Position numbers and translations under genes: made by a program. Under the pieces are notes generated by a model that made no database searches, was not told the origin of the DNA, and saw nothing but the letters and a program-made list of their open reading frames with translations. From positions 17,210,769-17,274,768 of the forward strand of contig NC_089727.1 of assembly GCF_035083965.1 (NCBI RefSeq): a stretch of DNA of 64,000 nucleotides, read 5' to 3'. Origin of the DNA: Branchiostoma lanceolatum. Taxonomy: Eukaryota; Chordata; Leptocardii; Amphioxiformes; Branchiostomatidae. Each line of letters begins with the position of its first letter. The stretch's first letter is position 1. Below are positions 1-64,000 of this stretch, piece after piece.

Positions 1-99
1 GTTTCGGTGTACCTTAACATGCTTTCCTATGGGCAGCCATAACTTCAAGGTCAGCCCTATAGCACTATCTGTAACATTTTGTACAAGTACATCGTTCAC

Positions 100-282
100 C
101 TTGTGTTTCGTTCAAGACAGTCGTTGTTACTAAAGCTCGGGGGGTCTTCATCGTGGAGGCAAACAGACCGTTCGTGGAGGTATCGGCTATTGTAGACTGT
201 GTTGTCCTCACGTTCGATGTTGTTGACGTAACACGGTCAGACGATGTACTTGTTGTAGACATTGTACTTGGTCGTGTGGTGG
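100..282 (-). CDS. Thr-rich stalk exon of a third discoidin-type receptor (partial gene)
   Basis: An open stretch rich in Thr and Ser, flanked on the minus strand by an acceptor (ending AATAG) and a donor (GTGAAC). It enters and leaves in phase 1, like the Thr-rich stalk exon of the complete receptor at 11931-12149. A mucin-like, O-glycosylated extracellular stalk is the likely role. The bases just past the donor are nearly repeated at 5341-5393 in the neighbouring receptor copy, which supports paralogy. Membrane and tail exons would lie left of the window. No matching discoidin or signal-peptide exons are visible between 300 and 4180, so this copy may be incomplete. Confidence 0.5.
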
Positions 283-1237
283 CTATTGAGAAGACATTGC
301 GATGATTGGTGGGTTGAATGAGTTTTCTCTTATGCTGTCTATGGCATCATGTACATGTACGTGTCAAAATTACATACGTAAATTGGATCAAAGCAGATGT
401 TTGGGCTCCAAGTAGATGCAAGAACGGGTGTGGAATCAAGGAACTCTGGGATCGCCCAGGCGTAACGCCCCAAAATGGCAGTGCCACCACCTCAAATTCG
501 TGAACTTGTGGAGAACTGGTTGCCAATAGACGTCAATTTCTTGTCCGAAATGGCGACTGTTTTCAAAAGTTCAAACCAAACGCAAGTGGCAAAATGCCGA
601 CAATGGACGCGACTAAGACGCGAACTAATCTCCAATATTGGCCCCCTATTGGTATATAAACAATCTTTTATTTGGAAATTCATGCCCGTAGGCTAATTGC
701 AAGGGTACAAACAGTAGTAAGGTAACCATGCTAACGCTTATATATTACGCTTCGTTTCGAGCATGGAAAGTGACTCGAGGTCGACAGAATATATGTCGAG
801 GGAACACTATGTCGGCTAGAATTATGTATGTCACCCAGGCAGGCTACGTATGATTTGGTATTTTAACTAGCTTGGTAGGCTGGGATATCAATGTAATTTG
901 AATAGGCAAGGATATTATGCAATCATGGGGGTTGCTAACACACTAAGCGACTTCCCACTTAGTCTTGATGTACAAACGCATTTCCAAGCACATCAGTGTG
1001 CTCCGAGTACTCCGAGTACACTCGGAGTGTGAGTGTACTTGGAAACGCGTATTTTATATAAACCAGGTCAAGGAAACATGAAAACCGCACTCACCTGTTA
1101 TATTTGCTGTGAGGCAAACCAGAACGAAGACAACCCGCAGCCAGTGGCGTTAACAATGCACCCGGGCCTCACGGAAGGTCCCCATGCCAACTCCGGTGCC
1201 CAAATCCACACCTTGAACGTACAGATGTCGGGAATAG
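283..1237. other. non-coding stretch
   Basis: No exon with family resemblance or good splice context is seen. The short open frames are chance. Around 1005-1035 there is a small palindromic run built on CACTCGGAGTACTC-type words. Confidence 0.5.
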
Positions 1238-1505
1238 TATAACTGAGCGACACCGAGCGTAGCCTGGATACCAGACCTTTCGCGCGGTGCGATGATAACC
1301 CCTTTTGGGCGGGGAAGACTTAGTAGTAGGGATAGAGTTGGCACCCGGGAGCGCTTGGCAGCCGAACTCTGGTTTCTATCGCGCGAGAGATAATTAGTGG
1401 GCCGTGTGCTATCTGTGGCGGCGGCGCGAGTTGCTTCCCCGGCTGAAGGATTAGCTCCAGGAGCGCGGTGGTCTGGCACCCAAGCTACACCGAGCGGTAC
1501 CCTTT
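1238..1505. mobile_element. MITE-like element with imperfect terminal inverted repeats
   Basis: The left end has GTAGCCTGGATACCAGAC and the right end has GTCTGGCACCCAAGCTAC, roughly reverse complements, each next to a CACCGAGCG or CACCGAGCGG word. The interior is GC-rich and carries no transposase. It fits a short non-autonomous DNA transposon. No clean target duplication was identified. Confidence 0.5.
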
Positions 1506-3654
1506 TATGTTATTGTCAGGTCCCTAGTAAACTACTCTTTGGCGGAGACTTGTCTGAAGATATTTCCTTATGCCGTCACGAGAACCTTCATTGTTTATGT
1601 TCAGGCGGTGTTGCTTGCGTTACCTTACACCTGTACGATGCCATGCATACATGTAGCTGGTGGATATGAAACATTTCTCTCATCGTTCACCTACCAGGGC
1701 TGCCAAGGGTATGTTTACCAGTCAACACCAACCAAAATTTATCATTAGAAGACTCCGTGGCGTGTGGGACGAGGGGGGAGGGGGGCATTTCAATGGCCTG
1801 TGAATGGCATTGACAATTTATGACAAGTACATGTATCAAACATTTGTAAAGTGTCAGATTCTCCCTACCTGCAGCAGAAAGTGTTGCCAGGGAGCATGTC
1901 CACCTATAATCAAACCAACTTTTTTTCCCTGCTAACATTGAATTCCAAAGCCTCAATAATAATGCTACATATTCTTTACTCTTTTGATTTTCTCACTATC
2001 AATTTGCGTATTGATGCAATATCTTTACGATTCTTGTGTTGAGTCACTGTTTGCTTATCTCGCTTTATTTACTGGTGTACAAAACCTTAGTTTTAAGTTT
2101 CACCGAATGACTTTATGGAAAAAGATGTATTCTCTTTTCGTCTTTGCTCGCTAAATTCACTCACTCATTCTCTGACTCAGGATAAGTGCGGGCGGAACGT
2201 AACACAGAAGTCAGAAGTACTTATCAGTCGTGCTTCTCGACATGGGAATGGATATTGATGAGTAGCCCGGGGCCACTCGCACTAATAAGCTCTGCATCTT
2301 GTTTGCACCATCTTATCTGTGTGTGTTCTCGTCAACAAGGAACAAAGTAACTTACATCGTATCACGTGGAGCGCTTTTTTATACACCGCCTCGTCAGACT
2401 AAAGATATTTCTGGTTTCCATGTCTGTTTTCCTTCCAATACCCCCTCCCCATTCTTCTACTTTTCTCTCCTGATTTCTGTAACGACGTTAGATTTCACTC
2501 AGGTTGATTAAGTAATAAAGTAAGAAAAATAATGGAATTAGGATGGCTTTTGATTAGGTCCAGTCAGAACTATGAGGGTTGAATATTGTATCGATGAAAA
2601 CCTCTATCAGAGGGTAGGTACCATTTCCATCATGCATAACACATGGGTCTGCATGGGAAGGACTATTCAATAACTGGATTATGAATTTGAAATGAAATTG
2701 TTAATTTCTTATTCATAAAATGTAGTCTTTTCGAAAATCTCAAACCGCTTCTGGGATTGAGTCACTACCCGTACTTTGTCCCTGATAGGGTCATATGGGG
2801 TCATTACCTACAAGTAAGAAGTCCCTGTGTCAAAGTACTTGTCATGCGTTCTGCATGAAGTTTTCTTATAGTTATTTTGCGCCTCGTCCCACTGTTTACC
2901 TTAGCACGTCTGTGTATTTCAAGGTGATACATCAGAGCAGGTGTTGTTTACTGTGAGTTTACTGTGTTTTAGGCCAGACTCTGTCAATCTTATGTCTCAT
3001 GCATTGGGGTACAAAATACATTTAGCTTAAATAATGGTTAGGTTGACAATTAGCGAAGTGTATTTTTGTACCGACTCAAAGACATGTTCGTACGTGTTTT
3101 ACCTCGATTCTTACCTCGTGTACCGAGATCTTATTTTCAGTGTATCTGTTTGTGGGTTTAAACATAACTCCTATGATAAAAGGAATTGCTGTGATAAAAG
3201 GAGTTATAACAGTAGGGATTTTGCAGTCTTGTGATATCATACCATCTAACTGGAATGCTAAGTTGAACGTAGGTGCGACCGCGCAGAAAAGGAGGAAGTT
3301 TTGGATCAGTTCAGTTGCAAAGATTCCCTTTAACTAAAAGCTATTTCATGTTGTAGTATCATAAAATCAATATTTGGCAAAGATTAAACAAATATAAGAG
3401 ATCGTATTTAGAATTAGAGCGCTAAGAAACACTAAGAGAAGTCATCAGGCATATTATAAGTGGCAGAATGGTAAGTTTTAAGATCCACAAACACACGACA
3501 TGTACATTGATCTGTGAAATTTATATCATAGCCATTTTTTGCTCTTAGTCAACAGTCAGACACACAATATACAAGTGCTTATATTTTGATTTAAGTATCA
3601 GGGATTCTATAAGTGGGTATCACACATATGCAATCGTATCTGCTCAACAAATAT
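1506..3654. other. non-coding stretch
   Basis: AT-rich sequence with only short unsupported open frames. No gene or ordered repeat was recognised. Confidence 0.5.
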
Positions 3655-3735
3655 TGTAGAATCAAATCAAATCAAACTTTATTACACAACAAATGTAACA
3701 GGTACAATGTATGGCAAGTTCGTAGCTAGTACAAA
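3655..3735 (-). mobile_element. 3' tail of a retroposon (LINE/SINE type)
   Basis: Read on the minus strand, the segment ends AATAAAGTTTGATTTGATT followed by more TTTGA-type units, the usual form of a non-LTR 3' end with a simple-repeat tail. A similar end occurs on the minus strand near 57138-57186. No coding part remains. Confidence 0.45.
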
Positions 3736-5340
3736 ATATCAAGACATATCTGTCTTTGTTTATTAACAATGCTAATGAAATCGAAAAAAAAACTCAAGAC
3801 TAAACACTACGGTATCCAATAAGAGTAATACAGTATATTGAATACGAAAATTAAGATCAACTTCACTGTAGCTATATATATCACATCATATATTTTTATC
3901 CTATACTGCCACCTCACCACACCAGCTTTTATAGACTGATACGTGATAATGATACGTTAATTGCAAATTTTTACCCGGGGGCGTTTTGCAAGAAACAGGA
4001 AAAGAGGAACAAATAATGAATAACAATATGACATGTGACTCTAAATGTTAACTTGTTGGGTTCAACTTATTTTTATAATTTTCGATGTCTTATTCAATGG
4101 GCAAACCCCAATTGGTGTAAGGAAGTAAAACCCTGTCCCCAATCAAGTTATGTCACATTGTGGTTAGAATCGTGTCTCTATTCTAGGTCCCGATGGACAC
4201 GTACAAATCATTGTCCACAAAACCCTCGTCATGTGTGCTGTTGACGTTAGCGTACAAGCGTTCCTGGTCGTTCTTCTGTGATGCCTGATTCTGCACTTCT
4301 CTAGAAGAAGAAAAAGGAGAAGTTAAACAATGCCTAAGTACCCAAGTGAAACAGTAAATATTGACGTCGGTAGGCACCATAAAATACATGAAAAACAGCT
4401 TTACAAGTGTCGTAAGGGGAAAGCTGTAATGAAATGTCATTAAAAATGTCATTAAAATGATAATCAGAAATAGCTCACCCGACTCCTGCGTAAAGGTCGT
4501 TGTCAACGAAGCCATCTGATTGTCCGAGAGAAACGCCCCCATCGTTCCTATTGGCTGAAAAGGTTGCTGAGTCGTAGATGATGTTGTCAACGGTTCCTTC
4601 TCCGTCTCCATTGCCATTGGTCGGTTCATTCTGAGACTGAGAATCGTCATTCCCTCTCCTGTTGAAAAGTGGTTTTGACTTAATGCCCAAGAAGTACGTG
4701 AAAACATTCACATGGATTTATCTATGCAATGCTATTAGTCTCTTTACTTTATAAAAGGAGCCATGGAAACTACAATACAAATCAAAAGACAAATGAAGTA
4801 TATTGTATGGTATAACCTCTTATGATAATAAGATGAAAGATAAGATAATACCTTCTGATGATAAAGCCAACTGCAACTGCGATGGCCAGAATGACGATGA
4901 CGCTGCCAACACTGACGCCAACGACAATTCCTTTTACACGTTGATACAAAATGGACAGGTTAATTCATTTTAATCTTTGTTTGTCACCAATACCCTTTCC
5001 AGACCGTGACACGTGCCCGTGACATCTATTGAAAAAGTTTATATCAAAACAGTTGCATAATGACATAAATTCATCTTCAATCGTTGGTTAATGTCTAATA
5101 GTACGTAGATTCATATTTAGATCTGTAATATATATCCGCTTTGAGTAACTATTTTCTGCGTATACGCACTTTATATTTTCCTACTTTATTTTAGTCATCC
5201 CAAGTATGGTAACTTGTGTGCAACATACCTGTGGGAAAGCCAGAACCCTGTAGCATATCCGGGTTTCCATCATAACCTACATCAATGAAAAAATGACAAT
5301 AAGAAATGCTGTAAAGATATTCACAGCCATTCTACTACAA

Positions 5341-5395
5341 CCAGCCATATAGCACTATCTGTGACATTTTGTACAAGTACATCATTCACCTTGTA
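5341..5395 (-). other. relic of the stalk-exon boundary
   Basis: About 50 bases nearly match positions 52-104 at the left edge, including the donor region of the stalk exon there. Here the Thr-rich coding part is absent, so this copy has probably lost its stalk exon. Confidence 0.5.
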
Positions 5396-5490
5396 CATCA
5401 TTTTCCCCCTAAAATAAAGCTAGGACTTCTATGAATTTTACATAGTTGAGTCTGTCGTAAAATCATTCATTTATTTATCAAATGGCTGAA

Positions 5491-5590
5491 GTCAGTCAGT
5501 CAGTCAGTCAGTCAGTCAGTCAGTCAGTCACTCACTCACTCACTCACTCACTCACTCACTCACTCACTCACTCACTCACTCACTCACTAC
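5491..5590. repeat. (CAGT)n-(CACT)n microsatellite
   Basis: About ten CAGT units pass directly into about sixteen CACT units. Confidence 0.95.
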
Positions 5591-6547
5591 TCACTCACCC
5601 ACAAATAAGCATTCAATATGAAAAGGCTTTATTACAATAGCATAAAAAGATATGTAAAAGGATACATGGAAGCTAGACAAAAATAGTAAAGTTTTACTTA
5701 GCCATACCTGTGAATCGCCAGGAAATCTTGACCAGTTAGTCTCATCATCCGAGTACGACACCACAAATGATGTCACATATCGAACTCGACCATTATTACT
5801 TTCCCAACCCTGTGTCTTTATACCAGTAAGTACATTTCTCTCCAACAAATCAACTTGTAACCACTGGCCCTGATTATCAACCTCTGCTCTCCATGCACTG
5901 GTCCCTTTTAGACGTGCCTTCTGGGGTGTATTAGATCCCCGGTTAAGCCCCGGTCACACTAAACTCACGTCGTACCTACGATGCACGTACGATGCATTTC
6001 CCGTACAACGCAGGTAAATCGCAGGTAAATCGTAGGTAAAATCAGCTATCGCAGAGCGTCGGGTGATGTTCAAAATTTTCCGGCGTCGTGCGATTTGTCA
6101 CGTGTCGCTCATCTCATATGTGTGCACGTTTCATCTGACCTTTGCAAGATGGTGATGCCACCAGAAAGAATCAGGCTGGTGTGACTGCAGATACAGCTAA
6201 ATAAAGTACAGGGAAGGCAAGCTGTAATTTTGGCAGCCCTCATCAGGGTTCTGCAAGAAAGACAGAATGCGAGAAGGCGACGGAGGTGGTGGGCGAGGCC
6301 GTGGATCCAGCGGTGGACCTGGCTAGGCCAATACGACACACTTTTGATTGAGTTGGCTCGAGAGTGTGGTGGGGACTACTTCAGAAACCAAAAGCAGTCG
6401 AGCGCATAGTGAGCGCTGCTATATGTTTGCATAATCTCATGAGAGAAAGGTACCCAGGCTTACAAAACAGAGACTTGGGGCCAGGGGGGCAAGTTGTCCC
6501 TGGGGCATGCAGGCAGGCCGGGATGTTTGGATGAGATGCGAAATGTG

Positions 6548-6562
6548 CGGGGGGGGGGGGGG
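6548..6562. repeat. poly-G run
   Basis: An uninterrupted G run inside the transposon; a similar long G run lies at 48174-48193. Confidence 0.9.
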
Positions 6563-7256
6563 AATGTGGCAAACATAGAGGGAAAACAGCTAAGAGTCTA
6601 TCTGAAACAGTACTACAATAGCCCTGTGGGTTCCTTGCCATGGCAGCACCATATGATATAGGCCGATTTGCATGTATAGATATGTGCGCTGATGATGGCT
6701 TCAGTTGTTTTTAGTTTATGACAACAGAGACGCATAAGCATAAAGATATGTCTTCTAGTAACTTTATTTTTCACCCCTTAATATCAAGATATGTTAATGA
6801 AATAATCTTTACAAATCACCCTTTCACATCCGGCCCGGGGCAAACTGGCTTGGACAAAATAACGTTTTGTTGCATCGCATCCTTATTCTTTTAATGTATT
6901 AGAACGCCTCCTTATTCAGTTTTGTTTTCGAATTTATAAAAAAACGTTACAGTAATTTCTCAAATCTCAAATCTTTCTCAACTCTTTATTTGTTTGAAAC
7001 AACCTCACAGAAGTACATATGATTCGTACAGATACATGCACTTCTGAATTGCGTTGATCTTACATGATAACACACCTATGTACACAATATTGCCTTAAAC
7101 AACCACTCAGAAGTAAAGATATAAAACGAGGGTGAAACGAAAACATTCCAACTGATCATGGAGCACAACATTTCTTTATGGTTTGATACATATCTTCAGT
7201 GGGATGTACTGATATATGGATTTCTCTGAAAGTGAAGTGCATGTGACAGCAATTAA

Positions 7257-7902
7257 GGCCACAGCAAGTAATTTTTATGGATGACATCAGCGCGCTCATT
7301 AATTTTCACCTGATTTCGAAATAAAAAACAAGAAATTTCATTGCCCTCCGACGGTGGTCAACATGCCAAAAATTGGCAAATATGTCGTAAACGTTGACAT
7401 TCTAAGGTGTTTCATTGCATATGAGTACCCAGTGTAGTTCCTGCCCATGATGGTATGACAAGCTGTTTTCTGCGTTTGTTCTAGTTAATTGAGCTGTATA
7501 CACATCTTCAAGAACAGTTTAATGTTGACAGTCTAAGGTGTTTCATTGCATATGAATACCCAGTGTAGTTGCTTCAGATGATGGTACAACAAGCTCTTTT
7601 TTGCATTTGTTGTAGTTAGTCTATTGAGATGTATACATATCTACAAGGACATGTTTACATTAAATCAAGGAGGTTTTATATTATATATGAAACCTCATTG
7701 GTTGAATACAGGAATAAAAGACCTGTTGGTCATGATATCATATTTCGTCGCCTCAAGTCTTGTTTAACAAGACTTATGATCTCAAAATTTGAAAATATAG
7801 GAATCTTGTTTTTTTTTGGCCTGCCTTGTTTTTATTTCGCCCTATCTCATTAATTTTGGAGTCTGCGGAGGATGTCATCCATAAAATTTACTTGCTGTGG
7901 CC
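7257..7902. mobile_element. MITE nested in the Harbinger-type element
   Basis: The terminal inverted repeat starts GGCCACAGCAAGTAA at the left and ends TTACTTGCTGTGGCC at the right, continuing into GATGACATC words. TAA flanks both sides, consistent with a three-base target duplication. The interior holds two imperfect tandem units of about 130 bp (about 7389-7520 and 7521-7650). A fragment of the same family lies at 36838-36946. Confidence 0.75.
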
Positions 7903-9589
7903 TAACTGCAAAATGAAAGTTTCAGTCTTTTTAGTATCTTTCTTTCGTTAAGAGATACAGGATGATATGTTTACAACATAAAGCAATCGTTGATATCAAT
8001 AAAAAAACTCAGTTCTGGTCGTCCTGCTGGTTGTGCTGCTGTTCCCGGGCGTCTGCCAGCTTCAGATAGCCGTGACACCAGAGTATAGTATACAGACGTC
8101 ACGCCATAAGTCCTTGGGTAGGTTCTTCAGGGAATGAGGTCTGATCTAATTATGAACCCACGTGTGTATAGCCATGAAACAATCGTATGCATCACCTGTG
8201 CGCGATACTCGATCTGACACGTGGAAAATCGTAGCCTTGAAAGCAGGCTCTTCAGCGGTCGCGCTGTACACCAGTTGCCACTGTGCTCTGGTGGCTGCAC
8301 GTCTCAACAACGTCGACAATATCAGGGAAAACTGAAACCATCAGAACACGGTCGAAATGTATACATTTTTCATCTCATTGGTATAAAAAGAAGGCCGTAG
8401 TGAAGTCTGTATTGGGGGCAATAAAAATCGTACGGCGACGGAAGCAAAATTTTGAACATGTTCAAAATCATCTTTAGCTGTATTTTCCGGCGTAGGACGC
8501 TCGGCGATGGCTACTTTTACGTGCGATTTACCTGCGATTTACCTGCGATTGACCTAGGTACACTAAAAAAACCCATCGTACGATGTACCTACGTTTTATG
8601 TGACCACCACTTTGTATGTGTTAACTATTGCACCCGGTTTTTCCCAAACGTACGACGTACGGCGCTGTCATGACGGAAGGAACCCCATCGCAGGTACGAC
8701 GTGAGTTTAGTGTGACCATAGCTTAAGAGGATGCAGATATCTGGTGGTCTTGGATCGCCCGTGATTCCATTCCGAGGGGAGAAGAAACGTGGCAATCTTC
8801 GCAGTGAAACAAAAGTACATCGAATAAATAAGATATACATAAAGAATTGCATGGAATGAATACATATACGTATACATATGAGCTCGAGCGAATACCTAAA
8901 AGCTTTTATACACAGAGGGAAGGCTCTTACAGTGGTACTTAGTAACGTCAAACATTGTTTATGTTGAGTTCAAATAAATGTGATGTAAACATAGCTGAAT
9001 ATTAACACCGACAGTACTTAAATCATCCAATTACACCTGCTTCCTTACGAAAGTAGTATCGGTTCTATTTCTATTCATTCGATAACAGTTATATTGTGGT
9101 ATGACGGTTAGCGAAAATCTGCCACTGTTCCTGATGCAGGTCACTAATATGTACAAATTACTTCCTTATGGTGACCACTGAAGCATTTATAATACACACA
9201 CCCTAATTGTATGGTATCAGTTCACATTCAGAACATTATCAGAACGTCGATAATGGTTATGGTAAAAACATAATTGCAAAATCATCATTAACTGACTCAG
9301 AAAAGCAATGAGAAACACGCCCAGGCTATGAAACTAAAGCCAACTTCTGAAAAATTACGAGTTTGCTCGACACTATAATAAGGAAGTGACCTTAAGCGAA
9401 CCAGAGATCAAAGGTTGTTACCGCAATACGACAACAGCAACGCTACGTGACGACCAACTATTACAACAGCGTAAAACTTTACCTGACGTTACAACCGCCC
9501 TTAATATGCTAATTTTGAGCAGAATTTGTAGGGTCGTTTCCAACGGTGGTCTCATGGTGGATCGGGGAAGATGCGTCGTCGTGTAGGTG

Positions 9590-9715
9590 GGTCTTTTACC
9601 TGTCATAAGTTTGAGGAAGTAACCTGCTTGCCCATTGGTGCATGTCGAACAGAAGTCCCGTGATGCTCGCAACGTCACGGACGGGATATTCCATTGGCCA
9701 GAGAGGGACGTTCCT
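9590..9715 (-). promoter_or_regulatory. upstream block of the disrupted receptor (copy 1)
   Basis: This block lies just upstream of the signal-peptide exon at 9483-9555 and matches blocks at 14608-14715 and 15603-15712. It contains TTTGAGGAAGT, a PU.1/ETS-type core, conserved in all three copies, and a downstream CGGACGG word. Promoter function is inferred from position and conservation. Confidence 0.5.
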
Positions 9716-10301
9716 GCTGATATAGCTAAGTGAAAAAGCTACTCCTCTTTTATTGATAGCTGATAAAAAAATTGCGTATTGGAATGAAATTTAAATGTGA
9801 AAGTCTTACTGAAGGCCTTGAGGAAGTCACTTTGAAGTTTACATACTTGACAAAAGGGAATACATTGTATCAATTTTTCTATCATTGTGGCGTAATGAAA
9901 ATATGACATCATAAATTGTATAACATTGCATCTTTATTCAATGTTTTCTTGTTCTGACTAAATGATTTGATATAAAACAACGATATACATGAACAACATA
10001 CAATATTGTAGTGGAATCATGATATTCAGACAAGCTGAATTGAGGTCATTACAATGTGTATAGTGTCAGCTTCCTGCTTCAGCATATAAAACAGACCTTT
10101 GCTAGGTCATATCTCAATTGATATTTATTCAATGTCATTGTGAATGCTGCTTAAAGCAGTTTTTCCTCCAAAGGAAAATCATTCCAGCTTAATGCATCCC
10201 CAAAGCTAGACTTTCTGTCCATATTGTAACTGACATTGAGGTTAGCAGTAAGCTAAGGACTTGTTCAGATTTTGATGAGTGAACTAATCATGGATTAAGG
10301 C

Positions 10302-10448
10302 AAATAGTAGTGGGCAACCTCAAGCCACTCACGCGTGGTGTCGGCTGAAAAAAGTTCTACACGTCGGATACTATGCGGCTACAGCGTCTTTTCTGAAGAT
10401 GTGGCGTGAGTGTGTACGGTTTGTTTGAGGTTGCCCACTACTATTTGA
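10302..10448. mobile_element. small hairpin MITE downstream of the complete receptor
   Basis: The ends are inverted copies of AAATAGTAGTGGGCAACCTC, followed by partly inverted CACTCACGC words. It is about 145 bp and has no coding content. It probably lies in the 3' untranslated region of the receptor ending at 10481. Confidence 0.65.
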
Positions 10449-10480
10449 CCAATCATTAATTGTATTAAGATAACGTGTTT

Positions 10481-13400
10481 TCAGCAGTAGATATCGTTCT
10501 CCACAGAGCCTTCCTCAGACGTGTGCGCCATGTTGTAGTACGCGTTGTCTTGGGTGCTGTCATGGACGCCATGATGGCTTGTCTCCGCGCATGCGTCCCT
10601 GTAAAAAGACAAAACATTGAAGCCAAAATTTCTTGGTCAAAATGCTTTAATATCTGTCTAGAAGCAATGTTCTAATACGATTAGAAAATCATCTTTCAAA
10701 ATTGGGTCTTACCCAGTTCCCGCGTAAAGATTGTTGTCCACTGTTCCCTCTGATTGGTCTATTGCAACATTGCCGTTAGTAGTTCCCGCGTAAATATGGT
10801 TGTCCACCATCCCCTCTGATTGGTCAAACGTGACATCACCGTTGGTGGTTCCCGCGTAGGCGTATAGATCGTTGTCCACCATTCCTTCTGATTGACCAAT
10901 TGAAACATTGCCGTTGGTTGAAGCATTGCCATTGGCCGTAAACGTTACACCACCGTAATAGATGTTGTCTACCGTTCCCTCTTCTTCGGGCTGGGGAGAT
11001 GATTCTCTTTCACCAGTGCCTTTGGATCGTCGTCTGTAGGGGGAAAAAACACGCGTATTAACAGACATTCTTCATGGAATATATATATGTTTATATTTCG
11101 TTCATGAGGGTAATAAAGATAGACATTCAAATCAAAAGATAGGCATGTTAAACTCCCAGTAAGCGTGATTAAATGACACCCGTTCCTATTAGTACAATAC
11201 CAGTAGCCGTAGAAAGCTATTGGAATCACACCCTGTCCCTTAGATTTATCATATGATCCTTATAAATGATACGTTGACCAACCTTCTGATGAAGAATATG
11301 GAAACCACGATTACTATGATGATGATGACGACCCCAGCAGCTACTGCACCTCCAATCATGGCGCCTATAAGTCAGGAAACAGAAACTAATTTAGATTCTG
11401 TTATCTCTCCAAATCCAAAACTACAGTCTTCACCGTTGTATATCTGTAGCTGTCATAGATAATCAAGTGGGTAATTTTGACAGCTTACTGTTGAAATCAT
11501 GACAGCAGACGCTGCGGACAACCCACAGACTGACCAGAATGCGACGCCATAGTCTTGCTAGACTGACGGCTGCCAACAACAACTGTTGAAATACTATAAG
11601 CCATATACTGGCCATGGACATTCGCTTATCTCCTTACCTGATGTGGTTCCAGCTTGGTTGCCAGCTAGCTCATCACTGTATCCACTCGCATCTGGAAAGG
11701 AGAAATGACAACTGTATCTAAAAACTGCATGGATTATTCTTCCTTATCATGGATGATCATGTTGTGCATGCAAGCATCACTTTCGGTCTATTGCATGGTA
11801 ATTGGAGGTGAACAACTATAACCAATGAGGCAGAAGTATTTGCACTGAAAATGTATACATTATTCGAAGTCAGGACAATATAGCCAATGGAATTTCTCCA
11901 CCAGGAATATAGGTACCTATATTTACTTACTATTGGATGATGGTGACGACATCCACGACACCGTACTGACTGGAAAAGTTGAACTTCGTGGGACCGCAGG
12001 GGTAACGCCCTCCGTGGTGACAGCGGTTTTCTTGCTGGAACTTCGTGTCGTCTGCATTGCAGTTATCAATGTTGATGTTGCCACAGTCGTTGTCGTGAGA
12101 AGGGTTGGTGTTGTTGCTGCTGCTACTGTTGTTGTTTGTGTAGTTGTTGCTTTGAAAAAGATGTAGAGTACAAATTCGATACATTGAAAGCATTACCATT
12201 ATGGTAAAATAAAATATATCTTAAGTTTCGTTGTAAACCCTAGGTAAAACAATGATGTACTGAGACGTTATGTTTTCTTGATCTTGAATTAAATAACAGT
12301 ATTCCAATGTAGGTAACTCGTTCGTTAGGAACATTACACAAATAGGCATAAAGGCGCTATATTCTAAAGAAAGATATTTGTCAACTACGGTATCCTTCCG
12401 ATGATGTCAATCAGACATGTCAGTTCCACAGGAGCTATGTCTTTTCATTTCTTCTACAAAACATTGCATCACTTACGTTGCAGTTCACAACCCAGGAGCT
12501 CCAGACGAAATGCAAATCCCCTCGACGCCCATGTCCATGCGATTATCCGGATGAACCGTGCCACAATTGCTGGATTGATGTCGTTGGTCTTCACACCATT
12601 ATAATTGTCGTTACCGTTGAAAACCTTTGAAGAAGATGAAATGCTTCTTTAAACTTAAATTACGTACAAATCTGTGCAAGTGAGCCTGGCTGTTACAAAT
12701 ATTCATTTATTTAAGCTTCGTTACAAAACGTAACTGGACAGGGGTGACAGAACAAGATTTCTCTAGGCCCCTGTCCAAAAGTAGATGTGATACAAGAAGA
12801 ACAAATACGAATGCGACGCATACAATTAAACAAAAACAATCACAAACAAGGATAAATGATAAGACTAAGAAACCACTAAGAAACCACTACTAAATGAATA
12901 ATTGGTAAATAAACAGAGAATAATTAAGGGTTAATGACCCGCCCCGAGGTGTATATGGTGCCATAACGCCTGGTCATGTGCTATAACAACCGAATAAAAA
13001 CACCGAGTGAGCGAGTTTTATTACACAAAGGAAGAGGCGGGTCATTAACGTTATTATCATATAGCCTATCCAAACTAACCCATAAAAGAGTAGATAATTT
13101 CTGTGTGACGCATAGATCCCTTATTCTATTAATAATGCATTTCAGAATTTACATTTGTCCTTTTTGAACAGAATAGATTTCATTTTGAAAACCAACATTT
13201 CCACAGATAATATTTGATATTGTGTCCCTATGGTACCATAAAGTTACATGTACTTTAATTTGGGCATTACATATCGGACACTGCAGTCTGTCATATGATG
13301 TGTAACATATGTATCAAAACCCTACTGTGTGAATTCAAAAGAGAAAATATCTGAATTTCTGTAATTCATAACATCAAGTATGCACAAGTTTTACCTTATC

Positions 13401-14562
13401 GGATCCGCTGTCTTGATACGTTGTCCAATTCGTTTCATCGTCAGAGTATTTAAGTTTGAAAGATGTTGCATAGTACAATCGCCATCTACCCCATGATGAT
13501 CGATATCGATGACCCTGAGTTTGAATCCCGGTTATTGACGTCCTCTCACGCATGTCAATCTGTAACCACTCGCTTTGAGAATAGCTGCTTGGGTACCAAG
13601 CTGCACTGTTGTAAAGACGAGCATTGTTTGGACCCCAAGAATTGCTAGATGAAGACGAAGCGGTCAGTTGACTCTCTTCAATCTCCCCTGATGCCATGCC
13701 AAGAGCAGACGAACACCCTAAAAAAAAGAATTTCTCCAAACATTCACATGATGTATCCAACCATGCAGACAGCTACAAATTGATTTAACATAACAGTACT
13801 CAGCGTACACACCCCCAGCAAGACGAGTACAGTGGATCCAAGGGGGGAAAAGTCCTCTTCCTTATGAACTTTGTACGCAAAGCATTCGTATCTTTATGGT
13901 TTTGTACGGGTTGTAAATTTAACACCTAATTAGGCATGCTCGTGAATCGTGTACAGCGCTGGTAGCTGGTTAACAAGGTTAATGGTACACAACATTTTTA
14001 AGGTTGACGGTCTGCCACCTTCCTCGAGATACAAATAACTTTATTAACCAGTGAATTACCGACCTGTTGCCGGATACTATTTACGAACGTATTCGCTGAC
14101 TGAACATAACAGAATTCCATATCGAAAGTAAAAAAAATGCTATTGAAAGCTATTTTGAAACAAATGACTTCAAGCAAGGTAATGTGAAATGTCTGCGCTG
14201 GCGCGTAGGTACGGTGTGATCATGAATACCGTATTTACTGGTTAATGACTTTCAGGACAAAAGCGATAGGACAGATTGAAAATCATGAGATAGAAGCCAA
14301 AGCCTCTTTAGTCAACTGTCAGCTTCTATATCCTAGACAGTTTTCTCGTTGTAATGATGAGGAAGTGACTGAAAATCATTCTAGGTCAAAGTCCGATACT
14401 GTAACGGTACGCAGCACCCAACACAACAACACGGTTAGTTTGACCTGGAGTGAATTACAACGTTATCGTTACGGTTACAACAGTCTTACCTGACGCCATA
14501 GCCATCCTCAAAAAGCTGGCTTCTAGCAGGAGCGGAAGGATTATCTCCAGTAGTGGTTTCAT
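10481..14562 (-). CDS. discoidin-domain transmembrane receptor with tyrosine-motif tail
   Basis: Eight minus-strand exons join in phase: 14490-14562, 13395-13717, 12477-12624, 11931-12149, 11638-11691, 11283-11364, 10713-11033 and 10481-10598, giving 445 residues. The start has a strong context (CCACCATGA). Order: signal peptide (1-24); F5/8 type C domain (about 26-180, opening GCSSALGM, ending FRLELLGCEL); Thr-rich stalk (about 182-254); one membrane helix of Ala, Val and Ile (about 274-298); and a tail with VDNIYY, VDNDLY, VDNHIY, VDNNLY, AYYNM and VENDIY. F5/8C domains usually bind phospholipid or glycan at the cell surface. The tail motifs look like SH2 docking sites; YYNM fits the YxNM form known from CD28 (PI3K/Grb2). 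The ligand is unknown. It is a tandem paralogue of the disrupted copy to its left. Confidence 0.85.
12705..12850 (-). mobile_element. retroposon 3' end (LINE/SINE type) in a receptor intron
   Basis: On the minus strand this ends in AAGCTTAAATAAATGAATA, preceded by a small hairpin whose arms are GGACAGGGG and CCCCTGTCC. This is a typical non-LTR 3' tail; no coding part remains. Confidence 0.45.
12926..13056. mobile_element. hairpin MITE in a receptor intron
   Basis: The inverted ends are TTAATGACCCGCC and GGCGGGTCATTAA, about 130 bp apart overall. There is no coding content. Confidence 0.6.
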
Positions 14563-14607
14563 GGTGGATCGAGGCAGAAATCACGACTGTGCAACGCAAG
14601 TGTTCAG

Positions 14608-14715
14608 GTCGCTATCGACAAGTTTGAGGAAGTGATTTTCTCGCTCAAAGGAGCATGTCAAACTGACGTCATGAGATGCGAGGTCGCGGACGGAATGTTC
14701 CATTGAACATATAGG
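14608..14715 (-). promoter_or_regulatory. upstream block of the complete receptor (copy 2)
   Basis: This block lies 46-153 bases upstream of the start codon at 14562. It shares TTTGAGGAAGT (PU.1/ETS-like) and GATGCGAGGTCGCGG with copy 3. It also holds a palindromic TGACGTCA (CRE) at 14664-14671, not kept intact in the other copies. Regulation is inferred, not shown. Confidence 0.55.
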
Positions 14716-15602
14716 GGCTCAATTTGCATGCCATTATCCTTGCAGGGTAAGTTATATCTTTATCAGGCCAAAACCTATGCCTTAACACGGGGATACTGGA
14801 GTTCTTGAGAACATATGGAACCAAACCAACAGTACCCTAAATAAAGTGAGAATAGGGAACGCATTGTGATTGCACGTAATCTAAGGACAAGTTTTTCATT
14901 TCAGCCGACTTTTATTCTAAAAGTCATAAAGATCCATCAAAGGTTTCCCAAGTTATCCTCTTGACATACATACAGACCCACCCAACAGCTGTAGTAACCG
15001 AAAACATAATCTTCTCCTCTCGGCGAAGATAGAAAATAAACCCCGTTTCAATCCTACCATTTTACAGCCAGACGCTTGGGATGTTTGTGCTCTGTTTTAT
15101 CTAATTTTATACCTATGAAAATGGAAGTTTACCCACAGAAGGATGTGCTTCCTGAATTTCTCTTAAAGCACGATCAAACGTAGATAAATGCGCGATCAGC
15201 CCTCACACGTTATCTCGCAACTACAGATATGCAAATTGAAACTCCACTTTAAGTAAGATTACTTTCTGCATACATGCACACATGAACCTGTAGTTTACTA
15301 TTGAAACAGCCGCTGTAGTATTCATCAATCATCAATAATACGAATAAGTACATGTTCTATTATTTCTTATCCATATTTCCGTTGGTAATGTTGGTTAAAC
15401 ATTGATTGGGCAAAAAAGGCCGGAGTAACATACAAACAATGCATTCGATTATATATATACAATACAAAACACAACATCGAAATAAATTCATTATCCCTAA
15501 TTTTGATACAAATCCATGCCAGGTTGTTCTCATATGCGAAGAAGTTTGGTGTAGTTTGATTACGCACTATAGTTAATTACCACGTTCCCCACGTTCCTCC
15601 TT

Positions 15603-15712
15603 GTCACTGACAAGTTTGAGGAAGTAATTTTCTCGCGCAAAGGAGCGTGTCAAATTAAGGTCATGTGATGCGAGGTCGCGGCGGACGGGGTGTTCTATTG
15701 AACACATAGGGG
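15603..15712 (-). promoter_or_regulatory. orphan third copy of the receptor upstream block
   Basis: This is closely similar to the block at 14608-14715, but no signal-peptide exon follows it on the minus strand. The similarity continues, with divergence, from here to about 16240, matching 14600-15360. It is therefore a tandem duplicate of upstream or 3' flank sequence. Confidence 0.55.
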
Positions 15713-16685
15713 GAACAAACATTCATGCTATTAGTCTTAAGGGGGAGTTAATCTTTATCAGGTTAAATACCTAAACATTGGTGGTGGTGGTGGACTGGAA
15801 ACAGGCAAAGTTTTGGAAAGCACATATACAGTTCCTCAAGTCAACTTAAACCTATTCCAATCAGCAAATACATTACGAGGACACGTAGATCAAACCTAAG
15901 GACAAAATGTTTGATTTCAAACTTTATTCAATCAATATACACCATACATACAACCAGAAGTTTGGGCGATTGTGCTCTCTGACATCGAACTGTAAATCTA
16001 TTAAGATAACTCGACTAGGAAATGATCACTGAATAAGAATACATTTATCTTTAAACATCATCGAACGCAAATATTTGTGATGGACTAAACATGCCATCAA
16101 CCCTCACAGAGCATCTAGCATCTACAGATATAGAAACTTAAAAGTCCACTATAAATATCCTCTGTATACAAATGAACCTCTAGCCAACTATTAAAACATC
16201 AGTTGTAATATTAATCAGTTATAAATTGTACCTTAGTATACGTAGTTGTAAACCTATTTTTCTTTAAGTATCATTCCATAAAACATTACTATCGCGAAAG
16301 CTAAACATCCACTAGTAGGGGCTTTAGGTGTCCTTACATTTTACAATACGTCAATTGCATGCTCAATCTACCAAGCAGGCCACTTACCCGTAACGTTTGG
16401 AAATTAAAGGTGACAAATTGAGGCACATCCTTATGTTCAATATCATAGAATCATTGTAACAATAGCAAATGACACTAAGCAAAATTCACTGTTAGTTAAA
16501 CACACAGAAAGAACAGTCAATCATGAGTGAGTGAATGTTCAACCTTCTCCCCGCTGCCTGACTCTGCCAAACAGCTCTTCAGTGTGCTAAAGGTTAAGGC
16601 CTGTTGAAACATGGCTCCTATCAATATCAATGCATCAACGATACATTACTCATTACGCTGTTGCCAAGATGTTTACGGTAAAACT
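15713..16685. other. duplicated flank sequence, no gene
   Basis: Diverged copy of 14720-15360 up to about 16240. It includes a short GGT run near 15780 and an AACTTTATTCAATCAAT word near 15923. The rest is AT-rich and carries no exon I can support. It could be 3' untranslated sequence of the exon at 16686. Confidence 0.4.
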
Positions 16686-17126
16686 TCACCACTTCTGTAA
16701 GCTCTGATAAACAGCTGGCCGCAGTTCTTCATAATGTCCGCTAGGTGGCGCTCGTGGGACGTTCTCGTAGACGTTACCACTGGTACAGGACTGTTGCTGG
16801 GTTACCGAGGCGTCCATTGGGATGTTCTCGTATCCGCCATTATCAGTGCCAGTCTGTTGCGAGTTTGCATTAGACGGCAAATATACAAATGTAACTGCCT
16901 CCTTTGTCAGCTCTGGACAACCAGTACGGAAGTGGTCATCAGAACAGGAGCTCCAGTACTGAGAGTTTCTTAGTACTGGAATTCCTGTACTAGAATCCCT
17001 GTACTGGGCAGCTTCAGTACTGGGAACCCTCCTGTCAGAACTGGAAACCGAGCGCTGTGACTCTAACGAGCGTCTAACGTTATTTTCATGGCTGCATCTC
17101 TTCGATGCTTTTTTTCCTACTTCAGT
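16686..17126 (-). CDS. orphan terminal exon with tyrosine-motif tail (partial gene)
   Basis: An open minus-strand frame of about 145 codons ends in a TGA. It has no Met near its start, so it is best read as a last exon; a possible acceptor lies near 17120. The first half is Ser- and Arg-rich. The last part carries GGYENIPMD, VYENVPRAPP, HYEELRP and VYQSL, which look like SH2/PTB docking sites in a receptor tail. No membrane exon or signal peptide was found upstream to 19.6 kb, so the rest of the protein is unknown. Part of the upstream half is built from CAGTACTG-like words and may be repeat-derived. Confidence 0.45.
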   Translation of the reverse strand, partial: TEVGKKASKRCSHENNVRRSLESQRSVSSSDRRVPSTEAAQYRDSSTGIPVLRNSQYWSSCSDDHFRTGCPELTKEAVTFVYLPSNANSQQTGTDNGGYENIPMDASVTQQQSCTSGNVYENVPRAPPSGHYEELRPAVYQSLQKW

Positions 17127-19638
17127 TCAGAGCTATTGTTTTGGAAAACGTTACGTTTCAACGACGACAACATATACTTGTGGCTCGTGCCTTTATCGGG
17201 AGAAAACGTTCACTGAAATAATAATGTACTTTATATTACCAACCAAAATCTACAAGCACAAGCACTAAAATGTACAGACAGCTAAATCGAAAACTGTCCA
17301 GTCGGTCCAGACACATGTCAACCAGAACTGCACTTCCACTACTTACATTCTATTGTTAGTACTGGATCGTCCCAGCACTAATAGAACGTGAGTACAGGAC
17401 GCCCAGTTCCGAAATAATTTGATGACTCGGCTTCAAGTACTGAAGATTCACTATTGAGTTTGGTTGCATGTGCAATTCATTTTTTTGAATTCCATACGTG
17501 CTTATACATATTGCTTCTGTTGACCTCTTCAATCCTATCATATATCTGAATTAAAGTTACCTGTAGTACACCTTTGCAAAGTTTTACAATCGTAGTCATC
17601 CGGATATCCACGTACTTATTGGATGCAATTAATGAGGTGATTTTATTAGGTATTTCCATAGGAGTACAATGTTAGGGGATTTGGTAAAAAATACCTCGAA
17701 AAAAAATATTCAAGAAGATACCAGAAAGTAATGTACAATGGTATACATGTTGACAAAAATTGTCCATAATATCAATTCAAATGATCATTCATTCTGTTTC
17801 ATAATCAACCATCTGTGTCATACCGTATCACAAAGATACGCCGTTCAGAAGAAGAGGTCCTTTTCCAGGCCGTATCCTTGAAGTGTTCCTCTGTCCACAA
17901 AGCATTTATCAAACTTTAGGACTCCAAAGAGCCAGTGAGTGAGTGAGTGAAAATGTTGCAAGGGCATTTATCCTAGTTTTCCCGTTTTAGCTATACATTT
18001 AGTTATAATATAGCAAAAAAGTTCAAAACATCCCAAAGTCTGCCGTGTGGACGTCTGCCAGTCTCCAACTTTTAAAAAATGACGATATGCATCAACGAAG
18101 TTAAATCAACACACTGTCATAATATTATCAATGGTGCAAGGTTGCGTAACTGCAGGTTTGGCTAGTGTTAGACGTAACTATTCATTTCATTTATTGAAAT
18201 TTACCACATTGTGATAGAATGACATAACAGGCGACAATCACCATTTCAAGATGTTAACCCAAGACCAGACTGTAGGTTTTGAACCACTCACACTGGTATG
18301 TAACCATACTCGAGAAGTGTGTCGGGTTCTTTAAGGCGCTTGAGATGTGGCTCTCCTCAAACATGGGACCTCTATCTGTAGGTAGTAAGTAACGTGACTT
18401 ATTTATATCATAGTCGAGTAAAGAAAATGCGCTAGGGTGTCAAGTGTCTTTCCCAACCGTTGGGGCCTGCCAGGCATTTGAGCCAAGAACCTTCAGATTC
18501 TAAGTCAACAATCTTAACCACACACTTGCCAGCTATCAGGATATACATGGCTTTGTTTTATTTTTCTTCTCCGCAGGACCATCAGATTACGCTGAATTCT
18601 GTTTCATCGGCCCCTTTCAAATTTGCGTTACTGGACAGGACAGTGACAAATAAATCTTGTTGCAAATTGAACTATCCTATATCCCTTTCTGGGGACGGGG
18701 ATAAAACTTTCTCTAAACAGGATATAGTGATATAGACTTCAATGATGTTGATAGGCACTCGCAAGGCAACATAAGCAACTATTTACATTTCGAATTCCAC
18801 ACTTCATATACTGTGCAAAATGCAAAGAGATTGGCTTTGTTGAATAACTGTGTCCATAAATTAAGTGTTGTGTACAGTGGCAAGATGGACGAACTCAACA
18901 GGATTATAGCTCATAATGGTAAAATGATGACAGAACCTTAAAAGGGCTAGGTATCATAACGGTAATGGACGTCACATGAATAAAAGTTCCACCATTATCA
19001 GCTCACTTATACTCATTAAATATATTCACATCCAGCCATGTGTTCCCTGACAGGTTTAAAATGTACTTTTTTATGATAGAAAATGCATTCCGTATCCATC
19101 CACAGTATTATTCTTCGCCACAAAAAGATTTCTGGAGGCAGCAACATAATCTTTTTCACACAGTTTAATTTTGTACTGCTGTTTGAAGGCAAGTTCTTAA
19201 TAAAAGCGATACAATAAGCTTGCAAGTCTAAATTTGAACAGCATTAGTTCTGTCTAATTAATTTATGAATGAAAAGGAAACATTGAATTTATTTCATTTT
19301 CATTGACATGGAAAATTTACACTTACAGTTTTAATTTGTCAGTATCAACTCTACATTGTATTCAATACCACTTGAAATAAGACCGGTAATCAAACCTTAC
19401 ACAAAACATACATTTGGTTAAATTGCACCCAATCTACATGCAACGTCTGGATTGATCCAACTAGCTACCTTTTATATTATTTAAAGACTTTTGTGCCAGT
19501 TGACGTCTCTTTCTTTCAATGATATATTCACTTTTAATCCTTAGTTGCTTACCATTTTAAGCATTTTGTAACATACTCTTTATTGTCATGCCACAGCTCA
19601 CAGATTTATACATGCAGGTACAACAATATCAACAAATG
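17127..19638. other. non-coding stretch
   Basis: No exon is supported. Near 18450-18530 there is a stretch resembling a dispersed repeat (GCCTGCCAGGCATTTGAGCC and CCTTCAGATTCTAAG), of uncertain class. The rest is AT-rich. Confidence 0.45.
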
Positions 19639-21772
19639 TCACTTATTTTTACTAAAGGAATTTCGGAAGAGATATTTAAATCTCAAAGAAGGAACTGATT
19701 TTGAAGGGTCTAAGTACCTAAACCCTAGTTCGCCATCTGATGGACCAGCGAATATAATCACATCTATCTCTGGAACTCCCATCTTCTCTTCATAGAACGT
19801 TTTTGTAATGTAGCCTGGAACCTTAAAACCAAGAGCGTTCTCATCGAGAGCATAGGTATACCCTACATCTAACTTTCCATACCTGAGCACTCCAATGATT
19901 TTAACACGATGCGTAGGGTACCGTAAGTTCTTTTTTGCTTCATTGACGTGGTTCCTCAACCGATCTTCCGTTTCTTGTCTTTTTCTAGCTTCTTCTGATC
20001 CAGGGTTCTTGAGGTGTCCTCTTTCGGGTAGCACGGGCCAGTATGGGACTTGAGCGGCTGATTTTGAAGGGTCTAAGTACATAAACGCTATGGCGTCATC
20101 TGATAGATCATCGTATATAATCACATCTATCTCTGGAACTCCCATCTTATCTTCATAGAACGTTTTTGTAATGTAGCCTGGGACCTTAAAACCAAGAGCG
20201 CTCTCATCGAGAGCATAGGTATACCCTACATCTAACTTTCCATACCTGAGCACTCCAATGATTTTACCACGAAACGTGGGGTACTTCTTTTTTACTTCAT
20301 TGACGTGGTTCCTCAACCGATCTTCCGTTTCTTGCCTTTTTCTAGCTTCTTCTGATCCAGGGTTCTTGAGGTGTCCTCTTTCGGGTAGCACGGGCCAGTG
20401 TGGGACTTGAGCGAGTCCTGTAGATTTGTCTTGGGTTCCATATGGTGGCTCTGTATGTAGCAGGGTTACGCGGTGACCAAATCCCAACATTTGGTTGGTT
20501 GGTGTTGCCGGATGTGTAGATTTTTTGGGCATGCCTCTGTTGTCACCGATTTGGGCTGTATGAGATGACGTTGGAATGGGCCGGTTGACGACTGAAGCAT
20601 TTGGCGCTAACCCCGGGTCTACTCCTTGCAGGTTTAGTGTCGGCGGTTTCGTATCTTTCCCCCCTTGATCGGTTGTTTTGGGAGGAGGTAATGGTTGAAT
20701 CGTTGGTGAGAACGGCTTGTCTAGCCCATCCTTGCCACTTCCGATGGCGCGTAGGTACTGTTGGAACGCTTCCTCGTGCACGGGATAGTAGCTCTTCCCC
20801 CAAGAGAACACAAAACCTCTTCTACCGTTGAGGTACTCATCTTCAAACTGTGACGCGACTTTGTAGCGGACCCAGTCGGAGACAACCTTCGTGTCTGCCG
20901 CCGAAGACTTTTCGTCTCCGCCAATCACAACAAGTACTCGCCCTGAAAAGTGGAAAAGGAAATATTACTATGTGTCCTACAAAGGTAAATAGCCTTTGGC
21001 AATGTCCAATACTGTATTTCCGTGGCCTACACATTTTCATCTTTACTCTTGAATTAATTACTGTAAATCCATTTATTTTCATGGGGTTTGTATTTTGGGG
21101 TTGGAATGGAAGTGAGGTTTTCGCGATTCAATTTAGTTAAGTTTAAATAGGTCGAAAAAATGCCGAAGCACTCATTATCATTCGCAGTGTAATGAGTTTG
21201 CAGGTGGAGAGGCACCGCGATAATATAAACACCACGAATGTTTCAATAATATATAGAGGGGGAGGGAGGAAGTGTAGCTATCCAAAACCTGAAAGGCGCG
21301 CAGTGTAAAATAAGGTATATGTCTTCTTACCGTTGGAGGCCGCTCGTAGAGCCCTATAGAGAATGGCGTAGCCAATTCCAGCATTCTTCTCGTTTATGGA
21401 AAGACGGGACTCATGGGCATTGAGAACCAGAATGGCGCACAGAAGTGGTTTTCCTTTCACTTCCTCGCTGACCTCTGCCAACTTCGGGAGCGAAAAACTT
21501 CTGCGCTCGATAGTGGTTTTAATACTAGTGGCTTGAGACGATTTCGTGACCAACGCCTGTACAGAATCTAGTGGGTACGTCTCGTCACAATTTATGATGA
21601 GGACGTCGGTAGATTTCGCAGAGGACGCCATGACTGTGGAGGCTAGTGTGGTCGCTCTCTCCACGACTGTGAAGCAAACTGTTCTGTCGGGAAGGCTTAC
21701 GTCACCGAAACCACCCTGGCATGTGATATTGGCTCTGAGCCAAGGTCCCTGCGGGTTGGTGTTTTCGTCCAT
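19639..21772 (-). CDS. uncharacterised 581-residue protein with duplicated C-terminal domain
   Basis: Two minus-strand exons, 21331-21772 and 19639-20942, join in phase 1 and give 581 residues. The Met at 21772 (MDENTNPQG) is the first true ATG of the frame. I do not recognise the family. Residues about 70-235 alternate strands and helices (LLCAILVLNAHE, then GRVLVVIGGDEK across the exon junction), suggesting an alpha/beta fold. A Pro/Thr-rich linker follows (about 235-320). Two near-identical domains of about 120 residues come next, each running from WPVLPERGHLKNPGS through GKLDVGYTYALDE to a FxYLDPSKS end. No signal peptide or membrane helix is seen, so it is probably cytosolic. It lies beside the GTPase cluster and is transcribed in the same direction as its nearest member. 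Confidence 0.7.
19697..20416 (-). repeat. in-frame tandem duplication of a 121-codon unit
   Basis: Units 19697-20059 and 20060-20416 are nearly identical in DNA. They differ by a few substitutions and a two-codon indel, so the duplication is recent and keeps the frame. Confidence 0.9.
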
Positions 21773-23535
21773 GCTAACAAAGCATAAGACTGCTATGTGG
21801 AACGTTCGAGAAGTAATTTCACCAAAGACGATTTTACCTATTCTTAAACTTGACTCCAGACTTTCACACTGCAGCAAACACGACTATAAAGGAAGTGTCG
21901 ATACATGGGACAATATTTTACATGTTGGGAAATGTATTGATTGCTCACTGTTAATGTGTTATTTTGTTAGACTTAGCCGAGTACCACAGCATTTTTCGTG
22001 TGGCCACGGTTTTCAATATAATTTTGTATGGAAGTGAAAGAAGTTTTGCTCAAGGCAATCCGTGGCTGATGTTAAAACTGATATCTTTCTGGGAAAAGCT
22101 ACTTTAGCACTTTTGAACTTAGATACATGCCCTGTACCTGGTTCTTAGTGTAATTTATTTGCTCAGAGGTTAGTTACTGCCTACAAACTTTCATGCATAA
22201 GAAGCACGTTCTTTCCTAAAGCTGTTAAAAGTTGTAATTTCAGTTGCTCTAAATCGACCGCTTTACTGTGATCCCCGTGCCCATGTTCTCCTCGACCGTG
22301 GCGCATTGTAAGACTTAATTCTACCAATTATTTATGCTAGCTACGTCTTACCATTTTTACACGCACTGAATACCAATGGGCAGTTTATAGATAATAGCCT
22401 GCCATTACCCTTTAGTAATCTGTGCAATCTTTGTTTGCAGGGATGCATACACTGTATGGACGTGTTATGAGTTCGTCATATCCTACATGTACTTTAATTT
22501 GTATCCTGGTCGCCGTTTTATATCGCCTTAAGTTTGTTTTGCAGATTATGCGTGTTTTCTACCACTACCTCTTTATGGTGCCCCCCCCCCACCTCTTTTT
22601 GGTGCCCCCCTCGGTCTTAATTACTAGAAAGCGACTAGTGTCTATATAAAAGTCTGTCTGCTATCTCAAAAGGCCGTGTGTCACCGCGATTTATCCCCCT
22701 CCCCTCTGCCACTTATTCTCATGACGGGGAATAAGAAAAATCGGCGTGACTCTGGTACTACCTGACTAAACACTAAGCAATGACAACCACACAGAAACTA
22801 AGGATTATAAGGGCTTTCATTTTATACATCTTTGATCGGCTAAGATTGATGGTGTTAAGTGTATGCTTCATCTCCGTCCAGGGTGCATGAAACTGAATTT
22901 GTATTTCAAATCTGTAACATTAACAGAAATGGCCTTTAGTTACATAGACCTACATAGAGCATTTGAGATTAGCAACCGAATCTGTTCTGACTCTATAATC
23001 CTGAAAAGTAGACTACGTCAGTGCTCAGTAGGCCATGCACGACCACGAACACAATAGACTACCAACACAACACAACAAGTTTCATGACAGGGTGTTCTCT
23101 ATTCATGCTTCAGTAGCTCAATGAAATAAACATACATGCTAAAGCGGTTATTTTTAAATGAAAGTTTCGTAGGACATTAGCTGAATGATGAAACGCCATA
23201 AACGTACTTGCTATATAGTTTACGCTTTCCTGCTATAAGTACATCTGCCTGTTAGTGTCCTGGGCCTATTTGTCAAAACATACCACAACAGCATAGTCAT
23301 TGCTGTCATATACATTCGAGGATGACAGGATATAGCCGTCTTCCTCCGGATTCGAAGCTATGGTTTATTATAGACGGAAATACACATCGATAGTGTCAAT
23401 CATGAATGGTAAGTAAAACTTGAGAACGTCACGATCATTGTCCAAGCACCTGATTTGCTTCAAGCCAATATATCCAGCGATCTATACGCTTTATTCAGAT
23501 CACTTTGAGACGCATATGACATCACAATACACAGA
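21773..23535. other. non-coding stretch
   Basis: No exon or clear repeat is supported; a short C run occurs near 22580. Confidence 0.45.
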
Positions 23536-25809
23536 TTAACGGTTTGCCATCATAGCACGCATCTTCCTCTTTGTCTGCCGTGTCTTAATTGTGCTCTCAG
23601 AGAGCTCAAGAGATCGTTTGATTATCTCAAGAACCTTAAGTCTGTTTTCATTGGAGAATGTTTGCCCTTTGATAAGGTTTGTCAGAAAGTAGGTGTTGTC
23701 TGGAATGCTTCCTGTGATCTCCCTTGCAGCCTCGGCGAGCTTCTTCCTCTGTTCAGTGTCGGTCCCCTGGGAGTCCAACTCGTCTTCATGTGTTAGGATG
23801 GTCATAGTTCCCACACCTGAAACAGGAAGGTTTAGGAAATATACATTGCAATGCCTCAGCCGAATCAACTAGTTGTTTGAACCTTTCTTTATCCATGAGA
23901 TGCTCGCTTCGGCGTTTCATTTAAGGTCACGAGATAGGAATAAATTGTCAGACAAAATACAACAACGATGAAGGAAACAGAAAACACCAAAATGTTGATA
24001 AATTCCTTTGATGCGAACGTTGTGTGCAAAACTACATAATTCAAAGAATCCTTGCATTTTATGATGTGGTTTACCATACATATAAGAACAGAAGGTAGTC
24101 AAGAATAAAGCGTGGAAAATTGCACCTAAGTGATGACAACTTATTGACAAGCAAAAGACTTAAGATGAGTGATGTATTTTCTGTGATCGATACATGGAAG
24201 TTGCCAGAGCAGCGCACATGTACAGCGCTACGCCAAAACACTTGTGTGTTGACTTTGCCCTCAACTCAGAATTTGGCTGGTTTGTAACATGTATAAGCTG
24301 TCGCTTAAAAGCCGTCTGTAAAGCATCGCCGTCAAAAAGCAGTGCAAGAGACGCAAGGTGTAAGTCACCAACCTCGTCGTAAGAGCTGTTGTCGTAGGAA
24401 GTCCATGTGACACCTGTAGGCACCTTTGTGCAGCCGAGGGTCGCTGGCCTTAACGAACCACAGCACGACGTGAGTCTCATCCCTTAGCACTGTACCGACC
24501 CCTGTCAGCGACGTTTTCACTTTCTTTTCTGTCACCAAAATGATATATAAAAGACGTCTAATGTTACACATACCGAATTTAAAACACACAGGTCCGTAAG
24601 CACATGTGTATGTATACTTTGTTTCCGTGACTATGCTTAAGAATCGAAAAAAATCTCATTCCCCTGTGGTGATATGATCAATTTCGTTTAAAAATGCGTG
24701 CGAATGAAAATGAAAATATTTTGGAAAAAAGTTGTTAGATAAGCAATCAATTAAATTGAAAAGACCCAAAGCTGTACCTTAACTCTACCTATACCAAATG
24801 GTATGTTACCCACGCTTACATTTTGCGTCATGAAATAACGGGCGCTATTTCTGTTTTACTTTCTGTGTCTACGCTACTTCACTTACTACATTTACTACAA
24901 GACGGAATTAGGTGTATGATGTGTATTATTTTGCCGTTACCCTCCCAGCCTCATTTCCTGATGGCTTGCATGGAATTCTTCCCTATTAACTTTCGTATTC
25001 AACGGGACGACGAATCCAACGTACCTCGGTCGATACGGCTATCATCTTTTATGTCGCCGTTCAAAATGGCCAGTATTTCCTTCTCAGCGTCCCCACCAAG
25101 GAGGTCAAATCCCCGTGTGTCAAGCAGGGTCACCCCATCGGTGAGGGGGATGGTTTCCAAAAGTATCGTTCCTGTAACATAAATTGTATCTTAAGATAGA
25201 CAAAGAGATGTTGAAAGTATAGAACAACCAAGGCAAACTACTGCAAGTAATGCACATAGTATTGAATATTTAAGCCGTAAGTTTCTGCTTTGACAGCTAC
25301 AACTACGTTTGTAGTGTTACAAATATATAAACAGGCAATTTTCAGCTAAAATAAAGCTGTTTTTGGAGAGGTCATGATGTAGAAAACTACGCATGTTTTA
25401 CTTATTATCGTCGAAACGTTTTATGTAGCTACCGTACTCCATCCAAAGGGCAGAATATCAAATGGTTCATTGACGAGAAAAATATCTATAGACTGGTCTT
25501 AAAATCAAATATACAGATGTTTTCTACTCAATATCTGTTATTATGAATCAATTTGTGGAGTTTTTAAAACCGCCTACCTTCGGCTCCGGTACTCTGTATT
25601 ACAGCTGGTCCCTCTTCTTTGTCGTCCAGTGCCATGGCTACGGAATTAATAAACGAGCTTTTACCGGACCCTGTTATCCCGAACAGACCTACCCGCACAC
25701 AGAAGTCTTTCATTTCCCCCTCCTCCGCGTCTGGAAAACTCTGTGTGATATTCCCTACCTCGTACGTTTTAAGAAACATTTTAAGATCGGTGATCTTACT
25801 TAGGCTCAT
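23536..25809 (-). CDS. minimal IFI44-like P-loop GTPase
   Basis: Four minus-strand exons, 25578-25809, 25025-25171, 24373-24501 and 23536-23816, all joined in phase 1, give 262 residues. The start is MSLSKITDLKMF. The P-loop is GLFGITGSGKSSFINS (about 42-57); the switch motif LLDTRGF is near 90, and TILTHEDEL stands where the neighbouring GTPases have the THHDK base-recognition motif. It lacks the charged coiled N-terminus and the C-terminal helical domain of the neighbours and ends in a basic tail. GTP binding follows from the P-loop; resemblance to vertebrate IFI44/IFI44L is an inference. Confidence 0.8.
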
Positions 25810-26847
25810 TATTAATTTATTCTAGTTCACGAAGAAGGCTCTGAGTCAATGGTTAATTTCTGTAAGTTCACAAAGAACAGTCAAATTTAGGCAAAGAGAC
25901 TAGGTAGATCGTTCAGAACTGGCGGGGAATCAAATGCACAGTCCTGCCTGTCTCGTTCAACGAGTGTTGAACTCGTGCCAATATAAGCTTGCTTAAGGGC
26001 AAAGGTCAACCTGCGTGATTGTGCAAGCGTGACTGTGAAGCCGTGTCAAGTCCGGGTCAACTTACTGGCTTCGTGGGCGGAGTGGATAATAGCGTAAAGC
26101 GCCCGGGATAGAAACCAATGATTCATTAAGACACTTTCGATTGTAAATGTACCTACATAAATAGATAAGACCACAGGCAACGTTAACTGTTTGTGCATTT
26201 AATGTGATACATCCCAAGCTGAACTCGGAGAAAAATTAGCAGAACTATAACAACATTGTGAAAACAACTGCCTCTGTTACGTATACCAGGCGAATGCAAC
26301 ACGATAAGTAAATGCTTATATTCACTTCAAATATGATATATAGATCCACAACGCCTAACCAAACTAGGAGTATGCTATCTTCCCATGCATCATCACCATT
26401 GAATTGTACTAGTGCCGTTATACCTACGTGTCACATTCATCATTAAAAAGGACTTTGTATAGTTGTAAAATTGGTACCTTCTTGCCACCTAGCGTGATGT
26501 GCTGTTAGATAGTATCTTATTGCTCTGACACTTACGAAACCATCGAGTCCTTTTAGTTGGTTCCTGTTTCCAACCGACTCATTTAAATTCCAAAAGATTT
26601 TACTTATATAAGAAATGCTTGGCTATGCCTGCTGGATTACTGGGCACACCACATCTCTGGCGTATACATATCGCATCAGAAAACAATGTTGGACCTTTTG
26701 TATTTCCACAATGGCATACAACAAAATGTATGGAGTGTTTCACGTGTATTGACATTTCCGTCATTTGCTATCCGTTCTTAGACTTTGGCATTACACAGCG
26801 ACTATTCTGACAGAAGTTTATGTTATGTTTCTGCGTTTGAACAGAAC
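25810..26847. other. non-coding stretch between two GTPase genes
   Basis: This holds the 5' flank of the gene ending at 25809 and the 3' flank of the next gene. No exon or repeat is supported. Confidence 0.45.
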
Positions 26848-29800
26848 TTAAAGATTCACTCCTTTGAACGTGTCAGCTAGTTCATTGTCGATGTAGCCCC
26901 TCATCCGCTCGCTCAGTGACAGTTCTCCCCGGATTTCTGCCCAGTTGTCACTGAGGGAGTTGGACGTGGTAATGTCCTCTTTCTTCAACTTGTCAATGAT
27001 GGGCTGCACTCGCTCAAGCTGCGGAATGCAAACATGGGGTTTTCAGTTTTAAAGTGTGTATTGCCAATATCTTTCATACATTGTCTTGTATGTTTACCTA
27101 GTTAAAGCTCCCATGTCTTACTTCCAAACATCAATCGCATGTGGGGCATACTGAATCATAGTCAAACCACTCTTTGTACATACCGGGATGTGCTTCTTAG
27201 TAGAAAGGCGGCGGAAGAAGTCTTCCACAGTCTCTTGGGGCCCTACATGAACAATAGCATCCTGATCTTATTACGCATAGAATTACTAAATATAGATACA
27301 CTGTGTCACTTGCTATACATTAATTTGTGCCTATTCAACAGATTATATTCTATGATGTGGCACAATTGCAAGATTGTTCCATTCACCAATCTATAGTCTC
27401 TTACTTCGAACAAACAGGTACTGTGTCGTGAGGCTAACCATGGATATGGAATGGATTAAGAGAGAAAATGCTTGATCATCAAACTAATACAGCTCTTTTA
27501 GATCCGTCATTTATGCTAACGCCAGTGATAGGTGTTTCCTGGAGTGACAGTTCTTTCTAAACTAAAATTCAGCCACAAGGATTGATAAGTGTCAGTGTTT
27601 CGCAATGACCACATTTCTCATGATGTGACCCGTCACATGATTTTCTTTACACCGACATATTGTATGTCAAGTCGTATGTGACCCAGTGACGTAATTGCAA
27701 GCGGCCCATCGGCCTTTCCCACCTGTCACCGGTTGATTCTTTCCCGCATCTTCCTCCTTCTTGTATTGTTCCTGTTGCTTGTAGATCTTGACGTAGCGCT
27801 CTGCAACGTTTAGTGCCGACCTCATGACCTTCATGGCTTCGACGTCGGTGCTGTAATCTAGAATCATTAAGGGAGAAAGTAGAAAAATATATGTGTATAT
27901 GTGTTCCTTCGCACTGATGTAACGAATGAATTACTGACTCCGTGTATTGAGTGGAAGAGACTATTCTTTTTCTTTCTGCTGACCTCTTTCCTTCTTGTCT
28001 ACGTGGTAGTTGGTAACAAAGAAGGTGTGGTCCCGGGCACTGCCGGTTGCCGCGGACGCTTTGGCCAAGGTGTCTTCCTCTTGACTTTTGCTAATCTTGT
28101 CGTGGTGAGTGATGACTGTGATCGGAGCTATTCCTACAACAACAACAACAAAAATTAAAAGCTGTAGTTATACCATGTTTGTAAGCTTCTTATATACATC
28201 TAAAACATCAAAATTTCCAAATCTGACAAACACAAACAGTATTTGTGGAATAAGCAGTATTGATATCGTACCTCTCGGACGCATAAACTCGCGCACAACG
28301 TTCAAATTTTCCCGGTGAGTCTGTCGAGGGCCTTGCAGACGAGGGTCTGCTGCCGACAGAACTATGATGATGGCGTGGAGCCAGTTGGGGAAGTAGTCCT
28401 CAGAGTCTTTGTTGTCAGCTTCTTTTTCAAATTTGATCTCCTACGGATTGAAGGATATTGAGAAACATAAAATTACCTATTTGCGACTCATATTCTAAGA
28501 CGTGACTTTCATTCATAATTTCAACTAACTTGAAGATCAAATGTGCAACGCAAAGCGTCCTTATTACCTCTCCAGGTTTGATCCTTCCGAAGACGATGTT
28601 GGTCAGTGCCATGAATTCGTCAGCGCCATGCTGGAAGAACCCTCGAGTGTCGACAAGACGGAAGTCATTATCGAGGTGGTCCAGGAACTCTTGCAGGGCG
28701 ATGGTGCCCTCCCCACCGCCAGTCTGGATATCAGCAGTACCTGCAAGAACATCAACACAGAAAAATGGGTCCCGCTAGCAGGATTCTTCACCATAGACTT
28801 CAATATAAATATATCCTCGCACGACTTGAAACTGGCGGAGAAGAATCACAGACTATGCATTGTTGTTTTAATATGACATTTCTTCCCATGGATTGCACAT
28901 TTTACTCTTTCCGCACGTTTTCGAGGTTAATGAGTAACGTTTATGATAGATCGTACTGCTATGTTAATACCATGTAAACCAAATGAAACGCGCATCCCTA
29001 CTGCCAGCGTATTGTATCTCGATCAGTCTTAGTCAGAATTTGAAATATGTGGATACACAATTGTGAGCTCATTCCAAATATAACACTTCTACCACTTACT
29101 TGGACTTATCATACATGTCATACAGCCCAATGTAAAACTAATTTGAAAAATAAAGATTCCACGCCCCCTTATTCTTCCGTGACTCGGTCACATTTCGACC
29201 GGTGCCTACATGCCGGGTCTCGAAGCCACAAATTTTTTTCGGCTCGTGGGGGGTGGGGGTTAGTGGGGGGGGGGGGGGGTCGTCTCGCGTAATTGCATGA
29301 TATGTTCACGGCGTCTATTTGTTAACGGGTCCCGGGTTGATTCTATGTCCGAGCTAAAGTCACCCCCGAGCCCGGGCATGCCAAAAATAGCCCTATAACC
29401 GCAGGGTGTCCGCGTGGCCACGGAGGGGTCACGCTCGAAAGTGCAAACAAGTATCCCATTAACTACGCGGTGGGGGCCTTTTTTCCGATGTTGACCGTAC
29501 TACATTCGCTGTACAATCGTCGCACAATCGCTTGCAAACTTCAGCTGTCTTTTTTCGGACTGTTGTATATGCGTCGGTGCTTGGTTCAGTAACAGCCTGC
29601 TTGAAAATTCTAAATCAAAATCGTACATCAACCTACAACGAATGTGACGGCGCGATGTCTTACCTTTACGAAGTCCCGGCTCCAGGGCCCTCTCACACGT
29701 GTTGATGAAACTGCTTTTCCCCGATCCGGTAGGTCCGAACAGCCCGATCCTCAGACCTCCTTCCTTCATGTCACTGATGTCAACTTTGGAGAAGTAGCGA

Positions 29801-30261
29801 GACCCATGGACATCCCCGAAGCGATAATCGAGTAGCTTGATCCTCTTGGTGTCTGCATCCTGTTGTAGCTGTCTCAGGTGCTCATCTCTCTCCCTCTCCT
29901 GCTTCTCGTATTCTCGCCTCTTTTGCGCCGCAGCTTCTCTGATCTTGTCCTTTGTAACGTCTATGTACTTGTGTACATACGTCACCTTTGGTTCCTCCTT
30001 GCTTCCCTGAGAACATCGTACATTTTCATTAAATACTACGTTGTAGTGGTTACAACTGGGCATACTTTCTATGATTTGTTCGATATAATTCAGTAGCCAG
30101 GCAGACGGAGCTCCACGTCCATCATTCAATAGTTATATCATCAGGCTACCCCGTAAAATAGCGCGTAAAAATCCGCATGATTTTTTTAAAATATACTTAA
30201 AACAAACTACTGTAGAGCGAGTTCCAAATGATGACAATAAACTTACCGAATTGCCTGCCAT
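26848..30261 (-). CDS. IFI44-like GTPase with coiled N-terminus and C-terminal W-x-x-I helical domain
   Basis: Eight minus-strand exons, 30247-30261, 29664-30006, 28568-28740, 28272-28440, 27984-28127, 27723-27857, 27184-27242 and 26848-27018, give 402 residues with all phases matching. The first exon encodes only MAGNS. A Lys/Glu/Arg-rich coiled stretch covers about 15-70. Then come the P-loop GLFGPTGSGKSSFIN (about 92), VDTRGFF (about 150), a hydrophobic HAIIIVLSAADPRL strand and THHDK (about 240). The C-terminal domain (about 325-402, VEDFFRRL through DNWAEI) is shared with the plus-strand GTPase and the RING gene nearby. IFI44-like GTPases are interferon-induced in vertebrates; a similar role here is inferred. 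A shared upstream element lies at 30440-30477. Confidence 0.88.
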
Positions 30262-30439
30262 GTTTCTCTGCTGTCGGCTTATTTTTCACTATCGCGAATC
30301 AGTTCCTGTTGTAGTTAAGCCTACAGGCAAATACAAACGTGTCCCATACGCGCCAGGCACAAATATGGACCACACGAATTTCCCTGCGCCGAGGTTACAG
30401 ACTGGGCGGCTTTCGAAACCTTTAGCAAGATCATGAATA

Positions 30440-30477
30440 GAACTTCCTCGAAAAGGTTTCGGGTCGTTTTGCATATG
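30440..30477 (+). promoter_or_regulatory. conserved upstream element of the GTPase family (copy 1)
   Basis: Contains AAAAGGTTTCG and then CGTTTTGCATATG, about 180 bases upstream of the GTPase start at 30261 and inverted relative to that gene. Close copies lie at 42357-42395 and, inverted, 46051-46092. A good plus-strand donor (GTGAGT) at 30692 suggests that a 5' untranslated exon of the plus-strand gene starting at 31895 may begin just to the right, which would make this a shared divergent promoter. That part is inference. Confidence 0.6.
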
Positions 30478-31262
30478 TTGTCTACTTGGCATCGTTTCAT
30501 GTTTCAGTGCGCATGTCACAGCCCTCGCTTGACTCCGTTGCATACTTGCGCCATCAAGGCCCGTTTTCGTTGTGCCCAGTTTCACATCTTCTCTATTAAA
30601 GAGAACTGCACAACAGCTAACGCGCGGTTCACAAACTTTACGGGAGGTAGGACCACCTTTTAGTGACGCCATAAAGAGACAGCTTTGACCGGTGAGTACA
30701 ATTCATATCTTCCAATCAAGTGAATGCAATTTTTTTAATCATTAAGGTGTACTACTGATGAATTCAACCTAGGTCCAGGTGAAAATTCAAGCTTGATTAT
30801 ATCTCCATCCCAATAGAAACATACAAACTATGTCATATCGACCATTTTGGTTTCGTTTTCAGACGGAAACTATCAGAAGGGAAGAGAGAAATTGTGTTTG
30901 AGAGAAATGGGCGCAATGGTTTCAATACATTATAAGCCCATATCACGGCAGGCTTACGGCGAAAAATTGGCAAATAGATGGCACAGTCGTCGTGGTATCA
31001 TGCAAAATTCAGTCTCTCTTCATTTGAAAAATATTTCATCTAGCAGCAGTTAGATTAATATTGCTGCTTTTGGATAACGCATATTTTCATTCCATTTGCA
31101 ATTGTCTTAACCAGCGGACTACAGTACTTCTGCCTAAAGCTAGGTGGCCCTGTAGGACTGTGTGGGTGGATGGGGGTTGTGGACATTTTGCTCCCTGGTT
31201 TTATGTACTTACTATAGACAACCCTATTGTCGGTCTATTAAGTTAAACGTAATCTACAACAA

Positions 31263-31436
31263 GGGTTTTAAAAGCGTTTCTGAAACAGAAGAAGAGGAAG
31301 CAACATCTTTCACTTTCAGGAGTCGAGTAAGCTGGGTCTGATTGATATTTGGGTATTGGTAATCATATCAGACCCAGCTAACTCAACTTCTGAAAGTGAA
31401 GGATGTTGCTGCCTGTCAGAAACGATTTCAAAGCCC
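31263..31436. repeat. long imperfect palindrome upstream of a GTPase gene
   Basis: Left arm about 31263-31345, right arm about 31365-31436, with a loop near 20 bases. Arm words include GCTGGGTCTGAT against ATCAGACCCAGCT, and CTTTCACTTTCAG against CTGAAAGTGAAGG. It could be a foldback element or a hairpin-forming transcript region; no flanking target duplication was identified. Confidence 0.75.
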
Positions 31437-31894
31437 ACCATAACCGACTTAACCTGTCTCCACCGGGTCCACCGCGCGTTGTACATTTATCATGAAGCAC
31501 CTGTAATGCTTTTGATACTGTTAAAGTTTTGAAGTTGTTCGCTTAGCGATCATACTGAAGGTAGTGCACTGCAGTTGGCCTCATTTCTGGCATATATCCA
31601 ATTTGGAAGGGCCCACACTAGCCCAGATGCATTTAGTTAACCGGGTCTCCAAAACTTGCTACCTCACAAAATTAATCCAGACAATTTTATGACAGAGCAA
31701 GTATGTGAGCGCGATAAAAAAGTATAGGACACTCAAATTCCCCCTCTGATTCCCCTTCATATACCTGGCTGAGGAGAGTGGAGGCAGTTAGAGGCGATTT
31801 TGACTATTTGTGTGTTTTGTTGAATGACGAGCATTTTTATGAATACAGGTCACTTAATTTCTAGGGTACAGAGAAGTCCTCAATTGCGGAAAGA

Positions 31895-33413
31895 ATGGGA
31901 GGGGAGGAATCTAAGGTATGTTCCAGTAACATAGTCTTGTTCTTTTTTTAATACTAATCTAAGGTATAAAAACAAGGAAATTATGTGTTCAAAATACGTC
32001 TGCTTGAATAAATGTCATAACAACGTAGCAATACTTGTCTTTCTTTCCTTTTGAATCTATGAGCATTGTGTGTCTAGATCATTGACTCGACGATTGAGGG
32101 TCAGTAAAGAAATCGCAAAAGCTTACATACCAGCCAGTCAGAAACAGATGTTTGCATTGTCATTTAGTGATACGTTTCTATTTGTCGTCAGCCTGAGGAA
32201 GTAATAAGGTGGCACGATCGTTATGACGACGACGCCGAACAACGAGGCATTGACGAAGCTGTAAGAGAGTTTGAAAAAAGACGAGGGGTTCAGAAGATGA
32301 AGGAAGTAAAGGAGGCGCTCTTTCGGATAAAGAAAGACCTGCAGCCGGAGAAGTACAAAGTTGGATCAAAACTTCGGCTTGGCAAGTTATTCCCTGAAAA
32401 GATCAAGGAGATTGAAAATATCAACATAGGTAGGTCAAAATAATATTTCTCCTCTTGGTGCTTTGAGGGCTTCATTGTCAAGTATGGCATTATCTTTGTA
32501 CTGATCTACAAGGATGTTCATGGTTCCAACTGCGCGTGCGCAGCAACATTCGTTGTGGGTAATTAGGGTTAGGGTTGGAAGGCCCCAAACAGTTAAACAG
32601 TTCTTGTATTGACCATGATTAATACATGTCCAGATGTGTTTTCTTGATCAGAGGCCTTCACCTTTAATATGACTTATTACTCACAATGCATTTAGCTGCG
32701 CATCCATAGTTTGAACGAAGAACCTCTATAATGCACTGCGTCTACCATAATATATTTGAAAGCCCAGGGACATCTACAGAACAACTGTAAAGTCATCTTC
32801 TGTATCTTTTTTAGCAATGGTCGGCCCCACAGGAAGTGGCAAGTCAAGCTTCATCAACATTGCTGAACAAGTGATGATGGGTAAGAGCATCGTAATTATC
32901 AAATTTTTCATTTCCATTTCCCACCTGGATGTTATATGTGTTGTTGGTGATGGTGCATGTTTTCCAGTATTCTCTCTTTTGCACTTCGCTTTATGGTTAT
33001 CACTGTTTTGGTTGTTCATTACAATACGAAACTTGCAATGCAAATAAACCACTAGGGCTCCATTATTTTTCTTTCACTGTTGTAATAAAGAAACTTACAT
33101 ATACGGTCTGCGATCTGCGGCTGATTACAATGTTATTCTTCGACATGCAGGACCTGGTGAAGCTACTGCCATTACTCAAAGCACGGGTAAGGAGGGAACG
33201 ATCCACTTGGAGGAGTTCCTCACCAAGTTCAACTTCCGGTTGATTGACACCAGGGGATACTTCGATTTGGATGAAGGGTGGTCTCAGGAGTTAAAGAACA
33301 TCTTAACAGGTATCAACATATAGTACATATCATCTACTTCAGCCATCTGATACCAAAATAAGATGGAGTCTCTATTGTCTGCTGATTTACTATGATGCAG
33401 GTTTATAGATAGG

Positions 33414-33491
<78 letters not shown>

Positions 33492-35509
33492 ATGTAGAAT
33501 GAAAGAAAGGTCGCCATAGTCTAACATTGTCAGAGGGAAATGTGTACCACCGCTGCCCTCGTTTTCTTGAAAGCTCACGCATGTTCTCGCCGTGCTGTGC
33601 TCTCGCATGAGCACATTTGAAAATGGCGCTATGTAAGTGGAACGGGATCTATTGTCGAATTGATACCTAAAAACGTATTGGCAATTGACATCTACATAAA
33701 AGGAAGCTCTACATGTATATACTAGTTTGCTTTAAAATTGTAAACGATTGCAGGAAAGATCCGCCCAGGCCAGACGATTTTGCGTGAGGGAGACGACGCA
33801 GCCCAAGCTCCGGAACAGCACATGCGGTCTAAAGAAGCGCCCTTCGGCGAGCAGATCCACGGTGTCATCTGTGTGATGGTGGACAAGGACCCCAGGCTGG
33901 AGCAGTACAAGACCAGGATGAAGTCAATCAAGGAGTACCTAAGGGGACAAGGTACTCTTCATCCTACTGTGTTACAGACATATGCAGAAAAACACCTTTG
34001 GCATGAAAGCTGATCTAAGTAACATAGTACATACTGACTCAAAGGTAAAACTTCACCCACGAAAAGATAAGGTATTTTTGACAGTCCTACTAAAGTTTTC
34101 ATCAGAATTCACATGAACAATCACCTAGACCTTGCGGACACGTAACGTCATCAATGAACCAAACGTATCAGGAAGTTTATACCACCCGCCGTCTCGTGAC
34201 TTAGGTATTGTTTATTTACAGTAAAAAATGTGCTTGCTTTTGAAGTTTAAATAGCATTTAAATGCATTGAATGTCATTGTGTTGCTCAGCCCCGTCAATA
34301 GAAACCATACCGAAGGCCTATACGTCCATTCTTTTCAAATATTCACCAGGTTACAGCCCAGTAGCTGCCCTGGCCTTTGAAGATGAGAAAGACTTCAAGG
34401 ATGAAGAAAAACGACGTGACATCATGGAAGAGTTGTCTGCTGCAGTCGGCAGTCCTATAGACAAGTACGTACCTTGAGATAGTGTTTACGGTAACATAAC
34501 GCCTATCCAGCTACCTATAGCCACCTCATAAAACTACCTCATTTGCGTTGCTCACTCAGTGGTTTATTCGGCGGTTATAGATCACTGGCCATGCGTTGTA
34601 TCACGGCATATACATCGGGAAAGTTATTAACCTTTAATTTAGCATGGTATGTATATAAAATCGATGAGAACCGTTCGTTTGAAATGTCTACTCGTTCTCA
34701 ATGATTTTGGGTTTGCTTTCTAGCCTATATTTCTGACAATTGCTTTTTTTTTTAGAACATTCCCATTCATTAACCACCTGGCATCGGGAAGTGACATAAA
34801 GAAAGACCCGGAGTCGGTGTTGAACGTGCTGGACATTCTGGACACAGCGGTGACGGCTGCTGAGAAGTTCATCAAGGTTCGGCTGCAGCGTGAGAAGTAC
34901 TCCAAAGAACGTCAAGCAAAGGGGGCTGGTAAGTTTAACTGCAATACAAATTCAAGTCTTTCTTTTTCTTCTTCTTTTGTCTATTGTGTCCAATCTTCTT
35001 TCAGATAGTGGAAAGTTTGAAAGTGTACTAAAATAATTTCCCCAGGCCACATACATCCACCGCCTTGAAAAAGGCGTCTACAGAGATCTCCAATGCAACT
35101 TCCTTCAGTATGATGCACTCCTGTATATTTAAACTGTGCATACCTTGGGAGGCGGTACTGCAGAAAAGATCTTTCTATCGCTTCAAAGGTCCATAAAACA
35201 TAATGTTTTTTTCACGGTGGTGGACATATTAAATCCGGCGGAGAAATGTTAATGGTGTTTGAATATTAAGTTGGCCTTAATGCATGCCATTGGTTTCTTT
35301 TAGGCCCTGAGTCCCAGTTGTTCAGTGACTTCATCCAGAGCATCGGGAAGGCACACAACTGGGACAAAAGTCGCATCGACTCGCTGGTCCAGCTGCTGAG
35401 TGACGACGACATCTATGACGTCAGCACCCTTCGAGACAGCTGGGATGACGTCAGCCCCAAACTGACGATGGGGATGCGGTCTGTCCTGAAGCAGGCCTTG
35501 TCTGTGTAG
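31895..35509 (+). CDS. IFI44-like GTPase with C-terminal W-D-D-V helical domain
   Basis: Eight plus-strand exons, 31895-31915, 32192-32429, 32815-32880, 33151-33309, 33754-33951, 34350-34464, 34756-34928 and 35304-35509, give about 391 residues in phase. For the sixth exon an acceptor at 34290 also fits the phase and would add 20 residues; 34350 matches the paralogues better. The N-terminus (MGGEESKPEEV) is charged and unlike its neighbours. The P-loop MVGPTGSGKSSFIN is followed by LIDTRGYF. At the THHDK position it reads LAFEDEKD, so base recognition may be altered. The last exon encodes the shared domain (LFSDFIQSIGKAHNW through DSWDDV). It is divergent from the GTPase gene at 26848-30261. 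Confidence 0.85.
33417..33490. repeat. (TG)n microsatellite in a GTPase intron
   Basis: An uninterrupted TG run of about 36 units. Confidence 0.95.
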
Positions 35510-36044
35510 TCATTTCCGCACTGAGCAATTAAGTCTTCATGCGGCATTTTTGTGTGACCAATTCGTACCATACAGACCGATGCAACTTGTAATGACCAAT
35601 GAGTGCAGGATATATATAAAGACATCAATTGTACGCTTTACTAAATCTATTCGTTATTTTCACCTCCTAGTACACTGTGTATTCTGCAGCTGTTTTAAAA
35701 GATAAGACAATAACAACACAAAATTTTACAAGTTTAATTTCTAGACAAGACAACAGATATCAACTTTTAAAGTCTCAACGCTGAGTTGAAAACTACAAAT
35801 ACACGTATACATGGCTACATAATTTGATTTATATACACTTGCTGGAACCTAGGGCATATGCATGTATCGTATACCATCGACATTCGTTTTTGATAAACAC
35901 TACATCTGTAGTCAACTTAGCGTAAGACAACAATAATTGTAGGCTAAATGTGATTAAACAATACGATATAGAGGAGAGAAAAAACTTCGCTGCTATCATT
36001 TGACAAGTTCAGTTTGAATGAACTATTTTCTGTTTCTTATCTGA
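35510..36044. other. 3' flank of the plus-strand GTPase
   Basis: AT-rich sequence, probably including the 3' untranslated region. No exon is seen. Confidence 0.45.
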
Positions 36045-36355
36045 AGGTGAGACAATAATGTACAGTCAACGTACTTTGTATTGTTGATACACGTAGTTCT
36101 CTGACAATAAATCATTGTTTCGACTCAACAAATTGATCGAGAAGACTGCTATGGGAAAGATTTCAATAAGATGACACAGGATACGTTGTCAGTCTTCCTT
36201 ACGTAAAAGAATGACGACGTATCTCATTATCTCATTGTATTCTCTCCCACAGCAGTCCTCTAGATTGAGCTGTTTAGTCGTGTTCATTTGCAGAGCTGCA
36301 TGTATCAAGAATACAAAGTACATGGAAAGCACATTATTGTACTCACCTTCTTAAG
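36045..36355. repeat. long inverted repeat (MITE-like)
   Basis: The left arm (about 36045-36150) and right arm (about 36240-36355) are imperfect reverse complements. Shared words include GAAGGTGAG, ACAATAATGT, GTACTTTGTATT and TTGATACA. There is no coding content. Confidence 0.6.
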
Positions 36356-37909
36356 TATGCACTGTATTCAAAAGCTCTCTGCCAAGTAGTTGCCTTGATC
36401 ATCTATCTTTATTATTGGGCACAAATGTGCTTTTTGGCCGTTCTATAACCTGTTGTAGGTCTGGATCATTAATAAACAGCATTTAACTGCATTTTGCATC
36501 TTTTTGACTGATTTTATTTTTCAAACGACACGTTGTATCTATAGATAAGCAAGAGAGTTAGTTCCCAAAAGACGCCTTCAAAATAACTCGTTCTGTCAAC
36601 CCTGTAATGCTGCATCTTGTAACGTGCACGTGGTCAATCATAATCAAAGCTGGCGGCTTTAAACAAGACATATTTACAATCCAGTCAAAGCCACAAGTCA
36701 CCTGTTAAGTGTGTCAACATAAAAAACAATACTGCCTTTGATCACCTTGACAGCTAGTGTACGACTGTTCAACACTTCAGGATGAATGTGGCCTGTGCAA
36801 ACACATGGGCATGTGTCCTGGTATTATTAGTTTGTGGGCATCTTGTTTTTTTGGCCCACCTAGTTTTTTTTTTTCATCTGCGCACATTAGATTCGGAGTC
36901 TGCAGAGGATATTATTCCTGAGATTTATTTGCAGTGGCATAACATAACGTAACGTAACATAAAATATGACTCTAAAGACCGTTGACAAGAAAAAATTGGG
37001 GGGGGGGCAGAAATCTCATCTACCAGTAAATCTTTTTCTTGCAGCTGTGACAGCAGGCAAATAACAAAGGCGTTAACAAGGTAGTAAACCTTCTGTATCC
37101 ATTGTTTTCAAAATGAGAATGTTGTGCAAGCTTCCCTACCCTTTGTTAAGTTTTGATGTGACTTAATATAGTACATGTATCATTTGAGTGACGCTACCTA
37201 TATTGATTGGAAATCTCATAAATCCTTACATCCTAACTTCTAACTTACACCGATGTTGTGTTGAATACCATCATGTTGAGATACATTTCATATCTAGCGC
37301 TGGTATCTTTTTAGTTTAATTTTTATGTATCTTAAGCCATTACAATTTCTTATGTACCACAAATGCAAATTATTGACTGCGCCTGCTACTCTTTCACTTT
37401 CTATTAAAGGTCATCCTGATCATGATTTGCCGTCCATGCCATTCTGTGTGGTATCCATGTCACTGGAGCCAGTGGAGGCATGTTCCTTTTCAAGTGAATA
37501 CGACCTCATTTCTTACGACAAAGTATCACGAGGGTTGCTTACCATCACAACATGTACAATGGGTGCATATACATTGATTAAGTATACAATAGTATGTATT
37601 ACACATTGATGATACAATACAAAAGATACAGTATGTCCTGTTTCTGCGTAAATAAGCAGTCATAAGTGACAATCTGTGGTGATACACATTTTAATGTGTA
37701 TACGCCAATCAACTCAACATCACATAAAACAAAGACACAAAGGCATTGCACCAATACAACATGATATCATATTCATCTTTCAAAGTTCGTGTCTCGCCTT
37801 TGAGGACAAATCCTATACTGCCAGTCCCACAGTTGCTTCTTGAACGCAAGTGGCGACATGATTCGTTGGTGGTGGCTGACGAGATGTGCTGGCTCTACAG
37901 GCATGGTGG
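36356..37909. other. non-coding stretch with a MITE fragment
   Basis: Positions 36838-36946 match the right end of the nested MITE at 7257-7902 (TCTGCAGAGGATATTATTCC and a degraded GCAGTGGC end). No exon is seen in the remainder. Confidence 0.5.
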
Positions 37910-38463
37910 TTACTTAGGCATGACGTAGTTACTGACTTGCAGGACTTGTCGCTGTTTAATAGAACCGCTATGGTCGTTGTCGGTCTCTGTCACTGATTGT
38001 ATCTCCTTGGAGCTCGTCTTGCTGGAGGAAGTGTCTGAACCTGCATCACTCCCCGAACCACTGTGATTGTTGTCGCTTTCTATCATTGATTGTATATCCT
38101 CTGCGCTGGATATCTCGGGGTATCAGAGTAAGTTTTGTTTTACTATGAAAGCTCAACTTTACCCTCTCCTAATTAAAAAAAGGGAAATGTGAAATTTCAT
38201 GCATCTACTCTCTCAACCATCACTCACTTCCAAACCGTCATTGATATTTCCCACCTGTTGCCTCAAAGTTGTTCGGTGCTTCATCTTCCCGTTCCACCAT
38301 TTCCTGTATCTTGTGAATCTTGACGTAGCGTTCCGCAACTTTGAGTGCTGACTTCATGACTTCCATGGCGTCCATTTCGGTATTGTAATCTAGGAATACA
38401 GAGTAGTGCAAATAATTTGTTTAGATAATTTTCCGTCTTAGGCTCCTTTCTGTCACACAAAAA

Positions 38464-38513
<50 letters not shown>

Positions 38514-41500
38514 CAAACAAACACGCATACACAAAACAGTACTTCCATTTTCCATGGAGGTAACAACATCTCCGTTCACGGAGACAAATATTTTCCATGC
38601 TGTCTAGATAGAGAGAGGGGGAAACGGTACGTCAGCGAGAGGGTGGTGAGCGAGGGAGTAGATGTGAGAGAATGAGTGACTACAATGACATTCTGTTCTT
38701 CTAAGTGTAATTGTAACGATGTAAACTGAAGGCGTATGCGCAAATAGGGGTCTGGTGCCAAAATAGCATGTTATCTGTCTTAACCACCTTACCGGTAATT
38801 TACTTTTCCCACTGACCTGTTTTCTTCTTGTCTACATGGTAGTTGGCGACAAAGAAGGTGTGGTCACGGGCGCTGCCGGTTGCCGCCGACGCTTTGGCCA
38901 AGACGTCCTCCTCTTGACTTTCGTCGATCTTGTCGTGATGTGTGATGACCGTAGTAACTAGCAAAAATGAGAAGATGATCCTGTCAATCACAATGCATAG
39001 CTGTAGAAAAAAAATTAGCCAGTCCGAATCTTAATCAGACAGCCTTTTTTCGGCGTAATAATCCAGTTCACGGATTCGAGATGTATTGTTGGCAATGTTT
39101 CAAACGTGAAGGCCTCTTTGAAACATACACAAAATATATTCGGACATGTATCGAGCATGGTCTAGAGAAGAACTGTTGGCAAGTCAGGAGCTTTCTCTTT
39201 TGACATATTCCTCATAATACATATCGCTGCGCAAGCACAGTTTAATCCATGAACCAGCTTATACGCCAGCTTCACAGGTACACTACAGCTTTTCATATCA
39301 CACAGAACTGCAGGCTATACATAAATCATAACTCTGACTACTGTTTAAAGTTATCTCATAAAGTGGCCTCTTGTTTGATGACATGTTCGATGATGAAATA
39401 GTTCGTGGACAAACGAACTTTTGATACTCCGGGCGACAATATAATATCTGTGAAAGAAATTAAAGCACATATGATTTACCTCTTCGACGCATGAAGTCGC
39501 GCACTATCTTTAAGTTGTTCCGGTGAGTGTGGCCGTCTTGTAAACGAGGATCTGTCGCCGACAGAACTATGATGATAGCATGGAGCCAGTTGGGGAAGTA
39601 CTCCTCGGAATCTTCATTGTCCACTGGCCTTCCAAATTTGACCTCCTGAAGATTGAAGAAAACAGACGAAACAATGTATCGGCACATGAAAAATATAAAA
39701 TGGTGAAAAAGTACTACCCAACTCACGAGCTTTGTCATTTTGTAAGATACAGCTCACTCGCAGAAAATCTAAACTCGGTAATATATTTTGTAAAAAAAAA
39801 AGTGCCTACAGTACCTGGCCAGGTCGGATCCGTCCATAGACGATGTCGGCTAGCGCTGTAAACTCTTGAATGTTATGTCGGAAGAGTCCTCGCGTGTCGA
39901 CAAGACGGAAGTCATTGTCAAGGTCGTCCAGGAATTCTTGTAAGACTATAGTGCCCTCCCCGTGAGCTGTTTGAACGTCGGCCGTACCTGCAGCAAAATA
40001 GTCGCGTGAAATATAGCGTTATCTTAGCGAAATGTCATGAGTTTTCAACTGTTTTTGTTTATAAAATTTAAGTTCATTCACTTTGTCACTCTGTTTTCAT
40101 TTGTGTTTGTATGCTTGTTTGTATGCTTGTTTGTTTGCCTTGGTGTGTATCCGACTTTGTTTCCGCTTGCACAGGGTTTATGTTTGTTCCGGGCTGATTT
40201 CTAATCGGAGACTGACAGGATATTGACTTGAGTTGGGTGATGTCCACAAGGGACATACTTGCCGAAGTGGCAGGAAGTTCACACCAGAGGTGTTGAAACT
40301 ATCCGTTAGTCAGATATGATAGTCCAGGCCATGGAAATGCATATGGATTCTAATTTACGGCATTTATTTTGGTACGTCTGTTCCTCTGTGTTTTCGGGGT
40401 TATGTATTTTCCATATGATTGTTTAATAGATTTCCCTATCTGTGGTAGAACAGTAAGCAAATTTAATGTGCTTCTCCTACTTACCTCTGCGAAGGTCCGG
40501 GTTCATGGCCCTTTCACAAGTGTTGATAAAACTACTTTTTCCTGAACCAGAAGGTCCAAACAGCCCGATCCTCAGACCCTCTTCTTGTATATCACGAATG
40601 TCTAGTCCGTCGAAGTAGTGTTGCCCGTGAAAATTGCCGAATCGATAATTAAGCAGTTCCTGTCTCTTCCTGTTGGTCTCGTCTTGAAGTCGTTTCAGAC
40701 GCTCTTCTCTTTCCCTCTCTTGTCTCTCTTGGGTTCGTCTCTTCCTTTCCTTGGCCTCTTTGACTTTGTCCTTTGTAACGTCATTGTACTTGTGGACGAC
40801 CTGTGTCTGTGGTACTGGTGGCGTGCTTGGCTTTAGAGAGGGTGAAGATATCGTAGTTTAAACAACGTTTAAACAATTTAGATTTTGATATTCAACAACA
40901 ATTAAACAAATGTTCTATTACTACATGTACGTGTGATGTGTGATGGCTATTACTACGCCTGATGACTAAATCTTGACATACATGCATGACGTATTCTAAG
41001 ATTCTCTATCTTTTTCTAGTACAAGACCGATTAATAGTCACTCAAAAAGGACTCCATCAAAGTGTATAGGTCCAAATGGTAATTCATATGAAGCGTTTTA
41101 GAACTAATGTTGATTGAATGTTCCCTATTGATTATGCAAATGAAACCTTGCTTTACATGACATGTGCTACCAAAGCTATCATCATTTCTGACAAACTTAC
41201 AATATCTAACAAAGCTAGAGTCAATTCCACATTACCGAGAGGGTGTTTGTTGCCTTTTGTTCTAACATTTGCAAAACCTTTGTAACAATCTAAGGGAGAT
41301 AAATAACTGTTTAGAACAATTTCCAACATTCATTTGATGTTCTAAATAGTTTCTGCTGTGTTCCAACATGTTACACAAATTTCTAACATTGCACATGTTA
41401 TTTGTATTATTTTCGAAACTGTTGGAAAATAGGATGATCATTTGTTCCTACATGTTCCAACATTATAACAACATGGTATAACTGGGTCAGTGGGCTGGGA

Positions 41501-42266
41501 ACAGCGCAATTCACACATCCCTTCAAAGTATAGGGGATTAGGCCTGGGTGCCATGCATAGACACCTCAAGACAAAAGTCCAGACGTGAAATCTAAAAATA
41601 TACAGAGGCAGACAATAGAGTGCGATTAGCACCCAATTTTATGGGGGCAATAACCCAAATCTACCATTTGAAAAATGATGCAAATTGTTCCAACATGTTC
41701 GAACAGTGAAACAATCACATAGATGTTTGAAAATTGTTCTAAATAAAGAGATATTTGTGCAATTACTTTCTAAATAGTTCCAACATATATAAATAGGTTC
41801 AAACATGTTCAAACTTTCATTCTTCATTGTTTGAACAATTTATAACTATTTTGACTGGAATAGTCTTTTGTCTAAAATTGTTTGAACTCACTAGCAATAT
41901 TACCTGAGAACCCTCTCGGTGACATGGAATTGACTCTACCTACAAGCCGAATATACATTCATTCTTCAGCTATATACTGTTTCAAAAAATGTAAAGGTAA
42001 AGCTCCTATAGCCTTGTTTAGGACGTAGGGCAGAAGTTTGTTAACCCACGATGTCTAGGGGACGATATTGGAAGGCGTAGCCCAGCGATATCCTTTCACT
42101 TCCAGCGCCTTACTACTTTCTGAACATACCCATTTTTACACCTGAGTGGAGTGATACAACGTCCAGTCCCGTGACCTCTCTATCTTGTGTCCGCTAGCCT
42201 AGCAACTCAGCTATTTCAAATAGGAGAGTTACACATGAAGATAATAACACTTACAGAAGAGCCCAT
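37910..42266 (-). CDS. IFI44-like GTPase with Ser/Asp-rich C-terminus
   Basis: Seven minus-strand exons, 42255-42266, 40485-40830, 39815-39987, 39480-39645, 38817-38957, 38255-38389 and 37910-38100, give 387 residues. The first exon encodes only MGSS. Exon sizes and phases match the gene at 26848-30261 through exon six (173 and 135 nt identical). Features are a charged coiled N-terminus, the P-loop GLFGPSGSGKSSFIN, VDTRGLF and THHDK. The last exon does not encode the shared helical domain. It has two imperfect copies of an EDIQSMIESDNNHSGS-type unit and ends NYVMPK. That exon start (acceptor GCGCAG) is chosen for phase and is the weakest part of the model. A 719 bp MITE lies in intron 1. Divergent from the RING gene across 226 bp. 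Confidence 0.8.
38468..38508. repeat. (CA)n microsatellite in a GTPase intron
   Basis: An uninterrupted CA run of about 20 units. Confidence 0.95.
41218..41936. mobile_element. MITE with TA flanks in intron 1 of a GTPase gene
   Basis: The ends are inverted copies beginning GAGTCAATTCCA and continuing into ACCGAGAGGGT words, with TA on both sides. The interior is full of variants of TGTTCCAACATGTT and TTCTAACATT words. There is no transposase frame. It is probably a non-autonomous TA-inserting DNA transposon. Confidence 0.7.
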
Positions 42267-42492
42267 GTTTGTGCCGATAGCTGGGTTGGCTCACAAAGCG
42301 TTATGGACACAGGTTTCCGCGCTAAGGTTTCTGTGAGTGGGTCCGAAACCATCGAACAGAAGTTCTGCGAAAAGGTTTCGATCGTTTTGCATATGATGTG
42401 CATGACCTTACGGCCGAAAAATGTGTACTTAAAGTATCGAGAAAAACTCGGGCATTTTCACCTCTGACCTAACTCGCTTGCAGCAGACAAAA
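42267..42492. promoter_or_regulatory. bidirectional promoter between a GTPase and a RING gene
   Basis: Only 226 bases separate the divergent start codons at 42266 (minus) and 42493 (plus). The segment contains the conserved element at 42357-42395 (AAAAGGTTTCG and CGTTTTGCATATG), which also occurs upstream of the GTPase at 30261. Shared regulation is inferred from spacing and element conservation. Confidence 0.65.
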
Positions 42493-43442
42493 ATGGCGTC
42501 TGGGGTAGAAAACCAAATCAAGGAAGAGTTTCTCGTGTGCCAGATCTGTTTCGAAGACTACCACGAGCCAAAGGTGCTGCCATGTCAGCACACGTTCTGC
42601 AAGAAATGCCTGCAAAACATGGTAGCGAAAATGGGGAAGTTGACCTGCCCCAACTGTCGCCGGGAGTGTCAACTTCCGCAAAATGGCGTGGAAGAGTTGC
42701 CAATCAGCTTTTTCGTAAACAAATTGCGCGACATCATTGGTAATGGTGGTGGTGTTACTCGAAGCAGTCGTTGCACACGTGAGGACGAATCCTCAACAAC
42801 GTCCTACAGCTTCGACTATCGGGAGAACATATCCACGGCGTGCACGGGGTCTAACAGGCTACCGACGGCAGACCGTGCTCACAACGTAGTCACAACGGGC
42901 GACACCGCTAGGACAGCCGCCCAACACACAGGGTCTACTCCGGCAACCGGATACTCCGGACAGAACACCAGGCAGGCACCCGTTCGAGGTAGGTCCAAAC
43001 ACAGAACGTTGTGATGCAAAATCATAAAAAGCCACCATTAGGCTGAAGGTTTAATGGTAAATGCTCGAGTAAAAAAAACGAGTAAAACTCTGATGACTGG
43101 ACACTACCGGAACAGTCGTCACATCCATTATATAGGACTCTTAAGAAATACAGGTGAATTTTATTCTTTCTTTTTCGGTGTTTACGTTGTTATTAATATA
43201 CAATATCGATAGCAAATTCGGATAAACAACAGGATAGATCTATCGTCCGACTTGATGCAAGACTGGTTTCGAATCATCTATCAACCATTGATTTTGTTCT
43301 GTACCGTTATACAGTTCTCTCGTCTTCTGGGCGTTATGATGCAATTGATAACTTCTTTGTCCACCTCTGTTCTACACGATACGTACATGTAAGTATCATG
43401 GACACAATAATGAATCTACGTCTCTAAAGTTTTGAATGGCAC

Positions 43443-43504
<62 letters not shown>

Positions 43505-44244
43505 TGCGCACTCATTGTAAGTAACGTTATATTGCTTTCGAAAACAAGAAACAAAACATATCATACCTTCATAAACTTTATAGGATTGTGATTTATTTGT
43601 GTTATTCATTATTGTGAATTTTTCAATGATTCTGTCTTTGCATATCTCCAAACATATAGTATAAAATTGAAAACAAACTATTCTGTGGCATTTGATCGAA
43701 CTTTCTGTTAGTGTGCCCGATGTGCCTAACATAAGGAAATCCAATCAGAATAAGATAAACAAACACACAAGAAACAATATCTCCCGTTTCACGGAGGCAA
43801 TAACCTACTCTCCAAGCAAAGGTTTCTATCGAGGGCCTAGGAGTGGTCTGGATTTTTAACGCCTCCCCCCCCCCCCCCATCTCTACTACATAACGAATAA
43901 GGGTGGAGCTATACTTTCAAGGAGGAGGGGGCGTTAAAAATCCAGGTCACTCCTTGCCCCCTGGTGTCGATCGAAACCTCTGCTTGGAGAATAGCTAATG
44001 AGAAACAATTTCCCTCTATACGTATCTTTCACCATCATGCATAATGTATAAACGATGTATATTGTTTGTCTTCCAGCCGGATAGAGTACTGCCCATACTG
44101 TCTTGGCTGAAGGACCAAGACATCATGACCGCTCAGGATCTCCATGACAACTGGGATGACGTCAAAAACATGGTGGACATGACCAACGCCATGAGACAGC
44201 ACATCACTGAAGCTTTAGGGGAATTCATTCAAGCAGATAATTGA
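42493..44244 (+). CDS. RING-finger protein ending in the GTPase-cluster helical domain
   Basis: Three plus-strand exons, 42493-42988, 43315-43388 and 44077-44244, give 245 residues. The ATG at 42493 sits in a good context (AAAAATGGCG). The C3HC4 RING near residues 16-57 reads CQIC, then CQHTFCKKC and CPNC, as in TRIM-type E3 ubiquitin ligases. A Ser/Thr-rich linker follows (about 90-165). The last two exons encode the helical domain (NFFVHL through DNWDDV), in the same order and phases (1 to 0, then 0) as the last two exons of the GTPase at 26848-30261. No B-box, coiled coil or SPRY is seen. E3 activity is expected from the RING; the short middle exon rests on phase and alignment only. Confidence 0.78.
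43447..43501. repeat. (CA)n microsatellite in a RING-gene intron
   Basis: An uninterrupted CA run of about 27 units. Confidence 0.95.
43804..43994. mobile_element. hairpin MITE in the last intron of the RING gene
   Basis: The inverted ends include CTCTCCAAGCAAAGGTTTC and GAAACCTCTGCTTGGAGAAT. The inner arms carry GGATTTTTAACGCC and GGCGTTAAAAATCC, next to a C run. Confidence 0.7.
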
Positions 44245-46050
44245 TCTATGTGGCCGCTTGAAGTTTTGCTTTAAATTTTAGGGCACACATGATGAAGTAT
44301 CATATGGATGCTAGCGATTTTGTATAAGATATAGATGATTGCCTGAAGTTGTGCAAAGGAAAATAGTTGTAAATTTCCAAGATTCTGGTCAGATTCCCAA
44401 GTTGTTGCTACGGGTTCCTTCTACAAACGTATGTTTAATTTCTTTATGTTCTTTGCCAAATGTCTATATGTAAAGAACAGGAGATAACCTAATGCATTCA
44501 TTTACGTCAAAATAGATTACTATGACGAATTTCAGGTTAGCAAGAAGCAGCTTTGATATGATCTACAAGTATGTTCGGAAGTAGATAAAGAGAATAGTTG
44601 TACTAATAAGTACTTAGAATAATGTTTATCTTTTTTTAAATATTTGCACATATAATGCGAATAAACAACAAACAAACAAACAAATAAATGTGCTAGTATT
44701 TAAATAGATGTATTTTACACACAACAGAAATAAAACCCTGACTTAAATCAGGCTGCATATGTTGAGTCAGTATGAATTTTGTGCCTTGATTTTGAACCCT
44801 TACAGAGCGTAAAACTTTCTGTGAAGCGGTCCAACTCATTTCTTGATTTTTTTAGTGTTAAAATGAATAAGACTCTTCAATTTGCACATTCACTTTTGCT
44901 TTGATCCACTAGTAAGTATTCATTGATAGAGGTCAATATGAAACTAGTATATCATGGTCTGTTTAACAAAACAGACACGATGTAAATACATCAGTTTTAT
45001 ATTTACTTGCATGTGCTTACGAGTACCGCCACAGTGTGCAGCTGATCATAATATCGCCTGGGGGCGCTTTAAGCTAGGCTATCCAATAGATTTTGGTAGC
45101 GAGTGTCACCAGCTTTCGAGCCTTCCCGGGCTTTCGAACCTCCCATCGCCACATATGGAATCTATGATATATCAGTGTTTGACTTGCGATTTAGGATGGT
45201 TGTGGCAGTTGAACAGAATACAGATACGGAAGAAAACTAGCATTGTACGACCATGTAACTGTGGTAAATTACCATTGCTAACTTCGGGCTTTGTATCTTC
45301 TGTTATGGAAATTCCGTGATCATGATTTTCGAGTGGCAGATAGATTTTGAGCATGAAAATATGTGTAGATTTGGGCTTTATAGCAGTTTAATTTGAAACT
45401 ACAAATTAGAATCTAATTTGCATGATTATTGAGGAAATGTTGTGTTCTGCTGTGTTCCATGATAGATGTAATTTACGGCGTGCGTAATAGATATCAAATA
45501 TGTAAATAGGATCTATTTGCATAGATATCGATAGATACATATTACTTTAATGCCATACTGATAATAATGATAATGAGGTAACGTTTTAATGTCAGATATA
45601 ATCCAATCGGTGAACTCTTAGACTTCATGAACCGTATGGAGTTCCAGACCAGAGGAACCCCTCATGTGCATGCGCTATGACATATGCCTACTCGGGACGA
45701 AATTCGAAGAACAGGGTGGGAAAGGTCAGAGGTGACAACGCCGGAGTTCAACATCTTCTGACTAAACACACGCCTTTACCGGCTCATAATTAGGTAGTTT
45801 TGCTAAATATTATCAGTACACGTGCACAGATTTGTCTATTGACTAGATTGAAAAAAGCCCCTATATACTCATATAGGCTAAATGATATTCAATGCTCACC
45901 GTTTAAAATACAACATTGACATCAGTGTCATCAGGTATTGTGACCCGGTTTCGTAATTTGCGACCCGAAAACAAGCCTTTCTTCTGCGAAAAGTCGTATA
46001 CAGAGTCAAGCCGTGACGTGCGCACTAGTAACCCTACCCATTTGGCCAAG
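44245..46050. other. non-coding stretch
   Basis: 3' flank of the RING gene, then AT-rich sequence without a supported exon. The (AAAC)n-like run at 44669-44685 is a short simple repeat. Confidence 0.45.
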
Positions 46051-46092
46051 CAACATATGCAACACGACCGAAACCTTTTCTAAGAAATTCTG
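46051..46092 (-). promoter_or_regulatory. conserved upstream element of the GTPase family (copy 3)
   Basis: The reverse complement carries AAAAGGTTTCGG and GTTGCATATG as in the other two copies. It lies about 130 bases upstream of the truncated GTPase copy at 46219 and is inverted relative to it, the same arrangement as at the intact genes. Confidence 0.55.
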
Positions 46093-46218
46093 CCAGGTAG
46101 ACTGCAACGTCAAAGAGTGGAAATCGGTGTCCAAAACGCGTTAACGGCACACTTATGATGATAGTGAGTCTTTGTGAGCCTGATTCGCGCTCATGAATAG
46201 CAAGCCACCAGCACAAAT

Positions 46219-46392
46219 ATGGGCTCTAAATACTTCTCTCGACTTGAAGCCAACAGGAAGAGACAGGAACTACTAAACTATCGATTCGGCGATGTCCACG
46301 GACAACACTACTTTACCGGGCTAGACATCCGCAAAATGCAGGAAGGCGGCCTGCAGAACGGGCTGTTTGGACCTATGGAATCGAAGGGCTGA
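46219..46392 (+). pseudogene. truncated GTPase copy
   Basis: An open frame of 57 codons starts MGSKYFSRLEANRKRQ and continues LLNYRFGDVHGQHYF, LDIRKMQEGGLQ and NGLFGPMESKG, then stops. It matches the first two exons of the GTPase at 37910-42266, but the coiled stretch is missing and the P-loop is destroyed: the GSGKS part of the motif is gone at the point where the frame ends. No further exons follow to 48 kb. The upstream sequence, including the conserved element, is also copied, so this is a genomic duplication remnant and not a plain retrocopy. Confidence 0.75.
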
Positions 46393-47161
46393 TGTGAGTC
46401 AGGATTTAAAAATGGTCAATATGAACCGACGGAGACCATTATACTGTATATTCAAGACTGTTTGACAAGCGCGTAAAATACATGCCATTTTATACACGTG
46501 TATACCTGTAGGTGCAAACATTGCACAATATATTTGAAGGCATTTGACATACATGAAATATTAACTGAAGGTGGTTTGAGAGAGGGTCAAGTCCGGCATG
46601 TTCTTACTAATACTTGTTCCTTTTTCTGTGTCAATAAAATATTTCTTTATCTTAATGTATGTTTTCTTTTTATACGTGTGCAGAGCTCCAAACACTGTAA
46701 ATTCAATTATTTCTGTGTAAGAGAAAAATGAGGTTCTAGCTGTTTTTAACTTCAGGGCAAGTTGAAACAGTACTGATACAAGATACTATTACTAGATGAC
46801 TTAATTGGATATCGCAGTGTGCCACAGAATTGAAATCAATGTACAATGATTAAAACCGTTTACGATATAGTTGGCATAGTAAATTGGTACGATGTCATTA
46901 AGTATGACTTCAACTGTCATTTATTATAGAAGCGACAGACAAAAGATGAAATCGACATATTTAATGTATCGGTTTTATCTTTTTGTCTGCACTTAAATTT
47001 CATATTTGTGGCATCAGAAAGCTAAGTAAAGGTGAATAATATTAAACTTAAAGTAGGCGAATCAAGGCTTCATTTACATAATTTATGAGGAAATACTACA
47101 ATACACTGCTTAGTTTAGACTTTCATGTATTGTACTTTGAACAACTTGTGTTATACGCTTA

Positions 47162-47557
47162 GGCCATGTTGATTTGATTATATGGATGACATGGCCCTTA
47201 AACTGATGCGAGCATGAGAATGAAAAAAAGTTTGGCGAAAAAAAGTTGCCTTCAGTATGAAATCTACGTAGTTAGGAAGGATGAACAAAAGCAAACATAC
47301 AGAGTATGGTATGACGAAATATAGATTCTTTTATTTTTCTTTCAAAACTCTTCCTTGAATTTAGAATTGACTTTGTCATTCTACAACCTTAGTATCCGTT
47401 TTCCATAATATTTTGTTCGCAATTTACAACAAAAATTTCCTCATTTTGCAGCTCTTTTTCATGATTTACAGTATGGCCGAAAGTTTGTTTTTTTCCTGAA
47501 ACGGGCGAAATTTGGTGCGTTGGCGGATGCCATCCATATAATCATGTCAACATGGCC
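47162..47557. mobile_element. MITE with TTA target duplication
   Basis: The left end begins GGCCATGTTGA and the right end closes TCAACATGGCC. Inner TATGGATGACAT words are inverted too. TTA flanks both sides (47159-47161 and 47558-47560). The three-base TTA and GGCC-type ends point to a PIF/Harbinger-derived MITE. Confidence 0.8.
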
Positions 47558-47560
47558 TTA

Positions 47561-48582
47561 TTTGGAGAAGATTCTTAACTGGCATAATCTTTGCAAATGA
47601 GAGCATTTGCATAATCAAGGAGAAACATTTATAATATGATGATATTATGCAAAGAGTTAGCATCATTTTGTAAAGGTATGAGCTCGTGGAACTCAAGCTA
47701 TTATAGTACCAGGGTACAAATACGGAAACTACAGTGGCAGTAGATTGGACTGTACAATAGGTATACTTAAGAACTATTTTAGGAAGTTTTCAATTCACAC
47801 GCCTGTCTATAAAGTGTTACTGTTCTGAAGTGATCCATGGTGTTTTCAATGAATATATATTTTAATTCTGCAAGCATGTCAGGTCAATACACAATTTAGC
47901 TGATGTTTGATACTGTAGAACTGAGGTAGCACCAAATAGCTGGTCTTAAGTTTCACCATTTTGGTCCAAGATCCATTGATATGCAAATGAGCGAAATGGT
48001 TTGTCGACAAGTAATATATTTTTACAGAAATGTGAATAAAATCTACATCAAATTCGTAACCCTTAACAAGGGTGCCTGGCCTTTAGGATGCTACATGTAT
48101 TTCATTTCATTCATTTCATAGAGGTACAAGTCTGTGACTTCTCAGACTGGGCTTCAGTGTATTTGCCGTGTGAGGGGGGGGGGGGGGGGGGGGCTCGTCT
48201 CTATTGGAATTCTTTCGATTTGCTGTTTCAAGGGCCTTGTTTTTATAGGGCAACCAAAGCAATATTAGGGCCCAAAATGGAACTATAAAAAAGGCTGAAA
48301 TCTTTATGGTAGTAACATTTACTAATATTGTTTAGCACAATTGCGTAATAACTTCATACTTTGAGGATTTCAAAACCGCGCAAAATCGTGCCTTATGGTG
48401 ATCTCCATAGTTTCGCGAGCCTACAAAAACTCCGGCCACGATTTTCATTGAGTTCTCACATCACAACAACGTCGTATTTTTGCATCATGGACGTTGCTAT
48501 AAATTGTGATAGCGTTGTTTGAACTAACCATGTATATAAATGACTGAAATAAATTGACTTTCAAATGTTATTTTTTGGACCC
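47561..48582. other. non-coding stretch
   Basis: 3' flank of the LRR receptor and AT-rich sequence, with a G run at 48174-48193. No exon is seen. Confidence 0.45.
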
Positions 48583-48678
48583 TCATATTGTTTGCCTTTC
48601 CTTTAAAAAACTCCTTAGACCAGCACCCTTCTGTCTGGGGTTCTTTTGTGGTGAATCAACATGTTCATACGGGTGAGG
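48583..48678 (-). other. in-frame continuation past the LRR receptor stop
   Basis: After the TAG, the same frame stays open for 31 codons to a TGA at 48583-48585 and reads PHPYEHVDSPQKNPRQ, clearly another copy of the tail repeat. In the other units the codon at the stop position is CAG (Gln in SQPHLYE). Confidence 0.75.
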
Positions 48679-51432
48679 CTATGAGACAGCTGGCAAGGCA
48701 TCAGCACCTTTGCGGGCTGGAGAAAGTGGGGGAGGCTCATCTCCAGGGGGTACGATTTTGTCGGCTGTTCCAATCGCCTTACTTTTAGCAATTTGCCTCA
48801 GACTTGCATTTTTGGGTTTGCAATTCTTTTGCAGCGTGTCCACACCTTCATACAGGTGTGGTTGTGAGCAAGCTAACGGGGTATAAGCACCTTTACGGGG
48901 TGGGGGAAGTGGGGGAGGATCATCTTCAGGGGGTACGATTTTGTCGGCTGTTCCAATGGCCTTACTTTTAGCAATTTGCCTCAGACTTGCAGTTTTGGGT
49001 TTGCAATTCTTTTGCAGCGTGTCCACACCTTCATACAGGTGAGGTTGTGAGATAGCTAACGGGGTATAAGCACCTTTACGGGGTGGGGGAAGTGGGGGAG
49101 GTTCATCATTAGTGGGTTTGTTTTTGTGGCCTGTTCCAAAGATCCTGTTCTGGGCAAAATGCATTTGACCTATACCTTTCGGATTCGGCTTGTTTTGTGG
49201 TGAGTCAACGTCTTCGTACAGGTGGGGCTCTGAGACCTCTTGCAAGGTGGTGGCATCTTTACGGGGTGGGGGAAGTGGGGGAGGCTCATCTTTAGTGGCT
49301 TTGTTTTTGTTGGCTGTTCCGAAGATCTTGTCTTTGGCCAACTCCATTTGACCTATACCTTTCAGTTTGGGGATGCTTGGTTGTGAGTCAACATCTTCAT
49401 ACAGGTGAGGTTGTGAAACCGCTGGCAAGGTATCGGAATCTTTATTGGGTGGGGGCAGTTTGGGAGGCTTTTTAGGGGCTTTGATGTGATTTTGAGCTTC
49501 AAGAGCATTTTTTTCACCACGTTTCCCTTTTGGATCTCTAGATTGTGAACTGTTAAGCGGTGAACCCACACCAGTATACAGACCATTTTGCTGTGAAACA
49601 GATAACCCTGTGTTATACGTTAGATTTGTATCTTCCAAGGACTGAGTGGTTGGCTGAGACTGGCCCTGCGTTGTCTCATCATGATCACTAGTCATTACAG
49701 TAGAGTTTGGGGTGGATTGAGTGATAGCCAGAGACTGACCTTGCCCTGTCTGATCATGACCACTGGTAGGTGCTGGGTCCTTTGGTGGTGTTCCCACAGT
49801 TACAAACATAGGATTTGTCTTTAAGGCAGCTAGCACTTTGTCATGCTTTAGATTTCCACCTTTCAGAGATTGAATGGTAGCCTGAGACTGGCCCTGATCT
49901 GTCTGATCATGACCGCTAACCATTGCAGTAACTGTGATGCTTGCGTTACTCAGTTCAGTGGTGTCCCGAGTCTGGCCATGGTTTGTATGGTCATGGCCAC
50001 TGGTCATTTCTATAGATGTTGGGTCCTGTGGTTGTGTGTCTACATCTTCGTACAAAGGATTTGGTTGCAAGGCAGATGATAGTGCATTACGTGATAGATT
50101 TCTAACATCCAAAGACTGAGTGGGTTTAAAATGAGAGTGACTCTGCCTTGTCTGATCACGACCGCTAGTCGTTACACCAGCTGTAGTGTTCGAGTTGCTA
50201 CAAACAACATTGGGATTTGGGGCCGAAGGAGGATGCCTGGTCCTCCTCTTGTACCAGATTGTGAGAATGATGCTGCCAATCAGGACAATGGCAGCTGCTG
50301 GACCAGTGATAAAGCCAATGAGAACAGGGAGAGGGAAAATGGGAGCAGATGCATGGGTACTGTCGGAAGTTACCGTAGAGGGTGTCGTTAGTGGTGCTGT
50401 TTTTGGACGTGCCGTTGAACCAGATTTGGGCTGTGTTGCAGATGTGAAGCCAACAGGATGTGCTTTTCTGCTATCATTGCTTTCTGTGTTGCCACGTGAA
50501 GAAAGTGTTGGCACTGCAGATAAAGTGAATGAGGCATGAAGATGTGTTGATGTGGCGGTCTCGTTACAGATAAGGTCTTCGGGACTAATATCTTTGAGCT
50601 TTTGTCCACGAAAGTTTTCTGGTTGGGCACAAGTAAGCTTGTTTGAGAACGAATCAGACCCGGTCATGTTTCGCCTCAAGGGGACCATCTTACAATCACA
50701 CTGCCAGGGGTTGTTGTCAATGTATACAGTCTTAATTGCTGATAACATGCCGTGGGCAGAAAGGGGAAGGACTGAGATCTGGTTTGCCTGAAGGTTCAAG
50801 TATGATAAATTGAGTAGATCAGTGAATGTACCCGGCAGGATAGAAATTATTTGGTTGGAGGAGAGGTTCACGATAGTTAAGTAGGGTAGATTAAAGAATG
50901 TACCTGCCTGGATGTTCCTTATCTGGTTGTAATTCAAATGCAATGCCACGAGGCTTAGATTTGCAAACGTACCCGTTTGGAGTTCTGTTATGCGGTTTGA
51001 AGTCAGTTCGAGTTGGAAAAGCTTATCATGATTTGAGAATACACCTTGCTTAATGTTAGTTATCCCGTTTTTATGCAGACACAACTTTCCAAGCTGGGGT
51101 AGACTTTTTAATGTTCCTATCTCAATACTCGTTATCCGATTACTTCGCAGATCCAAGTCTCTTATGGATTTGCTAAGATTTTGGGGGAAACTGATTATTT
51201 GATTATATCCGAAAGATGAAAATGATATGTTTTTTGGGAGGTCCTGGGGAATGCTGGTGAGGCCCAGCCTGTCGCAATCACAGCAAGGAGTATTTTGTGA
51301 AAACCCCAAAGGCGGAAAGGTTCTGCAGGGTAAAAAAAATGAACATTTGCATCGATGTCCAGCTTCTAGAAAGCTGGGCTTCTTCATAATGATGAGAAGG
51401 AATATCAGCAGGTGTCTCAGCTTTTTCCCCAT
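48679..51432 (-). CDS. LRR transmembrane receptor with polyproline and LYE[DG]VD tail
   Basis: One coding exon of 917 residues. An acceptor at 51445 (CTCTTTAG) implies an intron in the 5' untranslated region. Order: signal peptide (about 1-24), Cys-rich LRR N-cap (CKC, CCDCD), about seven 24-residue LRRs (70-235) with NxI/NxF cores, LRR C-cap (NPWQCDC, LTC), a Ser/Thr-rich stalk with N-glycosylation sites, one membrane helix (about 372-396), then a tail of over 500 residues. The tail has SGHDQT-type repeats, then about five units with PPPLPPPRK (class II SH3 ligand) and PHLYEDVD or PHLYEGVD (SH2-type). It resembles innate adhesion or signalling receptors without a TIR domain. The stop at 48679 falls inside another repeat unit. 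Ligand unknown. Confidence 0.88.
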   Translation of the reverse strand: MGKKLRHLLIFLLIIMKKPSFLEAGHRCKCSFFLPCRTFPPLGFSQNTPCCDCDRLGLTSIPQDLPKNISFSSFGYNQIISFPQNLSKSIRDLDLRSNRITSIEIGTLKSLPQLGKLCLHKNGITNIKQGVFSNHDKLFQLELTSNRITELQTGTFANLSLVALHLNYNQIRNIQAGTFFNLPYLTIVNLSSNQIISILPGTFTDLLNLSYLNLQANQISVLPLSAHGMLSAIKTVYIDNNPWQCDCKMVPLRRNMTGSDSFSNKLTCAQPENFRGQKLKDISPEDLICNETATSTHLHASFTLSAVPTLSSRGNTESNDSRKAHPVGFTSATQPKSGSTARPKTAPLTTPSTVTSDSTHASAPIFPLPVLIGFITGPAAAIVLIGSIILTIWYKRRTRHPPSAPNPNVVCSNSNTTAGVTTSGRDQTRQSHSHFKPTQSLDVRNLSRNALSSALQPNPLYEDVDTQPQDPTSIEMTSGHDHTNHGQTRDTTELSNASITVTAMVSGHDQTDQGQSQATIQSLKGGNLKHDKVLAALKTNPMFVTVGTPPKDPAPTSGHDQTGQGQSLAITQSTPNSTVMTSDHDETTQGQSQPTTQSLEDTNLTYNTGLSVSQQNGLYTGVGSPLNSSQSRDPKGKRGEKNALEAQNHIKAPKKPPKLPPPNKDSDTLPAVSQPHLYEDVDSQPSIPKLKGIGQMELAKDKIFGTANKNKATKDEPPPLPPPRKDATTLQEVSEPHLYEDVDSPQNKPNPKGIGQMHFAQNRIFGTGHKNKPTNDEPPPLPPPRKGAYTPLAISQPHLYEGVDTLQKNCKPKTASLRQIAKSKAIGTADKIVPPEDDPPPLPPPRKGAYTPLACSQPHLYEGVDTLQKNCKPKNASLRQIAKSKAIGTADKIVPPGDEPPPLSPARKGADALPAVS
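48799..48981 (-). repeat. 183 bp in-frame tail repeat unit (LRR receptor)
   Basis: This unit is almost identical to the segment starting at 48982, giving a 61-residue period. It is the youngest of the duplications that built the tail; upstream units are more diverged. Confidence 0.8.
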
Positions 51433-51445
51433 GTTGTCCAGCCAC

Positions 51446-52122
51446 CTAAAGAGAACAATGAGAAGGAATTATTCATCCTGACTGAACCACTGTAACATAA
51501 TCATAACATAAAATAAATGTCCCAGTTCACTATCAGTTGATGTTTCACAACATACAAAGATACTGTTTCGGGGCTCATTTTTATCTCCCTGAAAAATGGA
51601 CATATAGTTTTGGGTGTGTCTGTGTGTCCGTCTGTGTGTGTGCCTGTGTGCCTGTGTGTTTGTGTTTCCGCACTACTGTAGTCAGCATAACTCAAGAACC
51701 TCTTGATGGATTTCGATTGTATTTGATATGTGGGCGGGTGTTCTCAAGCCGAAATTCGCGGTCGATTTTGGGCCCTCTGGTATGTGATCTTTGTACTGCA
51801 GCAGAACTTCAGTTTTTGTATCTTTTGACCTGTATGTGCTATGATATACTAGTAACTAATGAGGAAACTCTATATTTGCAGTGTCTTCCATTATAAGACT
51901 CAAATACATGAAACATACTTAGCATATGGCAAGTGGAGCATCAACAGATACCAATTATGCAAATAAGTTCCGAATTTGCATAATTAGTGCAAAAGCGCCA
52001 TAATTCATCTAAGTGGAAAATGATAGGACTGTCAATATTGCAACATGTATAAGTTAGATAACGATGTTTATGACCAAGCAGATATTATATAAATGTATAA
52101 GTTATTTGCATAAACAGAACAG
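51446..52122. other. 5' flank of the LRR receptor with a dispersed repeat
   Basis: Positions about 51590-51760 carry a TGTGTGTCTGTG-rich run followed by AGCATAACTCAAGAACCTCT. The same pattern, inverted, lies at about 56545-56690 and a partial one at 58590-58650, so it is a dispersed repeat family. Confidence 0.5.
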
Positions 52123-52269
52123 TTCATGGAGATATGAGGTCTCCGAACTCTTGTTGGAAATAGTTACACTGACGCAACTAAGCCAAAAATGTAGATGCAC
52201 AAGATAAAAAACTAGAATGTCAGCGGAACAATACACAACAAGAGTTCGGAGACCTTATACCTCCATGAA
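52123..52269. mobile_element. hairpin MITE
   Basis: The inverted ends share GGTCTCCGAACTCTTGTT and AACAAGAGTTCGGAGACC, with TCATGGAG-type outer words. A single diverged end of this family lies at about 54370-54405. Confidence 0.65.
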
Positions 52270-52926
52270 ATGTTTGAGCCTTTGAAGACTTATTATTTCA
52301 TATTGTCTGATTGATGATACAAATATGGCTGTAATTAGCATAATCCATGTCAAATGATGGTCTTCTCTACCCACATTCTATATGGTATGTGTGAAAGTCC
52401 TTCCTTTTGGCAGAATACCATGTTTACGTTTCATCATCAATTATGTGAATGACCTGTATATTTACATAATCTGTGTAGGACTCTTCTTACTGCAGGGTGT
52501 GGTTCGACGCTGAGGAACTTCCGACACCATGTAGACAAGTCTGCGCGTGGTAGATTACTGTGAGGTAGCCCGTGCGCCAGGGGTTAACCGCACTCTTGAC
52601 AAACGTAGAGCCGGCCCAGTGGCCTGTCAGAGACAGGACGACTGGAGCTATAAGTTTGCTGCAGCGGACAGCCAATAATCTAAACATATTGATGTACACA
52701 TTCAACTAACTTAGGCATGTTACAAGTATGTAATTCCCACCATTAACCACAGCGGGTTATGATCAAACGTTTGCAGAACGATTTTCCAAGTTACATTTTG
52801 CATTTTTGACAACTTGCAATTGCAACATTGTAGGTAACGAAACAAAAGTATTTAAAGGATGTACACACTACACATGGCATTTGGAATTTCAATTTCTTTA
52901 AAATGGTGTAAATATGTAACTGTTAT
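52270..52926. other. non-coding stretch
   Basis: No exon is seen. Positions about 52768-52845 are matched in inverted orientation at about 56964-57047. Confidence 0.45.
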
Positions 52927-53864
52927 GTTTACTCGTGACACGTTACACATTAGATTAAGCATCCTGTTGGAAAAATAAAGTCAAAAACGGTGTCGAATCA
53001 CGTTTGACAATTATGCTCCAAATTGAGTGGCCTCTAAACAGTTTTGTGATTACAAAAATTAGACTTAGTCATGGTTGGTCTTAGATTTTGTTGCTTTCTG
53101 GTACTGTAACTGTGATTTGAATAAGTCCTTACATTGTACTGAAAAATAGGAACTTTTGTGGATTACTTGATGCTGTGGCCTTAGGATGAAACCATTCCTT
53201 TACAGTGCCAGTACCAATGCCTGCAGAAATACTCAATTCAAAATTGAAATATTTTGAAATGGACTGCGTACCGCTGTCAACTGCTTAGGCACTTTAGATA
53301 TTTTGAAATTCATGAAAACACGCTACACATGTTTACTGACTACTTTGAATTTTTATACACTTGCCTTTAAGATTCATACCAACTTACCTTCTGGTCTAGT
53401 CAGAAGCGTGTATCTACCGTTGGTTCGTTCTTACCAGGGAGTTACGAGGGCCTTTGTTGCTGTTGTGCTGGTAGGATATCGGCTTCAGTAGCTGTTCCGC
53501 AACGCAGTGTGGCAAACAGTTTGAGATTAGCTCTTATTTATATTTTGATTGTCTGAAGCTGGGTATTTGAATGTTACCATTCATAATGATGAATAATCAT
53601 GATTTGCTTGTTGCTCAAAATTTTACAGACCTGCATGCATGGTCTTGTTGGGGCTGTCAATTGTTCTGCTATTCTCAATTGCTGCTAAGCATTTGAAACG
53701 AAGTATGCACATCGTATGGAAGTTGAAATCTGCAGTATGTAATTGCGATGACACAATGGTCGAAAAGTACACCAGTGAGGCTCTACCTGTATACTTGATA
53801 TATTGATTGTCTGAATCTACCTGATGAATATTGATGTTTAGCAGGTTGTTTACTCCTTGTTGCC
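52927..53864. repeat. segmental duplication, left copy
   Basis: This matches 57203-58101 in direct orientation with small indels over about 0.9 kb. Neither copy has a coding frame that I can support. Confidence 0.85.
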
Positions 53865-54956
53865 GCGGTTACTGATACAAAGAATAAATAGATTTACAAA
53901 ATGTAAACACTGACGCTAAATGTTCTCAAGTCACCCGTCAAAAACTAGAAAAAAACAATGAAAAATTTAGCCAAAAATTCAAGTCCAAATGTCCACACAT
54001 GACTGGCACATGAACCACAGTATTTCACTCTAGAGGGGCAAAATGCACCATCAAATATGGCATACCTATATTGCAAAAAGGGCTTATCATAGGCTCACCC
54101 CAACATAAGCCTCACTTTGGTGCATGACCCGAGTTGACCCCGGAAAATTCAGAATGGCCGCCGTAATTGGCAAGAGGTATATTTGCGTCATCCGGCAGGT
54201 GTGGATACGTCCGTCTTTTTGTGTTTAAAGGAGATGACTGTCATACATACGATATATGTAATTTTGATAAAGAAGTAGGACAATAATTTCAAATACGTTT
54301 TGCTAATTGCATCCTTTTACATGTTAAATAAGACAACATAAAACAAGAAATTTGCAATAGCTCTAAATGTTTCATGGAGGTTTTATGGTCTAGGAACTCT
54401 TGTTTGAAAATGGGAAATGAGCTAAAATATGAAGTTCGCATACATATACTATATACTATGGCGTGTACTACCAAATGTCTTTTAATCTGGTAACCAACTC
54501 GATAATTGTTCATTTCCATAGTTTCGCAAATGATTGTACGGATGAGGAAACGGTAACGACTCAAAATCCGACGACAAAATTCCCTGCTGGCGTGGCCTCA
54601 GTCGGGTCTCTATCATTAATGTTATATCATGATTATTACTACATCAAGAGTTCATAATTTTTGTAGTAATTGAAATCTTCCTACTAGCCAAGCCCTGTAA
54701 TAAAGGGAAGAGAGCAATTTGACTTTTACTGTTATGGGTGAACATCATCATCATGGGTGAACAACATTATCGACAATGTCTGGTGGTACCTTTATATCCA
54801 CTTTACCTGCGCACTGCCGTCTATTTAACGCCATAATTTCTAACCGTCAAATTGCGGGTGTCTTTGGTGGCTTGCAATTTTCGCGTGCATTGTGTGACTT
54901 ATTTATACATGTTGCAGAAAGCTATGAGTTGACCATTAATAGTCGGCGTAGGGTTG
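53865..54956. other. non-coding stretch
   Basis: AT-rich sequence with a fragment of the hairpin family of 52123-52269 near 54370. No exon. Confidence 0.45.
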
Positions 54957-56403
54957 TTACAGTTTCTTAGCCTTTTGTCCGTACCCAGTAGGATGCCCTT
55001 CATTCACGGAAAGAGAATTCACGGCGAACCATTGAGACAATCTTTGGAGATCGGTTTGAAGGGCGGTCTCAATGTTCCCAACATCTTTGCTGCTGTAGTG
55101 GATGACCGTATCGTCGGCATACATTGAAATTTCGCAACTTTGGATACAGTTTGGCATATCATTTCAGATCCAGTCCGACCTGGGATGGACTTCAGATCCA
55201 GTCCGACCTGGGAATATGGGACGCACAAGTTGAATGTATGGTATCAAAGGGGAGCAAGCGCCTCTTTCTGCTGTGCCGATTGCGCCGAGCTGGCCTTCCG
55301 ACAGAGGACCTGGCGGACATCTATTGCGGGTATGTTCGACCGCTCCTCGAGTATGCAGTCCCAGTTTGGAACGCCGCCCTCAACAACAGCCAAATCAACA
55401 GGCTGAAACGCGTTCAGAAACGTGCCTGTAAGATCATATTGGGTCGCCAGTATACCTCGTACACGGACACACTGAGAGCATTAAATCTACAAACTCTTTC
55501 TGACCGCAGACACGACCTCTGCATGACCTTTGCAAACAAAGTGAGACAATCGCCACGTTTCTGTTCCTGGCTACCTCCGACTCGAGGAGAACAGCACGGC
55601 AGACTGTTGAGGAACTCACTCCAGTACTCTAAAGCCAGGGGTACTAAACGTTACACCACGAGTGCGAAACCTGCGCTGGCTCAACTTCTTGGTCGACAAA
55701 AAAACTGACCCATTATTCTGGATGACAGTAACCTTGCTTTTATATTAGTAATATCGAACATAGATACAGCTTTTAATTGTGTTGGTCAACGTCTCGACGA
55801 TTATTGAGAAGTCTGATCTGTTAACCACGCTACTTGTACATAGAAATATTATCGTGTCGACTTAACTGCACACGTGATTGTAAGCTACGGCACAATTCAG
55901 TCTCCATACTGAAATGCCGTTTTGTTCCATGTTTTTATCAATAAACCAATTACTACTACTTATTTACGTAAATAATGAATAACAGTGGTCCGAAAATTAA
56001 ACTTGGGGTACGCCATACTTCACTGCATGAAATTCAGAAATGGCTCCATTAACAGCGGTGCAATGCTTTCTACCGGAGAGGTAAGAAGTGAACCAGTCAA
56101 GGGGTCCATCCTAAACCCCGTACTTGAACAGTTTTTGAAGAAGGATGGCATGGTCAATAGTATCAAACGCCTCTGGTAGATCGATAGATACAGCACCTGT
56201 AAGCTCTCCAGCATTCACGGCTCCCAGCCATTTCTCAACTAGTAGATGTGTTGTAGACTGTGTCGAGTGTTTCGGTCTGAAACCGGATTGAACCTCAAAG
56301 AGAATGTTGTTTTCTGTGAGATACTCGTACATTTGACTATGCACATCTCTCTCGAGGATTTTTGAAACAGCTGGTAAAATGCTAACTGGTCTGTAGTCCT
56401 ATC
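54957..56403 (-). mobile_element. older 5'-truncated LINE fragment (CR1/L2-type reverse transcriptase)
   Basis: Minus-strand reverse transcriptase pieces in order: DYRPVSILPAVSKILER, SGFRPKHSTQSTTHLL and LPEAFDTIDHAIL (56403-56160), then DWFTSYLSGRKHCTAVNG and FGPLLFIIYVN (to 55966), then after an insertion PNCIQS and MYADDTVIHYSS with SLSVN (55157-54957). It contains motif A and motif C (YADD). There are at least two frame disruptions besides the insertion, so it is dead. The family name is tentative. Confidence 0.75.
55165..55961 (+). mobile_element. younger 5'-truncated LINE copy inserted into the older one
   Basis: This plus-strand C-terminal LINE piece reads RLFLLCRLRRAGLP, YVRPLLEYAVPVWN and RVQKRACKIILGRQY and stops at 55708. 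A 3' tail follows with AATAAACCAATTACTACTACT. ATTT flanks both sides (55161-55164 and 55962-55965), consistent with a short target duplication. Removing it restores YVND-MPNC in the older element. A 27 bp tandem duplication sits at its 5' end. Confidence 0.8.
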
Positions 56404-57202
56404 ATGACAAGTTATCTATTACCCAAAAAGCAAAAAAAAGAAAACGGAAGTTCCACTGCAGTACCAAGACCAAACCAGTGGGCCCAAAATTGACATTGAC
56501 CTTTGTCTTCCCAAGACCTACCCTGGCTGCCCACATACCAAATACCTTCTTAGTCCATTCAGAGGTTCTTGAGTTATGCTAACTACAAAATCCGGAAGCA
56601 CAAACACACACATACTATTAGACAGACAGACACATACACACACAGACATGCCAAAAACTATACCTCCATTTTTCATGTCAGTAAATATATTGGTTTACCG
56701 GTGCACCAACAGTCTACTTAGGTGCACAGCTCAAATGTTGGGTGCGCTTAAGTACATATGTACCCGGTATTTCGAGTTCTATGTTTTACTAGTGCCCCAC
56801 TAAACAAAAGGCAGAATTTTGATTGACATAGATCGGAGAATGTGCCACTGGTTATACATATGCATGCATGCTGGTTACCTGGTTGTCACTGCTCTTCAAC
56901 CAGATCACTAATATAACTGTTGTTCCGGTATTATCTGCGGTGTGTACATCATTGAAATCATTTTTTCCTGTTACCTACAATGTTGCAAATTGTCAAAAAT
57001 GCAAAATGTAATTCGGAAAATCGTTCTGCAAACATGTGATCTTGCCGAAAATCATGTTTGCATCAAACCACAGAATAGCTAATGCCAAACCCATGGCCAG
57101 TGGAATTGCATTTTTTTTCAACATGCTGTTGATATGAAGAAGAACTTTATTGCACGACAATTGTACATGGTACAAAATATGGCAAGAATTCGTCAACTGT
57201 CA
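56404..57202. other. repeat-rich non-coding stretch
   Basis: Holds the inverted copy of the CA/TG-rich dispersed repeat (about 56545-56690), the inverted match to 52768-52845, and a retroposon tail near 57138-57186. Confidence 0.5.
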
Positions 57203-58101
57203 GGTTTACTCGTCAAACGTAAGAAATTAGATTAAGCAGCCTGTTGGCAAAATAAAGTCGAAAACGGTGTCGAATCATGTTCCAAATTGAGTAGCGTCTA
57301 AACATATTTGTGATTTTAAAAATTAGACTTAGTCATGGTTGGTCTTAGATTTTGTTGCTTTCTGGTACTGTTACCTTGCATTGTACTGGTAAGTAGGAAT
57401 TTCTATGGATTACTTTATGCCTTCGGATGAATTCATTCGTTTACAGTGCCAATGCCTGCAGAAATATTCAATTCAAAGAAAATGAAATATTTTGAAATGG
57501 ACTGCGTACTGCTTAGGCACTTTAGATATTTTGAAATTCATGAAAACACGCTACACATGTTTACTGACTACTTTGAATTTGTATACACTTACCTTTAAGA
57601 TTCATACAAACTTACCTTCTGGTCTAGTCAGGATACCTTTACCTTCCGTTGGTTCGTTTTTACCAGGGAGTTACGAGGACCCTTCTTGCTGTTGTGCTGG
57701 TAGGATATCGGCTTCAGTAGCTGTTCCGCAACGCAGTGTGACTAACAGTTTGAGATTACAGCGTAGCTCTTATTCATATTTTGATTGTCTGAAGCTGGGT
57801 ATTTGAATATTACCATTCATAATGATAAATAATCATGGTTTTGTTTGTTGCTCAAAATTTTACAGACCTGCATGCATGGTCTTGTTGGGGCTGTCAATTG
57901 TTCTGCTATTTTCAATTGCTGCTAAACATTTGAAACGAAGTACGCACAACTTATGGAAGTTGAAATCTGCAGTATGTCATCGCGATGACACAATGGTCGA
58001 AAAGTACACTAGTGAGGCTCTACCTGTATGCTTAATATATTTATTGTCTGAATCTGCCTGATGAATATTAATGTTGAGTGGGTTGTTTACTCCCTGTTGC
58101 C
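57203..58101. repeat. segmental duplication, right copy
   Basis: Direct copy of 52927-53864. A short third piece (GCACTTTAGATATTTTGAAA) occurs at about 58223-58242. Confidence 0.85.
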
Positions 58102-59160
58102 TATTTCACCTCGTGATACTCACACCTTCCTGGCGAGATTAGCATAAGAAAATGAAAACAAAGTTTTCCTTATAATCATTGTGAGAATGTGGAAGGGAAT
58201 TAAGGGGTAGACCGGCATGTTTAGGCACTTTAGATATTTTGAAATTCACGAAAATGAATGTAAATATGAAATATTACTCGCATCAAACAAAGCATACCTG
58301 TACCACTCACTGTTACAGCGGTTTTATTTAGCCTCCACCAGGGCCTCCTACGGGCGTATAGATCGTAGAATTCGGCAGAAAAGGGAACACTTGGCCAGTA
58401 GAGTCAGTCCACAGTGAATATCACATTTCGCCCGTGTAGGAGCCTGCAAATGAAACCCTGGCAAATATTCTTCCTATAGCCAGCGTAGTTAGACTGGTAG
58501 AGGTTAGGTTTTATTTGCCATTCAAAAATTTTAAGAATCTAATTTGGGCCTGATCTGCACATTTTTTTGGTTGTGTGTGCTTTTTGCACCTGTAACTCAA
58601 GCTTCTCTTGGTGTATTGCTATGGGATTTTGTTTGTCTGTAGGTATTGACGTGCCGATAAAATTGGTGATTTGGGGCCCCCTACCAGCTTTTACAGTTAC
58701 TGCAGCATCATAAGTCAGCCCCTCTCCCCTTCGCTGCCGGTCACCTCTCGGGCTGGAAGTCCTCCGGTGCGCTATTTGCGGTATCGGCGGGCTTGGAGCT
58801 CTAGGCCGCCGATAGCCTGGTCCCAGTCTCTGGGGGTCGGCTTAGGGGTGTTTTACCGGGCCCAGTCTGCTTATGATTGAGCCTTTTCTGTCACCCAAGC
58901 TGCCATATAGAATTTCGCAACCATTCTTTAGCTGCCATAGACAGTTTCTCCGCCGGCTTAGGGGGCGAAGTAATTTAATCCAAGGCCGTAAACCCACACC
59001 CCGAGCGGGCTAAGCTGTCTGGGCGGGCGATGATCCCTCCCAACGCCGTAGAGATATCGATGAGCCCCCGATGGTACGTTTTCCAGGCTAGGCCGCCGAA
59101 GGAATTGGCTAGAAGGAACCGGCTAAAAGGAACCGGCTAAAAGGCCCGATAAACAGTCTG
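58102..59160. other. GC-rich repeat-like stretch
   Basis: Positions about 58660-59160 are GC-rich, with repeated GGCCGCCGA and GCCTGGTCCCAG-like words and three tandem copies of an AAGGAACCGGCTAA-type 14-mer at about 59098-59146. It is probably a non-autonomous element; ends were not defined. Confidence 0.4.
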
Positions 59161-59520
59161 GTTCCCAGGGTAACCATATCCCACTACGCCTTAGTTAGGA
59201 ATAAATCGTCCCCAACTTGTTGCTTTGGTCATTTCTTCACCAAATATGATACATATTTCTACTTTGAACTCAAATCATACACGTAATATAAACACAGCAT
59301 TTGAATTTTGATCAAGTTATATTTCGAAACAACGAAAAAAGATCGAAATTAAATAAAAGTGAACTAAAAAGCAATCATAATGACACATCTAAACAATTTA
59401 CCAGCATATTGCATAAGGTGCTTACGCTAAAGACGCCACAAAACGATCCTCTATATCGTGCAGCCAAGACAATGCAATGTCAAGAAATAATCACAGCCAC
59501 TTCGAGCTATTTGTTAACTT
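59161..59520. repeat. local duplication, left copy
   Basis: This matches about 60331-60690 in direct orientation with scattered differences (shared words CCCAACTTGTTGC, TCTACTTTGAACTCAAAT, ACACATCTAAACAATT). Confidence 0.75.
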
Positions 59521-59524
59521 CCAG

Positions 59525-59822
59525 GGGCGTGTCTCCGGTAATTGACCTGTCACGAGCTATATTACGTGTAACACGTGAGATCTATCATGGGGGATTTATT
59601 TTTGCATCAAGTATGGCATCAGTCATTTATTCAATTGACTATCTCTTGTCGTATTTCTGTTCTACTCTGTGTATTTGTGGTCGGGACTTGCGCCATACGC
59701 CAGTTTGTAAAATCGTCAGAATCATTTTGGGGCCGTGTGGAACAGTTTCACGAGATCTGTGTGCAAAAACTTGCTCACTTATTAATATTAAACCCTTCTT
59801 AACTTGCCGGGGATGTCTAATA
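59525..59822 (+). repeat. 320 bp-class repeat unit, copy 1
   Basis: Shares GTGTAACACGTGAG, GACTATCTCTTGTCGTATTT and TCATTTTGGGGCCGTGTGGA with the tandem units at 62590-63576. A partial inverted copy lies at 60021-60140. Confidence 0.75.
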
Positions 59823-60020
59823 TAGTATACACACAATGAAAAGGTTTGATATGTAGCCAAACCGAACACTGGCTCATTCAGACATAGTTACAGGTACGTT
59901 TACAACGCCGAGCTGCCATCCGAAGTATCTTATATTGGTTTGGCTACATATTAACCCTTTTAATGTGTGCAGGTCAATTACCAGGAGAGATCCTCCTGCA
60001 AGTCATCAAGGGTTGAATAT

Positions 60021-60140
60021 CAAAGCGGCAGGTTTTGCACACGGTTCTCGTGAACCTTTTCCACACGGCCCCAAAATGATTCTGACAATTTTACAAACTG
60101 GCGCGAAACTTGTCTGAAGCATGGCGCAAGTGACAACTAC
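60021..60140 (-). repeat. 320 bp-class repeat unit, partial inverted copy
   Basis: The reverse complement carries the TCATTTTGGGGCCGTGTGGA word and the neighbouring GCCATGCTTCAGACAAGTTT. Confidence 0.7.
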
Positions 60141-60330
60141 AGTGCGGAGTCTAACCTCCATCGCAGGCTCGAACGGGTAACTGTTTATATAGTGTTACTG
60201 ACACGCATTAGATAGTGATTACCACACTGACTCCAAATGGATAAATCAATAACCCCCCCCCCCCATACTCATGTCACGCTAAATACAATGGATAATGCCC
60301 TACACATTATGCACTATATTTCAAAGTCCA

Positions 60331-60950
60331 GGTTCCAACCATATCCCGCTACGCCCTAGGCCTAGCTAGAAATGGACCGTGCCCAACTTGTTGCCTTGAT
60401 CATGTCCTCACCATGTATATTTCTACTTTGAACTCAAATAATACACGTAAAAACATTTGAATTTTGATCAAGTTTTATTTAGAAACAGCAAACAAAGAGC
60501 AAACTTAGATGAAAGTGAACTACAGAGGAATCTCTATTACACATCTAAACAATTCACCAGCATATTATATATAATACATAAGGTGCTTACGTTAAAGGTG
60601 TCACAAAACGATCCCCTATAGCATCTACTCAAGACTATACAATGTCAAGAAATAATCATAACCACTTCCAGCTATTTGTTAACACATTTGTTAGATCAAT
60701 CATGGTAATCATGCTAAAAATAGGACAAAGTCTTCTACACGTCAAGGCAATCATATATACGGTTGATCACTATACATACTGCTAAATATACTGCTATATA
60801 TATACTGATAATTATAGCCACTTCCAGCTATTTGTTTACACATTTGTTATATCAATCAGGGTAATTGTGGCCAAGCATGCTAAAAATTGAACAAAGTCTT
60901 CTACAGGTGAAGGCAAATATGTATATACTGTTGATCACTACAACATGTTA
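60331..60950. repeat. local duplication, right copy, plus a further tandem unit
   Basis: 60331-60690 copies 59161-59520. In addition, about 60655-60780 is repeated at about 60812-60950 (CCACTTCCAGCTATTTGTT through GTTGATCACTA). Confidence 0.75.
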
Positions 60951-61245
60951 TCTAAAAAGCAGTCATGCTTCCTGTGCGTAGAGCTCAAAGTAGCTGCCCC
61001 TCGACATGTAAAACAATTATACTGATATCATGATATAGAAATAACCTCTTGATTAAAGATTAGTCAATTATAAAATGTACACCTTTACTCAATACATGAA
61101 TATCATTATAGCACTATTTGTGAAAAAATTGTGAAAAATTTGTGAACATTTTTTGATCAATTTTTGAAAAATTTTGAAAATTTTTTGAAAACTTGGCCAT
61201 TGGGTAAAAGATTTCGTTTAGATAATTCATTGGCACCTGCTTAAG

Positions 61246-61451
61246 GCTAGGGTCACATTTCCAAGCCGGGGCCCTACCCGGCTGTTCGAGAAAACAAAGA
61301 ATAAAAAATGCATATCAAAAATATACATGACGTATGGTAAGGAGTAATTTTTAAGTTTAAGTTTTGTGTGTTTCGTTGTCTTTTATATGAAAGTTTTCGT
61401 TCCCACAAGCTGCCCGGCCGGGCCCCGGTTTGGAAATGTGACCCTCGCATA
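61246..61451. mobile_element. hairpin MITE next to the ZIP transporter 3' end
   Basis: The inverted ends share AGGGTCACATTTCCAA and TTGGAAATGTGACCCT, continuing into CCGGGGCCC words. It lies just downstream of the transporter stop codon and may be in its 3' untranslated region. Confidence 0.7.
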
Positions 61452-61492
61452 ATGCGAATGCCATCCACTATGAACTAAACCCATTGTCCTTT

Positions 61493-62509
61493 TCAGTGAT
61501 CACCATGCGGCAGGAAAGTCAACCCTGCGATGAGGGCGAATCCGATGAAGACAGACAGCACATTTAGCAAATTGCTAGTTTTGCTTTTCATGTCGCTGGC
61601 CAGAACCTCCATGAAAGTGACATGTACCAGAGTTCCCGTAGCCACCCCCTGTAAAATACCGGTGACGAGACCGCCGGCGTCCGTTTTGGTTACCACGAGA
61701 CCGATGCCCTGTCCTATAGGACCCGATGTGCTGAAAACTACGCATGTCACGATCTTATAGGGCCATGACAGGGGACCGGCTGCGACGTTTAGCCCAAGAC
61801 TTAGGGCTATGATGCATTTGTGGACGACAACTACGAAGAACAGCCACAGGAGATCTGCTTGTGTGGGTTGGAGACCGATTGCTACCCCTTCTAACGCCCC
61901 ATGAACGCTTAAAGCGACTAGAAGCAGAATTGTGTGCACCTCACTCATACCGGAACTGTCCTTATGTGAGACCACAGAACTGTCCGATGGCTCTGTGGTT
62001 TGTTCATCTTCCGAAGGTTTGATGGTCCCGTTGTCCGTTTTACTGGATTCCTCCCTCATCTCCTCTATCTCTATCACGTTCTCATCATGTGCATACGCCT
62101 CATTGCTGTGATATTCTCGACGTCGATATCGATCCTGACGCTCGTCTTGGGCCGAACTTTGCTCTTGGGGTGAGCAATGGGGTGTCAAACCGTCGATCAG
62201 GTGAACGATTAAAAACCCGAGGCACGTCACCGCTTCCGCCATGGGGTAGTGGTGTAAGATCTCGATTCCGTATCCGTGCAGGATCTCAAGGTCCTCCCTG
62301 ACTTCTGGCAGCAGGTGAAGAAAATATGTTGCAAGTAAAACTCCCCCAACGAAGCTGTTGACATTGCTAAGAAAGCGAGACTTGAGTGTGTTGCTTAGCG
62401 TTGTCACTTTGGACGCCCTCCGTGCCAGCGCCAGTGGGATCAAGGACGACGCCAAACATGAAAATAGAAGTCCGAACAACGTCAGAACTTGTACGTAGAT
62501 CAGGTCCAT
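61493..62509 (-). CDS. ZIP family zinc transporter (SLC39A1/2/3-like)
   Basis: A single coding exon of 338 residues starting MDLIYVQVLTLFGLL. Eight hydrophobic segments fit the ZIP fold: three before and five after a long polar, Glu-rich cytosolic loop (about residues 115-190). Transmembrane helix 4 carries HGALEGVAIGLQ and helix 5 VHKCIIALSLG, which match the HxxxEG and HK metal-site motifs of ZIP subfamily II (SLC39A1-3). The loop is His-poor compared with many ZIPs. ZIPs move zinc, and sometimes iron or manganese, into the cytosol. Length matches vertebrate ZIP1/ZIP3 (about 310-325). The coding part lacks introns, unlike most genes here; the frame is intact and looks functional. Confidence 0.92.
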   Translation of the reverse strand: MDLIYVQVLTLFGLLFSCLASSLIPLALARRASKVTTLSNTLKSRFLSNVNSFVGGVLLATYFLHLLPEVREDLEILHGYGIEILHHYPMAEAVTCLGFLIVHLIDGLTPHCSPQEQSSAQDERQDRYRRREYHSNEAYAHDENVIEIEEMREESSKTDNGTIKPSEDEQTTEPSDSSVVSHKDSSGMSEVHTILLLVALSVHGALEGVAIGLQPTQADLLWLFFVVVVHKCIIALSLGLNVAAGPLSWPYKIVTCVVFSTSGPIGQGIGLVVTKTDAGGLVTGILQGVATGTLVHVTFMEVLASDMKSKTSNLLNVLSVFIGFALIAGLTFLPHGDH

Positions 62510-62589
62510 CCTTCAGGGTAGCTAGACAAGTTTGATATGAACTTATGAGGTAACTAGGCCAGCGTTGATTAAGGCACCGTCTCGGCTTA

Positions 62590-63576
62590 AAGATCGTGAG
62601 AGAGTGGGTCCACTGGCACTATGTCACTAGGTATGTCTGGGACGCTTGTATCACGTGAGAGTTATTATGGGTCATTTATTTCGGCAGAAAGTGTTGCAAC
62701 AGTCACTTTAAATTGACTATCTCTTGTCGTATTTTTGTTTTACTCTCTGTATTTGTGGTCGGCACATGCGCCATGCTACAGACAAGTTTCGCGCCAGTTT
62801 GTAAACTCGTCAGAATCATTTTGGGGCCGTGTGGTACAGGTACACTAGAGCCGTGTGCAAAACCTGCCCTTCTTGACGGGCGTGTCTCCAGGTAATCAGA
62901 CCGTAAAGGTAAACAGCGTCTCTGTAAGGACTTTGTCAAGCGGCACTGTGTCACGAGGCATGTTACGTGTAACACGTGAGCTAGGTCAATCATGGGGCAT
63001 ATATTTCTGCAGAAAGTATGGCTTCAGTCACTTTCAATTGGCTAACTCTTGCCATATTTCTGTTCCACACTATGTATCTCTGGTCGGCACTTGCGCCATG
63101 CTCCAGACAAGTTTCACGCCAGTTGGTAAAATTGTCAGACTCATTTTGGGGCCGTGTGGAACAGGTACACTAGAGCCGTGTGCAAAACCTGCCGCTCATG
63201 AATATTCAACACCTGTTAACCTGAAAGGGAATGTCTCCGGGTCATTGACCTGTACACAGTGTAAGCACACAGTCAGAGCTTTTCGACGAGGACTTTGTCA
63301 GGCAGACTTAGCACTGTGTTACGAGGTAAAGTACCCGTAACATGTGAGGTCTACCATGGGATATTTATCCTTACAGAAAGTATGGCATCAGTCACTTAGA
63401 TTCAGTGACTAATGACTATTAAACTCGTGTCGCATTTCTGTTCTGTTATCTGTGGTTGACACTTGCGCCATGTTCTAGACAAGTTTCTCGCCAGTTTGTA
63501 AAATCGTCTGAATCTTTTTGGGGCCGTGTGGAAAAGGTTCACGAGAGCCGTGTGCAAGACAGGAACTATCAGACGT
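62590..63576 (+). repeat. tandem array of about 320 bp units upstream of the ZIP gene
   Basis: Three consecutive units (about 62590-62900, 62925-63245 and 63285-63576) each run from a GTCACGAGG and CACGTGAG-type start through TTTCTG(T/C)TCT-type and TTGCGCCATG words to TTTTGGGGCCGTGTGGA and CCGTGTGCAAAAC. They begin about 80 bases upstream of the transporter start codon. Confidence 0.8.
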
Positions 63577-64000
63577 GACACCGTAGCAGTTTTCATTGGT
63601 CATGTAGTATTTTAGAAAACACCCCTATTACCATGTTCTTGTGTTTCAGGTCATCCATGTTCCTCTCAGCTGCATTGGTAACTCAGGGCTGTTGATTCCA
63701 TGGCCGTAGCCAGGATTTTGATGGGGGGGGGGGGGGGGTCTTGTTAATGCTTAAGGGACCAAGGGGGTTCCGGGGATATGTCCCCCCCCCGGAAATTAAA
63801 AAAAATTGAACCTCCTGACATGGCATTTCCTGTGTCTTTGAGAGGATTTCAAAGAAAGAAATCAGAGACAAAGTTAGCTTTTTTTCTAGGATTCCAGCTC
63901 TGCTGGTGATACAAATATGTCCACCTTGAAAAACAACAACATTGGACGTTAAAAAGTGGACCCTCGAACGTTTCAAATTCTAATAATTGAACCTTTTGAA
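63577..64000. other. non-coding right edge
   Basis: A G run at 63722-63738 and a C run near 63781-63790 flank a short low-complexity area. No exon is supported. Confidence 0.5.

Follow-up and report, generated by a model that had tools for sequence, protein, structure and literature searches.

How closely can a ubiquitin ligase gene be connected to the GTPase genes that surround it? This question is raised by a stretch of 64,000 nucleotides of the lancelet Branchiostoma lanceolatum (contig NC_089727.1, positions 17,210,769 to 17,274,768; hereafter the window, in whose own coordinates all positions are given), where a RING exon is followed by two exons that resemble the tail of a neighbouring GTPase. 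The window is animal-like, with introns and a GC content of 37-44% by 4-kb step. Ten open reading frames selected from its 307 include those of a ZIP gene and an LRR gene, two exons of the F5/8 type C kind and a fragment of a reverse transcriptase. Neither Rfam at gathering scores nor ARAGORN finds anything in the window. The ZIP zinc transporter is encoded in a single frame (61496-62512, minus strand, 181.6 bits), as is the LRR protein (48679-51465, minus strand), which has an LRRCT and whose long C-terminal part is rich in proline and bears repeats. The two F5/8 type C domain exons lie at 13377-13772 and 5594-5953 (minus strand), and an open frame of 441 amino acids at 19642-20964 (minus strand) contains an internal near-duplicate stretch (KIIGVLRYGKLDVGYTYALDE...) and matches nothing in Pfam at E up to 0.01.

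The RING gene and its product

The gene that concerns us is made of three exons, with a putative poly-A signal downstream:

42493..42988, plus strand: exon 1, with the Met start, a TRIM2/3/56-type C3HC4 RING (residues 16-55), its flanking sequence and a Ser/Thr/Gly/Arg-rich linker
43315..43388, plus strand: exon 2, N-terminal part of the common module, phase 1 in and phase 0 out
44077..44244, plus strand: exon 3, remainder of the common module and the stop codon
44660..44665, plus strand: putative poly-A signal, the first AATAAA past the stop, 416 nt after it

Once spliced, these exons give 738 nt, which is 245 amino acids and a stop, and the predicted protein consists of the RING, a Ser/Thr-rich linker and a C-terminal module of about 75 residues. 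Both introns have GT/AG boundaries (GAG/gtaggt ... tatacag/TTC and CAT/gtaagt ... cttccag/CCG), and the junctions are in phase 1 and then in phase 0. Generic splice matrices place the two donors first and second among the 96 GT sites of 42493-44243, the top-ranked one being that of the RING exon, and the two acceptors third and first among the 54 AG sites of 42989-44243. The introns (42989-44077) contain neither AATAAA nor ATTAAA. The frame ahead of exon 2 is open, yet no Met precedes the module in it, so that exon 2 requires an upstream exon in the right phase. The original prediction of a C3HC4 RING exon followed by two module exons is thus borne out by splice sites, phases, an uninterrupted frame and a RING that passes Pfam, and we consider the exon-joined fusion of RING and module to be well supported and very probably real. 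The second intron also holds a (CA)n run (43447-43501) and an imperfect palindrome of about 200 bp (43800-43999), a foldback of MITE-like appearance.

The RING itself scores above the Pfam cut-offs (PF13445, 44.2 bits vs 25.2; PF00097, 39.9 vs 21) and has the spacing C-x2-C-x11-C-x-H-x2-C-x2-C with a final C-x2-C (residues 16-55). Its best solved relative among the best 60 of 107 distinct sequences is TRIM2, which aligns over residues 3-82 (E 1.2e-22), and in the same set TRIM3 (E 3.9e-19) and TRIM56 (E 1.7e-18) align over slightly shorter stretches. Pfam and these alignments together identify it as a TRIM-type C3HC4 RING. The Ile of the CxIC motif and the Arg that follows the last Cys have functional roles in RINGs; both are present in the translation, together with all eight zinc ligands.

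The likeness to TRIM2, TRIM3 and TRIM56 extends to the sequence flanking the RING, but the spliced protein differs from them in two ways. It has no B-box: none figures among the 22 matches that Pfam gives for it (E up to 10), and none was seen by eye in the plus-strand open frames of the introns of the gene. And while TRIM2, TRIM3 and TRIM56 carry their own C-terminal domains, this protein ends in the module of the GTPases. The linker that connects the two parts is 82 residues long, with 25 Ser/Thr and 8 Gly; it is rich in Ser, Thr, Gly and Arg and has few aliphatic residues. In NCBIfam, neither the RING protein nor the body of GTPase A reaches the cut-off of any family.

The neighbouring GTPases and the shared C-terminal module

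Between 23.5 and 46.4 kb, the window contains four GTPase genes, termed here A to D (B on the plus strand, the others on the minus strand), and one broken head fragment:

26848..30261, minus strand: GTPase A gene, eight exons, P-loop GPTGSGKSS, DTRG, THHD; carries the module
26848..27018, minus strand: last exon of GTPase A, main part of the module
27184..27242, minus strand: penultimate exon of GTPase A, N-terminal part of the module
31895..35509, plus strand: GTPase B gene, in an approximate model, with the module as single last exon, 35304-35509; first exon proposed at 31895-31915
38255..42266, minus strand: GTPase C gene, in which the module was not found; 42255-42266 is proposed as its first exon, joined to 40485-40830
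23539..25782, minus strand: GTPase D, partial model, no module found
46219..46389, plus strand: broken GTPase fragment, head exons only, with a degenerate P-loop and then a stop

The model of GTPase B is approximate because three of its six acceptors score poorly (-7.8 to -13.3) at the boundaries given. The last exon known for GTPase C stops at a donor, downstream of which the module was not found. The first codons of the broken fragment run straight into exon-2 sequence, the intron being absent and the upstream element kept. None of the Pfam GTPase families (AIG1, IIGP, MMR_HSR1, dynamin) reaches its gathering score for GTPases A or B; the scores for A are those of MMR_HSR1 (19.3 vs 21.9), IIGP (13.7 vs 24) and Dynamin_N (8.7 vs 27), and for B, in its approximate model, of MMR_HSR1 (20.3 vs 21.9), AIG1 (11.8 vs 27) and Dynamin_N (12 vs 27). 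Against the PDB, GTPase A has 41 matches, none of them significant (E 0.013 to 1.8) and all inside residues 13-141, round the P-loop. The neighbours had been described as IFI44-like, a label that these Pfam and PDB results do not confirm. A lancelet gene named IFI44 is down 9.66 log2 units after poly(I:C) in a table of PMC5752451, which assigns its gene number to EGFL7 as well; from the excerpt of that paper, no link can be drawn between this gene and the GTPases of the window.

The relationship between the tail of the RING protein and that of GTPase A is clear. The two align over 75 columns, ungapped, with 22 identities (29%), and the Smith-Waterman score of 121 is reached by none of 5,000 shuffles (22.8±4.2). 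Exon 3 alone scores 96 (0/5,000), while exon 2 alone matches weakly (30 vs 12.3±2.8, 1/5,000). The C-terminus of GTPase B is more distant and still recognizable (67 vs 25.6±5.0, 0/5,000), which confirms that a similar domain ends the plus-strand GTPase. The intron phases before and within the module (1 and 0) agree between the RING gene and GTPase A, and GTPase B keeps the phase-1 entry and lacks the inner intron, its module being one exon. The expected match to the last two exons of GTPase A therefore stands for translation, order and phases, but not for exact lengths: these are 74 vs 59 nt for the first of the two exons, the 5' edge of RING exon 2 lying five codons further out, and 168 vs 171 nt, stop included, for the second. 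All three copies are found at a C-terminus.

When a three-copy profile was run against the 2,877 six-frame segments of the window (at least 15 amino acids each), five segments exceeded the inclusion threshold, all of them exons of the RING, GTPase A and GTPase B genes, and no fourth copy was found above it. The module is thus common to GTPases A and B of the cluster, and none was found with C or with D, the latter in a partial model. The external search covered IMG/VR and GTDB contigs; 162 pattern stretches in the former and 243 in the latter were recovered, none of which tblastn upheld as a relative of the module. Taken together, these comparisons support that the C-terminal modules of the RING protein and of two neighbouring GTPases are homologous and that the phases of their introns are conserved.

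What kind of fold the module adopts is a more delicate matter. A helical outline, SAM- or death-fold-like, had been proposed. Pfam gives it no backing in any of the three copies: no family exceeds its cut-off for the module, no SAM family appears at E up to 10, and DEATH, DED and CARD are all absent. Hand-made profiles favour SAM, weakly and inconsistently. These tests were made with hhalign on family sequences and column-shuffled controls, with several templates and no correction. A six-sequence SAM profile scores 15.8 in local mode (reached by 0/60 and 3/300 shuffles) and 8.4 in global mode (1/60 and 7/150), the global alignment leaving the DNW region of the module unpaired, and the six SAM sequences taken singly are reached by 4, 22, 2, 12, 14 and 0 of 30 shuffles. 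The death-domain (DD) profile is reached by 40/60 shuffles in global and 44/60 in local mode, the CARD profile by 11/60 and 4/60, a two-sequence DED profile by 59/60 and 14/60, and UBA by 17/60 and 12/60. Single templates gave 13.9 in local mode for DED (6/300; global 0/30), and were reached by 6/30 shuffles for PYD, 5/30 for CARD and 15/30 for DD. By these comparisons, DD, CARD, UBA and the two-sequence DED profile did not stand out from shuffles, and SAM is kept as a best guess only.

Three other leads were set aside. The HSR family scores 13.6 bits in Pfam (cut-off 24.9, E 0.078) for the RING copy alone of the three, and an AIRE HSR sequence reaches 20.5 (0/300 shuffles local, 0/30 global). 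The AIRE alignment pairs the front half of the module with the tail of HSR, out of register, and we rejected HSR because this conflicts with the Pfam alignment, where module residues 28-70 face HSR positions 22-64. The alphaRep designs returned by a PDB profile search (E down to 3.2e-8) owe their scores to summed repeats, matched mostly over about 15 residues, and were rejected because none of the pieces reaches significance on its own in the five alignments shown. A Chou-Fasman prediction gave a mixed picture of helix and strand.

A head-to-head start and a shared upstream element

The RING gene (plus strand) and GTPase C (minus strand) are arranged head-to-head, their proposed start codons being about 226 bp apart (42267-42492). 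This interval contains an element that recurs elsewhere in the cluster:

42354..42399, no strand assigned: upstream element of about 46 bp between the RING start codon and the proposed one of GTPase C, core CGAAAAGGTTTCG-N2-CGTTTTGCATATG at 42368-42395
30435..30481, no strand assigned: copy upstream of GTPase A, exact core at 30449-30477
46051..46092, no strand assigned: copy ahead of the broken GTPase fragment, with 2 mismatches in the core

By blastn, the element matches the GTPase A copy at 85% of 47 columns and the fragment copy at 86% of 42 columns (E 1.2e-7 each), with no further copies in the window at a cut-off of 0.01; it was not seen ahead of GTPases B or D. Its core, written CGAAAAGGTTTCG-N2/3-CGTTTTGCATATG, is exact at two sites of the window (0/100 shuffles), and the third copy comes at 2 mismatches, where the best of 30 Markov genomes came at 6. 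Taken singly, the two halves are not beyond chance: each has 4 matches at up to 2 mismatches, vs 1.2 and 2.2 expected, a count reached by 7/100 and 23/100 shuffles.

Across the element from the RING gene, the minus strand reads ATGGGCTCTTCT/gtaagt at 42266-42255, which we propose as the first exon of GTPase C. Its context, CGGCACAAACATGGGCTCT, shares 17/19 bases with the 19-mer round the ATG of the GTPase fragment, and it is the only other place in the window that this 19-mer finds at up to 3 mismatches. Joined to 40485-40830, this exon would give MGSSPSTPPVPQ...GPSGSGKSSF, parallel to MAGNS/GSKEEP in GTPase A; its donor is moderate (rank 9/113). If this start is right, the element lies near the middle of the 226 bp and is oriented alike with respect to GTPases A and C and to the fragment, so that the RING gene would rely on a promoter of the GTPase type, read in the opposite sense. 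The interval 42267-42492, with its cluster-specific element, is a candidate bidirectional promoter. The common upstream element and the head-to-head pair are independent evidence for co-regulation and linkage.

From a shared module to a possible ligase-GTPase team

Gene order, module and element together suggest, without proving it, that the ligase and the GTPases work as a team. The explanation that we prefer, to which we give about an even chance, is that of an E3 ligase tied to its GTPase neighbours by a common assembly module. Exon shuffling within a cluster of animal GTPase genes would have given rise to the RING gene: a RING exon of the TRIM2/3/56 class, free of a B-box, would have been linked through a phase-1 intron to the two module exons of an A-like GTPase. 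The gene would be transcribed divergently from GTPase C across the interval of about 226 bp that bears the cluster-specific element. The most likely mechanism is that the module is a small assembly domain. The GTPases would presumably assemble on a target and display their modules; those of A and B would bind the module of the RING protein and draw E3s onto the GTPase assemblies; this clustering would pair the RINGs and stimulate the discharge of E2~Ub; and ubiquitin would be placed on the GTPases or on whatever they coat. What the analysis establishes is the homology of the modules, the intron phases, the order of the genes, the common upstream element and the intact zinc ligands of the RING; expression, the first exon of GTPase C, the fold, binding between modules, E3 activity and a role in immunity are inferred. 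For the co-assembly of ligase and GTPases through the module, the chances seem to us roughly balanced. A point against the preferred explanation is that the module was not found in GTPase C, the gene that faces the RING gene head-to-head.

The reading that competes best accepts the fusion and makes the module merely a self-association or targeting domain, which would dimerise the E3 in place of the B-box and coiled coil of TRIMs and homo-oligomerise each GTPase, so that the two never meet. Divergent paralogous assembly domains often lose cross-binding; with 29% identity between the RING and A modules, cross-binding may have been lost here, and B is more divergent still. TRIM RINGs, moreover, commonly need self-association: their activity is often tied to it in the excerpts of PMC7752041 and PMC4864278, which speaks for the preferred mechanism as well. 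Not every TRIM RING depends on pairing, and this counts against that mechanism: in the excerpt of PMC7752041 the dimer-interface mutants of TRIM21 are still active, though less efficient, and the RING of TRIM56, among the closest relatives here, is monomeric in the crystal. The occurrence of the same module in the same cluster, with the same upstream element ahead of the RING gene and GTPase A, argues instead for a joint pathway, and we hold separate self-association to be possible and distinctly the less probable of the two.

It could also be that the gene is a prediction artefact, exons 2 and 3 being what is left of the tail of a decayed GTPase copy, and the RING exon part of another transcript. 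Novel domain combinations in lancelets often reflect such gene-prediction errors, according to the excerpt of PMC4967905, fusion artefacts being common in lancelet gene models; a broken GTPase fragment does lie 2 kb downstream of the RING gene, and exon 2 alone matches GTPase A only at the level of 1 shuffle in 5,000. But phase, strand and splice sites all fit; tblastn (E up to 1) finds no GTPase-body match between 40.8 and 44.0 kb, hence none ahead of exons 2 and 3; exon 2 has its open frame without a Met upstream of the module; and the module is intact. Indeed, NG86 gives dN 0.65 and dS 1.74, near saturation, for the RING and A modules (a pairwise ratio of about 0.37 over only 75 codons), so that the copy is old and under amino-acid constraint. 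An artefact is thus improbable. Least probable of all is a RING gene that acts as a decoy or regulator devoid of E3 activity and caps the GTPase assemblies through its module: a broken copy and a module-less copy do suggest turnover within the cluster, but the eight zinc ligands, the CxIC Ile and the Arg following the final Cys are all in place.

The preferred arrangement, an E3 and GTPases joined by one module, can be compared with several known systems. RING proteins with helical adaptors include BFAR (RING-SAM-DED-like), LRSAM1 (SAM-RING) and cIAP (CARD-RING), which likewise combine an E3 head with a small protein-interaction domain; the module described here differs in that it matches no SAM, DED or CARD of Pfam and is common to GTPases of the same cluster. 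Lancelet defence genes include CARD-AIG1 GIMAPs (PMC12373286) and TIR/NACHT hybrids (PMC2575513), in which defence-type GTPases or receptors were joined to adaptors by shuffling, as may be the case here; in the excerpts of these two papers, a RING attached to the C-terminal module of a GTPase does not occur. Among the open-access matches listed, neither the titles nor the opening lines of the abstracts mention a protein that combines a RING with a GTPase tail.

A comparable principle is that of the bacterial effector-associated domains (EADs) of conflict systems, where, as stated in the excerpts of PMC7159879 and PMC8195603, one small adaptor is carried by different, often near-encoded proteins and homotypic contacts are proposed. 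The lancelet case differs in being made of animal genes with a RING effector, and scans of bacterial/archaeal and viral contigs turned up no sequence relative of the module. It is tempting to see in this locus an animal counterpart of the EAD principle, in which locus-encoded, co-regulated P-loop GTPases and a RING E3 would use one previously unnamed module, one GTPase and the E3 being fired from a shared bidirectional promoter and the assembly of GTPases on a target directly nucleating ubiquitylation; we offer this extended reading as a tentative one that is rather unlikely to hold in full.

In cell-autonomous defence, the recruitment of ubiquitin ligases by GTPase coats is usually accounted for by separate recognition steps. 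A cluster of this kind, pairing a ligase with GTPases through one module and one upstream element, would hard-wire that recruitment and offer a concrete domain to look for in other animals.
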